Source: Paracyclopina nana
Lineage: Eukaryota > Arthropoda > Copepoda > Cyclopoida > Cyclopettidae
Assembly: GCA_019096065.1 (NCBI GenBank)
Contig: JAGUCH010000002.1
Span: 14,396,501-14,460,500, forward strand
DNA length: 64,000 nucleotides
Direction: 5' to 3'
The notes beneath the pieces are model-generated. The model was not told the DNA's origin and did not search any database. It saw only the letters and a program-made list of their open reading frames with translations. The translations under genes and the position numbers were made by a program. The stretch's first letter is position 1, and each line of letters starts with the position of its first letter. Shown here piece by piece: positions 1 through 64,000 of the stretch.

Positions 1-1798
1 GGTTATATTGTAAGTCAATCGTGGCAATTGTTTGCATAATTCCGTTGGATCACAACTGCATTTACGATTGCTAATTAATTTGGCAAAGCGCATCATCCCT
101 TTGTAAGCATTGACAATGGTGACATAATTACGAAATTTCTTAAACTTATTTCTGCTATCTTAAGATAGCATGAAATGTTGCAGAAAAATCATGATAAAGT
201 ATCATTACACAACTTTATATGCTATTTAACATCCACTGCATTCACCTAAGTCAAAACGTTTAATTTGGTACTTCTGCCCTCTGTAGGTTATTTCTATGGA
301 CGCTTATACGTCTGCTTAAGTAAAATCCAGCAGCTCTTTGAAGTATTTTTTAATGCTGATGACAAGAATGTTAGAAAATAAAGCATCCTTGAGCCGGCTC
401 ACTTTTATTGCACTCTCAAGTATATTTTGTTTGAAGAGCGTGAACACAAAAGAATCCCTACAACTATATCCACACTTATTTAGGATAGTGCCTCACAAAA
501 AAAACTTTTCGCCAGTAATCTGTTTCGGAATCCAGGCAAGATAGTAGGCCGCAGTGTAAGCAAACTGAATGTATATACACACATGATAGTGTGTGCACGT
601 ATTTGATAATCAAACTCTGCAGCTTTATGCATACATAGCATTGGCTGATCGCAACTTTAGTACAGCAGTTCAGTGTGATATCAGCAGCTAATATAGCTTT
701 GTCAGTGCACTACGAGATAAGCCAATTAAAACCTTCTTAAATTTGCCACTTTGGCCGCTGGTTGTGTCATTCATTCATTCATGCAAGCATAAAAAGCAGC
801 CCCATCATTCGCACCTATGACGTCACACCAAGACCGTAATTGCTTTATACCAGCGAGCTGCGAAGCAAGAGAAAGCCACATGGTAATAGCATAACCATGC
901 CTTTGCCAAATTGAAGTTTGGCCCGCTGTTCTTCAGGCCATTTGGGGGGCAAAAGGCAACTGATTGACAGATGGACAAGTGGGCAAAAACGACAAGTTCA
1001 ATTGTAGCCATGACAAGTCGCATTTCGAAACTATGTGAGTATAATAGCGCTATCTAGCATAATAGCTATGCTTGCAGTATATAGAGAAAGCTAAGAGAAA
1101 GTCCAGATGCGCGGGGACGGCGACGGCGACTAATACAAGATCTGCAAACAGTTCTGGGCCGGCTGTAAGCTAACAAAGTCCTCGTTTTTTTAGGCTGTTT
1201 TTCTATCTAGATGAATTTTGGTCACACCAAAATCGCTGCAATGGCAGGCATGACCAATAGACAGTCAGTGATAAGGACACAACAATAAACTTTTGTCCTC
1301 ATTCTCAAGGCTACAAACTGCTTATCATTATCTCATCGGCTTCAAGGGTAAGCTGTCAATCCAGTTTGTGAATAAGGAAAAAAGTCTATATAGCTGCTAA
1401 CGTCTTTAAATGGCCGTCTTTTGCTGCAAGTAGTGTGCAATTTCGCCTACATAAAATTTGGTAATTGTTGTAAATGTGCTTATGCCAGACCAACCTGAAG
1501 AAACGGGGTACATTAGAAATAAGGCTAAGTTTGCGGCTCATTTAACGGTTGAATTATTTTAATGATTTTTCTCAGTTTTCCATCCAACAATTTTGCTTCA
1601 AGTCCTTGAAACCCATTATTTTTATGCTCTTATTACCATAGTTGTCATTCGGCTTTGAATAAATGATCTTGTTACAATTTCCTAATAAGAAAAGCAATGA
1701 AAACGTCGTTTTCGCAATCAGCTCCCAAGTTACGGGTAAATATGCTACGTATATGTACCACGTAGTTTGCGATTTGAAAATATGCTAATGCGCCTTTA
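1..1798. other. AT-rich intergenic DNA, no gene recognised
   Basis: No long open frame, RNA gene or recognisable domain is visible on either strand. The short frames at 338-544 and 823-1023 have no family resemblance and no splice context. This is upstream flank of Vav and may hold its distal regulation, but no motif decides that. Confidence 0.5.
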
Positions 1799-2018
1799 GG
1801 CTCGGTTCATCTACAAATTACGGCCGAAATTATGTCATAATTTTTACTGAACTGAGATAAGTGCAGGGTATTTGGGTGAATATTTTAAATAAGCCTTAAT
1901 TTAATAGTAGAATTTCAAAGAAAAAATGTAAAAAAGTTATTTCGTCCCTTCTCAAATTGGCAAATATCAGCGTAATTTTGCTCAAAATTACTCCATAATT
2001 TTGTAGATGAACCGAACC
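1799..2018. mobile_element. PIF/Harbinger-like MITE (220 bp)
   Basis: The termini are inverted repeats (GGCTCGGTTCATCTACAAA at the left, its near-complement ending GATGAACCGAACC at the right). The element is flanked by the direct 3-bp repeat TTA (1796-1798 and 2019-2021). A TTA duplication and short terminal repeats fit PIF/Harbinger non-autonomous elements. A 222-bp relative with the same duplication lies at 59404-59625. No coding capacity. Confidence 0.65.
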
Positions 2019-2639
2019 TTAATTACCTATATAGCTAAGGTCGTAATTGCTAATTACAACACTGAGCGTAGAGAGACAAAAGAGCGTGAGTGCTATCGTT
2101 GATGGATGTGCTATGGCCTTTAGTGTCTTGTTTCTAGTGCCTCTTATATTGTAGATAGAAGCCTTTCAAGAAAAGCTTTATTTCTTCGCAGCCTCTCAGT
2201 TCGTGGGAAATCATCCGTCTTGTACTTGGATCGAGCTGATGGTGGCAGCATTATAAGCACATGTAAAACTGGATTTTCAAGTTTCATTTTAATTTTTGCA
2301 GTATAGTATATGTGAGTCATCACCTGAAAACTGCTGATGATGCAGTGTGCAAAAATGTGAGAAAAGTCAAATATTTGATTTATGGCAGGAAAAAAAGTAG
2401 CCAAGTCATCTTGGTACTAAATACGGTAATTGCTTAAGCGCACATAAACCATACATGCATATACACATCGGCTAAATGCTGCTGCATGACGCACGAGTTC
2501 CAATAAAAGAAAGCCAAATTATGCTGCGCGCTTTGACCCACTTTCTGAAGCTATAAGTGTATGTATGCTTTTAAAAGAAGGACAACTATACCGAGTATTG
2601 AGACTGCAGTAATCAGGCTTTTTTGCCATAGAAATCATC
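2019..2639. other. 5' flank of Vav
   Basis: No gene is seen. The stretch runs up to the Vav start codon and presumably contains its promoter and 5' UTR. No TATA box or initiator can be assigned with confidence. Confidence 0.35.
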
Positions 2640-5600
2640 ATGGAGGGCGAGCAAATGTGGCTGTCATGCGCGAAGTGGCTGTGTGCTCTGGGCGTTCTGC
2701 CTCCCAACCACAAAGTCATGATGCTCGATGCCACCATTCAAGATCTTGCGTATACGCTCCGCGATGGCGTGGTCCTGTGCGAAATCGCCTCCAGCCTCGA
2801 CGAGTCGAGCATCCCCTCCAAATTGGTCAACTACAGGCCTCAAATGGCGCAGGTTTTGTGCCTGAAAAACATTCGCCTCTTCCTGTCGGCGTGCAAAAAG
2901 TCCTTCGCGCTCAAAGAGGCCGACCTCTTCGAGCCGACCATGCTGTACAACTTCGAGGACTTTGCCAAGGTGCTGGCCACGTTGTCCGAGCTGTCTGCGA
3001 GCTCGAGGGTGCGGCTGGCGAGGCCGGATCTGGAGCCTTGGCCCTCGTCCCTGACGGCTAATTCGCCAGAGGTGGAAGAGGACGAGGAGGTGATTTACCA
3101 GAAGCTGGAATCGCAGGCCGCGGACGAGGAGACGTACAGGCAGTTTTACTTCAACCACCACGAGGGCAGCAATTATGGCTACGTGTGGAGCGACGAGGTC
3201 GACCACGTGGCCTCGTCGCCGTCCTCGGTTCGCCAAAGGGCGCGCAGGCAGTATTACACGAACGACCAGCAAGAGGAGATTTACGCCGACCTCGGGCTCA
3301 ACCGGGTGCAGAGCGGGCGCTCCGCGGCCTCGGGTCAAAGCGCGGCAGCGAGGCTGGCCGATTGGCCTTTCGAGCTGAAGAACAAGCACGACCATTGCCT
3401 GAACGAGCTGCTCCACACCGAAGCCACCTACGTGGACGTGCTCAACATGCTGCGGCGAAACTTCATCCGACCCATCACCACCATCAAGGAGACGGACAAG
3501 AAGATCATTTTCATGAACATCAAAGACTTGGGGGACGTGCACACGGCCTTCTTCAACAGCCTCTTCGACAGCGTGAAGCGCAACGGCATGGTCGGCGACG
3601 TCTTCATTGAATTCAAGGAGAAGTTTTTGAAGTACGCAGATTACTGCGCTGGACTCCAGCGGGCTCAAGAAACCGTGGAGAGGCTGTGCAAAGAAAGCAA
3701 GGAGGTGCAACGTGAGGTAGGATTTTAAGAGTGAAAACACTATGAGGATTTCGCGAGAAATCCTCATAGTATTTTACCGGGGAGCCTTTTAACATTGACA
3801 ACATCTCTACAGTTAGGCACTTGTAAATAGTACAGATCTAATTTTAGTACTTTCCGCGAAATCGCCATTTTCAGTAATGAAAGTTAGCGTTTCGCGGAAA
3901 AACGCGCACATAACGTGGCATATAATATATCTTAATAGTAACATGCAGGATAATTATGCTATACATAGTAGTTTTCTAATTGACGCATTGTAGCATGTGT
4001 ATACAACATATACAGTTTGACCGTTCAAAATTGGACGGTGCGGGAATCAAAAGTTTGTGTAATGAATTCATGAATTTTGAGGCTTAATGGGTATCGTTGG
4101 AAAGCTTGAACCTTTGGACATCTTTTTTGTTTTGTGACAAAATGAAAAATATTATTGTGGTTTCCGCGTGTCAGCTAAAAATACATTAAGCATTAGTTTT
4201 TTCGTGACATTTTTCTGCGTTGCCTTGGGAAAATTGAATTTTCCCGGTGTTTTCCTCTTTCGATTGATTTTTTTCTACTTTTACAAAAAAGATGGAAAAA
4301 GGCTCAATCTTTCCAACGATATCATTTAAAAGTCCTGTATTTTTTGAATATGCGACAAAAAGTTTAGATTCCTGTACCGTTCAATTTTGAACGGTCAGAC
4401 TGTATATAGGAATTGCTAGTTGTGGAAAGCAATTTACATATATAGATGTTGTGTATGTTATGCTTAGCATACTTTGCTGACAGTTCTTTTTCTTGATCAG
4501 ATCATGAGATGTGAGACGGAGGCCAACGAAGCAATCAAGAAACGCATCAGATTGAACGAGATGCTCGTCGTGCCCATGCAAAGAATCCTCAAATACCATT
4601 TGCTTTTGGACACGCTCGCGAAGGAGTCGCACGAGGGCAGCGAGGAAAAGCGGTCGTTCGAACAAGCCCACAAGGCGATGATTGACGTGGCCAATTACAT
4701 TAACGAGGTGAAACGGGACACTGAGCAAATCCACAACATCAACGAGATCCAGAAGAGCATCTCGTGCCTGCCAGAAAACACCAAGCTGGTGGAGTATGGA
4801 CGGCTTCGTAAAGATGGCGAGCTGAAGGTGCAGAGTCACGAGCCTGGCCCCAAGTACCGAGCCCGCTGGGTCTTCCTCTTCGACAAGTTCATCATAGTCA
4901 GCAAGTCCACCAAGGAGGAGACGTACAAGATCAAGGAGCTCCTGAGGGTCGAGGACTACAGAGTGCAAGACATGCCCACTCCGGATGCCAGTAGCAACTC
5001 GATGAGCAGCAGCGAAGTGGTGAAGGCCGCGGGCCGACGCGTGATGCGACGAGACTCCACCAGATGGACGCATGCTTTCATGCTCGTCCACATTGAAAAG
5101 GCCAATGCGTACACGATCTTTGCACGGACCACGGAGGACAAGCTGCAATGGATGGAGGCACTGAACGAGGCATTCAATGACACAAACTTCCAAGTCGGAG
5201 ATCATGCCCTCGTCATGTTCACCTTCGAAAAGCCGACCACCTGCGACGTCTGCTACAAACTACTCAAGGGCATTTTCTTCCAAGGCTTCAAGTGTGGCAG
5301 GTGCTCGCGATCCGTGCACAAAAAATGCGCAACAGACTTGCCCTCGGTGTGTGGCCTTGAGCCGCCTGCTCTGCCACCAAGGCCAAATTTGATGAGCCAC
5401 CACCACATCAATTCGCTCAGCAATGGCGACTCTTGGGAGGAGGGGAAAAGCTCCGCAGATGAAATGGCCTCGGCGAGGTCGTCCTCGGCCTCGTTGATGC
5501 TGATGAGCAGGCAGGGAAGCGACACGTCCACCAACTCGCTGATCATGGCAACGCAAATGAACCCTTTGAGCATTTCGTCAGAGTCCAGCAAATACTCAAG

Positions 5601-8600
5601 GTGAGTAGTCTATTGGCTCGAAGATACCGAGATGCCCCTTGAGATCATCGACTGTTGCCATGTTCCCTCACATGACAAGGAGGTCATAAAAATAATGGCC
5701 TCCTTCCTCACGTGCTTCTTTTTCTTAATGATGCATCATTTTCAGTCGGACCGTTCACCCTGACTACATTAATACGAGACTGGAAGACCACACATGGTGA
5801 GAAACTTAATCTAATTACACATAATTATTAATTTAAAATTTAATTAAAAAATATAATTTAAAAAAAATCAGATTTATGCCCTGTTCATCTACTCTACTTA
5901 TTCGTAATTTTCTTGTCTTACCTTACGAAAAAAGTTGCCGTAGCTTAGGGGGGTTTCCATGTGTGGCCTGGTCATTTCCTGCGTTCAAAAATTGTTCAAC
6001 ATTGACGTTTTTGGAGTATAGAGTATCATGAAAAAGGTACCTTCATGACACAAAGAATAGTGTCGAGGAGTGACCAGCAAAATGACCATGTTACAAGCAA
6101 CCAAAACAAACTTAACCAGACGACTTGACTAATTTTTCCGCTTTTCTTAACAAAAAGAGCCCAACTTTGCCAGCTGTGACTTTCTGTTTTCATTGGTAAC
6201 TCTTGATGAAAATGAAGCTTTCTTGCCCAACCAGAAATTCTGAGCCCTCATACGCCAAAAAAACTCTCAGTAAAACTTACACGTTTTATCAACATTGAGT
6301 TTTAGTCATTATGTAACATTAACTGCCTTGATACCTAGGTAAAATCGATAACACCCATTTTCCTTGTCACATTCGATTTTTTCCAATTTTTTTACTTAGT
6401 TGGTATGGAAGTTAATGTTACATAATGACATAAACTCAACCTGGGTAAAACGAAGGAGTGCTAACACGTTACAATAACTTTCAGAAAACTTAGGAAAATT
6501 TCTGGTTGGGTGTTGATGTCCTTCAGAGTTGTGCTGTGTTGTGATGTGACAAATTTTGGTAACTATGCTGCAGTCTGTGTCAAGTTTTGGTCACATTGTG
6601 TCAAAAAACCCTAGATGACCAGGCCTGTGGTGCTTTTTTTTACTCTGAGTTACCAAAACTTGACATGACCATCAGTGCTAAATTTTCCATGTTGGTGTTT
6701 TTGTAAGAAAAAGTGGATGAATGAAATGAGTTATGAATTAAAGTTTGTCTTGGCTTCATGTCCATCTGGCAGTCACTCCTTGACACCGCAGTGCACCGTC
6801 ACTATTACCCATTGCATAGCACACAGCTACCATTTTTTGACACTATCACTCATGTACTGTTTTTTGACACACCACATGGAAAGAGCCTAAGGGCCTGGTC
6901 ATCGAAGGCTTTTTGTCACTAATGCTGTGTTCACCTACAAAGGAAATTTTTTCCTTCCGTTAAATTGCGTGTTACTTAAGCCTCCTATTTCAGAACTGAT
7001 AATTTTTACTCACTTTTCCGACCTCTTTTGGTTATATAAGCTAGAAGTGTTCTGATTAATCAGAAGTACGAAAACTTAAACATTTCGTTTAAGGCTGTCG
7101 TAAGATTTTAAGGAAATGAGGCATAGATGAACACCCTATAAGTGACCAAAACTTGACACATAGAGCAATGAAGTTACCAAAATTTGTCACATTGCAACAC
7201 AGCACAACTCAGACAGACACAAAGAAAAAAGTTTGTTTTTCTTCATGAGTTACCAGTGTCAACAGAAAGTCGCAGCAGGCAAAGTTGGGCTCTTTTTGGT
7301 AAAAAAGAGAGGAAAAATTAATCAAGTCATCTGGTTAAGTTTGTTGTGGTTGGTAGTTACATGGTTATCTGCTTGTCACTCCTTGACACTATTCTTTGCG
7401 TCATGAAGTTACCTTTTTCATGACACTCCAAAAATATCAATATGATTTTTTTAACTAAATGACCAGGCTCCCACTGAACTAATGCAACATTCGAAAGAAT
7501 CCCCTTGCGTTTGGACAGCATAAACCAACGTGAGTTTGGAATGTCAGCCCTTGAACAATGGCAAATCAATATTGATTTAGTCAACCCAAGCTAGTAAGAG
7601 CTTAACTTGACTAACTCGCTAACCCGATTCGTATGCTAACAGCAGGTCTTACGCTCACTTGAGACAATTTTTGTCGCTATAGAAAACCGTCTATTTCTTG
7701 TGAGACTGCTAAAGTTACGACTGAAATAGTCGTTGTAGATGAACAGTGCATAACTGATCACATTTCGGATGACAACTTAAAGGGGAAATTTAACATATTC
7801 CATGGAAGCGACTTCTCAGCCCTCGAAATTAGGAAAAGTGGCAGATTTCGAAATTGTAAGAAATATCTCTAATATGAAAGACTATGGTCATAGGTATAAT
7901 GTGGTGTTCATCTATTGAGGAAAGGACGATCCTTCGAATAGCTGTAGCACGTTGAGAGCCAGAGTAAAAAACTATGAGTTAGTGCTGATTGTTAAAAGTT
8001 GATTTTTTAATTCCTGATAGTTTTTTCTCCAAATAATCCTAGCTACGAAACTGACAAAGGCTTGAATTAAAAGTCTCGTTAAGGTAAGATGACGTAGATG
8101 AACACCTCATTAGCTATCTAACGGCTTTCATTAATTGGCATCGTTGCTCAACAGTTGCCCCTAAAAAGTTTGCAAAAATGTTAGGTATTGGAATTACAAT
8201 TTTCAGATGATTTCAAGGCTTTTCTTGCAAATTGGAAATAGCAACTAAGTCAACTGTCTTCCCAATTTGCAAAATGGTGTAAAATCGCAAACTGCTGCCA
8301 CCATAAATCAATTCAGCAATTCAGAACATTTTAAGAGCGCCATTTTACCAAAATATCTCGATACTATCGCGGTGCTATCATTCGATGTAAACTCAGCCTA
8401 AAATATCGTGGCAAGAAAATAAATGCCATTAAAAAAGCTGGGCTTCCCTCTTTGATACTTTGGCTGACCTTAAAGCAAGAAGAAATTACGCATTGAAGAA
8501 AGACCAGAGGTCTCCTTCTTCCGAAGCATAACATTTACACTATCATTGTGAGCTAGTAGTATTTTCCGCTTTGACATAAAGCTATTTTAAGGCTTTAAGG

Positions 8601-9385
8601 CTATTCAGTATCCAACTTTCGTGGAATTATTTTGATTTTCCTTTGAAACTTTTGGGAATTCATGTAATCAGTTAATTTTGGGCATTTGCGACAAAAAATC
8701 AAATTCTGGAAAATAGCTCAAATATGAGGTATTGAGAGATGCGAAACTGGGCGTGGCCTTTTGCAAATTTGAGCCACGCAACTTCTACACAAGACTAAAA
8801 TTTCTAGAGTTTTTACACAAGACCCGGCGAGCGATACGTTGTGACGTGGCTCAAAACTAAGCCACGGCCAACGGAAAAGGGAAAGAAAAAGTGAGAATTT
8901 ATCTTATTTTTTTGTGAAGGTATGTTGGGGACATGGATCGCGAAACTGCCAACCAAGTGCTGGATCCGTTCCCGAGTGGCGCATTTTTGGTCCGCTGCGG
9001 TCGCAAAGGCTACGCGCTCAGCCTCAAAACAGAGGCCGACGTGAAGCACATGGTGATCATTGGCAGCGAGCATGAAGACTACTGCTTTTCCGAAAATCAC
9101 AAATTCAGCTCCATCGTCGAATTGGTGTCTTGGTACAGCCGCAATTCCCTCCGAGAGAGCTTCCAAGGACTGGACACAACCCTCCAATTCCCAATTGGCG
9201 AGCTAAGCCTCGTGGAGGCCAAGTATGAGTACACGCCGACCTCTGAAGACAACAACACGTTGGCATTGGCTATGGGCGATCGTGTCACAGTCGTAGACAA
9301 ATTGAACAATAAAGATTGGTGGATGGCCCACAATGGCAGTCGGATCGGATACATTCCCAGGGCTTTTGTCACCGAGATCAGATAA
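2640..9385 (+). CDS. Vav: Vav-family Rho guanine nucleotide exchange factor (4 exons)
   Basis: Vav is a cytoplasmic Rho/Rac exchange factor switched on by tyrosine phosphorylation downstream of receptors. The exons read are 2640-3716, 4501-5600, 5746-5796 and 8920-9385, all with GT-AG borders and compatible phases, giving about 897 residues. Domains in order: calponin homology (about 1-120); acidic segment with candidate regulatory tyrosines (EEVIYQKL, Y153; EEIYADL, Y215, matching the autoinhibitory DEIYEDL motif of Vav1); DH (about 250-430, with LVVPMQRILKYHLLL); PH (about 455-585); C1 zinc finger (about 594-643, H-C-C-C-C-H-C-C set); proline motif PALPPRP; SH2 (about 743-825, FLVR present); one C-terminal SH3. 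The N-terminal SH3 of vertebrate Vavs is absent. Intron 3 (3.1 kb) is full of foldback repeats. AATAAA at about 9539 is a likely polyadenylation signal. Confidence 0.95.
4013..4402. mobile_element. Tc1/mariner-like MITE in Vav intron 1
   Basis: A 390-bp segment has inverted ends beginning CAGTYTGACCGTTCAAAATTG and is bracketed by TA on both sides (4011-4012 and 4403-4404). CAGT-type termini with a TA duplication are the mark of Tc1/mariner elements. No transposase frame is present. Confidence 0.7.
5966..7468. repeat. Nested foldback element in Vav intron 3
   Basis: Arms of about 230-270 bp at 5966-6230 and about 7235-7468 are inverted copies (both start GCCTGGTCATTT reading inward). Between them lies a second palindrome at about 6226-6512 with ends CCCAACCAGAAATT. 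Further GGCCTGGTCAT copies at about 6608 and 6892 suggest repeated insertion. No target-site duplication was recognised, so the class is unknown. Confidence 0.6.
7913..8106. mobile_element. Short MITE with GGTGTTCATCTA ends
   Basis: Inverted ends GGTGTTCATCTA and TAGATGAACACC enclose about 194 bp of non-coding DNA in Vav intron 3. The ends resemble the PIF/Harbinger-like MITEs elsewhere in the window, but the duplication is ambiguous here. Lone end motifs of the same family occur near 5880, 6925, 7130 and 7730. Confidence 0.45.
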
Positions 9386-9722
9386 ATAACGCAGCTTTCC
9401 TTTGTGATACATCTATTATGATATACGCTACCTTTGTCACTAGTTACACAGCTACTGATAAATACACAGCCATTCTAGTCAATTTTCCTATTTTTACAAC
9501 CTAGCTGCTCTATTTTTTACCGCCCATTACATTTGCCAATAAAAAAGGGAGATGAAAATAGCTAAAATTGAAGATGATGACCTTTGTCGTTTTTCCTCTG
9601 CCAGACCTAAGTGACCTATCATTGTTGAGAAAATGCCTTAGTTTAAGCAGCGAGACAGCACTTTGTAAAAATTAAGCTTTAGAGGTCTAACTAATAAATC
9701 GTAATTATTTCATAGAGGATCA
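9386..9722. other. Shared 3' flank of Vav and CDC45
   Basis: The space between two converging genes. It holds AATAAA at about 9539 for Vav. No clear complementary signal for CDC45 was found, and nothing else is recognised. Confidence 0.45.
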
Positions 9723-11831
9723 TCAATTGAGAAGGGATACGAGGCCGTCAAAGAACTTGGATCGGTCCTCCGTTTTCAGCTGAATTACAGATGCGTCGAA
9801 ATAATCCAAAAGGTACCTTGACCCCGTCCGTTTGGCTGCTTGCTCAAAGGCCTTCCCCAGCAGGTTCTTGCGAGTGCGATCAGTGACAGGGGGCACGCCC
9901 AGGACCAGACAGGTGCCCTTGTCGTGGTCCAAAGGTGCAGACACGACAAGAGGCAAGTTCTGCACCTTCTTTCCACCGGTCATCACAACGTGAGCCTTGA
10001 GCGTCGCATGGGCCAGAAGGGCAAGGCAGTTGGCGTTGCCAAAGGCCCGTGAATCTGGGGTGCCCTCCTGGATGACTGCATACAAAAAGGGGCCAGCACA
10101 GACGATGGTCCGCAAGTCCAAGAAGGTCTGCACTTGGCGCATGATGAGGCTTAACTTTTCTTTGGCCTTTTCGATGCCTGTCTCCAGCACGTCGATCTGT
10201 GACCTTGACAAACTTTTCAAAGCTTCTAGGAAATTATCTGCGGGGCTCAGCTGGTTGGACTTGGATTGTTGGCCCTCGTCCGACCCTGGCATTCTTGAGG
10301 CCTAGAAAACAAAAGGAGAATATTTTTGTGCTAAAAGGATCGCCATAAATCATAGTGCAGGCAACTGCTGTATGCTTGCTAATGCCAGAAGGACCGTTTA
10401 CGCAACTAACAAAATGGGAACAAATTGGCCATTAGAGTAGCCATTCTAGCCTAAAATTTGAATATTCTTAGAAACGCATTCATAAACGTAGGTAGTGAGT
10501 AAATATAAGAGGAAACCTTGTAAAAAAATCTAGACGTCATCTGCATGGAGGAATGAGGAGGGCTTTAAAATTCTGCAGTAGTAATTCTGAATTACCGTCT
10601 GGTGTTCAAGCAAGGCCAGCACAGCAAAGACGACGTCGGCAGCGCAAAACTTGTGTCGGAAGCCAAAAGAGGCCGTGAATGAATTGTATGTGATGTCGTC
10701 CAGGCCGTATTTCTCAGCCTTCTCCTCGAAGATTTGCCTGACGTCATTCCTAAGCCCCAAGTCCATCGTGGAGAATTTCTGCCTGCATTGCACCAAAGGC
10801 AGTCCTAGCTCGGCCAAGAACTCGCTCAACTTCTGCTTGCCTTTCAACGTCCACATCTTGAACTTGGCAGCAGTGTACACGGTGTGCTGGAGGCTCTCAA
10901 AGAGGCTCCAGTGTCGGTACAAATTCAAGTTGAGCTCCTTGTCAAAACTGAGCTTCATGCTCCCTATGGACCGCGAATTGGTGTTGTCCCCATCCGAGGT
11001 GATCATATTCACATTCAGCCTCGACACATGGTCTCTCAGGTCTCCAGACCCAATGAGGTATTTGTCAGCTTCGCTCTTCAGCATCAAATGCAGTTCAGTG
11101 TGGCCAACAATAGCCCACCAGAGCAAGTCATTGGTATCTCGAGACATTTTCCAGGCTAGCACATACATGTGAAAAGCAGTCGAGGGCCCCGTGTAGCTAA
11201 ACTGCTGGTACTCAAACAAGACTTTGCCTCGTTGCTCCTCCCACAGCCTGCGCTCCCTTCTTTTCAGGATGGTGTTTTCATCATAGCGGCTTTTCTTGTT
11301 GCTGAATTCGGTATCATCGTCAGACTGCTCTTCCTCAGACTCATCTCGAAAAACAGTGTCATAATCGGGAATGTCTTCTTCTTCCTCTGGATTCATGAGA
11401 AGGCGAATTTGTCCGTCATTGTAGACATTGCACACATCGATGGGACGATGCGAGTCGGCCACGAAAATCACCAAATCCTCTGGAGGATCCAGGAAATCCA
11501 CAAGATCGATGGAAGCGCCACAGTTGATCATGACGACATACCGCACGCCACATCCCTCGCCCACGTTGTCCTCGAAAGCCTTGATGAGATCGCTTTTGCC
11601 CTGAATGGGCACCAACGTGTAGAGGACATTGTCGCATTGCAGCAACGTCTGAAGGATTTTGACTGCGCACACCGAATCTACGTCAATGTTTGCGACTAGC
11701 AAAATGCGCTCGTGTTGCAAAAGGTCGAAAAAGTCCTTTCTGATGTCCTGAACGAACATTTTGTTGCCGACTAGGACATTTATCACATCATTCAAACTTG
11801 CCTTGTCTAAATTCAATAGATTGCCTAGCAC
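9723..11831 (-). CDS. CDC45: CDC45, replicative helicase (CMG) subunit (2 exons)
   Basis: CDC45 joins MCM2-7 and GINS to form the nuclear replicative helicase. Two minus-strand exons are read: 11831-10596 and 10301-9723, with intron 10595-10303 and phase 0. Landmarks are an N-terminal DHH-like fold with LLVANIDVDSVCAVKILQ and VYNDGQIRLL, the acidic insert with a basic run (EEEQSDDDTEF), FSYTGPS, LLWWAIVG and RHWSLFESL, and in exon 2 GPFLYAVIQEGTPD and the C-terminal EDRSKFFDGLVSLLN. Length is about 604 residues from 11831. The vertebrate protein starts at the methionine that lies here at 11759, giving 580 residues, so that start is a strong alternative. A frame extension past the donor at 10595 reaches a stop and was discarded. 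It is divergent from the CLK kinase. Confidence 0.93.
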
Positions 11832-12733
11832 TTCGCTGGTTAATTGTTATTGTTGTATTTTTCCCGGGAAAATTTGTTTTAATATCGCTCAGCATTTCGA
11901 AATGGAAAGCTATGAAAGCATTATACAGAGGCAGGGAATTGAAATATACAGTTTTTAAATGACGCACAAGTAAATAGTTCTAAGATTTGTCTAATGTGTA
12001 GTTCAATTTTGAGGTGTTATTCATGTTCAATTAAAAGACAAAGCTAGTAGACCAGACCTCTATTGAAATGTTGAGAATGAATTTGACCGAGCCCGTTATA
12101 GATTTTTGAGACAATTTTGAATTCTTTTGATCGTCAAATTGCGGGAAGTTAAAAAAGAAGAATGGTCATTAATGGCTTTGTCTAATTTTCTGCTAAATCA
12201 GACAGTGCTTGTCAGTACAACTAGTTTTTAGCTAGCTTCTAAAAGTGGCAACTTTGCGGAAAGTCGCAGATTTGCACAAGCTCGAGTCGGAAATCGAACC
12301 GATTCGAGAGAGAACGCCATTTTTCGCGACAGCTGACTTTCCAAAGTGTTCAAAAAAGAAAAACGGAAAATTTGACGTTGAAACGCTCGTGGCTCTTTTG
12401 ATCCCGATGATTAACCATTTGTGTCCTCCGTGGTAGTCACGGCAATTTGGCATTCATAGTTCCATGAATGTGATCGCACTCGTTTGCAGTGCTGTAAACA
12501 GTGCCTACGTTGACTTGATCAAGGTGAAACTCGTGGCAGATCGGCGGGTTGCCTAGAAGACACTTTTTCCCTCTTTACCAAAATTAAACTAACAAATCAC
12601 GTTCTCTTCCAGCCTTTGCATGAATGGTGTGATTTGCTGCAGCACATCGCGTCGTATTTCTGTTGTTTTACTTTCGTTTTCCCGCTGCCGCCGTGGTAAA
12701 GCCCAAGTCGTCACACTTTCTCTATATTTATAG
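11832..12733. promoter_or_regulatory. Intergenic region between divergent CDC45 and CLK genes
   Basis: A 0.9-kb gap between two start codons pointing apart, so it should contain both promoters. A 63-residue open frame at 12245-12436 has no recognisable features. No TATA box or clear CpG cluster was identified. Confidence 0.45.
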
Positions 12734-14110
12734 ATGCCTCGTACACGGAGGAGGCCCCGTTCGCCATCGCGTCGTTCCGACACTTCTTCCTCACGACAGC
12801 CGACCTCATCGTCGGCGGGGAAACGGAAAAATCCCACGAAAATTTCACAGCAGCAGCATGAAAGCAGTAGTAGCTATCACAAAGAGCATAAACGGAGGCG
12901 TCTCGAGTCTCCCGCTGCAGCAGGTAGTGTGCACAGTGAATTGTCAAAGAACCATCACAAGTCGTCGAGAAGCGTCAAGAGCAGTCGGAATTCATCCAGA
13001 AGACCCCCTGGTGCGGCTGTCATCGAGGACGACGAAGACGGTCATCTGGTCTATGTGCCTGGAGACGTGCTGCAGAACCGGTTCAAAATTATGGCCACGC
13101 TGGGGGAGGGCACTTTTGGCAAGGTTGTCAAAGTCAAGGATCTGTTCAAGAACGAAGTCGTGGCGCTCAAGATCATCAAGAATGTGAAAAAGTATCGGGA
13201 GGCGGCGAAGCTCGAGATCAATGTGCTGGAGAAGCTGGCAAAGTACGACCCTCGTGGAAAGTACCGGTGCGTCCAAATGCTGGACTGGTTTGACTTTCAC
13301 GGGCACGTGTGCATTGCCTTTGAAATGCTCGGCTCAAGTGTGTTTGACTTCCTCAAGGACAACAATTACGAGCCCTACCCTCTGGAGCACGTGCGTCAAA
13401 TGGCTTACGAGCTGATTCACGCGGTCAAGTTTTTGCACGAGAACCGACTCACGCACACTGACTTGAAGCCAGAGAACATTCTATTTTTCGACTCGAGCCA
13501 CGACATCGTCTACGATCCAAAGAAGAAGCAAGACTTTCGCTTCATTCGCAACCCCGAGATCCGACTCATCGACTTCGGCTCTGCCACCTTCGACCATGAG
13601 CATCACAGTACAATAGTATCCACGCGGCACTACAGGGCTCCTGAGGTGATCCTCGAGCTCGGCTGGGCGCAACCCTGTGATGTGTGGAGTGTTGGCTGCA
13701 TCATTTTCGAGCTCGCCATGGGCCACACCTTGTTCCAAACTCACGACAACCGCGAACACCTTGCCATGATGGAGCGAATCCTGGGTAGGCTGCCCGCCCG
13801 GATGTGCCTGAAGACGCGAGTCAAGTATTTCGACAGCAGAGGCCGGCTCAAGTGGGACGAGAGGTCGTCGAGTGGTCGATACGTGCGTGAGAATTGCAAG
13901 CCTCTCCATCGCTATCGTGATAAGCCGCCCTCAAGCTGCCAAGACACTGACGCCTGGGAGGAGATGTTCGACTTGATCTCTAAAATGCTCATTTACGAGC
14001 CAAGCAAGCGACTGACGCTTGCTGAAGCGTTGAGGCACAGCTTCTTTGCCGATCTCAAGAACCAGGCTTACTCGCGGCCGTCATCTGACAGCAGCTCAAT
14101 CTCTCGATGA
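12734..14110 (+). CDS. CLK/Doa-family LAMMER dual-specificity kinase, single exon
   Basis: These nuclear kinases phosphorylate SR splicing factors. The 458-residue protein has an Arg/Ser-rich N-terminus (about 1-95), then a kinase domain (about 117-433). The domain has a glycine loop LGEGTFGKV, catalytic lysine K146 (VALKIIKN), HTDLKPEN (D243), DFG at 280-282, [10 protein letters not shown], and the family signature [11 protein letters not shown] at 341-351. The start is the first ATG of the frame and begins the RS-type tail. No intron interrupts it, which is unusual because CLK genes are normally multi-exon. It could be a retrocopy or simply an intron-poor host gene; the frame is intact. It is convergent with hexokinase. 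Confidence 0.93.
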
Positions 14111-14696
14111 TGACGAGGACGACGACACCTGTGTGTATCTTTGAGGCTGCTACTACTGCTCTGCTTTGCTACTACTCGTCGTGTTGTTTCGTTAATTTAA
14201 AGCCCGCTCCCTTAAAAGAGATTAGTGCTAAAGAAAGTTGTTTGTGTGCAGAAATTACTACTACATAGATCACATATCCTCAGCAGCTTGAAGGAAGGAT
14301 CACAACCCAAAGAAGACACACATTATTTTAGTGCTACTCCTCTGTAAAATGCAGCTAGAGAACAGCTCTACTTGTTGACGAGCCATAATAACTACTTCAA
14401 CAATGATAATATCCAGATCCAAAAAATAAGATTTAACTCTAATATTCCATATATATATACATGTTATGTTGTTTCACGCACACACACTTCTCAATCTTCT
14501 ACGCGATGTGCTGCTCGCCAAATCACGTTTAATCCTTTTGCCTTTCAGTCTCATCATGAGGACGCATAACATCTTCTCTTTCCCGAAGCTTTATTTACCA
14601 GGTCTTCACATTGAGTACTATATATATTAGTATATAGTTTAGATAAGCGTTGCTAAACCAAACTAAAAGAGTGCTGCTTTTTATAAAGCAGTTTCA
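14111..14696. other. Overlapping 3' UTR space of CLK and hexokinase
   Basis: The gap between convergent genes. TTTATT at about 14589 is a complementary-strand AATAAA suited to hexokinase. Small AC and AT runs lie near 14450-14490. No gene is seen. Confidence 0.45.
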
Positions 14697-16588
14697 TTAT
14701 TGTCCCTTGCCCTGATGATTGAGGACGGCCGCCACGAGGGCTGCTCCGCGGCCCGAGCCGTCAGTGGAGAGCATCAGGTCGAACTTGTAGTCGATGCCCA
14801 TGAGCTGTTGGATGCGCGACCTCATGATGTTGGGGAAGTGCGGGTGATAGCGGAACACGGAACCATCGATGGCCACCACTACGTCCTTGTAGTCCATCTT
14901 TTTCAGGAGGGCTGTGATGCCTGCTGCGGCCATAAATCCTGCCCTTCGAGACACCAGCTCGCAGATGTACCTACGTAACATACACAAATAGTCAGTATGA
15001 GCCCGTGGCAAATATATAGGACCAGTTTACCTGGTCGCAGAGCAATCCTCGTCAGTGACTCTCTGGTCAGGTCCGAAAAGCTCGTGGAATACTTCTCGGC
15101 ACCGGGTGAACTCGCCCACGGGGTCTGACTCGATCTCCGATACGTACCTCGTGAAGAACCTGCCCCACTCGAACAACGCGTCAGTGTTGTCCAAGTTCTG
15201 GAACATGAGCCCCTCCCACACCATGTCCACGAGGACTTGTCTTGTCAGCTCGCCCATGTACATGCCTGAGATCATCTTTTCGAAGGTCTGACGCCCGGGG
15301 TTCAATGACCCCGCGTCCACGGCCGCGTCCCACTTGGTACGGATGAAGTCCAGCTCGTGGTTGTCTCCGAATGCGCCCCATTCGGTATTGACAATCATGT
15401 CGGCAGGTCCTTCCTTGTCCATATCAGACACGGTCTCGATGGACTCCAGCTTCTCCAGGTAGCAAGCGTTTGTGCCTGTGCCAATGATGAGGCCAATGCG
15501 ACACTTGCTTTCCATCCAGGCACAACTCATGAGGCATCCTGTTGTGTCGTTCAAGATGGCACACACGTTGATTTTCAGATTGCTCTTTTGCCTTTGGATG
15601 GCATCTTGCAGCAGCGTCACCACATCTTTGCCCTCTACGCCTTCACATTTAAACCCCTTGGTCCAGTTGGTCAAGATGCCCTATGAATGCAATGAAAAGC
15701 ATTTATTTAATTCTCTATCAATAGAATCGTGCATTAAATGTCACCTTGGCGAGACCTTCTTGACGACATGGAAAGCTGAATGTGAATCCCAAGGGCAAAG
15801 TTTCATCATGCAAGTTGAATTCAGTGACAAACTCCACCAGGCAGTCCGCAATATGATCGAAAAGCTAGAATGAGACTGCTGCTTGCACAAGACGATTAGC
15901 TTTCTCTCGGTATAAATATATACCTCATCCCCACTGCCAATCATGATTTCTTTGGGGATGGCAAAAATCTTTGATTCCATGGAGAACTGCTTGTTCTCGC
16001 CAATTTCCACGAGAAGGACTCTGAAATTAGTGCCACCGAGGTCCAGGGCCAGGAATCTCCCCGTTTCGGTGCCAGTGGGCAGGTATTGCACATAGGTGGG
16101 GTAGCATTTCACTGTGGCTGCATCGTGAAGCTGCCTATATAATTAGAGCATATAAATAGATTGACAGGTGGCTCAAAAAAGACTTTGTAGAGCACTATCT
16201 GACTAGGTTAATCGATAGCTTGCTAATAATCACGCAAATTTAGAGAGCAAATCAAGAGCTTTGTGCTTTCATCATCGCATTTAGATCTCTTATGTCATTG
16301 GTAAACAATTGCCTATATTTGAAACCATTCGTGAATTGAATATTCAACTTACTTTGAGAGGCCCTCGTTGATGGCTACGCGAAGTCGTTGCTCGACAACG
16401 TGGATGTGATCGTTGTTCACTATCAAATCTCTGCACAAGTCCTCAATCATCCGCCGATTGTTGCTGATAATTGTAGGCTTGTACGATTGAATGGTGATGG
16501 ACTCCATCCGCTTGAGGACAGGATGGTCCTTTGGCGGAGGCTTCCAATTGGCATCGTGCGATCCTGTGGACTCGGTGCGTGGATGCAT
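14697..16588 (-). CDS. Hexokinase (5 coding exons)
   Basis: Hexokinase phosphorylates glucose with ATP in the first step of glycolysis. Coding exons on the minus strand are 16588-16353, 16134-15924, 15864-15745, 15680-15031 and 14970-14697, giving about 496 residues, the usual single-domain (50-kDa) length. Visible motifs: [12 protein letters not shown] (about 107-118), LGFTFSFPC sugar-binding signature, [14 protein letters not shown] with the catalytic Asp, [32 protein letters not shown], and the ATP-site [11 protein letters not shown] near the C-terminus. An additional 5' exon probably ends at 16878, where ATG is followed directly by GTAAGT. It would join to the ATG at 16588, so translation may begin at 16880. 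Introns 2-4 are 59-64 nt. Confidence 0.93.
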
Positions 16589-16880
16589 CTTTAAAAACAA
16601 GTAATTTTCTAAAATGAACTTCACGAGAATTTGTCACGCAGTGATTTCACGCACAAAAAATTTAAATTACCGGATAAATAATTAGTGGGCGCTATGAATT
16701 TTTGAATGAAGCATATTTAAAAATTGTGGCCGTGGATTGACTACAAAAGAGTGATTGTTACATGACCTTGTCAAGGTCGAGAGTAAAAGCCTCGTGACTC
16801 AATTAGGAGCCAAACAAGCAAAAACGTTTTTGAAGCAGAGCAAATTTGACTCTGATTACGGCATGAATGTAACTTACCAT

Positions 16881-18380
16881 ATTGAGGAGATACGCTCAAA
16901 GAATTCAGAATGAGTTGTATACAAAGCAAGCTGGAAGAAATGTCTAAGCGAGTGTGAGTCCAAGGCCTAGGCTTTTGGGACTGCTGCCTTTGGAAAGCCT
17001 TGCAGTTGAAGGCCGTTCGCGCGCGCATGCACACTCGTGACCTTTACAGAGAAAGCTGATGTTTCCACTATAATCTTCATATGGAACCGAGCATTCTTGC
17101 TACCCTTATGTTACTTCACATTCGCTTCCTGACAAGGAAAAATTTAGCTATGAGCTTGATCAATGCATCGTTATTTAATTAGTTACTCTAAAGATAACTT
17201 AGTGGAAGCATTTTAGACACAAACCGCGCTTGATTTCGTCAGATTACGCTCAACGTGACCTCATTAGATTTCAGATGACGAAGCTCCAAGCACATTCTGA
17301 AAATGCCTTATAGTTATATCAGAAGAGTGGCTAATTGGTGAAACTGAATGCATACACATTCTATTGAAGTGGATCAAAATTGACTACATGTCATACAGCC
17401 CGATCTAGAGCCATTTTTTGTTACAAAAAATGGAATTTCTAAAATTGGCATAACATAATACTTTGAAGGCTATTATCCCACAATGAGCTCTTTCAAATAT
17501 TTTCGTTTTACTATTTTTGAATACCTCTACGTAGTTTCACTTTTTGTGGTGCTCTCTTTTGCTCTACTTTTTTAAGCTTGGTTGTGTACTATGCAACGCT
17601 AGTTTCACAATATTTAAGCAATATGTTCCTACATCCTCTTATGAATTGCTTTATTATTGTGATTATGGGTAATTTAACGTAGTAGATATTAATCATAAGA
17701 TTTTATGGTTTTCTCCATGATTTTGTAAAAAACAGCACTAGCCTAGGTTTGTTGCTTTCCAAATTGGTACTGGGCTGGTCCGTGAGTCATCTGGTTTCTG
17801 AGATGCAGATTGGCAAAGAAAGATGGACACACAAAAATGCGGACAGTACGGAATTGAACAATTTTGGCCGCATTTCACTTCTTTGGTTGAAATCAGTGAG
17901 ATTCCGTGGAATCAGAATTCTTATCACACAGACAGGAACACCAGCTTAAAATATTTTAAGCAAACTTAGTGTTGTAATAGTGTATCCCTCCACAAGTTGC
18001 CTATGATTCCTTGTTCATATGAGGAACGTCTTTAAGCATGGAGAAACTGATTTTTTTTACAGGAAAAGATAATCTGATGTTGACTATCAAACAAAAAAAG
18101 TCCACCTTGGAGAAGCATTTTTGGGGGCAGCTACTCATCTTGTCTAACATTTTCCTCACCAAAACCATGTTTGTTGAGTAAAAGTTAGGGATGCTCTTTT
18201 GATTAAGCTGAAACTTTTTGAAATGCAACACTGGCCAGAATGAAGTCAGTCCCATTGCAAAAGCCAAAATAGAGAATTCTTAACTGATGTGCTCTGTAGC
18301 TGGAGTCTAATATTGGTGTTATGCAATTATGAAAACTTTTTGAGATCTTTGAGGGATGTATTTCCGTGTTTTCAATGCTG
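16881..18380. other. Intergenic, no gene recognised
   Basis: About 1.5 kb without a supported gene. It contains the hexokinase promoter side near 16.9 kb and otherwise AT-rich sequence. A 66-residue frame at 17749-17949 and an 88-residue frame at 18001-18267 lack any family or splice support. Confidence 0.45.
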
Positions 18381-18729
18381 CGCTATATTATTTTTGCGGT
18401 CAATTTCTCGTTTTACTTTGGGGTAAAACGATAAAATGGATTTATTGTTATCACACAACAAATTGATATTAGTTTGCCATTCAAAAGGCTCACTTTGCTA
18501 TAACCATAACATTATTGCTACTCTTTATCTGCACAGGATCCTGGGCATAGGCTAGGTGACAAATGCAGTCTTTGCACTTTCTTCCGCAATACTGCAAAAA
18601 GCAAATCAAAGCTTAAGAAAGAAAATCATTTAAGCTAGATGATGGCATGCTGATATGAATTTTAGAGCTAATGGCTGTATTTAGCCATGAGAGCACAGAA
18701 AGCCAATAATTTTGAGCTATCTTGGAAAA

Positions 18730-18887
18730 CCCCTAGATACTCACTGTACCAAAGGGTTTTGCCCTCGGACCCCTGGGAGGGGAGAAACACGCCCCCAAAG
18801 TTTGGAGAAATTCTTATGTAGTAAAACTTTGGACCCCTCTGGTGGCCACATGAGGCAACTTTTATCAACCCATTTTTTGTGCATTGT
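18730..18887 (+). repeat. Left arm of inverted repeat flanking the 1.71-kb array
   Basis: This 158-bp block is an almost exact reverse complement of 26079-26238, with only a few substitutions (for example near GGGAGAAACACG versus GGGAGATACACG). A weaker extension, around a TTTACTTTGGGGTAAAACGA motif, is at 18395-18440 and about 26462-26508. The pair brackets the whole satellite block. Confidence 0.75.
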
Positions 18888-19073
18888 TGTTCACAACATA
18901 CTATGATAATTATAATAAAATTTCTTTTTTAGGCCATAAATCTGAGGTCTGTAAAACTTAGTTATATTGGCTAAAACTAGCAAAACTTTGACGGACAATA
19001 TCTGTTTCCAAACAAAAAAAGGGTCTTTTTTTAATCTTTTATTTGAAAGTACTTACCTTTGGCTGACTCTGTG

Positions 19074-19100
<27 letters not shown>
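19074..19100 (+). repeat. Poly(A) tract
   Basis: A run of about 27 adenines sits just left of the satellite array. It might mark the 3' end of a retrotransposed insertion, but no body could be matched to it. Confidence 0.6.
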
Positions 19101-19105
<5 letters not shown>

Positions 19106-19159
19106 CCGCGGGAAGGTTCCTCAATTTTGTGCCAAAGTTACCACCTAAAAATAGTATTT

Positions 19160-19337
19160 TACCTGCTGCTTTTCGGGACTGAGAAGGTGCGGTAAAAATT
19201 GCGCGAGTATGGTAAACATAAAACCAAGACGAATCTTTTAACCGAGCGTAGCGAGGTCAAAAGTGAGTCGAGGTTTTATATTTACCATACGAGCGCAATT
19301 TTTACCGCACCTTCGAAGTCCCGAAAAGCAGCAGGTA
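19160..19337. repeat. 178-bp near-perfect palindrome, once per satellite unit
   Basis: Arms of about 66 bp (left TACCTGCTGCTTTTCGGGAC..., right ...GTCCCGAAAAGCAGCAGGTA) are reverse complements with few mismatches. The central about 46 bp is itself partly palindromic. It recurs in each unit, for example beginning near 20874, 22584 and 24294. It may be a foldback MITE trapped in the satellite. Confidence 0.8.
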
Positions 19338-20115
19338 CAAATTTTATGCACTTAAACCGAATTTCCAAGTGAGTAATGAACTTGCCGAAATCAAGCGCAA
19401 TTTCATAAGGGGCCGTGAACTTAAGGCATGCCGATTCCTAGGTGGGAATTGCTCAGAGATCTGAAACTTTGCATAGCTATAGAAATAATAGACAAAAGTA
19501 TCATAACAATGATACGCCATCAAGTGACATTACTGGAGAAATACTTGGGATTTCAGGGTTCACGGTTTACACAACCGTACTACTTTTTTGAGGCTGAATT
19601 TAAAAAGAAGAATCAAAATAATCTCCAGACTTCTCAATTGGAGTGCCAAAAAACTTGCTCCATTGATCTTAATGATTTCTAACAGTTTAGAAAACTTGTA
19701 GCCAACACGAAACTAAAAAAATTGCTAATGCACACAAAAATTGCCCTAAGATCGGTCCTTTTTTATCCTTTTCTTGTTAGCCGATGTAAAAGATCCAAAA
19801 TTCACTGCACGCTCACATCAAGGGATCTTGTAGCACTGAATTTTGAATCGACTACTCCCTAATCCCAAATGTTTCAACTTTCCCTCCGCTAGGCGTGCTA
19901 CTTGCGTTTGTTATTGTTATGTTACTGTTGTGAATAGAATAATCCAAAGATGGCTCTGCTATCTAGAAACATTGCTGCCCTCTATAGCCTGAACAAGAAC
20001 TACAAACCATAACAAAGTAGCTGAGCGACTGCCTAACAGTAAGCAGCGGCAGCTGTAGTGAAAAAGTGAAAAATCATTGAAAAAATGGATTGAAGAGGCC
20101 AAGAAAACTACAGCG

Positions 20116-20574
20116 CACAGTGGGTTTATTTGCCGATTTCACGCGCACGGAAAAAAGTCGCGAAATCAACGTAGCACCTTTTCTTATTGGCTGTAAGCTA
20201 AAAATATTGCATCCTGGCACCCGGGAGAGCAAGTAAGAGCAGCCAATTCTGGTGGATTATCAATTTATGCTATTAGCTTGACTTCCCTGACTTGGTCACT
20301 CAATTGGAGTCGTTTGGAATCAAAAGTTATGGGCGATTCAATTTTTTCTCAAATTGTGCAAAGTTGCTGTTCTACTGAATTCGCCAAAATCAACTTTTGC
20401 CCAAAAATTATGCTTCCTTCACCAAATTTGAATCTCTCAATTAACATTAATTAGTGCTCTTTAGATAGCCTAGAAGTCATACAAATTAGAAACTGAAAAT
20501 GGGTGCTAAAATCGGAAATCTGCAATTTGACGTAATTTCTCGTGCGCGTAAAATCGGCTTTTTGATCCAATGTG
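20116..20574. mobile_element. Transib/RAG-like MITE (CACAGTG ends, 5-bp TSD CAGCG) inside satellite unit
   Basis: The element begins CACAGTGGG and ends CCAATGTG, with inverted ends that continue through GCCGATTT and the CGCGCAC block. The pentamer CAGCG flanks it on both sides (20111-20115 and 20575-20579). The same element recurs at 21826-22283, 23538-23995 and 25250-25708, because the host unit was amplified. A diverged independent insertion is at 36372-36828. CACWRTG termini plus a 5-bp duplication are typical of Transib/ProtoRAG transposons. Confidence 0.75.
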
Positions 20575-20630
20575 CAGCGGTCTCGGAAACGTCTGGGATC
20601 CCTGCTTATGACAAGTACTTGACCAAGTTG

Positions 20631-20785
20631 GTAAAAAGTAACCCTAGGGTTCTCATTTACCATTTACTAAGTAAAAAGTAACCCTAGGGTTCGCATTTAC
20701 CATTTACTAAGTAAAAAGTAACCCTAGGGTTCGCATTTACCATTTACTAAGTAAAAAGTAACCCTAGGGTTGTCATTTACTTCAT
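20631..20785. repeat. 40-bp minisatellite with AACCCTAGGGTT core
   Basis: About 3.5 copies of a 40-bp unit, with four copies of the palindromic core AACCCTAGGGTT. The core resembles two telomere-type hexamers head to head. The same block is present in the other three satellite units near 22340, 24050 and 25765. Confidence 0.85.
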
Positions 20786-23700
20786 AGCGCATCGGGAGTG
20801 CAAAAAAGCTGAGTCAACCGGCAAAGTGAATTACTCACGAGGAAATCCGGTTTACAGTGCGTAATAGTATTTTACCTGCTGCTTTTCGGGACTGAGAAGG
20901 TGCGGTAAAAATTGCGCGAGTATGGTAAACATAAAACCAAGACGAATCTTTTAACCGAGCGTAGCGAGGTCAAAAGTGAGTCGAGGTTTTATATTTACCA
21001 TACGAGCGCAATTTTTACCGCACCTTCAAGTCCCGAAAAGCAGCAGGTACAAATTTTATGCACTTAAACCGAATTTCCAAGTGAGTAATGAACTTGCCGA
21101 AATCAAGCGCAATTTCATAAGGGGCCGTGAACTTAAGGCATGCCGATTCCTAGGTGGGAATTGCTCAGAGATCTGAAACTTTGCATAGCTATAGAAATAA
21201 TAGACAAAAGTATCATAACAATGATACGCCATCAAGTGACATTACTGGAGAAATACTTGGGATTTCAGGGTTCACGGTTTACACAACCGTACTACTTTTT
21301 TGAGGCTGAATTTAAAAAGAAGAATCAAAATAATCTCCAGACTTCTCAATTGGAGTGCCAAAAAACTTGCTCCATTGATCTTAATGATTTCTAACAGTTT
21401 AGAAAACTTGTAGCCAACACGAAACTAAAAAAATTGCTAATGCACACAAAAATTGCCCTAAGATCGGTCCTTTTTATCCTTTTCTTGTTAGCCGATGTAA
21501 AAGATCCAAAATTCACTGCACGCTCACATCAAGGGATCTTGTAGCACTGAATTTTGAATCGACTACTCCCTAAGCCCAAATGTTTCAACTTTCCTCCGCT
21601 AGGCGTGCTACTTGCGTTTGTTATTGTTATGTTACTGTTGTGAATAGAATAATCCAAAGATGGCTCTGCTATCTAGAAACATTGCTGCCCTCTATAGCCT
21701 GAACAAGAACTACAAACCATAACAAAGTAGCTGAGCGACTGCCTAACAGTAAGCAGCGGCAGCTGTAGTGAAAAAGTGAAAAATCATTGAAAAAATGGAT
21801 TGAAGAGGCCAAGAAAACTACAGCGCACAGTGGGTTTATTTGCCGATTTCACGCGCACGGAAAAAAGTCGCGAAATCAACGTAGCACCTTTTCTTATTGG
21901 CTGTAAGCTAAAAATATTGCATCCTGGCACCCGGGAGAGCAAGTAAGAGCAGCCAATTCTGGTGGATTATCAATTTATGCTATTAGCTTGACTTCCCTGA
22001 CTTGGTCACTCAATTGGAGTCGTTTGGAATCAAAAGTTATGGGCGATTCAATTTTTCTCAAATTGTGCAAAGTTGCTGTTCTACTGAATTCGCCAAAATC
22101 AACTTTTGCCCAAAAATTATGCTTCCTTCACCAAATTTGAATCTCTCAATTAACATTAATTAGTGCTCTTTAGATAGCCTAGAAGTCATACAAATTAGAA
22201 ACTGAAAATGGGTGCTAAAATCGGAAATCTGCAATTTGACGTAATTTCTCGTGCGCGTAAAATCGGCTTTTTGATCCAATGTGCAGCGGTCTCGGAAACG
22301 TCTGGGATCCCTGCTTATGACAAGTACTTGACCAAGTTGGTAAAAAGTAACCCTAGGGTTCTCATTTACCATTTACTAAGTAAAAAGTAACCCTAGGGTT
22401 CGCATTTACCATTTACTAAGTAAAAAGTAACCCTAGGGTTCGCATTTACCATTTACTAAGTAAAAAGTAACCCTAGGGTTGTCATTTACTTCATAGCGCA
22501 TCGGGAGTGCAAAAAAGCTGAGTCAACCGGCAAAGTGAATTACTCACGAGGAAATCCGGTTTACAGTGCGTAATAGTATTTTACCTGCTGCTTTTCGGGA
22601 CTGAGAAGGTGCGGTAAAAATTGCGCGAGTATGGTAAACATAAAACCAAGACGAATCTTTTAACCGAGCGTAGCGAGGTCAAAAGTGAGTCGAGGTTTTA
22701 TATTTACCATACGAGCGCAATTTTTACCGCACCTTCGAAGTCCCGAAAAGCAGCAGGTACAAATTTTATGCACTTAAACCGAATTTCCAAGTGAGTAATG
22801 AACTTGCCGAAATCAAGCGCAATTTCATAAGGGGCCGTGAACTTAAGGCATGCCGATTCCTAGGTGGGAATTGCTCAGAGATCTGAAACTTTGCATAGCT
22901 ATAGAAATAATAGACAAAAGTATCATAACAATGATACGCCATCAAGTGACATTACTGGAGAAATACTTGGGATTTCAGGGTTCACGGTTTACACAACCGT
23001 ACTACTTTTTTGAGGCTGAATTTAAAAAGAAGAATCAAAATAATCTCCAGACTTCTCAATTGGAGTGCCAAAAAACTTGCTCCATTGATCTTAATGATTT
23101 CTAACAGTTTAGAAAACTTGTAGCCAACACGAAACTAAAAAAATTGCTAATGCACACAAAAATTGCCCTAAGATCGGTCCTTTTTTATCCTTTTCTTGTT
23201 AGCCGATGTAAAAGATCCAAAATTCACTGCACGCTCACATCAAGGGATCTTGTAGCACTGAATTTTGAATCGACTACTCCCTAATCCCAAATGTTTCAAC
23301 TTTCCCTCCGCTAGGCGTGCTACTTGCGTTTGTTATTGTTATGTTACTGTTGTGAATAGAATAATCCAAAGATGGCTCTGCTATCTAGAAACATTGCTGC
23401 CCTCTATAGCCTGAACAAGAACTACAAACCATAACAAAGTAGCTGAGCGACTGCCTAACAGTAAGCAGCGGCAGCTGTAGTGAAAAAGTGAAAAATCATT
23501 GAAAAAATGGATTGAAGAGGCCAAGAAAACTACAGCGCACAGTGGGTTTATTTGCCGATTTCACGCGCACGGAAAAAAGTCGCGAAATCAACGTAGCACC
23601 TTTTCTTATTGGCTGTAAGCTAAAAATATTGCATCCTGGCACCCGGGAGAGCAAGTAAGAGCAGCCAATTCTGGTGGATTATCAATTTATGCTATTAGCT

Positions 23701-26078
23701 TGACTTCCTGACTTGGTCACTCAATTGGAGTCGTTTGGAATCAAAAGTTATGGGCGATTCAATTTTTTCTCAAATTGTGCAAAGTTGCTGTTCTACTGAA
23801 TTCGCCAAAATCAACTTTTGCCCAAAAATTATGCTTCCTTCACCAAATTTGAATCTCTCAATTAACATTAATTAGTGCTCTTTAGATAGCCTAGAAGTCA
23901 TACAAATTAGAAACTGAAAATGGGTGCTAAAATCGGAAATCTGCAATTTGACGTAATTTCTCGTGCGCGTAAAATCGGCTTTTTGATCCAATGTGCAGCG
24001 GTCTCGGAAACGTCTGGGATCCCTGCTTATGACAAGTACTTGACCAAGTTGGTAAAAAGTAACCCTAGGGTTCTCATTTACCATTTACTAAGTAAAAAGT
24101 AACCCTAGGGTTCGCATTTACCATTTACTAAGTAAAAAGTAACCCTAGGGTTCGCATTTACCATTTACTAAGTAAAAAGTAACCCTAGGGTTGTCATTTA
24201 CTTCATAGCGCATCGGGAGTGCAAAAAAGCTGAGTCAACCGGCAAAGTGAATTACTCACGAGGAAATCCGGTTTACAGTGCGTAATAGTATTTTACCTGC
24301 TGCTTTTCGGGACTGAGAAGGTGCGGTAAAAATTGCGCGAGTATGGTAAACATAAAACCAAGACGAATCTTTTAACCGAGCGTAGCGAGGTCAAAAGTGA
24401 GTCGAGGTTTTATATTTACCATACGAGCGCAATTTTTACCGCACCTTCGAAGTCCCGAAAAGCAGCAGGTACAAATTTTATGCACTTAAACCGAATTTCC
24501 AAGTGAGTAATGAACTTGCCGAAATCAAGCGCAATTTCATAAGGGGCCGTGAACTTAAGGCATGCCGATTCCTAGGTGGGAATTGCTCAGAGATCTGAAA
24601 CTTTGCATAGCTATAGAAATAATAGACAAAAGTATCATAACAATGATACGCCATCAAGTGACATTACTGGAGAAATACTTGGGATTTCAGGGTTCACGGT
24701 TTACACAACCGTACTACTTTTTTGAGGCTGAATTTAAAAAGAAGAATCAAAATAATCTCCAGACTTCTCAATTGGAGTGCCAAAAAACTTGCTCCATTGA
24801 TCTTAATGATTTCTAACAGTTTAGAAAACTTGTAGCCAACACGAAACTAAAAAAATTGCTAATGCACACAAAAATTGCCCTAAGATCGGTCCTTTTTTAT
24901 CCTTTTCTTGTTAGCCGATGTAAAAGATCCAAAATTCACTGCACGCTCACATCAAGGGATCTTGTAGCACTGAATTTTGAATCGACTACTCCCTAATCCC
25001 AAATGTTTCAACTTTCCCTCCGCTAGGCGTGCTACTTGCGTTTGTTATTGTTATGTTACTGTTGTGAATAGAATAATCCAAAGATGGCTCTGCTATCTAG
25101 AAACATTGCTGCCCTCTATAGCCTGAACAAGAACTACAAACCATAACAAAGTAGCTGAGCGACTGCCTAACAGTAAGCAGCGGCAGCTGTAGTGAAAAAG
25201 TGAAAAATCATTGAAAAAATGGATTGAAGAGGCCAAGAAAACTACAGCGCACAGTGGGTTTATTTGCCGATTTCACGCGCACGGAAAAAAGTCGCGAAAT
25301 CAACGTAGCACCTTTTCTTATTGGCTGTAAGCTAAAAATATTGCATCCTGGCACCCGGGAGAGCAAGTAAGAGCAGCCAATTCTGGTGGATTATCAATTT
25401 ATGCTATTAGCTTGACTTCCCTGACTTGGTCACTCAATTGGAGTCGTTTGGAATCAAAAGTTATGGGCGATTCAATTTTTTCTCAAATTGTGCAAAGTTG
25501 CTGTTCTACTGAATTCGCCAAAATCAACTTTTGCCCAAAAATTATGCTTCCTTCACCAAATTTGAATCTCTCAATTAACATTAATTAGTGCTCTTTAGAT
25601 AGCCTAGAAGTCATACAAATTAGAAACTGAAAATGGGTGCTAAAATCGGAAATCTGCAATTTGACGTAATTTCTCGTGCGCGTAAAATCGGCTTTTTGAT
25701 CCAATGTGCAGCGGTCTCGGAAACGTCTGGGATCCCTGCTTATGACAAGTACTTGACCAAGTTGGTAAAAAGTAACCCTAGGGTTCTCATTTACCATTTA
25801 CTAAGTAAAAAGTAACCCTAGGGTTCGCATTTACCATTTACTAAGTAAAAAGTAACCCTAGGGTTCGCATTTACCATTTACTAAGTAAAAAGTAACCCTA
25901 GGGTTGTCATTTACTTCATAGCGCATCGGGAGTGCAAAAAAGCTGAGTCAACCGGCAAAGTGAATTACTCACGAGGAAATCCGGTTTACAGTGCGTAAAA
26001 CATATTGCCCCCTGGAGCACAGTCGGCATGCAAGACGACAACTTTTATCCCATTTCCCAAGAGACCCTTAGGGGGTAT

Positions 26079-26238
26079 AACAATGCACAAAAAATGGGTT
26101 GATAAAAGTTGCCTCATGTGGCCACCAGAGGGGTCCAAAGTTTTACTACATAAGAATTTCTCCAAACTTTGGGGGCGTGTATCTCCCCTCCCAGGGGTCC
26201 GAGGGCAAAACCCTTTGGTACAGTGAGTATCTAGGGGT
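26079..26238 (-). repeat. Right arm of inverted repeat flanking the satellite
   Basis: Reverse complement of 18730-18887 (see that entry). Together with its partner it encloses about 7.3 kb. Confidence 0.75.
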
Positions 26239-26884
26239 AGCCCCTCAAGATGGTCCATAAGATTTTTGAAAAGCTGTCGGAGCCACTACACTCATTCTGC
26301 ACTGCTATGGGATTCTCACTCTAAACTAGTCCTACTGTTTGCTAACTCCTTAAAAGCAGGGCTGTCGACAATCCTAAAAACATTGATATAGAGTTCAGAT
26401 AACAGAAATTGTCCAAAAAAATGATGCTCGTACGTTTCAAGTGTGGTGTGACTAGAAAAAAATCATTATATCGTTTTACCCCAAAGTGAAGCGAGAAATT
26501 GACCGTGAAAATACAACACAAAAATTCACACCTAGGTGCGAATATTTTGCAATCTATTGATTTATCATTTTACCCATGCACCATTTTTTTTGCATAAAAT
26601 ATCTGCCCCTAAAATCATTCCTATTTGTTTTGCATAACGCTTCGATCAGCTGGAGGGGTAATCACGCAAGTAGATAACTTTCCGGTCCCTTACATTATTT
26701 TCTCAAATCGTCTTTCTTTGATACAATTTTTCCTATCTTCGTAATGCATTGCATATTTTTTGCTATTTCAACTTTATACCATGATTTCAGTAGCGCATGT
26801 TTTCACATTTTTATTGCTTCATATGTTTCATTGTAGGATTGTAATGAGGCTCTACTTACCCCATCATGCCATTCTATGGATTAT
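26239..26884. other. Intergenic, 3' of URB2
   Basis: No gene is seen. TTTATT at about 26807 (AATAAA on the minus strand) is a plausible URB2 polyadenylation signal, 80 bp beyond its stop. The segment near 26462-26508 is a weak continuation of the inverted repeat. Confidence 0.45.
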
Positions 26885-29800
26885 TTACACTTTACCAGAG
26901 TACTTGTGGTAGCTTTTATAATTGGTGTACACGTGCTTGAACATCTCTTGCTGTCCTGGTGGCATAACCGCAGAGAGGAAATCAGACGAGTGAGAGTCAC
27001 AAATGTCGAGGAGTTTGTGCACACCAAACATGACATTGGACCTTGCACTGGGATACATGGTCACTTTTTGCATTGACTCCATGACATCACTAATTAGGTA
27101 CGGAGCGACACGTGCAAACTCCTCCTTTAGCTTCTTGATGTGATCACACAGCCGGTCAAAATTGTGAGCCAGCTGTGTGACAGCCTTGATTTCCCCAGCC
27201 TCAAGGCCTCTTTTTTGGTCAGAGGCTGCAGCCAAGCCACGTAGCAAATTCCGGATGGCGGTTATCATCAATGGGATCCTCGAGATTACCAGCGAGGATG
27301 GCCTTTTATGGAAGGCTGTGGAAATCACTTTGTAAACGGACATCCACAACTGCTCGAAAAGTTGCGGATGAGTCTGCAAAAGCTCCTGGTCCAACTTGAG
27401 AGCGACACACGTGGACACACAAAAGGCCTCACTTTCTTTGTACAGAATTGGCTTTTCTGCAGCCAGCAAACTTGCTTGAAGCTCCAAAGTGGGCAAGTAG
27501 TAGTGCTTCAAATTAGCCTCTGTCACGCTAACTAAGGTCATCAGTGGAAGAATCTTTTCTATTGCTTCTCTCCGTAGACCCAAGGCATCTCCTTGCAGCT
27601 TGGCTAGCACCAAGACCTTCCAATTGGAGTAGATGTCCAGGTTCGGAAAGTTGCGTACTGTTGCTTCAACGAGGCTGTTAAGCAGTTTTTGAAACACCTC
27701 AATGTCGTTTTCACTTGAGGTCTCAAATAAAAGTTGGAGCACTGCAAGTCCATCCTCTTTTTCTATGGGCTCGATGCAGAATTTGGAATTGGCAAAGTCG
27801 CCCAAAAATGATCCCAAATCAGGCATTTTCTTCTCGGCCAAAGTGGAAAAGTTGGCGAGTAGAGTTGAGAGAAACTTGACGCACACACTTTCCTCTCTGA
27901 GAGAAGCCAAGCAGTAGGGAATGTATTTGGACAAGTTGCACTTTTTCAAAGCCTTTTTACCACTCTCGACGCCCTCCTTGGCAGAGACTTCAATCACAGG
28001 TGTCAAGGCCCTGATGATGAGCAGAGGATCAAGGATGTTGTCTTCCTTTTTCAGCCCTTTGAGAAAAGCTTTACTGAGGGCCTTGAAAAGACTGGCACAT
28101 TTGGCCTTTTTGTCTTCGTTGATGGACTTCAAGGTCAGCAAAGGATGGAGGCTTTCCATCAGGGTGACAGAGACATGAACTTTGGCCTCATTAGTCAACG
28201 TTTCCAGAGGAGACACAAAAGTGGCTTGCTTCTCAATAATTTCATCCAAAGGCTTTTGGTACATGACGCCAATCTTGGTGAGGTTGTGCAAAATGTGGCC
28301 CACATCTCCTGGCACCTCAGATAAAGCATCAAGCACCTCTGTCACAGAGACATGCTTCAAAAGGCTTGATGGTCTGTAGACGCCTTGGCAAGTTCTGGCC
28401 AAAAGTAGAGCAAATTTGGCATGCGATTTGATCAAGGCCAAAAGGAGCAGTGACACAACTATTTCCAAGTGACCTTCCATGTGCTCCAGTGGCAAGCATT
28501 GCAAAAGGTCAAAGGGGTCATTTTCTGCAGTGAGTGTGATGTCCGTCTTTTTCAACACTAATGAAGCTGCAGATGAGATGTCATTTTTTCTCAGACTCGC
28601 TAACACCTTGGCTTTTTTGTTCTGCTTCATCAATTGGTCAAGGATGATATTGACCAAGGCTGCTTGTAACGTTGGGCTCTCCTCAAAAATAGCCTTATCT
28701 TGAAGTGCACTCGAGTTGATTAAAATTTCCTCAAGGGCTTTCCATAGTTCAGATTCTTCTAGCTCAGGTAGCACAGCCTTCCAAGTGGCTGGATCATCCT
28801 TGATGTCACTCCAGGTCAATTGAGTTTGCTTGGCCTTCTTGCTCAAGACTTCTTCATCGATGCTTTCAAGCTTTCGCTTTTGCAAGTTTGTCAAGCCCAT
28901 GTATGGCAAATCAAGGCCACGTGTGGCTTTTAGCATCACACACACCTCATCCAAAGCCCTGGCAACTTTAGGAAAGTTGTGGGCCATTTCCTGACAGCTT
29001 TTGATGATAGCCAACACTTTTGTCATGGTAGGATCAGGAACCGATTGGTCAACCAGGCAAGCATTCAATAGGAAGACTGGCATCAGTGCTTCAATGGTTG
29101 AGTGCGCGTGAATACAATTGACAGTCATATGGTACTCAAAAGTCTTCCAAAGCTCCAAAAGTTGGCCAGACGGCAGCAAAACAATCTTTTCAGCAAAGCA
29201 GCTCACAATGGCAGAATTCCACTCAAGGCCTTTGTCCATTTTGCTCACATAGATTAGCACCCTTGCAACCAATTTTGGTAGTTGCCTCAACTTGTGAAAC
29301 AAGGAAATAGTTTGGCTCATCAGGTCAGTCCTGACTGAATCATCTTTAATAGACATAATTGCAACTGCCAATGATCCAACCAGGGGCTCAATGACCATCG
29401 GAGTATAGTGAGCCAAGGCAACTGCTATTTTTGACACGGTGTCCAAGTCATCTTTGCAATTGGTCAATAGATGCTTGAGCAGATGCTGGATAAATTTCAG
29501 CAGAGTCGAGGCATCATCTGAATCTACCAATTGAGTGGTGAGATCCATTTTGAACTCTACCAAAGAGCTGGACATGTTCTGCAAACACTCCAGCCTTTCC
29601 TTGACAGACATCTTAAACTTGGGCAGTACTACAGTGGAGGCCAGAGGCGACAACTTGGTGACCTCTTCAGATGTGGGGAAAAACTGCAGAATGTCACACC
29701 CAGTGATGAACAACAAAGCTTTGCACTGATCCACAACACACCTGGATTTGAGGCAAGATGCAAAGATTGCCCCCAAAGCTGTCAACTGATGATCGTGACT

Positions 29801-30581
29801 CATGGAGGACAACTTCATGAACAGCTTTTCTAATATCTCTCCAGATTTGGGCTTGCTTTCCACACTTGGCTGGTTAATGATGGATTTGAGAAAAGCGCTC
29901 CAAATGCCTACTAGCTCTTTGGCAAAGAGCCCATGGCTTACAAGTCTCTGCACTTCACACTTGTACCCATCGAGAGTGAGCAATTTAGGCAGGAGAACTT
30001 CAAAAAAGTTGGCTCCCATTGCTGATGGTTGATGCTGGATGGCTTGGCCGTACAGCCAAAGAACATCAGAGACAATGGCATCGTTGTCAAGGCACTTCCC
30101 AATGAAAACATTGAGCTGCTCATGTTGCTTGAGCAAAACTGAACGAATGTGCCGGAAATTCCTTATCAAAGACGACAAGCATTGCTCCATCAGAGCCCGA
30201 TCTTGACACAAATTGAAGTGGTCAACGGCGGTGTTGAAAAAGTCCCAGAAATTGTCATGACAAGCAGCCAAGAAGCTCTGTTCAAACTTGGGTGATTTGG
30301 AAAGGGAGAGTAAAAGTGTCCACAATTCTCCGTCTTTGTTGTCATCCAAATTGGCAGAGAACTTTTTGAGCAAAGTTGTCGCAATCCAGCTCAGAATCAT
30401 TTCCTCTTTTTGCGCAACTCGAACAGAATTGCTCAGAAATGTGTTTTTGGCAAGGTTGCATTTCTCGCTCAGCTTCAAGTTGGACCTGAGCTTCTCTGTG
30501 ATTGCTAAAAATTGACTCAAACATTAGTTGTTACAAAGGAAAATAAACTGCACAAGAAATCGTACCTTTGCGCAGCTCCAT
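26885..30581 (-). CDS. URB2/NPA2-like nucleolar 60S ribosome-biogenesis protein (2 exons)
   Basis: URB2 acts in the nucleolus in early processing of 27S pre-rRNA for the large ribosomal subunit. A 16-nt first coding exon (30581-30566, encoding MELRK) is spliced over a 61-nt intron to 30504-26885, giving 1211 residues. The protein is almost wholly alpha-helical and HEAT-like with many Leu/Lys-rich helices. The recognisable part is the C-terminal Urb2 domain (about 1010-1211) ending in QEMFKHVYTNYKSYHKYSGKV-type sequence, with an LLDICDSHSSDFL segment. The identification rests on this C-terminus and overall length; the rest is very divergent. It lies 113 bp downstream of MRG15 on the same strand. 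Confidence 0.75.
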
Positions 30582-30694
30582 TATTAAGCATTAATTTTTA
30601 TTTCGGCAAATTCGCGATTTTTTCCCTGGCGCACATGCGTTTGTTGACAAAACAAAATGTAAGCAGAGTTACCAGACATTTGACGGGAATTGCT

Positions 30695-31841
30695 TCAAAG
30701 AGCCCGCCTATGATATTCTGGCGGCGCAGTGCCATAATCCTGAATGGAGAAGAATACTGAAGCGTTCTTTTTCATGTACAATAGGAAATCGTGGATGTAA
30801 TAAAGCAGCAATTGAATGCTTTTATCGTCTAGGGGCGTATAAGCAAGCATTCCACCAAGCTTGACAAACAGCCTTAGGAAGTGGATGGCACCATAGATTT
30901 TGCTCATGGGTGTGTCAGGGTGCTCTTTGAGAATGTCAGCGTGCTGTTCCCTTTCAAACTTGTACAAGAGCTGAGATCCCAGCATAACATTGAAGTATTC
31001 CCGAAGTCCGGCTGTCACTTCCAATATGGCGTTCTCCTTTTGGACAGCAGTCTTGCTTTTGCTGTTGGTTTTGGCTTTGACATAGTCATTGATGATTTGG
31101 TCAACAGTCGTTTTGGAAGGGAGAATTACGAGCTTCCTTTGCCTGGTTAAGTAATCCCAATCGTCCACCATGTACGGCTTCAACTCATCGGGGATTTTGA
31201 TCTTGATTTCCACCTTGGCATTAAATTGCTCTTCAGTCTCCACAGTGCAATCTGGTGCGAGCTTATGTTCATCTACTTTAGCAGATGATGACGCAGGTGC
31301 ATTTACGGTAGACTCGGTGTCATCCTTTTTCTTCGTTTTGGCCTTGCGCGGAGGTTGAATTGAGACTGTTGGCGGTGGCGTTTGAGGCTTTTCCTCAACT
31401 GTAATTTTGGGCACTTTGGCCTCCCTTCCACCGTCAGATGCATTTGAAGGTGTAGGTGAGCCAGGTGCAGAATGGCCACTTCCTGGTGGAGTAGGACTCT
31501 CGAGTTTTCGCTTTGCCGCAGCTCGTTTGGCTCTTACATTGGCATCATGAGCTTTCACCAGATCTCGCTTCTTCTCCAAATTCATTTCGGTGTACTTGAG
31601 CATTCGAGCCTCTGGCACCTTAAAAAACAACTCTAAATGTGCAAAAACACAATGGTAGGGCATTCTGGCTTACCCATTCATCCCAGTTTTTGTTCCAGCC
31701 ATGATAGTGAATAAGGTATTTCGTCTGCTTATTTTTTATTTCCACCTTTTGAATTTTGGCCTCATACATCAGAGGTCCATGAAAGCATAAAATCCGCTCG
31801 TTCTCAACGAAACGGAGCTTCTCCTCAGGTGTTTCCGCCAT
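30695..31841 (-). CDS. MRG15/MORF4L1-like chromatin protein (2 exons)
   Basis: MRG15 is a chromodomain subunit of NuA4/TIP60 acetyltransferase and Sin3-type deacetylase complexes that reads H3K36 methylation. Exon 1 (31841-31674) encodes the chromodomain with [15 protein letters not shown] and [13 protein letters not shown] 55-nt intron leads to exon 2 (31618-30695), which opens with VPEARMLKY, passes a Pro/Ser/Lys-rich linker, and ends with the MRG domain (about 190-363: [45 protein letters not shown]). The 363-residue length matches the human long form. The ATG at 31841 is the first in frame. It is divergent from METTL6. Confidence 0.93.
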
Positions 31842-32196
31842 TCTAGCCAAAATGAAGGATTAGAATTTGCAAATTACTTGTTTTGATTTTTGAGTAAAAG
31901 AATTTTATTTTGATGCCCAACGATGTTTGAAAACTAAGTCAAGCTGGCAGAATTTTTTTACACTTGCGCTCAGACAAATGAAAAAACCAGCATTACGCTC
32001 AGTTGTACCCACAAAATTATATTAAATTGTTAATTTCCCCCAACATTATAAAATTGTTCTCATGCTGAAATAGTGCTTAGTAATTGGTTTTAAATGAATG
32101 AATGCCTTAAAATTGATTGCTCCACTTGAGAAAAAAATAAATACAAACCAAATTCACTGTTCAGGAATCACAACTTCGTGTTTTATTCAGTTTGCC
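31842..32196. promoter_or_regulatory. Bidirectional promoter region, MRG15/METTL6
   Basis: 355 bp between start codons pointing apart. It is AT-rich with no obvious TATA/initiator pair. An in-frame upstream ATG at 32098 could extend METTL6, but lacks family similarity. Confidence 0.4.
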
Positions 32197-33036
32197 ATGG
32201 ATTTCAGTGACTTATCAGAGGAGCAGCGAGAAACGCTTGAAAAGCAAGACTCGCGAAAATGTGAGCCATTTAGAGCGGAAAAATTCCAGAAAGAGACAAA
32301 AAAGCACTGGGACCTCTTCTACAAGCGCAACGAAACCCGATTCTTCAAAGACAGACATTGGACTACTCGTGAATTTCAAGAACTTGTCGGCTGCGAAAGC
32401 AGACACAGAGTCGTTCTCGAGGTTGGCTGTGGAGTTGGCAACTTTGTGTTCCCTCTACTAGAAGAATTCCCATCGTCAGCCTCGACATTCTTTTACGCCT
32501 GCGACCTGTCCCCAAGAGCCATTGAATTTGTCAAAGATAACCCAAATTACAATGAGGAGAGAGTGAAAGCATTTCAGTGTGATGTCACGCACGAAGGCTG
32601 CTTTTCAGATCATGTCAAAGAAAACGAAGTGGACATCGCGTCCATGATCTTCCTCCTGTCAGCAATAAGGCCATCAAACTTCCTGAGAGTGCTGAGCAAT
32701 GTGAGGAGTGTGCTTAAGCCTGGAGGATTGCTGATCTTCAGGGACTATGCTGTCAACGACATGGCCATGTTCAGGTAAGAAACTAAGAAATTGGCCGAAT
32801 TCACCGCTGAATTTCTGTTTAGGTTTAAGCCAGGATCGAAAATAGGTGAAAGACATTATGTGAGACAGGACGGGACGACCTCCTACTTTTTCACACCTGA
32901 AGAGCTGGCATCAATGCTAGAAGAGTGCGGGTTCAAAGTCGAGGTGAACGAGATCATCGAGCGCAAGACAATCAACATAAAAGAGGGACTGGATGTACCG
33001 CGATTATTTGTTCAAGGAAAATACAGAAGGATCTAA
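32197..33036 (+). CDS. METTL6-like tRNA m3C32 methyltransferase (2 exons)
   Basis: METTL6 makes 3-methylcytidine at position 32 of serine tRNAs. Exons 32197-32774 and 32823-33036 are separated by a 48-nt GT-AG intron, giving about 263 residues. Visible are WDLFYKRNETRFFKDRHWTTREF, typical of the METTL2/6/8 family, the SAM motif LEVGCGVGN (about 74-82), YACDLSPRAIEFVK, the post-I acid, FRDYAVNDMAM, and the C-terminal YVRQDGTTSYFFTPEEL and PRLFVQGKY. METTL6 fits better than METTL2/8, because the protein is short and starts just before the conserved block. Its stop codon overlaps that of the opposing NFKBIL1. Confidence 0.92.
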
Positions 33037-33992
33037 CGCATCTTGCCGTAATTGAGCAAAGCTTGAGCCACAGTTTTGACCACGTGCATCACCTGCTCCC
33101 TTTGGTCGTCTGCAATACGGGCATGGAATATTTGGGAAAACTTGTCTGGATGCCAACACCGGATCAGACTCCGAATGGCGTCTTTGGAAGCGTTCTCTTC
33201 AAGCAGTAAACGAATGATGGAGTCCTCCGAGGACTCCTGCGAGAATGGCAGCTTGTCAGCTGTGATCATCTCCGTGCTGGACTTGTCTAGTAGCTTGTTC
33301 AGCCTCGTGATCTGAGTCCGGTTGCTCTTCAAGGTTTCAGGCTTGAGTTTCAGCTTCGGCTTTTCTTTTTCTTGTCTGTCAGCTTTTTCGGCTGTCACGG
33401 CCGGAGCGTAGCGTTTCCGCTTGAACTCTGCGAAAATTCGGTCCGCCCATTGATCGTACGTCTCGTTGTACTCATTTTTGTACTCAACAAAGCTCGAATA
33501 ATGGTCCTGGCCATACAAATCGCCACAGTCGTCCTGGTTGGCATAGCTCAGCTTCTCATGCCACTCCTCCAGCTCCTGATCAGAGCTGTCATCAGAGGAT
33601 GATGAGCAAGTCAAGTACTTGCGTAAAGCTTGCAGCAAAACACGTGGCCTCGTCCCTTTGTCGTTGGCAATGTCCAGAAGGCGCAAATCATCCATAAATG
33701 GGCGAGTGATGAGGTCGCGCACGTTCTCGTGCGAAGGCCGCTTCAAGCAGTACTTTATGGCGTGGTGCAAGGCCAAGTTGCCCTTGTTGTCTTGCAGCCT
33801 CGTGGAGGCTCCCAGGCGAAGGAAGACATTGATGCAATCCGCATGGCCGAATTTGCAAGCCAAGTGCAAGCCAGTCTGGCCCTTGTCATTGATAACTGAA
33901 TCGGGGTGAAGGTCAACCAAGGCTTTGTGAAGCTTGTGAAACTTGTCTCTCTGAATTAGCTTGACTATCGTCCTCTTCCTCTCCCTACTCAT
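33033..33992 (-). CDS. NFKBIL1: NFKBIL1-like ankyrin-repeat protein
   Basis: NFKBIL1 is a nuclear IkappaB-like protein, linked to mRNA processing rather than a clear NF-kappaB role. One exon of 319 residues from the ATG at 33992. Two ankyrin repeats (GQTGLHLACKFGHADCINVFLRLGA and the next, DNKGNLALHHAI) are followed by an acidic/charged middle, and the diagnostic C-terminus IRCWHPDKFSQIFHARI, then a QVMHVVKTVAQALN-like helix. The start is chosen because it sits 8 nt inside the TYW3 end (ATGAGTAG shares the TYW3 stop). A longer frame to 34043 would read through TYW3 coding sequence. Confidence 0.88.
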   Translation of the reverse strand: MSRERKRTIVKLIQRDKFHKLHKALVDLHPDSVINDKGQTGLHLACKFGHADCINVFLRLGASTRLQDNKGNLALHHAIKYCLKRPSHENVRDLITRPFMDDLRLLDIANDKGTRPRVLLQALRKYLTCSSSSDDSSDQELEEWHEKLSYANQDDCGDLYGQDHYSSFVEYKNEYNETYDQWADRIFAEFKRKRYAPAVTAEKADRQEKEKPKLKLKPETLKSNRTQITRLNKLLDKSSTEMITADKLPFSQESSEDSIIRLLLEENASKDAIRSLIRCWHPDKFSQIFHARIADDQREQVMHVVKTVAQALLNYGKMR

Positions 33993-34599
33993 TGTTATTG
34001 AGCAGGGCTTCGCAGTTCTTCTCCAGCCTCTGGATCTTCTCAATGTTCAGCTTGAGCTTGGCGTTGGCCAGCCCGATCACAAATGCCACGTAGGTCTGGT
34101 CAACGAGCAGGTGGCCTTTCTCGTCTGACAGCGGCACTTCGAGGCCGTGCGTGCTCCGTATGGCGAGCACCACTTTTCCGGCCCTGCCAAAGGTGAACCC
34201 GGAGTTCCTGAAGCCCGTGTCAGTGGCAATGGTGAGCAGCTTCTTGGCCACGTCGAAGTTGCGGCACTGCGCGTGCAAAATGAAGGGCTCGAATTTAAGC
34301 GTAATGATGCCTTTGTTGCGGCCTTGGTTCTCCAGGATCTTGGCCCACACGTCGTCCTCGTCGAGGTCCACTGGCTCATGCTTGACCAGGATCCACTGAC
34401 AGCCCCGCTTCAGGTTCGACTCGCCCGAGCTGACAAAGATGACAATGCGGCCGCTGCAACTGCTCAAGCTCACGTAGTCCGCGTGCGCGTTGAGCTTGTG
34501 CAAAAAGTCCACGATGGGCGCGTCCACGGAGCCTTTCCTGCTCAAGTCCACCTTGCTCAGCTTCTCCGCTTTCTGACGGTCGAAAAGGGCGTTGGACAT
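33985..34599 (-). CDS. TYW3: TYW3-like wybutosine synthesis methyltransferase
   Basis: TYW3 methylates an intermediate of wybutosine at position 37 of tRNA-Phe. One exon of 204 residues. Family motifs in order: LSKVDLSRKGSVD (near 15-26), SLSSCSGR (about 45-51), FEPFILHAQCR, TGFRNSGFT and RSTHGLEVPL. The ATG at 34599 is preferred over an in-frame upstream start at 34782. The extension has no family similarity and its codons lie in a hAT-like insertion beginning at 34707. The last codons overlap the NFKBIL1 start, so the two are probably co-transcribed. Confidence 0.9.
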   Translation of the reverse strand: MSNALFDRQKAEKLSKVDLSRKGSVDAPIVDFLHKLNAHADYVSLSSCSGRIVIFVSSGESNLKRGCQWILVKHEPVDLDEDDVWAKILENQGRNKGIITLKFEPFILHAQCRNFDVAKKLLTIATDTGFRNSGFTFGRAGKVVLAIRSTHGLEVPLSDEKGHLLVDQTYVAFVIGLANAKLKLNIEKIQRLEKNCEALLNNNE

Positions 34600-34706
34600 G
34601 GCGGAGTTAGCGCATTGAGCACTCGAGGTCCCAAAGGCTCTGGTGGTCTGCACTAAGGCTGGCTCGGCCTTGACTTTACAGCCCTCAATTTGTTTATTAA
34701 CAACAC

Positions 34707-35502
34707 CAGGGCAATATAAGGAGAGTATAGTGCTTGCTGAGACAAACTGAGAGTCACTTTGCGAATTTGAGTCTGCACCCATGAGTCTATGTACTAAAAT
34801 TATTCTCCTGTCACACCTATGATGTTTTTGGAAGTATTAGAACATATGCCAATTTAAAAAAGATCCTTGCTGTAATTATCAAGCAAAAGGGAACTTTGAC
34901 TTGATCAGGAAATTGATTATTAAAATAACTTTGAAACTGAATATTCCCTCTTTTTTGGCAGCTTTGGCAGTCATGGCAGCTCTGAAGATAATTTGTCAGT
35001 GTGACAAGAGTAATTTTTACATTTTGTTCAAAAATTTTAGCAAAATGCCTCTAGTTGAAGGGAGATGGTATCTCTGATCAAGCAACACTGTTGATTCTCA
35101 ACAGTTCATGCACTGTGTGATCATCCGATGTATAGTTATTCAATTCTCTGTCAATGGCAGATTAAGCTCAGCCTATCACTACAACTAAATAAAGCTTCAT
35201 AGGGGGAGGGATGGAACTTTAGTTTTGGGTTTACCTAATGAACATTGACAAAAAGTGGCGGCCAGCAGCATAACTAACTCTGTTTTTACAAATGTAATCC
35301 ACAATTGTGAACCATGTGATAAATTAGAGTCAAAGTCATTTAAATATCTTAAGTTTTCCCTTACCTTACTAATCTGCCATTTTGATTGCCTTTGCTCGAT
35401 TGGCCAATTTTTCTGTGGGCAGTAAATAGCTGAGGTAGACTCAAATGTGACAATTCCTCTCTTTTTACTCAGCAAGCACTATACTCTCCTTATATTGCCC
35501 TG
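34707..35502. mobile_element. hAT-like non-autonomous element, 8-bp TSD AACAACAC
   Basis: 796 bp with about 35-bp inverted ends starting CAGGGCAATATAAGGAGAG, flanked by the exact 8-bp direct repeat AACAACAC (34699-34706 and 35503-35510). A CAGGG start and an 8-bp duplication are the hAT signature. No transposase frame. It lies 108 bp upstream of the TYW3 start codon. Confidence 0.85.
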
Positions 35503-35510
35503 AACAACAC

Positions 35511-35934
35511 AACTGCAGTCTTCACTCAGCTAAGGGCTACCAGACTTTGCAGAGGCTTTTGTAGAGACACCGTGTGACCAGAGCAGTGAAGGGTTTTAAT
35601 TAGCAACTGTGTTCTGTTAAGCTATATTTTGCTTGGTGTTTGGTAAATTTCAAGTGGTCATGAAGTGGTCAGTTTTCACAAATGGTCAGATTGCTACCCT
35701 GATCATTTTCTTAGTGATAGCAGACATGACCACTTTTTGATCATGGTGGTCAGTGGTAAAGAAGTGGTTACTTTTCAAAAAATGTTCATATTGCTCCCCA
35801 GATCACATTCTGAGTGGCCCCAAAAATGATCACTTTTGACAACAGTGGTCAGGTAATCTGTGGTCTAAAAAGAATGGTCCAGAAAAAAGTCTACCAAAAT
35901 ATTTAAGCAATCTCAAAATAACCATTTTGAGAGT
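35511..35934. repeat. Low-complexity repeat of GTGGTCA/ATGACCAC type words
   Basis: Irregular copies of a TGGTCA-containing word (for example near 35656, 35747 and 35823). No gene is seen. Confidence 0.4.
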
Positions 35935-36118
35935 TGTGTGCCATTTAGGAATTGTGTGTAGATTGTGTGCCCATTGTGTGCCAATTGTTTTGATATTGTG
36001 TGCCTGTTGTGCGCCAATTGTGTGCCGATTGTGTACCTATTGTGTGCTTGTTGTGTGCCTGTTGTGCGCCAATTGTGTGCCAATTGTGTGCCTATTGTGT
36101 ACTTGTTGTGTGCCAAAA
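35935..36118. repeat. Minisatellite of the 10-mer TTGTGTGCCA
   Basis: About 17 degenerate 10-bp copies of a GTGTGCC-containing unit. Further copies at 36843-36925 lie beyond the 36372-36828 MITE. The open frames on both strands here are products of the periodicity. Confidence 0.8.
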
Positions 36119-36155
36119 TTGAAAATATGATTTCTTGGGGAAATAAAGTGACCGC

Positions 36156-36253
36156 ACAATTGACCACTCAAGCGACCACTCAAGCGACCACTCAAGTGAC
36201 CACTTAAGTAACCACTCAAGTGACCACTCAAGTGACCACTCAAACGACCACTC
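36156..36253. repeat. Minisatellite GACCACTCAA(G), 11-bp unit
   Basis: About nine copies of an 11-bp word of the type CGACCACTCAA or TGACCACTCAA. Frames across it are periodic artefacts. Confidence 0.8.
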
Positions 36254-36371
36254 TTCAGTCAAAAAAATTAATATTACAACTCTATGACCAATGAACACCA
36301 GACCAATGTGGCCAATAGTGATCATTTTGGGGACAACTCAAAAAATTATTGTGAGAGCATACATACCATTG

Positions 36372-36828
36372 CACAGTGGCTCAAAATGCCTTCTGGACGC
36401 GCACGGGAAAAAAACTCGCGAAATCGTAGGTGACAATTTTCATAGGGCCGTAAGCTAAAAACTAACATTCAGGACTCCCAAGTCCGCAAATTTCCGCAGC
36501 CAATTTTGATGAATAATCATTAAATGGGGTCTGATTGACCTCTCAGTCATAAAAGAACAATTCAATTCGATTCCTATCAAAAGTTATGGATGCCCAAAAA
36601 GGGGCAAAAATGGCTAATCTAACATTTTTCCTGCCGAAAACTTTTTTAAACAAAGTTTGGATTTGAAGGCCAATTTTGATATGTATTTGTCAATTTCAAC
36701 CATTTTTGTCTCTTTTCATTGCCTAGAAGTCAACCCAATTAGAAGTTGTAAATTGGTGGTTAAATTAGAATTCGGGCGATTTGGCGGATTTTCTAGTGCG
36801 CGTGAAATCGGCTTTTTGACCCACTGTG
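36372..36828. mobile_element. Transib/RAG-like MITE (CACAGTGG ends, TSD CATTG)
   Basis: 457 bp, beginning CACAGTGGCTC and ending GACCCACTGTG, with CATTG on both sides (36367-36371 and 36829-36833). The interior is alignable with the satellite-borne copy at 20116-20574: shared GCGCACGG, a TCGCGAAATC block, GTAAGCTAAAAA, and AAATCGGCTTTTTGA near the right end. An independent insertion with its own duplication validates the termini. No coding capacity. Confidence 0.8.
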
Positions 36829-37000
36829 CATTGTTTAAATTAAGTTGGACATTGTGTGCCTTTTAGTAATTGTTTGACAGATGTGTGCCAATTGTGGGCA
36901 TTGTGTGCCTTTTAGGAGGACCCATGAAAATTGCTTGCTATGTATAGGACTTTACCACAATTTAAGCCAGGTAAAGAAATAAAAAAAAGTTAAAAAATGA

Positions 37001-37065
37001 CTGGGGTTTGAAACCTAGACTGCTGAATCAAGAGCCAGGCGCTCTAACCATTATGCCATAGGTGT
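37001..37065 (-). tRNA. tRNA-like sequence (pseudogene or SINE head)
   Basis: The reverse strand reads a box-A-like TGGCATAATGGTTAGAGCGC and a box-B-like GGTTTCAAACC at normal tRNA spacing, with a CTCTTGA anticodon-loop-like segment between (possible CTT). The T arm can pair. The acceptor ends do not, and the anticodon stem is poor. It is therefore a relic or a SINE promoter, not a confident functional tRNA. Confidence 0.4.
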
Positions 37066-37088
37066 AGGATCAAATGTCGTGGCGGGAC

Positions 37089-40000
37089 GGCCCATACTAA
37101 ATACTGCCCACGATCGCGCACTATCGCGCACTATCGCGCACAATCGCGCACAATCGCGCACAATCGCGCACAAACGCGCAACTACTAAAAACTGCCCATG
37201 GATCAAAACGCGCACAAACGCGCACAAACGCGCACAATCTTAATACTGCCCAGAGATGATAATTAAGAGATAAAAAAAGAATAAGAGTAGAAATACAAAA
37301 ATGAGTCATTTACTCACTTCTGAGACTTGACTCAGTATTCTTGACCCAATGCTGATTTTTGCTGAGAATTTGAGGCACCTGAGTCAACCCCAACCTGTAG
37401 ATTAAGCAAGGATCTACAAAATCCGTTTTTTGGCTGCCCTGAAACGTCTACAGTAGTACTTTTTTTCAGCTAAGAGCAGTCTCAGCATTCTTGACCCTTT
37501 GCTGAGCTCTGCTGAAAATTTGAGGCAGCTGAGTCAATTTTAAGGGCCGATTTCAGGAGTACCAACAAGCTGCTAACTCTTGCCCATGTACTAATAGTTG
37601 ACCAGCATAAAGTAGAAATACAAAAATGAGTCATTTACTCACTTCTGAGACCTGACTCAGTATTCTTGACCCAATGCTGATTTTTGCTCAGAATTTGAGG
37701 CACCTGAGTCAACCCCAACCTGTAGATTAAGCAAGGATCTACAAAATCCGTTTTTTGGCTGCCCTGAAACGTCTACAGTAGTACTTTTTTTCAGCTAAGA
37801 GCAGTCTCAGCATTCTTGACCCTTTGCTGAGCTCTGCTGAAAATTTGAGGCAGCTGAGTCAATTTTAAGGGCCGATTTCAGGAGTACCAACAAGCTGCTA
37901 ACTCCTGCACATGTACTAATAGTTGACCAGCATAAAATAGAAATACAAAAATGAGTCATTTACTCACTTCTGAGACCTGACTCAGTATTCTTGACCCAAT
38001 GCTGATTTTTGCTGAGAATTTGAGGCACCTGAGTCAACCCCAACCTGTAGATTAAGCAAGGATCTACAAAATCCGTTTTTTGGCTGCCCTGAAACGTCCA
38101 CAGTAGTACTTTTTTTCAGCTAAGTGCAGTCTCAGCATTCTTGACCCTTTGCTGAGCTCTGCTGAAAATTTGAGGCAGCTGAGTCAATTTTAAGGGCCGA
38201 TTTCTGGAGTACCAACAAGCTGCTAACTCTTGCCCATGTACTAATAGTTGACCAGCATAAAGTAGAAATACAAAAATGAGTCATTTACTCACTTCTGAGA
38301 CCTGACTCAGTATTCTTGACCCAATGCTGATTTTTGCTGAGAATTTGAGGCACCTGAGTCAACCCCAACCTGTAGATTAAGCAAGGATCTACAAAATCCG
38401 TTTTTTGGCTGCCCTGAAACGTCCACAGTAGTACTTTTTTTCAGCTAAGTGCAGTCTCAGCATTCTTGACCCTTTGCTGAGCTCTGCTGAAAATTTGAGG
38501 CAGCTGAGTCAATTTTAAGGGCCGACTTCAAGAGTACCAACAAGCTGCTAACTTCTGCCCATGTACTAATAGTTGACCAGCATAAAGTAGAAATACAAAA
38601 TTAGTCATTTACTCACTTCTGAGACCTGACTCAGCATTCTTGACCCAATGCTGAGTTTTGCTGAGAATTTGAGGTACCTGAGTCAACCCCAACCTGTAGA
38701 TTAAGCAAGGATCTACAAAATCCGTTTTCTGGCTGCCCTGAAACGTCCACAGTAGTACTTTTTTTCAGCTAAGTGCAGTCTCAGCATTCTTGACCCTTTG
38801 CTGAGCTCTGCTGATAATTTGAGGCAGCTGAGTCAATTTTAAGGGCCGATTTTAGGAGTATCAACAAATTGCTAAGAAAAGCCCATGTACTGAAAGTTGA
38901 CCAGCATAAAATGGAAATACACCTGACTCAGCATTCTTGACCCATTGCTGAGTTTTGCTGAGAATTTGAGGTACCTGAGTCAACCCCAACCTGTAGATTA
39001 AGCAAGGATCTACAAAATCCGTTTTTTGGCTTCCCTGAAACGTCCACAGTAGTACTTTTTTTCAGCTATGAGCAGTCTCAGCATTCTTGACCCTTTGCTG
39101 AGCTCTGCTGAAAATTTGAGGCAGCTGAGTCAATTTTAAGGGCCGATTTCTGGAGTACCAACAAGCTGCTAACTCCTGCCCATGTACTAATAGTTAACCA
39201 GCATAAAGTAGAAATACAAAAATGAGTCATTTACTCACTTCTGAGACCTGACTCAGCATTCTTGACCCATTGCTGAGTTTTGCTGAGAATTTGAGGTACC
39301 TGAGTCAACCCCAACCTGTAGATTAAGCAAGGATCTACAAAATCCGTTTTTTGGCTGCCCTGAAACGTCCACAGTAGTACTTTTTTTCAGCTAAGAGCAG
39401 TCTCAGCATTCTTGACCCAATGCTGAGTTTTGCTGAGAATTTGAGGTACCTGAGTCAACCCCAACCTGTAGATTAAGCAAGGATCTACAAAATCCGTTTT
39501 TTGGCTGCCCTGAAACGTCCACAGTAGTACTTTTTTTCAGCTAAGAGCAGTCTCAGCATTCTTGACCCTTTGCTGAGCTCTGCTGATAATTTGAGGCAGC
39601 TGAGTCAATTTTAAGGGCCGATTTCAGGAGTACCAACAAGCTGCTAACTTCTGCCCATGTACTAATAGTTGGCCAGCATAAAGTAGAAATACAAAAATGA
39701 GTCATTTACTCACTTCTGAGACTTGACTCAGCATTTTTGTATTTTTGTATTTCTATTTTATGCCTGTAAACTTTCAGTACATGGGCTTTACTTAGCAATT
39801 GTTGATACTCCTAAAATCGGCCCTTAAAATTGACTCAGCTGCTTCAAATTTTCAGCAGAGCTCAGCAAAGGGTCAAGAATGCTGAGACTGCACTTAGCTG
39901 AAAAAAAGTACTACTGTGGACGTTTCAGGGCAGCCAAAAAACGGATTTTGTAGATCCTTGCTTAATCTACAGGCTGGGGTTGACTCAGGTACTTCAAATT

Positions 40001-40988
40001 CTCAGCAAAACTCAGCATTGGGTCAAGAATGCTGAGTCAGGTCTCAGAAGTGAGTAACTGACTCATTTTTGTATTTCCATTTTATGCCTGTCAACTTTCA
40101 GTACATGGGCAGAAGTTAGCAGCTTGTTGGTATTCCTAAAATCGGCCCTTAAAATTGACTCAGGTACCTAAAATTTTCAGCAGAGCTCAGCAAAGGGTCA
40201 AGAATGCTGAGACTGCACTTAGCTGAAAAAAAGTACTACTGTGGACGTTTCAGGGCAGCCAAAAAACGGATTTTGTAGATCTTTGCCTAATCTACAGGTT
40301 GGGGTTGACTCAGGTACCTCAAATTCTCAGCAAAACTCAGCATTGGGTCAAGAATGCTGAGTCAAGTCTCAGAAGTGAGTAAATGACTCATTTTTGTATT
40401 TCTACTTTATGCTGGTCACCTATTAGTACATGGGCTTTACTTAGCAATTTGTTGGTACTCCTGAAATCGGCCCTTAAAATTGACTCAGCTGCCTCAAATT
40501 TTCAGCAGAGCTCAGCAAAGGGTGAAGAATGCTGAGACTGCACTTAGCTGAAAAAAAGTACTACTGTGGACGTTTCAGGGCAGCCAAAAAACGGATTTTG
40601 TAGATCCTTGCTTAATCTACAGGTTGGGGTTGACTCAGGTACCTCAAATTCTCAGCAAAACTCAGCATTGGGTCAAGAATGCTGAGTCAGGTCTCAGAAG
40701 TGAGTAACTGACTCATTTTTGTATTTCCATTTTATGCCTGTCAACTTTCAGTACATGGGCTTTACTTGGCAATTTGTTGATGCTCCTAAAATCGCAGTAT
40801 TTAATAGTCATTTTGTTGATCCTTTTGAATATACAGGTTGGGGTTGACTCAGGCGCCCTTAACTCAAAAATATGAGTTTCTTATCATTTTTGGGCAGTAT
40901 TTAGTATTTGCGCGTTTGGGTGCGATAGTGCGCGTTCGTGCACGTTCGTGCGCGTTTGCGCGCGATTGTGGGCAGTATTTAGTATATA
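37089..40988. mobile_element. 3.9-kb foldback/Mutator-like element, 11-bp TSD CGTGGCGGGAC
   Basis: The ends are inverted repeats (ATACTAAATACTGCCCAC followed by subterminal copies of the 10-mer AATCGCGCAC). An exact 11-bp direct repeat CGTGGCGGGAC flanks the element (37078-37088 and 40989-40999). The interior is direct 325-bp units from about 37303 (then 37628, 37953, 38278, 38603 and further irregular ones) that switch to inverted orientation near 39735 and continue reversed to about 40870. No protein is encoded. The long duplication and the subterminal repeats suit Mutator-like or foldback elements. Confidence 0.8.
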
Positions 40989-40999
40989 CGTGGCGGGAC

Positions 41000-41265
41000 A
41001 CATAACATGGTGAAACACAAAATATGGAGTGAGAAGATCACTAAAAAATTCGGGTGGGACATAAATAAAATGGTAGGATCAAATGTCATGGTGGGACACA
41101 TAACATGGTGTGACGCAAAATGTGGTGTGATAAGGACTCAGAAAAATCAAGGTGGGACAATATGTAAGGTGGAACAATATGTAATGGTGGGACTTAAAAG
41201 TAACTTAATCGAGGTTCGACAACACATCTAGGAGAAATCATGCTTAGTTCAAAAGTTCATGGTGG
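41000..41265. repeat. Degenerate GGTGGGACACATAACATGG repeats
   Basis: Irregular copies of a word like ATGGTGGGACAxATAxxATGG. The same word forms the left flank of the 3.9-kb foldback element, which therefore inserted into this repeat. The 74-residue open frame here follows the repeat and is rejected. Confidence 0.6.
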
Positions 41266-42890
41266 GACCAGGGGGGTCTCGTAAGTGAGTTCTTGACGCA
41301 AGTTTTGCATGCTAAAATCACCAAATCTGTTTGTCTTAGCCTAGGTGGCGCTAGTAGTTCTTACTACATAGCGCGTGAGCTGAAGTGACGTGTCAGTCAT
41401 GGAAGCAAGCGGGCTCAGTGCCGTAAATAAAGAGGGTTTCGTGAACAGCTTACTCAGCTTTTGCTGAATATAAGGTTTTGCCGAAATATCAGTGCATTGC
41501 TGCCATTAGGTGTTTGGCCGGCCTGTGCTAGGAGGCAAGCTGCCAAGTACACTAGAAATTGCAAAAAACAAGCCCTTTAACTGAAACTATGTTGCTATTT
41601 TTGACTGGGGATCGCATTTTTTCACTAATGCCTTCCTACAACTACCTTCCATGCAGTGAAAAAGTCTAGAAATTATAAATAAAATCATTGCTGGTTTTCA
41701 TCCCACCCTCACCAATTCCTCACCCCCCTCTCAATTGCTTCAGTGTGACATGAGTCTCAAACAAAGTTTCAAAATGTGCCAGGTCTAAGGCTTGATTTTT
41801 TACAGAAATTGAGCTTCCCTGCATTACTTAAAGTAGTATTTTATTCTCTTTGTAATGACACCCTTTTAAGACATTTCTAACCTGTAATTTCTCTGTTTCA
41901 ATCCAATTTTGCTAGAACTATTTGCAGAGAACCAAGACAGCTAGCCAGCATTCCATGCCATGCCAGTACAAAAACTGTAGCATGAGCAACAGCATTTCTT
42001 GACAGCAATGTTTTAGGGGAATATCTAAATATATGGCTTTTTTATCAAAAAAGTGGCCAATTTAGAACCATAGTGTCCAAAGCTACAAGTTTGTTGTGAA
42101 CTCTTGAGCTATCTGATCAACTAAATGTAAGGCAATTTTCATCATAATTCGATCTGTCATGCCAAAGACAGGTTTCTGGATATGAAGTGACTGAATGAAG
42201 CAAATTGCCTTGACTTTCATGAAAATTGACCAAAAGTATGCCAAATGAATCCTAAAATAATTAGAAAAGCTACAAGCTTAGTCACAGCTCTTTTCTTGGC
42301 CAGTTAAATGAGGAAATAGGCAAAAAACATTTGTTTACTTTTCAAAAGTGATGTGATGACATCATGAATGGGTGGGCCAATGGTGTAAGAATTTGCCCTA
42401 TTTTCATAATGGCTGCTGTGGTATGGGATGGCAGTGTTTTAGACACATCCATTTAGAGACAAATTTTACTGCAATTTTGGCACTTCTTGGAACAAAATAA
42501 GAATTTGCAACTAATAGTTCAGAGCTCCACTTCATGCTAATTTGGCGGAAATTTTAAAAATCAAAGCAAATGCAAAAATGCAAATATTTCCTTGAGATTC
42601 AATCAGAACTTGACTTTAGTTAAATATTTACGTACTTATTTCACAATTACTTAATTCCTTGACAATTTTTTCTTCAGCAAAGTTGTTTTTTGCCTTCTGT
42701 TGTAGTATTTTATTTTTCCATCACTGACTTTTAGCTGCTCGGTTTGTTATACTCTAATATGTACAGCTCTGAGCGGGCTAATCTCACGCGTCTTCAACAG
42801 AGCTCCTAGATAAGTTCCGTCTTTTTTTAAAAATATGCAATTTGGACACTTTTTGATAATTTAAGGCAGTTTATGGAAACTCAAATTTAC
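41266..42890. mobile_element. 1.6-kb non-coding dispersed repeat, class unknown
   Basis: The first 150 bp (from GACCAGGGGGGTCTCG) and the last 110 bp are repeated almost exactly at 63216-63463, where the middle is missing. That defines a mobile or at least dispersed unit. There is no open frame of note, no clear terminal inverted repeat and no duplication seen. Confidence 0.6.
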
Positions 42891-43275
42891 ACAGCTTACA
42901 CACTAGGTTAACTAAGCCCAACCCAACCTAACTTTCTATTCCTAGCCGTAACTTAACCACATTTCAACGCATGCGAAATTTACTTATGACTTTTTTTACC
43001 AAACCAGCTTCATTTTCAGCTTAATTGGGAAGCCTCACTGTTCCCTGAGCCAACAACATAGTTAGCTAGAGTAAATTAAGCAGACATCTTCGGTTAAAGC
43101 TTGCATGTATTTTTCTGCACATATTTTAAGCCAAAATTAGAGTGAAAGCCAAGATAAAAAAAATTGAGGAGGTCACTGTAATGAATGAAAATTACATAAG
43201 TTTAATAATACCACTCAAGGATTTGGTATATCTTTGTTCCTTGGTCATTTTGATGCTCTTTTAAAAAATCAGCTT
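42891..43275. other. Intergenic, no gene recognised
   Basis: AT-rich spacer 3' of the secreted kelch-like gene. No polyadenylation signal is certain. Confidence 0.4.
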
Positions 43276-45076
43276 TTATGCACAAGAAGGGCCAAAAAAC
43301 GAGTCAGGTGCTGGAATGATTTGTTCAAAGTCGTAGAAAGCTGGAATTCGCGTCAATGTGTCTACCCAAATGCACTCATCGATGAGATCAATTGTTGACT
43401 TGCACGAATAAAACATAGCATCAACATCGATGGCATAAATTTGATTTGAGAAAGGAAACAGTTTTACAAAATTAATCTTAGAAGGAGGGCTCATTGACTT
43501 TTGACCAACAAGTGCAAGGGTCTCAGCATCAATTGTCCAAACTCCAGTGTTCCGTGCAAGGATAATCTTACTGTCAATTTTTGAGCAGAGGCAAAAATAA
43601 TGTTGACCTGGAATATATCCCATGTATTGGGGACCAGATTGGAATGTTTTGTTGGCAATATCATAGATGTAAGTACCATTCAAATGGACAAATAAAAGTT
43701 GAGAGGAGTTAACTGCAACAATGCATTTAAAGGTTAAGGAGTGTGGCAAATCCGGACCTAGTTCACTCTGCTTGGTCACTGGATCATAAAATTCAGTTCC
43801 TACTGCATTTCCTGGTCCACCTGCCAAGAAGAGCTTATCATTGACAACTATGGAAAGGGCTCTTGATCTTGGCAAAAGTAAACTGTTTTCATCCCATGTG
43901 AAGTGAGTGCTGCAAGAATTGTTGAGCCTGATGCATTCGGTATTCTCAGATCCATCTGAAAATTTTCCGCCACACAATACAAGGGATTCTACAACCTCCA
44001 TGTAGGCTCCAGTAAAATCGTAGAAGTACAGCCTACCAAATGATGTACCAGATAATTTCACTTGGCTTTCACCAAATTCTACAACACCAGCGTGTTCATA
44101 AGCATCAACGTACATGTATTTGGCTGCATGGGTAAATTTTGCTTAAAGCAAGCATTCTACTTATGCTCATTTTTGCTTATACTCACTCCATTGCAGCCGC
44201 TTGCTTTCAAAGATTACCAATTGGGTGGATAAATTCAATGAAATGTAAAATGAGCTGTCGAAGCCTGGATTTGATGAGTAGTTTCCCAAGACACAAGTTT
44301 TATTGTGGAGCAAGTAAAAATCGCATGGATATTTTGCAGCCATCAAGCAGACGAGCTCACATGACTCTTGAGTGGAGGCAAAAGCATTCAGAGCATACAG
44401 CTTTGTCCCAATTTTACTCAGAGCTTGGCTTGATTTTTTAACATAATCTGGGCCAGAAAAAGCTGCAACTTTGATGAAAACTTTTTGTTGCATGGCATAG
44501 AAGAATGGAGTGTGGGCATTATAAAAACTGAAGTTTCCTACGTAGCATTTGCCTTGGTCTATGATGTAAAAATGGCATGATTTGCTGAACTGGAATTGGC
44601 ATTGAGCTGAGCATGTCTTGCCATTCTCATTTGTCAAGAAACCAAAAACTTTTCGCCGCCATGGAAATTCTAGATCCAATGCTTTATAATGATTTTGGGC
44701 CAAATTATCTGGAAGCGTGTAAAATGTATCTTTATCATAGTTTGAGAACCGCTGACTCTTTTTCACCCCTACCCAGATTTACAAAAGCCCTTGTCTCCTT
44801 GACGGTAAAATTGTACTCGTCATTATCAATGAGGCTGAGGTTAAACAAGTACATGGTGTTTTGATCCCAAGCTACTCCAGAGCAATTCACATCAATGCTA
44901 CATCTTGCACACCTCTCAATGACTGAGCTTCTGTTCGTTGTAGGAATAGCTTGGTAGAGTGACTTGAACAAACTTTCCTTCAAGTGAGGGGTGATGTCTT
45001 TGTACATTGTATTATGCGCAAGCGATACTGCAAATCCACAAGCGAGGATCAATGTGAGAATGCTATGCATGTTCAT
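43276..45076 (-). CDS. Secreted PAN/apple-like and kelch-like beta-propeller protein (3 exons)
   Basis: Exons 45076-44773, 44708-44187 and 44123-43276 (introns 64 and 63 nt) give about 557 residues. It starts with a signal peptide (MNMHSILTLILACGFAVSLA). Cysteine-rich PAN/apple-like modules follow (ERCARCSIDVNCSGVAW; CSAQCQFQFSKSCHFYI; ESCELVCLMAAKYPCDFYLL). The last part is a kelch/galactose-oxidase-like propeller (SLVLCGGKFSDGS, DKLFLAGGPGNAVGTEFYDP, GTYIYDIANKTF). Many N-glycosylation sequons and paired cysteines indicate an extracellular protein. The exact function is not known; adhesion or carbohydrate binding is inference. Start and splice phases are consistent. Confidence 0.8.
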
Positions 45077-45927
45077 GATTCTAAGCCATAGAAGTGACTA
45101 AAAGCGGGCGCTATTTTTAAAATGGCTCGAATGATTGCCTGTGCTCGCTCCAAGAAATGCACCTAAAGATTAATTTCTAGAAGGTTGCATTTGATCACCA
45201 CTCCAGTGACCTTAAGCATGCTAATCACTATAATGCAACCACTCTGCATTTTAATTTCAATATATCCTTAATTAGGGTCGAGAGCGCGTAGCGCTCGAGA
45301 CCCTGCAGTTAACCTCTAATGGGGAAGGAAAAGTCGAGTTTTTGTGCAAATTTACGAGATTATAAAAGTATTCAGTACCTTACAAATGGCATTTTTCATC
45401 AAAAAAACAGCTTACTTCCAAAAATATATCTGGTAAAAAATTGAATGCTGTGTTGTTTACTGGTTGACCAATCAAATTTGCTTATTTCATCACATGACAG
45501 AGCCGGCGGAGATGAAGCAGGTCATTATGCCAATCAGAAGTGCCAACCTCTATCACATGACAAAGCTTTTGGAGATGAGGCAGGTCATTCTCGAATTTGA
45601 TTGGTGTAACTATCTGAAGGAATGCCGCTATTGGGGCTTTACAAAATTGATTTTTGCAAATTATAATCTTACGCCTAATGGCTCCTGAACCATGCAACAA
45701 CATTCGTTTGGTCTCAGACCCGAGGCGAGCTTGATACCTGGCAGCACTCAGGTTGTCGTGGTGCAGATATCTAGTCCATGAAGCCTTTGCTTGACCTTCC
45801 TAGGCTCAAAAAGGCATCGCTGTCGCACACCATGGATGAACGTATTTCAATCAAGAAACAGCGTGTAATTTGCCTAAGTGTTTCAGCTTTATTCTACATA
45901 AGCAATTAGGACATTCATAAGAAAACA
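45077..45927. repeat. Intergenic with a possible repeat insertion
   Basis: The segment from about 45277 to 45735 starts with GGGTCGAGAGCGC facing GCGCTCGAGACCC (a small hairpin) and carries two diverged copies of a CATGACA...GAGATGA(A/G)GCAGGTCATT word at 45493 and 45557. A repeat origin is likely but its borders are unclear. No gene. Confidence 0.4.
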
Positions 45928-46747
45928 CTACATGAGTTCTTCTATTTCTTCAATTGAATTTATAGGGAGCTGAACCCTCTCTTTGACAATGACGATTCTT
46001 CCAGAGGCAGCATCCACAATAATGTTGTCAATTTTCCCCTTTTTCTTCAATTTCGAGGCTGCATTCAAGATTTTCTTGTCCTCTCCAGTCAATCTTACTT
46101 TGAGGCTTAGGTCAAAGTCACCATTCATGCTGGGGTCACACTCAATTAAGGAGTTGAAGGCTGACAGTGGCTTCACATTGAGGAACTCAGCGATAATTAC
46201 ACGCACTCCTAGACGTCCAAGTTGACCTGCAAATGAACGTACTAATTCAGTTGCTTCAAAAGACCACTATTTGCAATAATTGCTTACCAATATCCTCTTC
46301 AGGAACTCTGACTCCAAATTTCCTGAGGATCCTGCTGAGCAGGATTGATTGCAAGTCTTCATCATCCCTAGGACAAGGGATTGATCTCCCTTTGAAGATG
46401 AGGAATTTTTTTGATATCTGGCGGGAGATCTTCGTCTGGCTAGCCATCATTTGCTTTTGTTGCTTGCCGATTTTTGCCATTTCTTGCTTAAGACTTTCAA
46501 TAGCCAATTTCATCTCAAGCTTCTCCTTTTCCAGCTTTTCAATGACTTTTTTCAGAGCATCAACTTGGTTGCCATTTGCGATTTCAATTTGCTCGTATTC
46601 AGCCATTTTCACCAAGGCTTGATCTTCGTCAATATTGTCATCATCTGTTTGTGCATCGTCTCGCTGCCCCACAATTTCAGCACCAAATTCATCTGATGCT
46701 TCAGAGTACTCTGTTACAGGATGATCTTGAACATTGGGAGTGGTCAA
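45928..46747 (-). CDS. Coiled-coil protein with FP25K-like C-terminus, probably transposon-derived (5' end uncertain)
   Basis: Two exons are clear: 46747 (or earlier)-46288 and 46226-45928, with a GTAAGC donor and matching phase. The N-terminal part is acidic, then a long coiled coil (about KKVIEKLEKEKLEMKLAIES). The C-terminal part, with VIIAEFLNVKPLSAF and LTGEDKKILNAASKLKKKG, resembles the baculovirus FP25K-like domain often found in arthropod transposon ORF1-type proteins. The first ATG in frame is at 46606. Upstream, an acceptor-like CAACTCCAG at about 46790 suggests a missing 5' exon. Function is not known; the homology call is tentative. Confidence 0.5.
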
Positions 46748-47840
46748 GGGTAATCCTGGTTGACTTTGGATCTGGAGTTGGACAATGGAGTCTCCAGATC
46801 AAATCTCCAGCGTGGAAACCTCCGATGAGATGGCTCAGAAGCTCCCGCGACTTTGGGTTCGAAAATAAAGAGCTTTTGAAGGTCTTTACTGTTTGGCGGA
46901 AAATCTAATACTGTTTATTTGCATACGTAAACAAAGGGAATTCGGAAATATATACAGTAGCTCACTGCAACCTCTTACAGTTTTCTCCCCCCATTTGAGC
47001 AACTAGAAGAGTGCCACTGGAATGGAGCTCAAATCCTCAGAGGCATAATTGAAAGCTTGGATGGTAAACGATGGGATTTTGCAAGACGCTTCCCTTCGCT
47101 GGTGGTTCTAGCAGCAATACGCTTTAATCTAGAATAACCTGAACTTGATATCCCTGGCTTGGCTTGTATTGCTTCGGCTAGCTTGGCATCAGGAAGCTCC
47201 TTGCCCTGAGCAGGCGTGCATTTTGGGGGTGACATTTTCTATTTTTATTCTATTCTTCACGGCCGTGTTGTTCTTCGACTCATTGGATGACAGGGTTGAC
47301 AGCACCACAAAAGTAGCCAAAAGGTAGCCAAAAGTGCGACGCCGTCTTGGGTGTTTCTAGTGTTCTAGGGGATCAACGCCGACTTCTTGATGACAGCACT
47401 AATCCTTGGTGAAGAACTAACTAGGTGTTGCTTGTTTGGTGGTATTTTCTCGATTGATTAAAAACTGATACATACAGAAAAATGAGAATACTGGGGCTGA
47501 GCAAAAAGCCGCGTGATAACCCTGAGCGTCTTGCTGCGCTATTACAGTAGCGTTACCAGATTGTGGGGCTCGAAATTGGTCAGTCCGTATACAAAAAAGG
47601 CCACAATTGAGAGCGCGTCTGCAGCTAAGAAAAGCCGCTTGGTAACTCTGAGCGTCATGCTGCGGCCATCGGCGCTCTAAGAGCCTGGTTACCAGACTTT
47701 TGCATCGCAATTGGAGGGCAGTGTTGCTAGATGTTTCTCGAAAGTGGTCAAAAGTTAAAATAAAGTGCCGCGCGGGATACAATTAAGTTATGAATAATAA
47801 AATGAAGAGTACAGTGCACTAGGAAGTCTTGTTTTTCTTC
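46748..47840. other. Intergenic between FP25K-like gene and integrase
   Basis: A 68-residue ATG-initiated minus-strand frame at 47029-47235, rich in Lys/Ser, could be a 5' exon of the FP25K-like gene, but no suitable donor was found. Two diverged copies of a GAGCGTC.TGCTGCG word lie at about 47524 and 47645. No LTR was recognised. Confidence 0.35.
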
Positions 47841-49304
47841 TTAGTGAAGCTCCTCTTTAGCAAGACGCTTAGATCTTCGGGTTCTGGAAGCTATGGGCCC
47901 AAAGTCGTCTTCTTGGAGCACTTGCGCAGGCACTGTGACTAACTCGTCTTCAGCAATGTCTCCAAGGACATCATCCTCGATAACTTCTTCTACAAGAGCA
48001 TCAGAGTCTTTGGATTTCACTTTTCGCTCACGTGGCAAGTACGGTGCACTATCCTCCTCCTCTTGACAAGGTAAAGGAATGAGGTGTATCACTGGCCTTT
48101 CCAGATACTTGAACACTGTACTTGTGAGTCCTCTTTTGTCAACTTGGGTGACAGCATATTTTACTATTACGCGTCTGACCCTGCCGTCTTGGTTAACATA
48201 GACCTTGTCGACTACACATAGTTTCCAGGAGCTGCGCCTTGCATGTTTTCGTGGGTCTACCAGTATAACCGGATCACCAGTTTTCAAGTCCTTGACAAAG
48301 TTATGCCACTTTGGCATCTTTTGTACTCTGACTAGGTAGCCCTGTATCCAGTAATTCCACATGTCTTGCATGCACTTTTCCAAGACTGCGTAGTGCTTTG
48401 GCAGTGAGCTAATATCTTTAGGGTCAATACTTGGCAGCACTTCACCTCCTGGTCCCCTGGTGAGAAAGTGGAATGGTGTGATGACATGCTCACCCATGAC
48501 TGCTACTGGTCTACCATTAACCATTGCTTCTGCTCTTTTTGTGAAAGTTGCGAATTGGTCATAAGTCAGAAGAGTTTCTCCAACTATTCGATAGAGGGCT
48601 TTCTTCCAGTTTTTTACAGCTGCTTCAGCCATTCCGTTGCAGTTAGGTGCATATGGAGGTGACAAGGACCAGGATTGTACTCCTATAAGAGATGCGTCTT
48701 GCCTAAGCTTGAGCCAGTCGATGCTCTCCAAGTTGGCCATGAGCTCCTCGTGGAGTGGATTGTGCAGGATTTCAATGCGTGCTCTCTTCAAGTTGGAGCC
48801 CTGATCACTCCTGATCTCTTGAGGGACTCCAGTCCTCGAAACCATGCGATCAAGTGCATATCTCAAGGCGGCAGCACTCAGCTTTGGAGTAACCTCAGTA
48901 TGTATGGCTCTTGTGTCTCTACAAATGGCAATGAGCACATAGACTTTTGTTGAGCTGCGACCGTATTGGACTAAGAAAGGGCCTGCGAAGTCAATTGCAA
49001 TACGCCTGAAGGGGAACATTTCTGTGGCAGGCAAAAGGAAGTTGTGGGGCAGAGGAGCCATAATTTGCTGCATAGTTTTGCGTCTTGCTACTATGCAAAA
49101 TAAGCATTCATTTGTGATTTTCTTGAATAGCTTAGATGCTCCGACCACATAGTATCTTTTCTGGAGCTCAGCAAGCATAGTGACAACTCCATATCCATGC
49201 CCTAACTCGCTGTGAACATGCATGCACACCCTGAGGGCCCAGGCCTTAGGCACAATGAGCCTTGCTTTGCCGATTGTTGTTAGTAAATCACGGTGAAACC
49301 GAAG
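47841..49304 (-). CDS. BEL/Pao-type retrotransposon integrase, detached from the rest of pol
   Basis: An open frame of about 487 codons from the preceding stop (an ATG-independent N-terminus, so 5'-truncated or spliced). It shows an HHCC-type zinc-binding region ending NECLFC, and an integrase core with IDFAGPF (first D), RSDQGSN (second D) and NGMAEAAVKNWKK (E), then a C-terminal BEL-style domain with GDPVILVDP and VKYAV. It ends in an acidic then basic tail (RTRRSKRLAKEELH). Protease and reverse transcriptase are absent and no LTRs are seen. The long intact frame is notable for a fragment; it could be a recent truncation or a domesticated integrase. Confidence 0.75.
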   Translation of the reverse strand, partial: LRFHRDLLTTIGKARLIVPKAWALRVCMHVHSELGHGYGVVTMLAELQKRYYVVGASKLFKKITNECLFCIVARRKTMQQIMAPLPHNFLLPATEMFPFRRIAIDFAGPFLVQYGRSSTKVYVLIAICRDTRAIHTEVTPKLSAAALRYALDRMVSRTGVPQEIRSDQGSNLKRARIEILHNPLHEELMANLESIDWLKLRQDASLIGVQSWSLSPPYAPNCNGMAEAAVKNWKKALYRIVGETLLTYDQFATFTKRAEAMVNGRPVAVMGEHVITPFHFLTRGPGGEVLPSIDPKDISSLPKHYAVLEKCMQDMWNYWIQGYLVRVQKMPKWHNFVKDLKTGDPVILVDPRKHARRSSWKLCVVDKVYVNQDGRVRRVIVKYAVTQVDKRGLTSTVFKYLERPVIHLIPLPCQEEEDSAPYLPRERKVKSKDSDALVEEVIEDDVLGDIAEDELVTVPAQVLQEDDFGPIASRTRRSKRLAKEELH

Positions 49305-49560
49305 TCAATGTGGTTCTGGTTGGCGTTCTGTTTTGGCTTGTAAATGCAGGTGTGAATGGGCTTGTAAAAAGGGTTGTCGTTGGCTTGTAAAACCGTTTGT
49401 GGATGTGCTTGTCAAAAAGTTGTAGATGAGGTTGTGAAAATTTTCTGACTTGCAGGGTGACTTGGGGAGTGAGCATTGTGCTGCCAAGTGCGTCGGTTAC
49501 TGCATAGAAGTAACTTGACTTAAAAGAAGTGCTTCATAGAGAAAAGTAGTTTATTCAAAA
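49305..49560. other. Left flank of the virus-like element
   Basis: Contains a loose repeat of GGCTTGTAAA words (49345-49430). No inverted terminal repeat matching the right side (beyond 58.7 kb) was found, so the true left end is not located. Confidence 0.35.
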
Positions 49561-50440
49561 ATGCCCTTTGACATTCAATTTAAGGTAGATAAATACTTTT
49601 AAATATTTTCAATGAAGTGATACTAAAAAAATTATTTAGCATCCAGCCACATATTTGGTGTGTGGTCCAGCAGGTAAATACAAGGTGAATCTTTTTTTTT
49701 TCATTTATGCTGACCGAAAGTCAATTTAGGCTCTGGAAAAACAACATTTATACAAAATCTTCTATTGGAGGCAGACAAACTCATCTATCCCAATCCTCCC
49801 GTCAAACTGCTTTTCTATCAAGAGTATCAGCCCATTTACCAAACACTTTTAAAAAATGGTTTGATTACCAGACTTATTGAAGGTATTCCACCCTATGAAG
49901 AAATACGAGAAATTTTAGCCAGCTATAAAAAAGAAGGCAGTTTTGCCATCTTCGATGATTCGCTGCAAAGTTTTGGTGAACTACATCAACTTTATACTGT
50001 TGGTATGTTTTTGTCTCGACCAACATTCAACATGCCAACAAAAATTATTTCCTTTAGGCTCAAGACACTTGAATGCGAGCACGTTGGTGGCATCACAAGT
50101 TTTATTTGGTGAAGGGCCCCATTTACGCACCATTAGTCTGAATGCAACATACTTGATTTTGATGAAATCAGTGCGTTCACAGCGACAAATTTCAACCTTG
50201 AGCTCGCAAATTGCACCTTATCAATCATCTTTTATTGTCAACAGTTATCTGGCTGCAACAAGAACGCCTTATTCCTACCTAATTCTTGACATGCACGCCT
50301 CACAAAGCGATATAGTTCGCCTGCGAAGCAAGATTTTCTCGCACGAAGGTAGAGAAACTCTGCTTTTGTGTCCCATCATCATAACTTTTGTTTTTATTCA
50401 TGTTGCAGGCATCCCAGTATGTTTTGTGAAAAACAGTTGA
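49561..50440 (+). CDS. FtsK/A32-type DNA-packaging ATPase (5 exons)
   Basis: This ATPase pumps the viral genome into capsids. Exons 49561-49584, 49640-49673, 49730-50002, 50058-50348 and 50409-50440 all have GT-AG borders and agree in phase, giving 217 residues, close to the usual Polinton size. Walker A (GPAGSGKT, residues 17-24) is assembled across intron 2. Walker B is FAIFDDS in exon 3. Then come QVLFGEGPHLRTISLNATYLI-type family blocks and SYLILDMHASQ, followed by RLRSKIFSHEG at the end. No frame break. The spliced reading restores every conserved block in order, which is why introns rather than frameshifts are called here. Confidence 0.88.
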
Positions 50441-50504
50441 ACTAAGCAATGCATGACAGTTTGCACATATAGCTTGATGAAAAAAAATAACTTCACTGAT
50501 CACA

Positions 50505-50882
50505 ATGAGCAACCGTTCATCCTCCAAGGTGACTGAAAAAAAGTGCAAACTTTTATTTCTCAACACACTTAAAAAGTTAACCAATGAAGAGAGAAAAGAT
50601 CTGCTTTCAAGGCTAAATCCACAGTCGATCAATGACTTGGGGACTTTTATTTTTAACGCCATTCATTCCGATTTGGGTCTTTCAAAGGCCACGAAAGAAA
50701 AGCTACGGAAGCAGCTGAGCGAATCTTCAACTGACTTAAGGTTCATTGCAGACCGTTCCAAGCCAGTTGAATTGAGACGAAGACGTGCTAAGAAGCAAAG
50801 TGGCCAAGGCATTGGACTGATTTTATCAGCCCTTGTGCCAGCAATCACTAGTTTAATTGCAAATAGAGTTAGCAAACAATAA
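50505..50882 (+). CDS. Small pX-like virion/core protein
   Basis: 125 residues. The N-terminal half is helical and basic. The end is a basic patch (LRRRRAKK) followed by a glycine turn and a hydrophobic segment (GQGIGLILSALVPAITSLIA). That layout matches small core/capsid-associated proteins of Polintons and adintoviruses (adenovirus pX-like), usually placed next to the ATPase as here. It starts 64 nt after the ATPase stop and ends 7 nt before the next start codon. The function is inferred from layout, not from a catalytic motif. Confidence 0.6.
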   Translation: MSNRSSSKVTEKKCKLLFLNTLKKLTNEERKDLLSRLNPQSINDLGTFIFNAIHSDLGLSKATKEKLRKQLSESSTDLRFIADRSKPVELRRRRAKKQSGQGIGLILSALVPAITSLIANRVSKQ

Positions 50883-50889
50883 ATACTCA

Positions 50890-51576
50890 ATGCCTAGACC
50901 AAAGTCATTTAAAGGCAGTTTCTCCACATTATATCTTGTACCTACTAAGTTGTACGACAAACTTTTGCATTGCATCGATACTGCCGATAACCAAGACCTG
51001 TCACGCATGAACCAGGCCCCTGCAGATCGTTCTGATCAAGCCATGCCAGTTGAACCGCCCAGATCACCTCCACACCCAACAAGGGCTGAGCAAGTAGTAG
51101 GCAACGAGGAACAAGATCGATCCCCATTGATTCCTCTCGAAGAAGACAGCATCACCAACGAGGCATTAGAACCTGCTCCTTCTGCTACTACGACTACTAC
51201 AACTGCTGATGTTGGCACAAATTATGATGATGAAGACGGGCTTGTGGCTTGCCCGATTTGCGATGGGTTGTTTAGTGGGCCCCAAAGTGTAGAGAGCCAT
51301 ATGGAAGCCTATCACAGCAGACCCAACAATGCTACATTTGGTACGCAAACAGACAATCCGCAGCCTCCACCACCACCACCACCGCCAAGAGCAACTCCAC
51401 GCCCGCGACCACCTTCGCCTCCACCAGTGAAAACGCGAGGAGCAAAGCGAAAGTTTGTACCTCCACCTACAGATGCAAATGAGTACACACCACGACCGAG
51501 GAAAGCAAAACAAGGCCTGATCCAGTACGGGAAAGGCTGTGCAAAAACAAAAACCTTTTGCAAATGGAAATTTTAA
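50890..51576 (+). CDS. C2H2 zinc-finger, proline-rich element protein
   Basis: 228 residues from the ATG at 50890, only 7 nt after the pX-like stop, so the two probably share an mRNA. The N-terminal block (GSFSTLYLVPTKLYDKLL) resembles a recurrent N-terminus of Polinton accessory proteins. There is one C2H2 finger (CPICDGLF...HMEAYH), a poly-Thr and poly-Pro stretch, and a basic C-terminus (KTRGAKRK). AATAAA at about 51613 follows, and a TTTATT at 51592 serves the opposing gene. DNA binding is likely, but its role is unknown. Confidence 0.65.
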   Translation: MPRPKSFKGSFSTLYLVPTKLYDKLLHCIDTADNQDLSRMNQAPADRSDQAMPVEPPRSPPHPTRAEQVVGNEEQDRSPLIPLEEDSITNEALEPAPSATTTTTTADVGTNYDDEDGLVACPICDGLFSGPQSVESHMEAYHSRPNNATFGTQTDNPQPPPPPPPPRATPRPRPPSPPPVKTRGAKRKFVPPPTDANEYTPRPRKAKQGLIQYGKGCAKTKTFCKWKF

Positions 51577-51593
51577 GTAGAACAATCATGAGT

Positions 51594-53285
51594 TTATTGT
51601 ACATGCTGAGTAAATAAAAGATTGAGCATTACAAAGTCAGTTTCATTATTAAAAGCAACTTTTTGTCCACTGTGTGTGCGTAAATCAAAATGGAGTGTGG
51701 AAGCGGCTGCTATATTCACTTTGTGATATTCCAGCTTTTCAAATTCAATATTTGAATTGCTTCCCTCTGCCACAGATTTCACAGGCAATACTTTAAGCAA
51801 TTTTAGCTCATTGTTTGATACAATTGTGTCAGTAATAAAATCGGCATATAGGAAGACAGAATTGGGTAGATAATGATTAAATTTTGGCAAAAATGGAAAA
51901 CTGAATGGCTTTCTAGCAAGTCTTTCGATGGATATCACAGGATATTTGTCATCGCTTGGTGTACCACCTAAAAAAACAAACAGCTTTTTTTGTAGCACAA
52001 TTCTCATATTCAGTTCTGAAAGAAAGCAAAGACCTCCAGTGTGAATGTCAATACTTGCTTTGGTGCGTAATCCACTAAATTTATCATTAAAAAACTGTAC
52101 TATATCACGAACATGATTTACATTTTTTGGCATAATAAGCGTAAAAGAAGTGATTTCAGCCGCATCTTCTTCGGCCCAAAATTTGAAATACAGGCTTCTT
52201 TCGCGATTGGAGAAGGGCAATTCAAATCGTGTCGGCAAATGGCAGGAGACCAATGCTACAAACCAATCCGATCCAAAAAATGTGATGGGCACTGCCAAGC
52301 TTGATGTGAAGCTACTAGGCGTATTATTTTTGAAATTTGCAGTTGGCCTTGATGTACATCGAATAAAAAAGTTTGACATGGTGGCAAGCGTTGTTTTTCG
52401 AACACTAAATTTGACAATAGTTGCTCTACCAGGTTGAAGTTTAAGTTGTTGATAATTTTCATCAAGGAGTTGTAGTTTCAAGTTATTTCTAGGCTTGGGT
52501 TCACTCAGCTGAAAATAGATTGGATTTTTCAGCTCAAAGTAGAATCCATTGAAAGTTGGCTGTTGCTGTTGTATATCAAAAGTTGCCACATAGTTGCAGG
52601 TGCGATCATCAATTTGGTGCTTTTTTACAAATGAAGCCGACAAAAAGATGTGCTTTGGTACTTGCGGCCTCAACTGCACACTCTTTTTGCATGCAAAATA
52701 AATTCCTTCATCATTTGCTTCGTAGACATGGTATAGCAGCCCGTGTTGAATAATGCTCTGCTTTGGCTGAAATGTTCCATCCGATAGAATATTTGCTAGC
52801 TCTTCGTAAATGCTCATAAAAATTGGCCTTTCTGGCTCGTCGGCACGTTTAAACTTTTGCATCACTTTTTCACTAGCAAAGCACCCAAAATATGTCACTA
52901 AGGATGAAGGATCTGTGTAGGCTATGCTTGGCAGCGGTTGGTTACCTTGAATAGCTGCAGTATGAATGCTCAAATTAAGGGTATCAGCTAGTTTTCGCAA
53001 TGTGAAGCTTTTATGCGGGAGAAAAATCCTTGAAATGATCCCTCTATCCTCATATGTGCCAGCTACAGGTTCAGTGCTGAGCAAAATAACTGGATGCTCA
53101 TGATTTGAGGCCATGATGCCTTCGGTCAGAAATTGGGCATCAATAAAGCATTCTTCAACTGCCACTTCATACACGTGGTTGGATGTTGTAAATGAAGCAC
53201 TAAGAGCGTTGGTAAAATTGCTTAATGTGTTGTTAGGGTATATATCACTCGAACCATTTGAAGCCAAAAAAAAATTACTCTTCAT
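51594..53285 (-). CDS. Two-module virion protein (penton/fibre-like)
   Basis: 563 residues, intact. The protein begins with a motif known from Polinton-associated proteins, FFLASNGSSDIYPNNT...F, followed by YEVAVEECFI. A second copy of the module starts near residue 307 (FFIRCTSRPTANFKNNTPSSF, then WFVALVSCHLP). It therefore looks like an internal duplication of a beta-rich unit. The family is typically an outer capsid component; penton or fibre is inference. The start ATG overlaps the integrase stop by one base (TAATG), which suits termination-reinitiation. AATAAA for this gene is at about 51592. Confidence 0.65.
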   Translation of the reverse strand: MKSNFFLASNGSSDIYPNNTLSNFTNALSASFTTSNHVYEVAVEECFIDAQFLTEGIMASNHEHPVILLSTEPVAGTYEDRGIISRIFLPHKSFTLRKLADTLNLSIHTAAIQGNQPLPSIAYTDPSSLVTYFGCFASEKVMQKFKRADEPERPIFMSIYEELANILSDGTFQPKQSIIQHGLLYHVYEANDEGIYFACKKSVQLRPQVPKHIFLSASFVKKHQIDDRTCNYVATFDIQQQQPTFNGFYFELKNPIYFQLSEPKPRNNLKLQLLDENYQQLKLQPGRATIVKFSVRKTTLATMSNFFIRCTSRPTANFKNNTPSSFTSSLAVPITFFGSDWFVALVSCHLPTRFELPFSNRERSLYFKFWAEEDAAEITSFTLIMPKNVNHVRDIVQFFNDKFSGLRTKASIDIHTGGLCFLSELNMRIVLQKKLFVFLGGTPSDDKYPVISIERLARKPFSFPFLPKFNHYLPNSVFLYADFITDTIVSNNELKLLKVLPVKSVAEGSNSNIEFEKLEYHKVNIAAASTLHFDLRTHSGQKVAFNNETDFVMLNLLFTQHVQ

Positions 53286-54436
53286 TATTTTTTATTGACG
53301 TAGGCTGCAAGAGGCTGAAATTGGGGAATATTTCCTTGAGCAAGCACTTGTTCAACTAGTCGAGTTGGCAGCCAAGCTTGATATGAAGCTGGTAAATTAT
53401 GATATGTGATGAGACTTTTCGCTCCCTTCTTTCTTAGCACTTCTCCAATGCTAAACTTCATGCTTGGATCCAGGGCCACCAATTGATGTTTTGAAAATGA
53501 GCCCTGTACAATTTCACCAGTTTTTAAAACTTTCAAATCATATGTTGGTATTTTGTGCACCCTCCTAATGCGGTAAATAACATAAGGCTCATTGTTGGTC
53601 TGCAAATCATAGGCGCGATTGAACAATGTTTCCAGCTTGGTCACTCTAACAATTTGTCCCAATTGAAAAGTTGGCTTTTCTCGCTTCACGCAAGCATAGT
53701 TTTTTTCAAAAATATGCTTCAATTTCATATGATTCTCTGGAAGTTCAGCTTCTTGTGGGCTCATTTGTATCATGCGATGTTGCCTTGTACGATATGTTCT
53801 AACAATTAGGTCAAGGTGGTCAATGTAACGCTCGGTCCGGTTTTCATCCATAAAAGCCAGCATCAGTCTTTTCAACGAAGCTTGAGCTCGTTCAATTTTG
53901 GGACAATGTCCCAACACATACGAGTGTCTCAATTGAATGGACTTTTCATTCAAGAGAGCCAGCATAGGCTTCCCTGTCCATTCTTTACCCAAGTCACTAC
54001 AGATTGCATCCACCTTGGGCGGAGTAATTTCACGATCCAACATTTGTCTAAAAACCTTTGTCACTTCATGACAAGTTTTTGTCTTGAGCACTCCTACCCA
54101 CAAGTAGCGGGTAAAAGAATCAATCGCGCATAATAGGAATCGCACTTGATCGTTGTGTTCAGCATATCGACTCACATCTAACAAATCAACTTCAACCAAT
54201 TGTCGCTTTTTATATGAAAAAACCACATTGGTGGCTCCTGCGCGAGGATGATTGAGCCTATAGGCTGTGTACACATCTTGCTGTGACAAAAACTGTCGGA
54301 TTTGATGATAGGTGAGTGCACCATTGAAGTATTTGTAAATTGTCTGTGGACCAGCAAACGCAATGGGACTTCCAATCGATGTATACAGCTGTTTTAAAGC
54401 TTTTTTAGCCTCAACGGAGCTCCAGTTAGATGCCAT
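53285..54436 (-). CDS. Polinton-type (retroviral-like) integrase
   Basis: 383 residues, intact. It inserts the element's DNA into the host chromosome. The N-terminal segment ends with HQIRQFLSQQDVYTAYR, typical of Polinton c-integrases. The catalytic core has VDLLDVSRY (first D), ICSDLGKEW (second D) and KIERAQASLKRLM (E), all present. A YIDHLDLIVRTYR segment precedes a C-terminal chromo/SH3-like region (RVTKLETLFNRAYDLQ, YVIYRIRRV). It starts about 23 nt beyond the probable extended end of the pVI-like gene, and its stop overlaps the next start. Confidence 0.88.
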   Translation of the reverse strand: MASNWSSVEAKKALKQLYTSIGSPIAFAGPQTIYKYFNGALTYHQIRQFLSQQDVYTAYRLNHPRAGATNVVFSYKKRQLVEVDLLDVSRYAEHNDQVRFLLCAIDSFTRYLWVGVLKTKTCHEVTKVFRQMLDREITPPKVDAICSDLGKEWTGKPMLALLNEKSIQLRHSYVLGHCPKIERAQASLKRLMLAFMDENRTERYIDHLDLIVRTYRTRQHRMIQMSPQEAELPENHMKLKHIFEKNYACVKREKPTFQLGQIVRVTKLETLFNRAYDLQTNNEPYVIYRIRRVHKIPTYDLKVLKTGEIVQGSFSKHQLVALDPSMKFSIGEVLRKKGAKSLITYHNLPASYQAWLPTRLVEQVLAQGNIPQFQPLAAYVNKK

Positions 54437-54532
54437 CTAGTAAATCATAGGGTTGAGAGCTATCTTTTTCTTGGACTTTTTACAGTTTTGACTACTGTTG
54501 TCGCAGCATCCGCTTTTCGCTTTTGCAGTTTT

Positions 54533-54877
54533 TCAGAGATTTCTCAAGCTTGATGCAATCTCCTCTTTTGCCACATCAAGTTTTGACTTTAAGCCTTCGG
54601 TTGGATCTTGTCCCTGGACCAAATCGGCGAGAGCATCGGTTGTTGCACTTAAAGCAGTTGCCTTCAAATTTTTGCCCAGCTCGGATTTGCTTAATTGTTT
54701 CACACCTGAAAGTGCAGCCTTACCAGCTTTAGCTGCAAATGGCAAGATCTTTGAGAAAAGGGATGAGAAAATTGCGCCAAGCCCGGATCCACTTTGAATA
54801 TGAGAACCTTGATGAAATTTAAGCAGTCCGCCTACACCAGGCATCAGTTCACTTTCAAAGTTGCCTCCAATAGGCAT
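54533..54877 (-). CDS. pVI-like amphipathic virion protein
   Basis: 114 residues, with a glycine-rich start (MPIGGNFESELMPGVGGLL) and then SGSGLGAIFSSLFSKILPFAAKAGKAAL, like the small pVI-type membrane-active/capsid-cement proteins beside the integrase in Polintons. The sequence downstream in another frame (to the stop at 54460) is strongly basic, KRK- and PRKR-bearing, as expected for this family's C-terminus. A one-base frame change at about 54530 may therefore have shortened it. Its start overlaps the end of the TFIIB-like frame. Function is inferred. Confidence 0.55.
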   Translation of the reverse strand: MPIGGNFESELMPGVGGLLKFHQGSHIQSGSGLGAIFSSLFSKILPFAAKAGKAALSGVKQLSKSELGKNLKATALSATTDALADLVQGQDPTEGLKSKLDVAKEEIASSLRNL

Positions 54878-55677
54878 GATGGTGCTTTATTGTCTGTATA
54901 GAAGCTCACCATGGCCCAGCAACAGCTTAGTTCATGCCATAGCGTTTCAAGAATCGCACCAAAGTGTGCTTTTAATGCCCGAAACGCTGCAAATATCTTT
55001 AACATGTACATCAATTTTTGCAAATTACAAAATATTTTTATGAAACTAGCAGCAATGGTGGCAGGATTACAATTGCAGTAATGATTAAGGCCGGAGGTAT
55101 GAATGAGTTTCGAATTTGACAAGCTTGAGCTTGAGAGAGGTTGAGTTTCCCACAGAATCGGTCCACTAATTGATCTGGCTTAGTATTTTTTGTTGTGCAA
55201 AGTATTTGATGTGAGCAGCAGATATGAGCGATGATCTGAGATCACTGTCGAGGCTTGTCAATTCGCGAAATGTGAGCGGACACTGCTCTTCTTGCAAAAT
55301 CTCATACAAGGCTGCGAATAAAATCGCCTTTTTCTCAGCACAAATTTTGGCATCTTTTCCTTTCGGGCTATATGAAGGTACAAGTCATGTGCTTGCTTTG
55401 CAAACCGAGGAGGTAAATTGGCATTTGAGCACACATTCACTATAATGTCAAATAAATGATCCCATTTGCCCACCTTGCAAGCCGAAGATGGCTCATTATT
55501 TTTGTCGAGTTTATCTTGGATCCCTTCAATTGAATCTCGATCGCAGGGGTTTGTCACACTTCCCAAGGGTGCAATAAATGACACTCGTTCTGCCAATATG
55601 AGTCCACACAACAGGCATATAACATCGCCCGTTTGATGGTCGCCTGCTTGACTCAAGTGTTGGCAGTCATCTGACAT
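54844..55677 (-). CDS. TFIIB-like transcription factor, frame-broken
   Basis: TFIIB bridges TBP and RNA polymerase II. From the ATG at 55677 the frame shows a zinc-ribbon with GDVICLLCGLILAERV, matching the TFIIB ribbon (the first pair is C-x-H rather than C-x2-H). A cyclin-type repeat follows (LPPRFAKQAHDLYLHIA). The second half of that repeat (AILFAALYEILQEEQCPLTFREL) and a second repeat (VDRFCGKLNLSQAQACQI; NPATIAASFIKIF) continue in other frames. Changes of frame fall at about 55329-55334, 55176-55178 and 55107-55110, each beside a short homopolymer. It starts inside the last 25 nt of the TBP-like gene. Decay or assembly error cannot be told apart here. Confidence 0.7.
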
Positions 55678-56290
55678 AATGCTGTGTAAATTGCAAGGGA
55701 GGCTTCGTGCAACTGATGATAATATTTTGCTCCACAAACAAGCATTGACCCATTCTCATAGATTAAGGTAGAAGCGCCAAAACCACGTACAATTAAAGCA
55801 GAGTAGACTTCGGGTTGGAATCGTGCGTGTTCAATTTTCTCCTTGTACAAATCCAGCACTGCTTGTCTCAACCAGAGCAAATTAATTTTACCCTGCGTGG
55901 ATGAACATTGTCTCATATGGTGGTGCAAAATGGAACTTTTGCAAGTAATGTTGTCAATTCGAAAGAAAATGTCGTCCTTGTTACACGTGAAAATGGCTTC
56001 AATTTTCTCCAAACACTTGTTGATGTCAGTTATAGATTTCATCCCAGTGCAGTTGACATGAAAGCTGCTGTGACCTTTGCGACGTTGAAAACGGTGATTC
56101 GCAAACTTGATGGATAAAAATATAGCACCACAAAGTTGTGAAAACGTCTTGTTTTGATGTGAAACTTTGCTTGGCACTGCTGTATTAAATTGTCCAAATC
56201 CACTTGTCCACATATTTTTACTGAACCTTTGATATTACAAATATCCAGGAACTGGCCACAAAAACACGTGCGAACTGAACGAATGAACAT
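55653..56290 (-). CDS. TBP-like (TATA-binding protein) factor, one frame break
   Basis: TBP recognises core promoters. Two TBP-type repeats are visible. Repeat 1: NIKGSVKICGQVDLDNLIQQ, RRFHNFVVLYF, then HVNCTGMKSITDIN after a frame change at about 56073-56079. Repeat 2: FQPEVYSALIVRG, TLIYENGSMLVCGAKYYHQL and a helical end. The VxCTGxKS and VCGAK signatures match TBP positions in both halves. Start ATG 56290 is 55 bp from the capsid start on the other strand. The stop lies inside the TFIIB-like start. I know of no TBP in standard Polinton gene sets; large nucleocytoplasmic DNA viruses do carry one. Confidence 0.72.
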
Positions 56291-56345
56291 TGTGGAATGA
56301 TGACTTAAGAGAGTGCATCGGGCGAGTATTCTTTAAGCAACGAGC
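56291..56345. promoter_or_regulatory. 55-bp divergent promoter between TBP-like and capsid genes
   Basis: The start codons of two oppositely directed transcription units are only 55 bp apart, so both promoters must overlap or lie in coding sequence. No TATA box is visible in it. Confidence 0.45.
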
Positions 56346-57826
56346 ATGGCAGGCTATAATACGGATCACCCCGGATTGGGCGAAATTGTGACATCAATCT
56401 ACGAGCAAGGCCAATCAAGGTATAATTTGTTTACTCAACCTAACGAGATCAAGTGTTGCTGGGAGGCGAAGAATTGTTCTATCAGCCTTTTAATGCTTTG
56501 TCACAACATGGAAATGTTGTGTTCAACGTGCCAGGGCTTAGCTATGATTTCTTTGATCTACAACAAACCAGACTATTTGGCAAGCTGAAAATACTTGAAC
56601 TGAAAGATGATGGAAGCGAAGGTAAAGAATTCATGATGCTTAAAAAAACTAATTTGCTTCATTGCAACAATGATGCTTTATAGGTCCTCCTCAAGATCAA
56701 ACAGATTTCAGCTTTGTCAATTTGCTGCCTCAAGCCTTGTTTAGCCGGGTCGCTGTGAGCTTTAATGGAGTGGAATTGACAAATTTGCCTGTAGGTGGCT
56801 ATCCATACAAAGCCTTTTTTGAAAGCCTTTTCAGCTACGGACCTGTTGCAAAGGAATGCGGCATGAAGTCTATGCTTTGGAAGCCAGACTTGCCAGCCAA
56901 TTGTGAAACCACAGAAAAAACGGCTGAAGCATCTGGCTACAATGATCGCAGAAAGGAGTTTTTAGACAGTAATGGTGAAATTCACTTTAGCATGCCACTT
57001 TTTGTGGACGTTCTTAACATGTCAAGGATGCTGCTATCAGAAGTCAACATCAGGATTGAGCTGACTCGTTCGCCTGATGCATTTTGCTTCATTGCTAAAG
57101 ATGCACTTAAGGACAAGTTGAAAATTGAACTTGTCAGCCTCACACTCAAAATGCGATCACACAAAGTCGTGAGTCAGCTTTTAGATGCTCAGACAGCAGC
57201 CCTACTAAGAACGCCAGCTCTGTATCCATACATTCAAGGCAATGTATCTTTTCATGCAATCCCTGCTAATTTGACTCAAACCTATATTCCAAGCCTTCAT
57301 AATGGTATTTTGCCACACCTGTGTTTGCTCGCAATTGTCCCCAATTCGGCTATATCTGGTAAAATGAGCGTCAACTCATTTGTCTTTAAAAATTGGAACA
57401 TTGCGAGCCTTCAGTTCAAAGTGAATGGTACACCTTTTCCCTCCACGAGATATGAGCCAAAATTTAGGGAAAATTCTTATGATCGCGAATACATCTCATT
57501 GCTGTCTGATTTGAGTGTTACAAACAGTCCAACAATTGGAATTACTAAAGAGGAGTTCAAGCATCTCTACACAATTTTCAGCCTTGATCGAAGTTTTTGC
57601 GGCTGTGCTGGGTACCATTCACATTTGGGGCTGGATGCCAAAGGTAAGTTGTCCTTGCAAATGCTCGTTTCAACTTAAACATTTTTTTTCTAAAATAATA
57701 GGTAATATTGGTGTGGAAATTACTTTTGAAGAACCACCATCTGAGCCACTCCAAATTGTATTTTACACGTCCACCCATCGAATGCTGACCATCAATGGTG
57801 ATCGCGAAGTAGCCCTTGATTTTTAA
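56346..57826 (+). CDS. F54H12.2-type major capsid-like protein (3 exons, one frame break)
   Basis: Exons 56346-56621, 56684-57643 and 57702-57826 with GT-AG introns of 62 and 58 nt. The protein follows the F54H12.2-like family common in animal Polintons: an LFTQPNE start block, NVPGLSYDFFDLQQTRL, ALFSRVAVSFNGVEL, YPYKAFFESLFSYGP, HFSMPLFVDVLNMSRML, LPHLCLLAIVPNSAISG, and a C-terminal block after intron 2. The family is taken to be the jelly-roll capsid shell. Inside exon 1 the frame changes near 56450, beside a GT/AAG stretch. I found no GT-AG pair of the right phase to explain it. The rest is open. Confidence 0.8.
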
Positions 57827-57841
57827 TTGAAAAGAAGCAGC

Positions 57842-58510
57842 ATGAAAAAAGCAGGCTTGAGCAGCACCTATCTTCACAGCCTGGGCTCTCGTTTAAGTTG
57901 CAACTTTTTGGGCGTCTTTGCTTGCGATGAACTCGAGTCATTGGTAACTAAGATGCTTGGCAGCCACCAAGAAGGATGTAGCTGTATTGTCAATTTGAGC
58001 CCAAGCAAATTTGCAGGAACTCATTTTGTCTCCCTGTCAATACTTCGAGCTAAAGCATCAGCTCAATCCAACATATTGTATATATTTGATGCTTTAGCCC
58101 TCGGCTTTTTTGACCCAAATATTGAGCACTTTGTTCGCGCATGTCAAAACATCTTTCAGCAGCAAGGAAGCCATTTTAAAGTGGTGAGGTTCCATAAAAA
58201 AATTCAAAGTAATTTCTCTGATTTTTGTGGCTATTATGCACTTGCTTTTATTTTGAGCCAAGACCCATGCTTGAGATGTCACTCAAGACATTTTTGCGCT
58301 TTGTTTAAGACTGCCAAAGGCAATAATAGCGAACAACAATTATTGAAGAATGATGAGCGTGTTGTAAAATACATTTGTGATTACATATACAACCAAAGAT
58401 GTAAATACATTTTATGCAAGCCTTGTTCGTTTTGCACTCGAGGACACTCCTCCATCAGAGTCCTGTGTGAACTTGCGTTTTTTTGCCTGCTGAAGGCTTC
58501 TCTGCCATAG
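57842..58510 (+). CDS. Adenain-like maturation cysteine protease
   Basis: A C5-type protease that cleaves capsid precursors during assembly. From the ATG at 57842 (15 nt after the capsid stop) about 222 residues. Catalytic histidine in FAGTHFVSLSI, acidic partner in YIFDALAL, and the Gln/Cys pair in IQSNFSDFCGYYALAFI. A later NDERVVKYICDYIYNQ block is the normal C-terminal helix of the family. The last about 35 residues are cysteine-rich and overlap an opposite-strand frame, so the true stop may be earlier. Confidence 0.8.
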   Translation: MKKAGLSSTYLHSLGSRLSCNFLGVFACDELESLVTKMLGSHQEGCSCIVNLSPSKFAGTHFVSLSILRAKASAQSNILYIFDALALGFFDPNIEHFVRACQNIFQQQGSHFKVVRFHKKIQSNFSDFCGYYALAFILSQDPCLRCHSRHFCALFKTAKGNNSEQQLLKNDERVVKYICDYIYNQRCKYILCKPCSFCTRGHSSIRVLCELAFFCLLKASLP

Positions 58511-58722
58511 TTCAAATTTTTTTTCCTCACGACATTGAAAGCACTCACCATCGAGTTGGTCAATGAGCACACTTCCAAATGCAGCAGAGTGGATAGCACA
58601 GTCAAAGTAGTGTCGTTTTACACACAAGCTCGTCAAGGCTGATTTTCGAGTTTCCACAGTTTCAAGCTTGGTAAGTCCACTCCTACGTATTTGTGCAAAT
58701 GATGCATAAAGAGTCTGAGCAT
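58412..58722 (-). CDS. Small hypothetical element protein, frame-broken
   Basis: From an ATG at 58722 the frame reads LRLFMHHLHKYVGVDL. After a change near 58670 it continues as TRKSALTSLCVKRHYFDCAIHS and then LDGECFQCREEKK, ending in a basic KKRKF tail. The clean codon structure on both sides of the break suggests a real gene of about 100 residues. I do not recognise it. Its end overlaps the protease's last 33 codons tail to tail. Confidence 0.35.
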
Positions 58723-59403
58723 ATCAGCGCTATTGGGGTTATTTGTGATTTATTTGGAGGTGGGTGAGCCGATTGACCTGAAATTTGGCACATGCACTCA
58801 TCTCTCGATTGCACACAATGTTTATTAACGGCATTTTTCAATTTCCCGCCAAATGACAGACTTCCATTTTTCTCCGCTCCCAGACGACCAAATGAGCTGA
58901 ATTTTTGTGTGTGACTCTCATTTGATCAGGACTACAACTTTTATTAATGACTTTTTTCCAAATTCGGACTCTCTGGGGTACTTGTTTATGAACGATATTG
59001 GTTTTTCAGCCGTAACTCTCTTATCCGTTGTCAGAATGCGCTCAATTGTGGGATGCAGCCTTTATTTTACAAGGGCTATAACTTTTATAAATACAACTTT
59101 TCTCCTGTGTATCTTTTTAGTGTACTTGCTTATGACAGCTTTGCCATAACTCTGTTGAGCCTAGCTGTAAAGCATTCAATTTTCAATTTAGTCTTAACTT
59201 TACCTGGGCTATAACATTAATTTGTGCAACTTTTCCGAGTTGGAGTTAATTTGGGTACTTCTTTAAGAGTGCTTTCAATATGCAGGTCATGAATCACACT
59301 ATTATTTGGAGTTCATGCAAGCACATGACTTAATTACGAAGCTAAAAACTAAGAGTTGATGCTTATTATTAAAAGTAGTTTTTTTCAAATCCTCATTGTC
59401 TTA
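58723..59403. other. Right flank of the virus-like element, no gene
   Basis: Two to three diverged, roughly 140-bp direct copies of an ATAACT/TTTATTAA/AACTTTT word (about 58800, 58930, 59080 and 59210) suggest an old tandem repeat. No terminal repeat of the virus-like element was identified. Confidence 0.35.
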
Positions 59404-59625
59404 GGGCCTGTTCACCTGCTTATTATGGCTGTTATTTTGGCAAAATATTGGAGAGAAATACTGAGAAACTGAGAATTTTTATATTGGTGTAGGATGGCTT
59501 TTGGTACTAATAGACCGATTCCGAAGTCAAAATCTGAAAAATGATTTTACAAATACCAGATATTTGCAAATTTCATCATAATATCGCGTGTTATTTTGCT
59601 GATAATAATGCAGGTGAACAGGGCC
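59404..59625. mobile_element. PIF/Harbinger-like MITE (222 bp, TSD TTA)
   Basis: Inverted ends GGGCCTGTTCACCTGC / GCAGGTGAACAGGGCC with TTA on both sides (59401-59403 and 59626-59628). Its interior is alignable with 60665-60770 and, more weakly, with the element at 1799-2018. Confidence 0.75.
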
Positions 59626-59926
59626 TTAATGTCAAAAAATACTCCTGGATGAAAATGATGTTGTCTTGATATTATAAGCTTCCTTATAGAAATAAAATAT
59701 GATATAGATGAACACCCCATTAAGGTTCCTGAAAGCAAAAAAAAAAAAAAATAGAAGAGTTAATTGATTCAATTAATGTGATATCTTTCCATTTAGACCT
59801 GAATTGAATTGTTTCTTCTTCTCTTCTCTAGACATTTTAATTTTGTTTTTATTGCTGATTTTTTGAAGATTTGTTTGAGTATCAATGTATAATTTTTAAG
59901 AAAAGTTGTCTAAAAAAATGCTAAGT
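59626..59926. other. Intergenic, 3' of the membrane-protein gene
   Basis: AT-rich, with an orphan MITE end (GATGAACACCCCATTAAGG) near 59708 and an A13 run near 59740. No gene. Confidence 0.4.
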
Positions 59927-61566
59927 TCAATTTTGAATTTGGACATCTTTGAGTGAATAAAATGAAATATTGTCATGCACTTCACCCAAATGACAGAGGT
60001 CATCAGCCTCAAAATAAGATGGAGCCTCCGCTGGTGTCACTGGTGCTGCCTCCACCGCCGTTGCCTCCACTGCTGTTGTAGCCACCTCTGCTGGCGTTGC
60101 CTCCACAGTAGCAATAGCCACAGGAGCCTCTGCATCCTCTGCACCAATTTGTTTTTTGAACATTCTGCATTAAGATTGAAAGCTTACTTATTTTCAAAAA
60201 CTCCCTATAAAACCGGGATGTACTGAAATACGTGATATATGCGACAGCCTACTAAAATACGCGACACCTTAAGTACGCGACACCTTAAGTACGCGACTTG
60301 CAACATCACTTCTAATTAACTTAAAATTAATTTTTAGCTATGCACTTACAGTGTAAGCTTTTGCAAAAAATTAGGTATTTATTTTAGAGTTAAAATAAGC
60401 CAAGCCTCTTAATCCAAGTCATAGGATGTTGCAATTAAGACAGACCTTTCCTTTCTTTTAGCAATTTTTTTTACAAAAAGTCAAGCCAACAAAAGCTCTT
60501 TGCATTTTTAGAAGCACAGTTGGGTATTTTAGGCCTCCTGGGGGTGAGCTTTGTCCCATTGATCAGATGTAGCTTTCATAAAAGCTTATTTTTACATTGC
60601 ATTGCTTTGTGAGATTTTGACCTATGAAAAAATATGTGTGTGTTAACAAAGGTTAGTAGCAAAAGGTCCTTCCACTTGCTCATTATGGCTGATATTTCGG
60701 CAAAATATTGGAAAGAAATACTGAAAAACTGAGAGCTTTTATATTGGTGCAAGATGGCTTTTGTCCCTTATTTTTGGTATCGCTTATGTCCATGTATTTT
60801 AGGTGTTGCGTATGTTGCGTATTTTACCAGAAAGTTGTATATGTTGCTTGTGCTGCATATGTGGCGTATTTTAGCATATCCCTGTAAAACCCTACTGCAC
60901 CCTATAGAGATCCAAATCATAACATTTTCTTGTTATCTAGTGTAAAAATATGGGAAATACTGGATGGTAAAGGGATGCAGCGTTTTTTTGACTTTTTTTG
61001 ATGACCAAACTGTGCAATTTCTTTCAGGTTCAGAATTCTTGAAAAAGCGGACTTAATTCTTGTTTTTCTATGAAAAATCAAAGTCAACAAAAAAGACATA
61101 TGAGAAGTGATATTAATGGTCAAAGCTATTAATGTTAGCTTCAAGCTTAAAATCAAAGGTGCAAAAATATCAAAATTAATAAATAGATTCCGCCCCAATC
61201 CATCTGCTTCCTGTAATAACTCATTCTGATTCAGGCAAGTGTTTTTTTTGTATCTTTTGCTAAAATGCAATTTCCGACAGAAATTGCCAAGCCATAGAAA
61301 AACAAGCTCTAAATGGAACTTTCTGGAACTGATGACTTCTTTTCCTGCTACACACCAATTTTGCCAATTAAGATCATGTGGAAGACTCTATGTCAATGCC
61401 ATTGACTTGTTTTAGGTCTTTATAAAACCAAATAATAGTTTCTTACCTAACCAACTTCTTCCCCTTGAATGCCATGGTTACTATTGAAACAAGTAACAAA
61501 ATGGCTGTCACCACACCAATGGCTATTGCTTCAGTGTAGTCCGTAAAGCACAAGTACTTGTTGCAT
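59927..61566 (-). CDS. 3' exons of a single-pass membrane protein with Ala-rich tail (partial)
   Basis: Two minus-strand exons join in phase: 61566-61447 (acceptor CTACAG, donor GTAAGA) and 60164-59927 (acceptor AATGCAG). The first encodes a short ectodomain end (CNKYLCFTDY) and a hydrophobic segment of about 20 residues (AIAIGVVTAILLLVSIVTMA), then KGKK as stop-transfer. The second encodes a cytoplasmic tail rich in Ala/Val/Thr/Glu ending NISFYSLKDVQIQN. The 5' exons lie beyond 61566 and were not identified. The 1.28-kb intron contains a MITE relic at about 60665-60770. The protein is not recognised. Confidence 0.6.
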
Positions 61567-62953
61567 CTGTAGGGGAAATGAGAGAAACAAAATAAACAGT
61601 AAACAAATAGCGCTTCATAAAAAATAATATTGGGATATTGGGACGGGCTATTGGGACATTTCCTAAAATCATGTTTTTCTGGCTATTTGGATCCCCCTGA
61701 TTAATTTAAACTTAAAACTAAAATGTCCCAATTAGGGGTCTAGATATTCCTCCGCAACTTCGTAGTACTACATAATAGGGTGAACCGTGGAGAAAATTAG
61801 CTGTTCTCATTTGTTCAAAACACTTCATAGAAATACCCATGAACTGAACAAAATGGGGTCGGCTGATACCTCTACGTGATACCATATAACGTAGAAAACG
61901 AAGTGGCTGAGTAATATCAAGAACCCTAGTCCCAATAAAACATGAAAAAAATGAAGGCCTTGGATTTTAATGAAATTTGGCCCAGAGGGCCCTGAAGGCC
62001 TATATTTTATGAAATCAATTAAAAAGAGGAAATTTCAAGGCCTAATGGCCTTAAAATTGATCGTGTTCATTCGGGTCCCAATAGCCCAGGTATGCATTTC
62101 AATGTACTGGTGACAGTAATGTTTGACCAAATCTAGCTTTCTCCGAAAAATGTAACTACGCGTCAACCCCTGTCACTACGCATAGGCCTGTGTCACTACG
62201 TGTCGACCCGCGCTACCACGCGTCAACCCACATTACTATGCGTCGGTCAAGACTGAATTAAGAATTCTTACTAGTGACTAGTGTTTGCTAAAACTTAACA
62301 GTCTTAGCTAGCATTTTGTTGGTACAGTTTCAAAAAAGTTTCTTAATAGCGCGTAGTTAAAAATGCATTTTATTTTATGTTATGTTGCACGCCACATAAG
62401 CCGCGATTTCTTTCTGTCAAGACTGAATTAAGAACTCTTACTAGGACCAAAATGACTAATGTTTTCTTAAACTAAACTGTCTTAGCTAGCATTATGTTAG
62501 TATAGTTTCATGATAGTGCGTAGTTAAAAATGCATTTTATTCTATGCTATGAAGCACGCTAAATAAGCGGCGTTTTCAGTCAAGGCTGAATTAAGTATTC
62601 ATTCTTAGATCAAAAGGACTAATGTTTTCTTAAACTTAACAGTCTTAGGTAACTTTCTTTATGTACACTTTTAAAAAAGTTACTTTATTGTACGCAGTCA
62701 AAACTGCATTTAAAGCTATGCTATGTAGTGCGCCACATAAGCCGCGATTTCAGTCAAGACTTAATTAAGAAATCTTACTAACACCAAAGTGGCTAATGTT
62801 TTCTTAAACTTAATATTTTAGGTGACTTTCTGTTAGTACAACTTCAATTTTAACTATCTAGAGTTCAGCAGACCGACCGAAGTGTGGCTGAGCGGACCGA
62901 CGCGTAGCAGTGCAGCGCGGGTTGACTCGTTGCAATGCAGATTTTAGACATAG
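61567..62953. other. Intergenic or upstream intron; repeated word blocks
   Basis: Four diverged direct copies, about 130-170 bp apart (near 62248, 62418, 62578 and 62755), of a segment with TCAAGACTGAATTAAGAA...CTTA...ACTAATGTTT...TTAGCTA..., followed by CACTACGCGTC words at 62155-62250. This is a degenerate tandem repeat. No exon was recognised. Confidence 0.5.
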
Positions 62954-63945
62954 CACAGTGTACTCCATAGCAGCCGAAAATTCGCATTTGAGTTTTTTCG
63001 TCAAACGGGCTAGGCCTAAAAAATAGGCCTCAGAAATCTTGAAATTTCTTTCAACTAATTTTGTTCTGATCATTACTTAGATGTTTTTTCGGTAAGTTGA
63101 GAGTCTAAAATTCACTTTTTTTTACATCATTGGTGAGCTTCAAGAACCCAAAAAGAAGGCCTAAAATTCAGATATTTTCACACCCTTGCTTTGCTTCCCC
63201 GGATCAATTCGTTTTGACCAGGGGGGTCTCGTAAGTGAGTTCTTGACGCAAGTTTTGCATGCTAAAATCACCAAATCTGTTTGTCTTAGCCTAGGTGGCG
63301 CTAGTAGTTCTTACTACATAGCGCGTGAGCTCAAGTGACGTGTCAGTCATGGAGGCAAGCAGGCTAATCTCACGCGTCTTCAACAGAGCTCCTAGATAAG
63401 TTCTGTCTTTTTTAAAAAAGTATGCAATTTGGGCACTTTTTGATAATTTAAGGCTGGTTATGGAAATTTTTGAAAGTGAAATCCACAGAATTCTATTGAA
63501 ATTTTGTCTTGAAGCCTACCACAGCTCAGTCAGACTGTGTGCTATAGTAAAGCAGCGACAAGAACTCACCTTATTACTATAGATCATCTTGGTTTTGACA
63601 ATTTTGGTGAAATTAGTCAGAAATCAGGCTAATGGATCCTTCAAAATTGGTTTTAAGTGCTACTTTTTGCTACTTGGCTGGGAAAAGTTGTTACAAGTCA
63701 GAGGTTGAGTAGCTATTTTTATTTACGAATTTTCCGTCAAATCGAGTCAGCTGATTTGATTCGCCGACGCCGAGGTCTTACTCTCTCATCCAAAATAAAA
63801 AAAAGCTCAAAAGCATTAAAAAAGTCTCTCAAATTCCACATTTTGCTTTTTTTAAGATTGACATTTAGCTAATAGATGCAGAATTAACGTATTTTTCTTG
63901 CTTGTCTAAAAATGCGAATTTTCGGCTAGCATCTGCCCCACTGTG
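62954..63945. mobile_element. Transib/RAG-like non-autonomous element (CACAGTG ends, TSD CATAG)
   Basis: 992 bp. It begins CACAGTGTACTCC and ends GCCCCACTGTG. The subterminal block GCCGAAAATTCGCATT is present inverted at both ends. CATAG flanks both sides (62949-62953 and 63946-63950). It is the third insertion in the window with these termini and a 5-bp C...G duplication. It carries a nested copy of the 41266-type repeat and no transposase. Confidence 0.8.
63216..63463. mobile_element. Short, internally deleted copy of the 41266-42890 repeat
   Basis: Its first about 150 bp match 41266-41414 and the remainder matches 42775-42890. The join falls at a GCGGGCT/GCAGGCT word that is present at both ends of the missing 1.37 kb in the long copy. 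It is nested in the Transib-like element. Confidence 0.75.
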
Positions 63946-64000
63946 CATAGTGGCAATTAAATTACAAAATAGTACAAAATGTACTTGAGCTTAGCATGCA

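Follow-up and report, generated by a model that had tools for sequence, protein, structure and literature searches.

Does a TBP-like gene that is directly followed by a TFIIB-like gene belong to a Polinton-type element, and what might such a pair do there? Both questions are raised by the window, the whole 64,000-nucleotide stretch of DNA analysed here (C2:14396501-14460500), which is part of a 92 Mb assembly of 10 contigs.

The window contains a Polinton-type element

Open reading frames (ORFs), Pfam matches and tblastn place one copy of a Polinton-type element at approximately 49.7 to 58.7 kb of the window, and homology with its sister copies stops at 58710. Its genes are arranged in the order ATPase remnant, finger protein, 563-aa protein, integrase, small protein, TFIIB-like gene and TBP-like gene, with a capsid-like gene and a protease oriented divergently, and a polymerase fragment. 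The families named below are those of the related copies found in the same genome.

49732..50347, plus strand: packaging-ATPase remnant in two pieces (tblastn with the family C ATPase, 44-46% identity)
50857..51576, plus strand: C2H2-finger-like element protein (tblastn; weak Pfam match)
51594..53285, minus strand: 563-aa element protein common to families A, B and C (ORF, tblastn)
53285..54436, minus strand: integrase, rve domain (PF00665, E 1e-4, under the cut-off)
54533..54886, minus strand: small family A protein between the TFIIB-like gene and the integrase, with no convincing Pfam family and pVI-like by eye only (ORF, Pfam, tblastn)
54930..55330, minus strand: TFIIB-like gene, remaining core in other frames (tblastn with the intact family A TFIIB; translations)
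55258..55677, minus strand: TFIIB-like gene, zinc ribbon and start of the cyclin-type core, with a 25-nt overlap with the TBP-like gene (ORF, Pfam)
55653..56090, minus strand: TBP-like gene, end of the first repeat and second repeat, VCGAK (PF00352, E 7.8e-8; tblastn)
56039..56290, minus strand: TBP-like gene, first repeat, in a frame that differs from that of the second (tblastn with the intact family A TBP; 83-aa ORF)
56340..57678, plus strand: capsid-like gene with one frame change (ORF, tblastn; double-jelly-roll assignment weak)
57827..58510, plus strand: adenovirus-type cysteine protease (tblastn; family A relative PF00770, E 2.6e-5, over the cut-off)
58415..58711, minus strand: fragment of a type B DNA polymerase (tblastn; family C relative PF03175, E 6.9e-17)

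The Polinton/Maverick gene set is represented by an integrase, whose relatives match PF00665 over the cut-off in family B (E 7.8e-9) and at the cut-off in family D, a viral type B polymerase (PF03175), an adenain-type protease (PF00770), and a packaging ATPase that falls under the cut-off (Pox_A32, E 7.5e-4). The capsid-like protein matched Pfam in family D only, under the cut-off (PF21738, E 0.014), and neither a PDB search with the capsid-like profile nor one with part of the polymerase returned a match. Long inverted repeats were absent between the pieces flanking the copy on contig C8, which may stop short of the element ends.

Elsewhere in the window, an ORF of 1211 aa with an Urb2/Npa2 domain (26885-30520) is likely a host gene, and two large tandem repeats (19150-25998 and 37278-40794) have units of approximately 1.7 kb and 325 bp. 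An integrase with a DUF5641 domain (47841-49253, minus strand) belongs to what we take to be, probably, a BEL/Pao-type retroelement. Five of the eight contig ends read carry TTAGG-type repeats, two carry CCTGG-type repeats and one ends in N; together with a host TFIIB of animal type, the TTAGG repeats point to an arthropod.

The pair is recognizable in the window, in broken frames

The initial annotation described two TBP-type repeats with CTGMKS and VCGAK signatures, followed by a zinc ribbon (GDVICLLCGLILAERV) and two cyclin-type repeats, inside a Polinton-like element. The signatures, the ribbon and the gene order were all recovered on the minus strand, and the reported 25-nt overlap is exact, as the ATG of the TFIIB-like gene starts at 55677 and the stop codon of the TBP-like gene ends at 55653. 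Both TBP repeats are present, but in the window copy they lie in different frames, the 83-aa frame at 56039-56290 and the frame ending at 55653. Similarly, the ribbon and the core are both there, but no one frame contains the whole core; a single open frame with the ribbon and two core repeats occurs only in relatives elsewhere in the genome, such as L021. When the window translations were compared with Pfam, the TBP match was over the cut-off (PF00352, E 7.8e-8), and the match of the ribbon to PF08271 (E 0.0057) was under it, ranked below Herpes_UL31 (E 0.0037) and only suggestive. An AlphaFold model of a 129-aa TBP piece of the window had a pLDDT of 57, with no TBP-like structure among the 50 matches listed.

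The identity of the two proteins is better judged from profiles of all five families, which match a solved TBP (E 2.4e-13) and human TFIIB (E 4.3e-23). These matches, together with the recurrence of the pair beside 14 of 15 capsid-like genes, exclude chance and uphold the Polinton-type setting. A misassembled host locus was ruled out, since those 14 places are distributed over contigs C1, C2, C3, C7, C8 and C9, and the host genes for TBP and TFIIB lie elsewhere and bear introns.

The pair accompanies capsid-like genes in five families

The 15 capsid-like places were obtained by merging 19 matches of the family B capsid-like protein, to which the proteins of two other families added none. They fall into five diverged families (A, five places including the window; B, three; C, three; C', one; D, three) whose capsid-like proteins are approximately 26-61% identical. 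The sole place that is not adjoined by a TBP-TFIIB pair, C3:8996295, holds a decayed fragment of family B, for which approximately 1.5 kb of flank was read. Both frames of the pair are open at 10 of the 14 places (A, two; B, one; C, three; C', one; D, three); the three TFIIB frames of family D were traced for this count no further than the end of the stretch. The two genes overlap by 22 nt in family A, 52 in C, 40 in C' and 97 in D, and are 10 nt apart in family B. The order integrase-TFIIB-TBP with a divergent capsid-like gene is found in families A (with one small gene between), B, C and D, and in C' the region downstream of the pair contains an integrase match.

Within family A, pairwise comparison of the window copy, L023 and L024 over 7.8 kb shows 12-37 substitutions and 13-14 indel events. 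Given that 6/13, 8/14 and 6/13 of these pairwise indels fall in runs of at least four equal bases, the breakage of frames in these three copies may in part be sequencing noise. Across 9.66 kb, the differences between L021 and L022 amount to 16 substitutions and two 3-base indels. All five copies of family A have the frame change in the capsid-like gene at nearly the same position (window 56340-57678; L021:3291-4470; L023 and L024 among them), and it may be a shared break, an intron or a frameshift.

Several further loci and genes were observed. Three further family B TFIIB matches with no listed capsid match occur at C3:9025154, C6:6421991 and C9:907355, and more distant integrase matches were listed as well. 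The region C4:6117000-6122500 (L065), with an ATPase-bearing remnant at C4:6120442, contains ORFs for an ATPase and a finger protein that belong to another element or remnant, and its 5.5 kb had no match to the capsid-like, TBP or TFIIB proteins of families A, B and C. Family C elements encode two IAP-like proteins with BIR and RING domains (L025:148-780 and 1001-1543), and a family D element has a RING-finger ORF (L060:1661-2032). Scans of IMG/VR with the capsid-like, integrase, TFIIB and TBP alignments, a limited test with one or two peptide patterns each, gave no confirmed relative.

A deletion form retains the integrase

A family C deletion form at C7:4.63 Mb (L063 and L064; C7:4629500-4641300, the copy read in part) is devoid of the ATPase, the capsid-like gene, TBP and most of TFIIB, and retains the two IAP genes, the integrase, a 543-aa protein and the type B polymerase. 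The form terminates in a 1.4-kb palindrome, which lies at the centre of the locus. This palindrome and the facing integrase copies approximately 17.5 kb apart suggest a head-to-head dimer, and pairs of integrase matches with the same spacing at C9:2262693/2279110 and C3:1719006/1735961 suggest that the deletion form also exists at C9:2.26 Mb and C3:1.72 Mb.

These loci bear on whether the pair could instead assist replication, packaging or integration as an accessory that bends DNA, for instance by tethering the neighbouring integrase to promoters. Cellular TFIIIB tethers Ty3 integration to promoters, and the conserved placement of the integrase beside the pair in families A, B, C and D would suit such a role. 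However, the form on contig C7 keeps its integrase and polymerase without TBP or most of TFIIB, as is suggested at the two other places, so integration appears to need no pair in cis, and we consider an accessory role improbable. The deletion form fits a pair that is supplied in trans or is unneeded for integration.

The TBP-like protein is predicted to bind and bend promoter DNA

The family A TBP matched a solved TBP by itself (E 4.2e-6), and PF00352 was over the cut-off in families A, B, C and C' as well as in the window, with family D under it (E 0.019). In tblastn, family D is linked to the other families through its TBP, which matches that of C' (3.9e-17), and its TFIIB, which matches that of C (4.8e-13). 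The frameshifted family B TBP frame of L020 had no TBP match in Pfam. In the five-family profile, positions 11-195 align end to end with positions 9-185 of the archaeal TBP 2z8u, and most other matches aligned only to the second viral repeat. Profile scores were 53.6 bits for the archaeal TBP, 48.7 for yeast, 47.8 for the host TBP and 11.3 for a host TRF2-like protein (best reported E 2.4e-13); these scores do not single out one source for the viral TBP.

To read the protein, we considered the positions taken to intercalate into DNA, the central asparagines and the acidic residues. The second-repeat intercalating positions were located by alignment with the host TBP, and those of the first repeat by motif, as the host alignment is out of register there; all four are aromatic in all five families. 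One central asparagine is present in every family and the other in four (Ser in B), and two residues past the first of them a lysine replaces the host valine in 5/5 families. The viral TBP is predicted to bind and bend promoter DNA. A glutamate two residues before the stirrup aromatic is kept in four families (Gln in B), and the neighbouring acidic position is not conserved. These are the two acidic positions of TBP that are reported to matter for TFIIB binding (PMC12529657).

The TFIIB-like protein is of the animal RNA polymerase II type

The family A protein alone matched human TFIIB (E 1.8e-7), and the five-family profile aligns with residues 104-286 of the human core, comprising the two cyclin-type repeats. 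Individual Pfam matches were weaker: PF00382 was over the cut-off in C' only (E 4.3e-10) and just under it in C, PF08271 reached 1e-4 in A and B, the TFIIB matches of A, B and C were under the cut-offs, and the family D TFIIB had no Pfam match. Four zinc ligands are kept in all five families in the pattern C-x(1-2)-C/H ... C-x2-C. In family D, two zinc ribbons lie in tandem (L043:3-893 and L045:6-893).

The TFIIB profile scored 87.9 bits against the host TFIIB and 85.4 against the human protein, with 43.9 for archaeal and 25 for yeast TFIIB, 23.6 for the host Brf and 21.4 for a Brf-containing entry. As the host and human proteins score far above Brf, the sequence identifies the viral protein as of the animal Pol II type, and a Brf identity was rejected. 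A core this distant from canonical TFIIB might be expected if the pair acted like Brf and served RNA polymerase III or I, but the gap between 85-88 bits and the two Brf scores makes such a role very improbable.

The stretch from ribbon to core measures 57 aa in A, 47 in B, 17 in C, 20 in C' and 41 in D, compared with 87 in the host TFIIB, where it contains the B-reader and linker. A B-reader and B-linker could not be assigned, the canonical reader being unrecognisable, and by sequence the protein is TFIIB-like rather than a full TFIIB. Since this stretch is shortened, the initiation steps that need the B-reader and linker may be absent. This is what would be expected if the protein bound as TFIIB does without supporting initiation, such that the pair traps the polymerase or promoters of the host in dead-end complexes, and host transcription is repressed rather than that of the element started. 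We nevertheless regard such a decoy as unlikely: two co-conserved adjacent factors exceed what it needs, and the lysine that replaces valine in every viral TBP suggests a DNA preference unlike that of the host.

Both genes of the pair are constrained

Comparison of L043 and L045 in family D gave omega values of 0.175 for TBP, 0.160 for TFIIB and 0.051 for the capsid-like gene, and the family D TBP and TFIIB are under purifying selection. For the family A TBP, pN was 0.155 and pS 0.741; between C and C', pN was 0.337 and 0.371, with pS saturated. Both genes are constrained, yet evolve faster than the capsid-like gene, and this constraint rejects a pure relic. In trees with long branches and a small set of outgroups, the viral TFIIBs (96/96) and the viral TBPs (100/100) each form one group apart from the host genes. 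This would fit a single capture, which probably preceded the divergence of the five families, with the pair kept since.

That the two genes are dispensable passengers, captured with little present function, has in our view a small probability. Frames are broken in four of the 14 pairs, the window included, and the deletion form exists without the pair. Against this, omega is well below 1, the pair has been kept across families with capsid-like proteins as diverged as those described above, and some of the breaks may be sequencing noise.

A proposed private initiation pair for host RNA polymerase II

With the anatomy of the pair and the selection on it in hand, we infer, with a probability of roughly 0.6, that the element uses a TBP-TFIIB pair of its own to direct host RNA polymerase II to element promoters. 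The initial annotation had suggested such recruitment for late promoters in particular. Pfam scans of the element proteins scanned contained no match to an RNA polymerase, so a host polymerase would have to transcribe the elements. In the mechanism we propose, the element encodes a matched pair whose TBP would bind and bend element promoter DNA; the viral TFIIB would dock on this TBP and, as the element seems to be without a polymerase of its own, its zinc ribbon would draw in host RNA polymerase II. Through this recruitment, the element genes would be released from the control of host TBP. The overlap of the two genes in four of five families counts in favour of this reading.

Several observations count against this reading. 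Upstream sequences, read by eye and without statistics, had no motif common to the families, with a single TATATAAAG before the family B capsid-like gene and a single TTATAAAAG before the C' TBP gene. The ribbon-to-core stretch is short, only one of the two acidic TBP positions is kept, family D is weak in Pfam, and a deletion form exists.

We would put at even odds the broader proposal that an old Polinton-type lineage in animal-like genomes has host RNA polymerase II start transcription through a two-protein module that the lineage itself encodes. The promoter code of this module would differ from that of the host (the lysine in the TBP saddle and a divergent helix-turn-helix in TFIIB), its TFIIB would function with a minimal B-reader or none, and, in the literature searched, no small integrating element would have been described with such a pair before. 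If true, a small integrating element would have gained control over the choice of promoters and still rely on the polymerase of its host, and the Polinton gene set would gain a new functional module. The pair would also be a natural test of a minimal TFIIB for Pol II initiation, and it might represent a step towards the TBP/TFIIB pairs found in larger DNA viruses.

Comparison with known systems

Vertebrate Mavericks/Polintons share with the present element the integrase, type B polymerase, ATPase, protease and capsid gene, but the eight core genes given in the passages available do not include TBP or TFIIB, and a word search of that source for TATA and transcription factor returned nothing (PMC8097293). 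Neither factor is named in the available passages of PMC11071296, PMC11071308, PMC10675110 and PMC8097293. In the literature searched, no report of TBP or TFIIB in a Polinton was among the matches listed, and no paper was found for Polinton, TATA-binding protein and TFIIB together; in passages from a subset of the papers that also name Polinton, TFIIB refers to genes of giant or algal viruses.

Among viruses, vaccinia encodes TBP/TFIIB pairs in VITF-3 and VETF/Rap94, but these serve a viral RNA polymerase and have very low sequence conservation (PMC12917281), whereas the present pair is still recognisable by profiles. Megavirus encodes TBP and TFIIB, as here, but also eight viral RNA polymerase subunits (PMC11464507). 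KSHV ORF24, the late-gene TBP mimic of beta- and gamma-herpesviruses, is a viral TBP-like protein that works with host RNA polymerase II and needs four phenylalanines, as cellular TBP does; it is without the acidic TFIIB-binding residues, is predicted not to bind TFIIB and acts with five other viral factors (PMC12529657). In the present element, by contrast, TFIIB is encoded alongside TBP.

The phycodnavirus CpV-BQ1 encodes a TBP and two TFIIBs with no recognizable RNA polymerase, and redirection of host RNA polymerase II has been proposed for it (PMC12085832). The idea of such redirection by a viral TBP and TFIIB is therefore already known, and the present element is not the first of viral type to combine the two factors with the lack of a polymerase. 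CpV-BQ1 is a large algal virus with many other transcription genes, and the passages available do not present its TBP and TFIIB genes as a tandem pair (PMC12085832). As far as our searches show, what is new here is such a pair in a Polinton-type element: small, integrating and resident in an animal-like genome, with its two genes adjacent and mostly overlapping.
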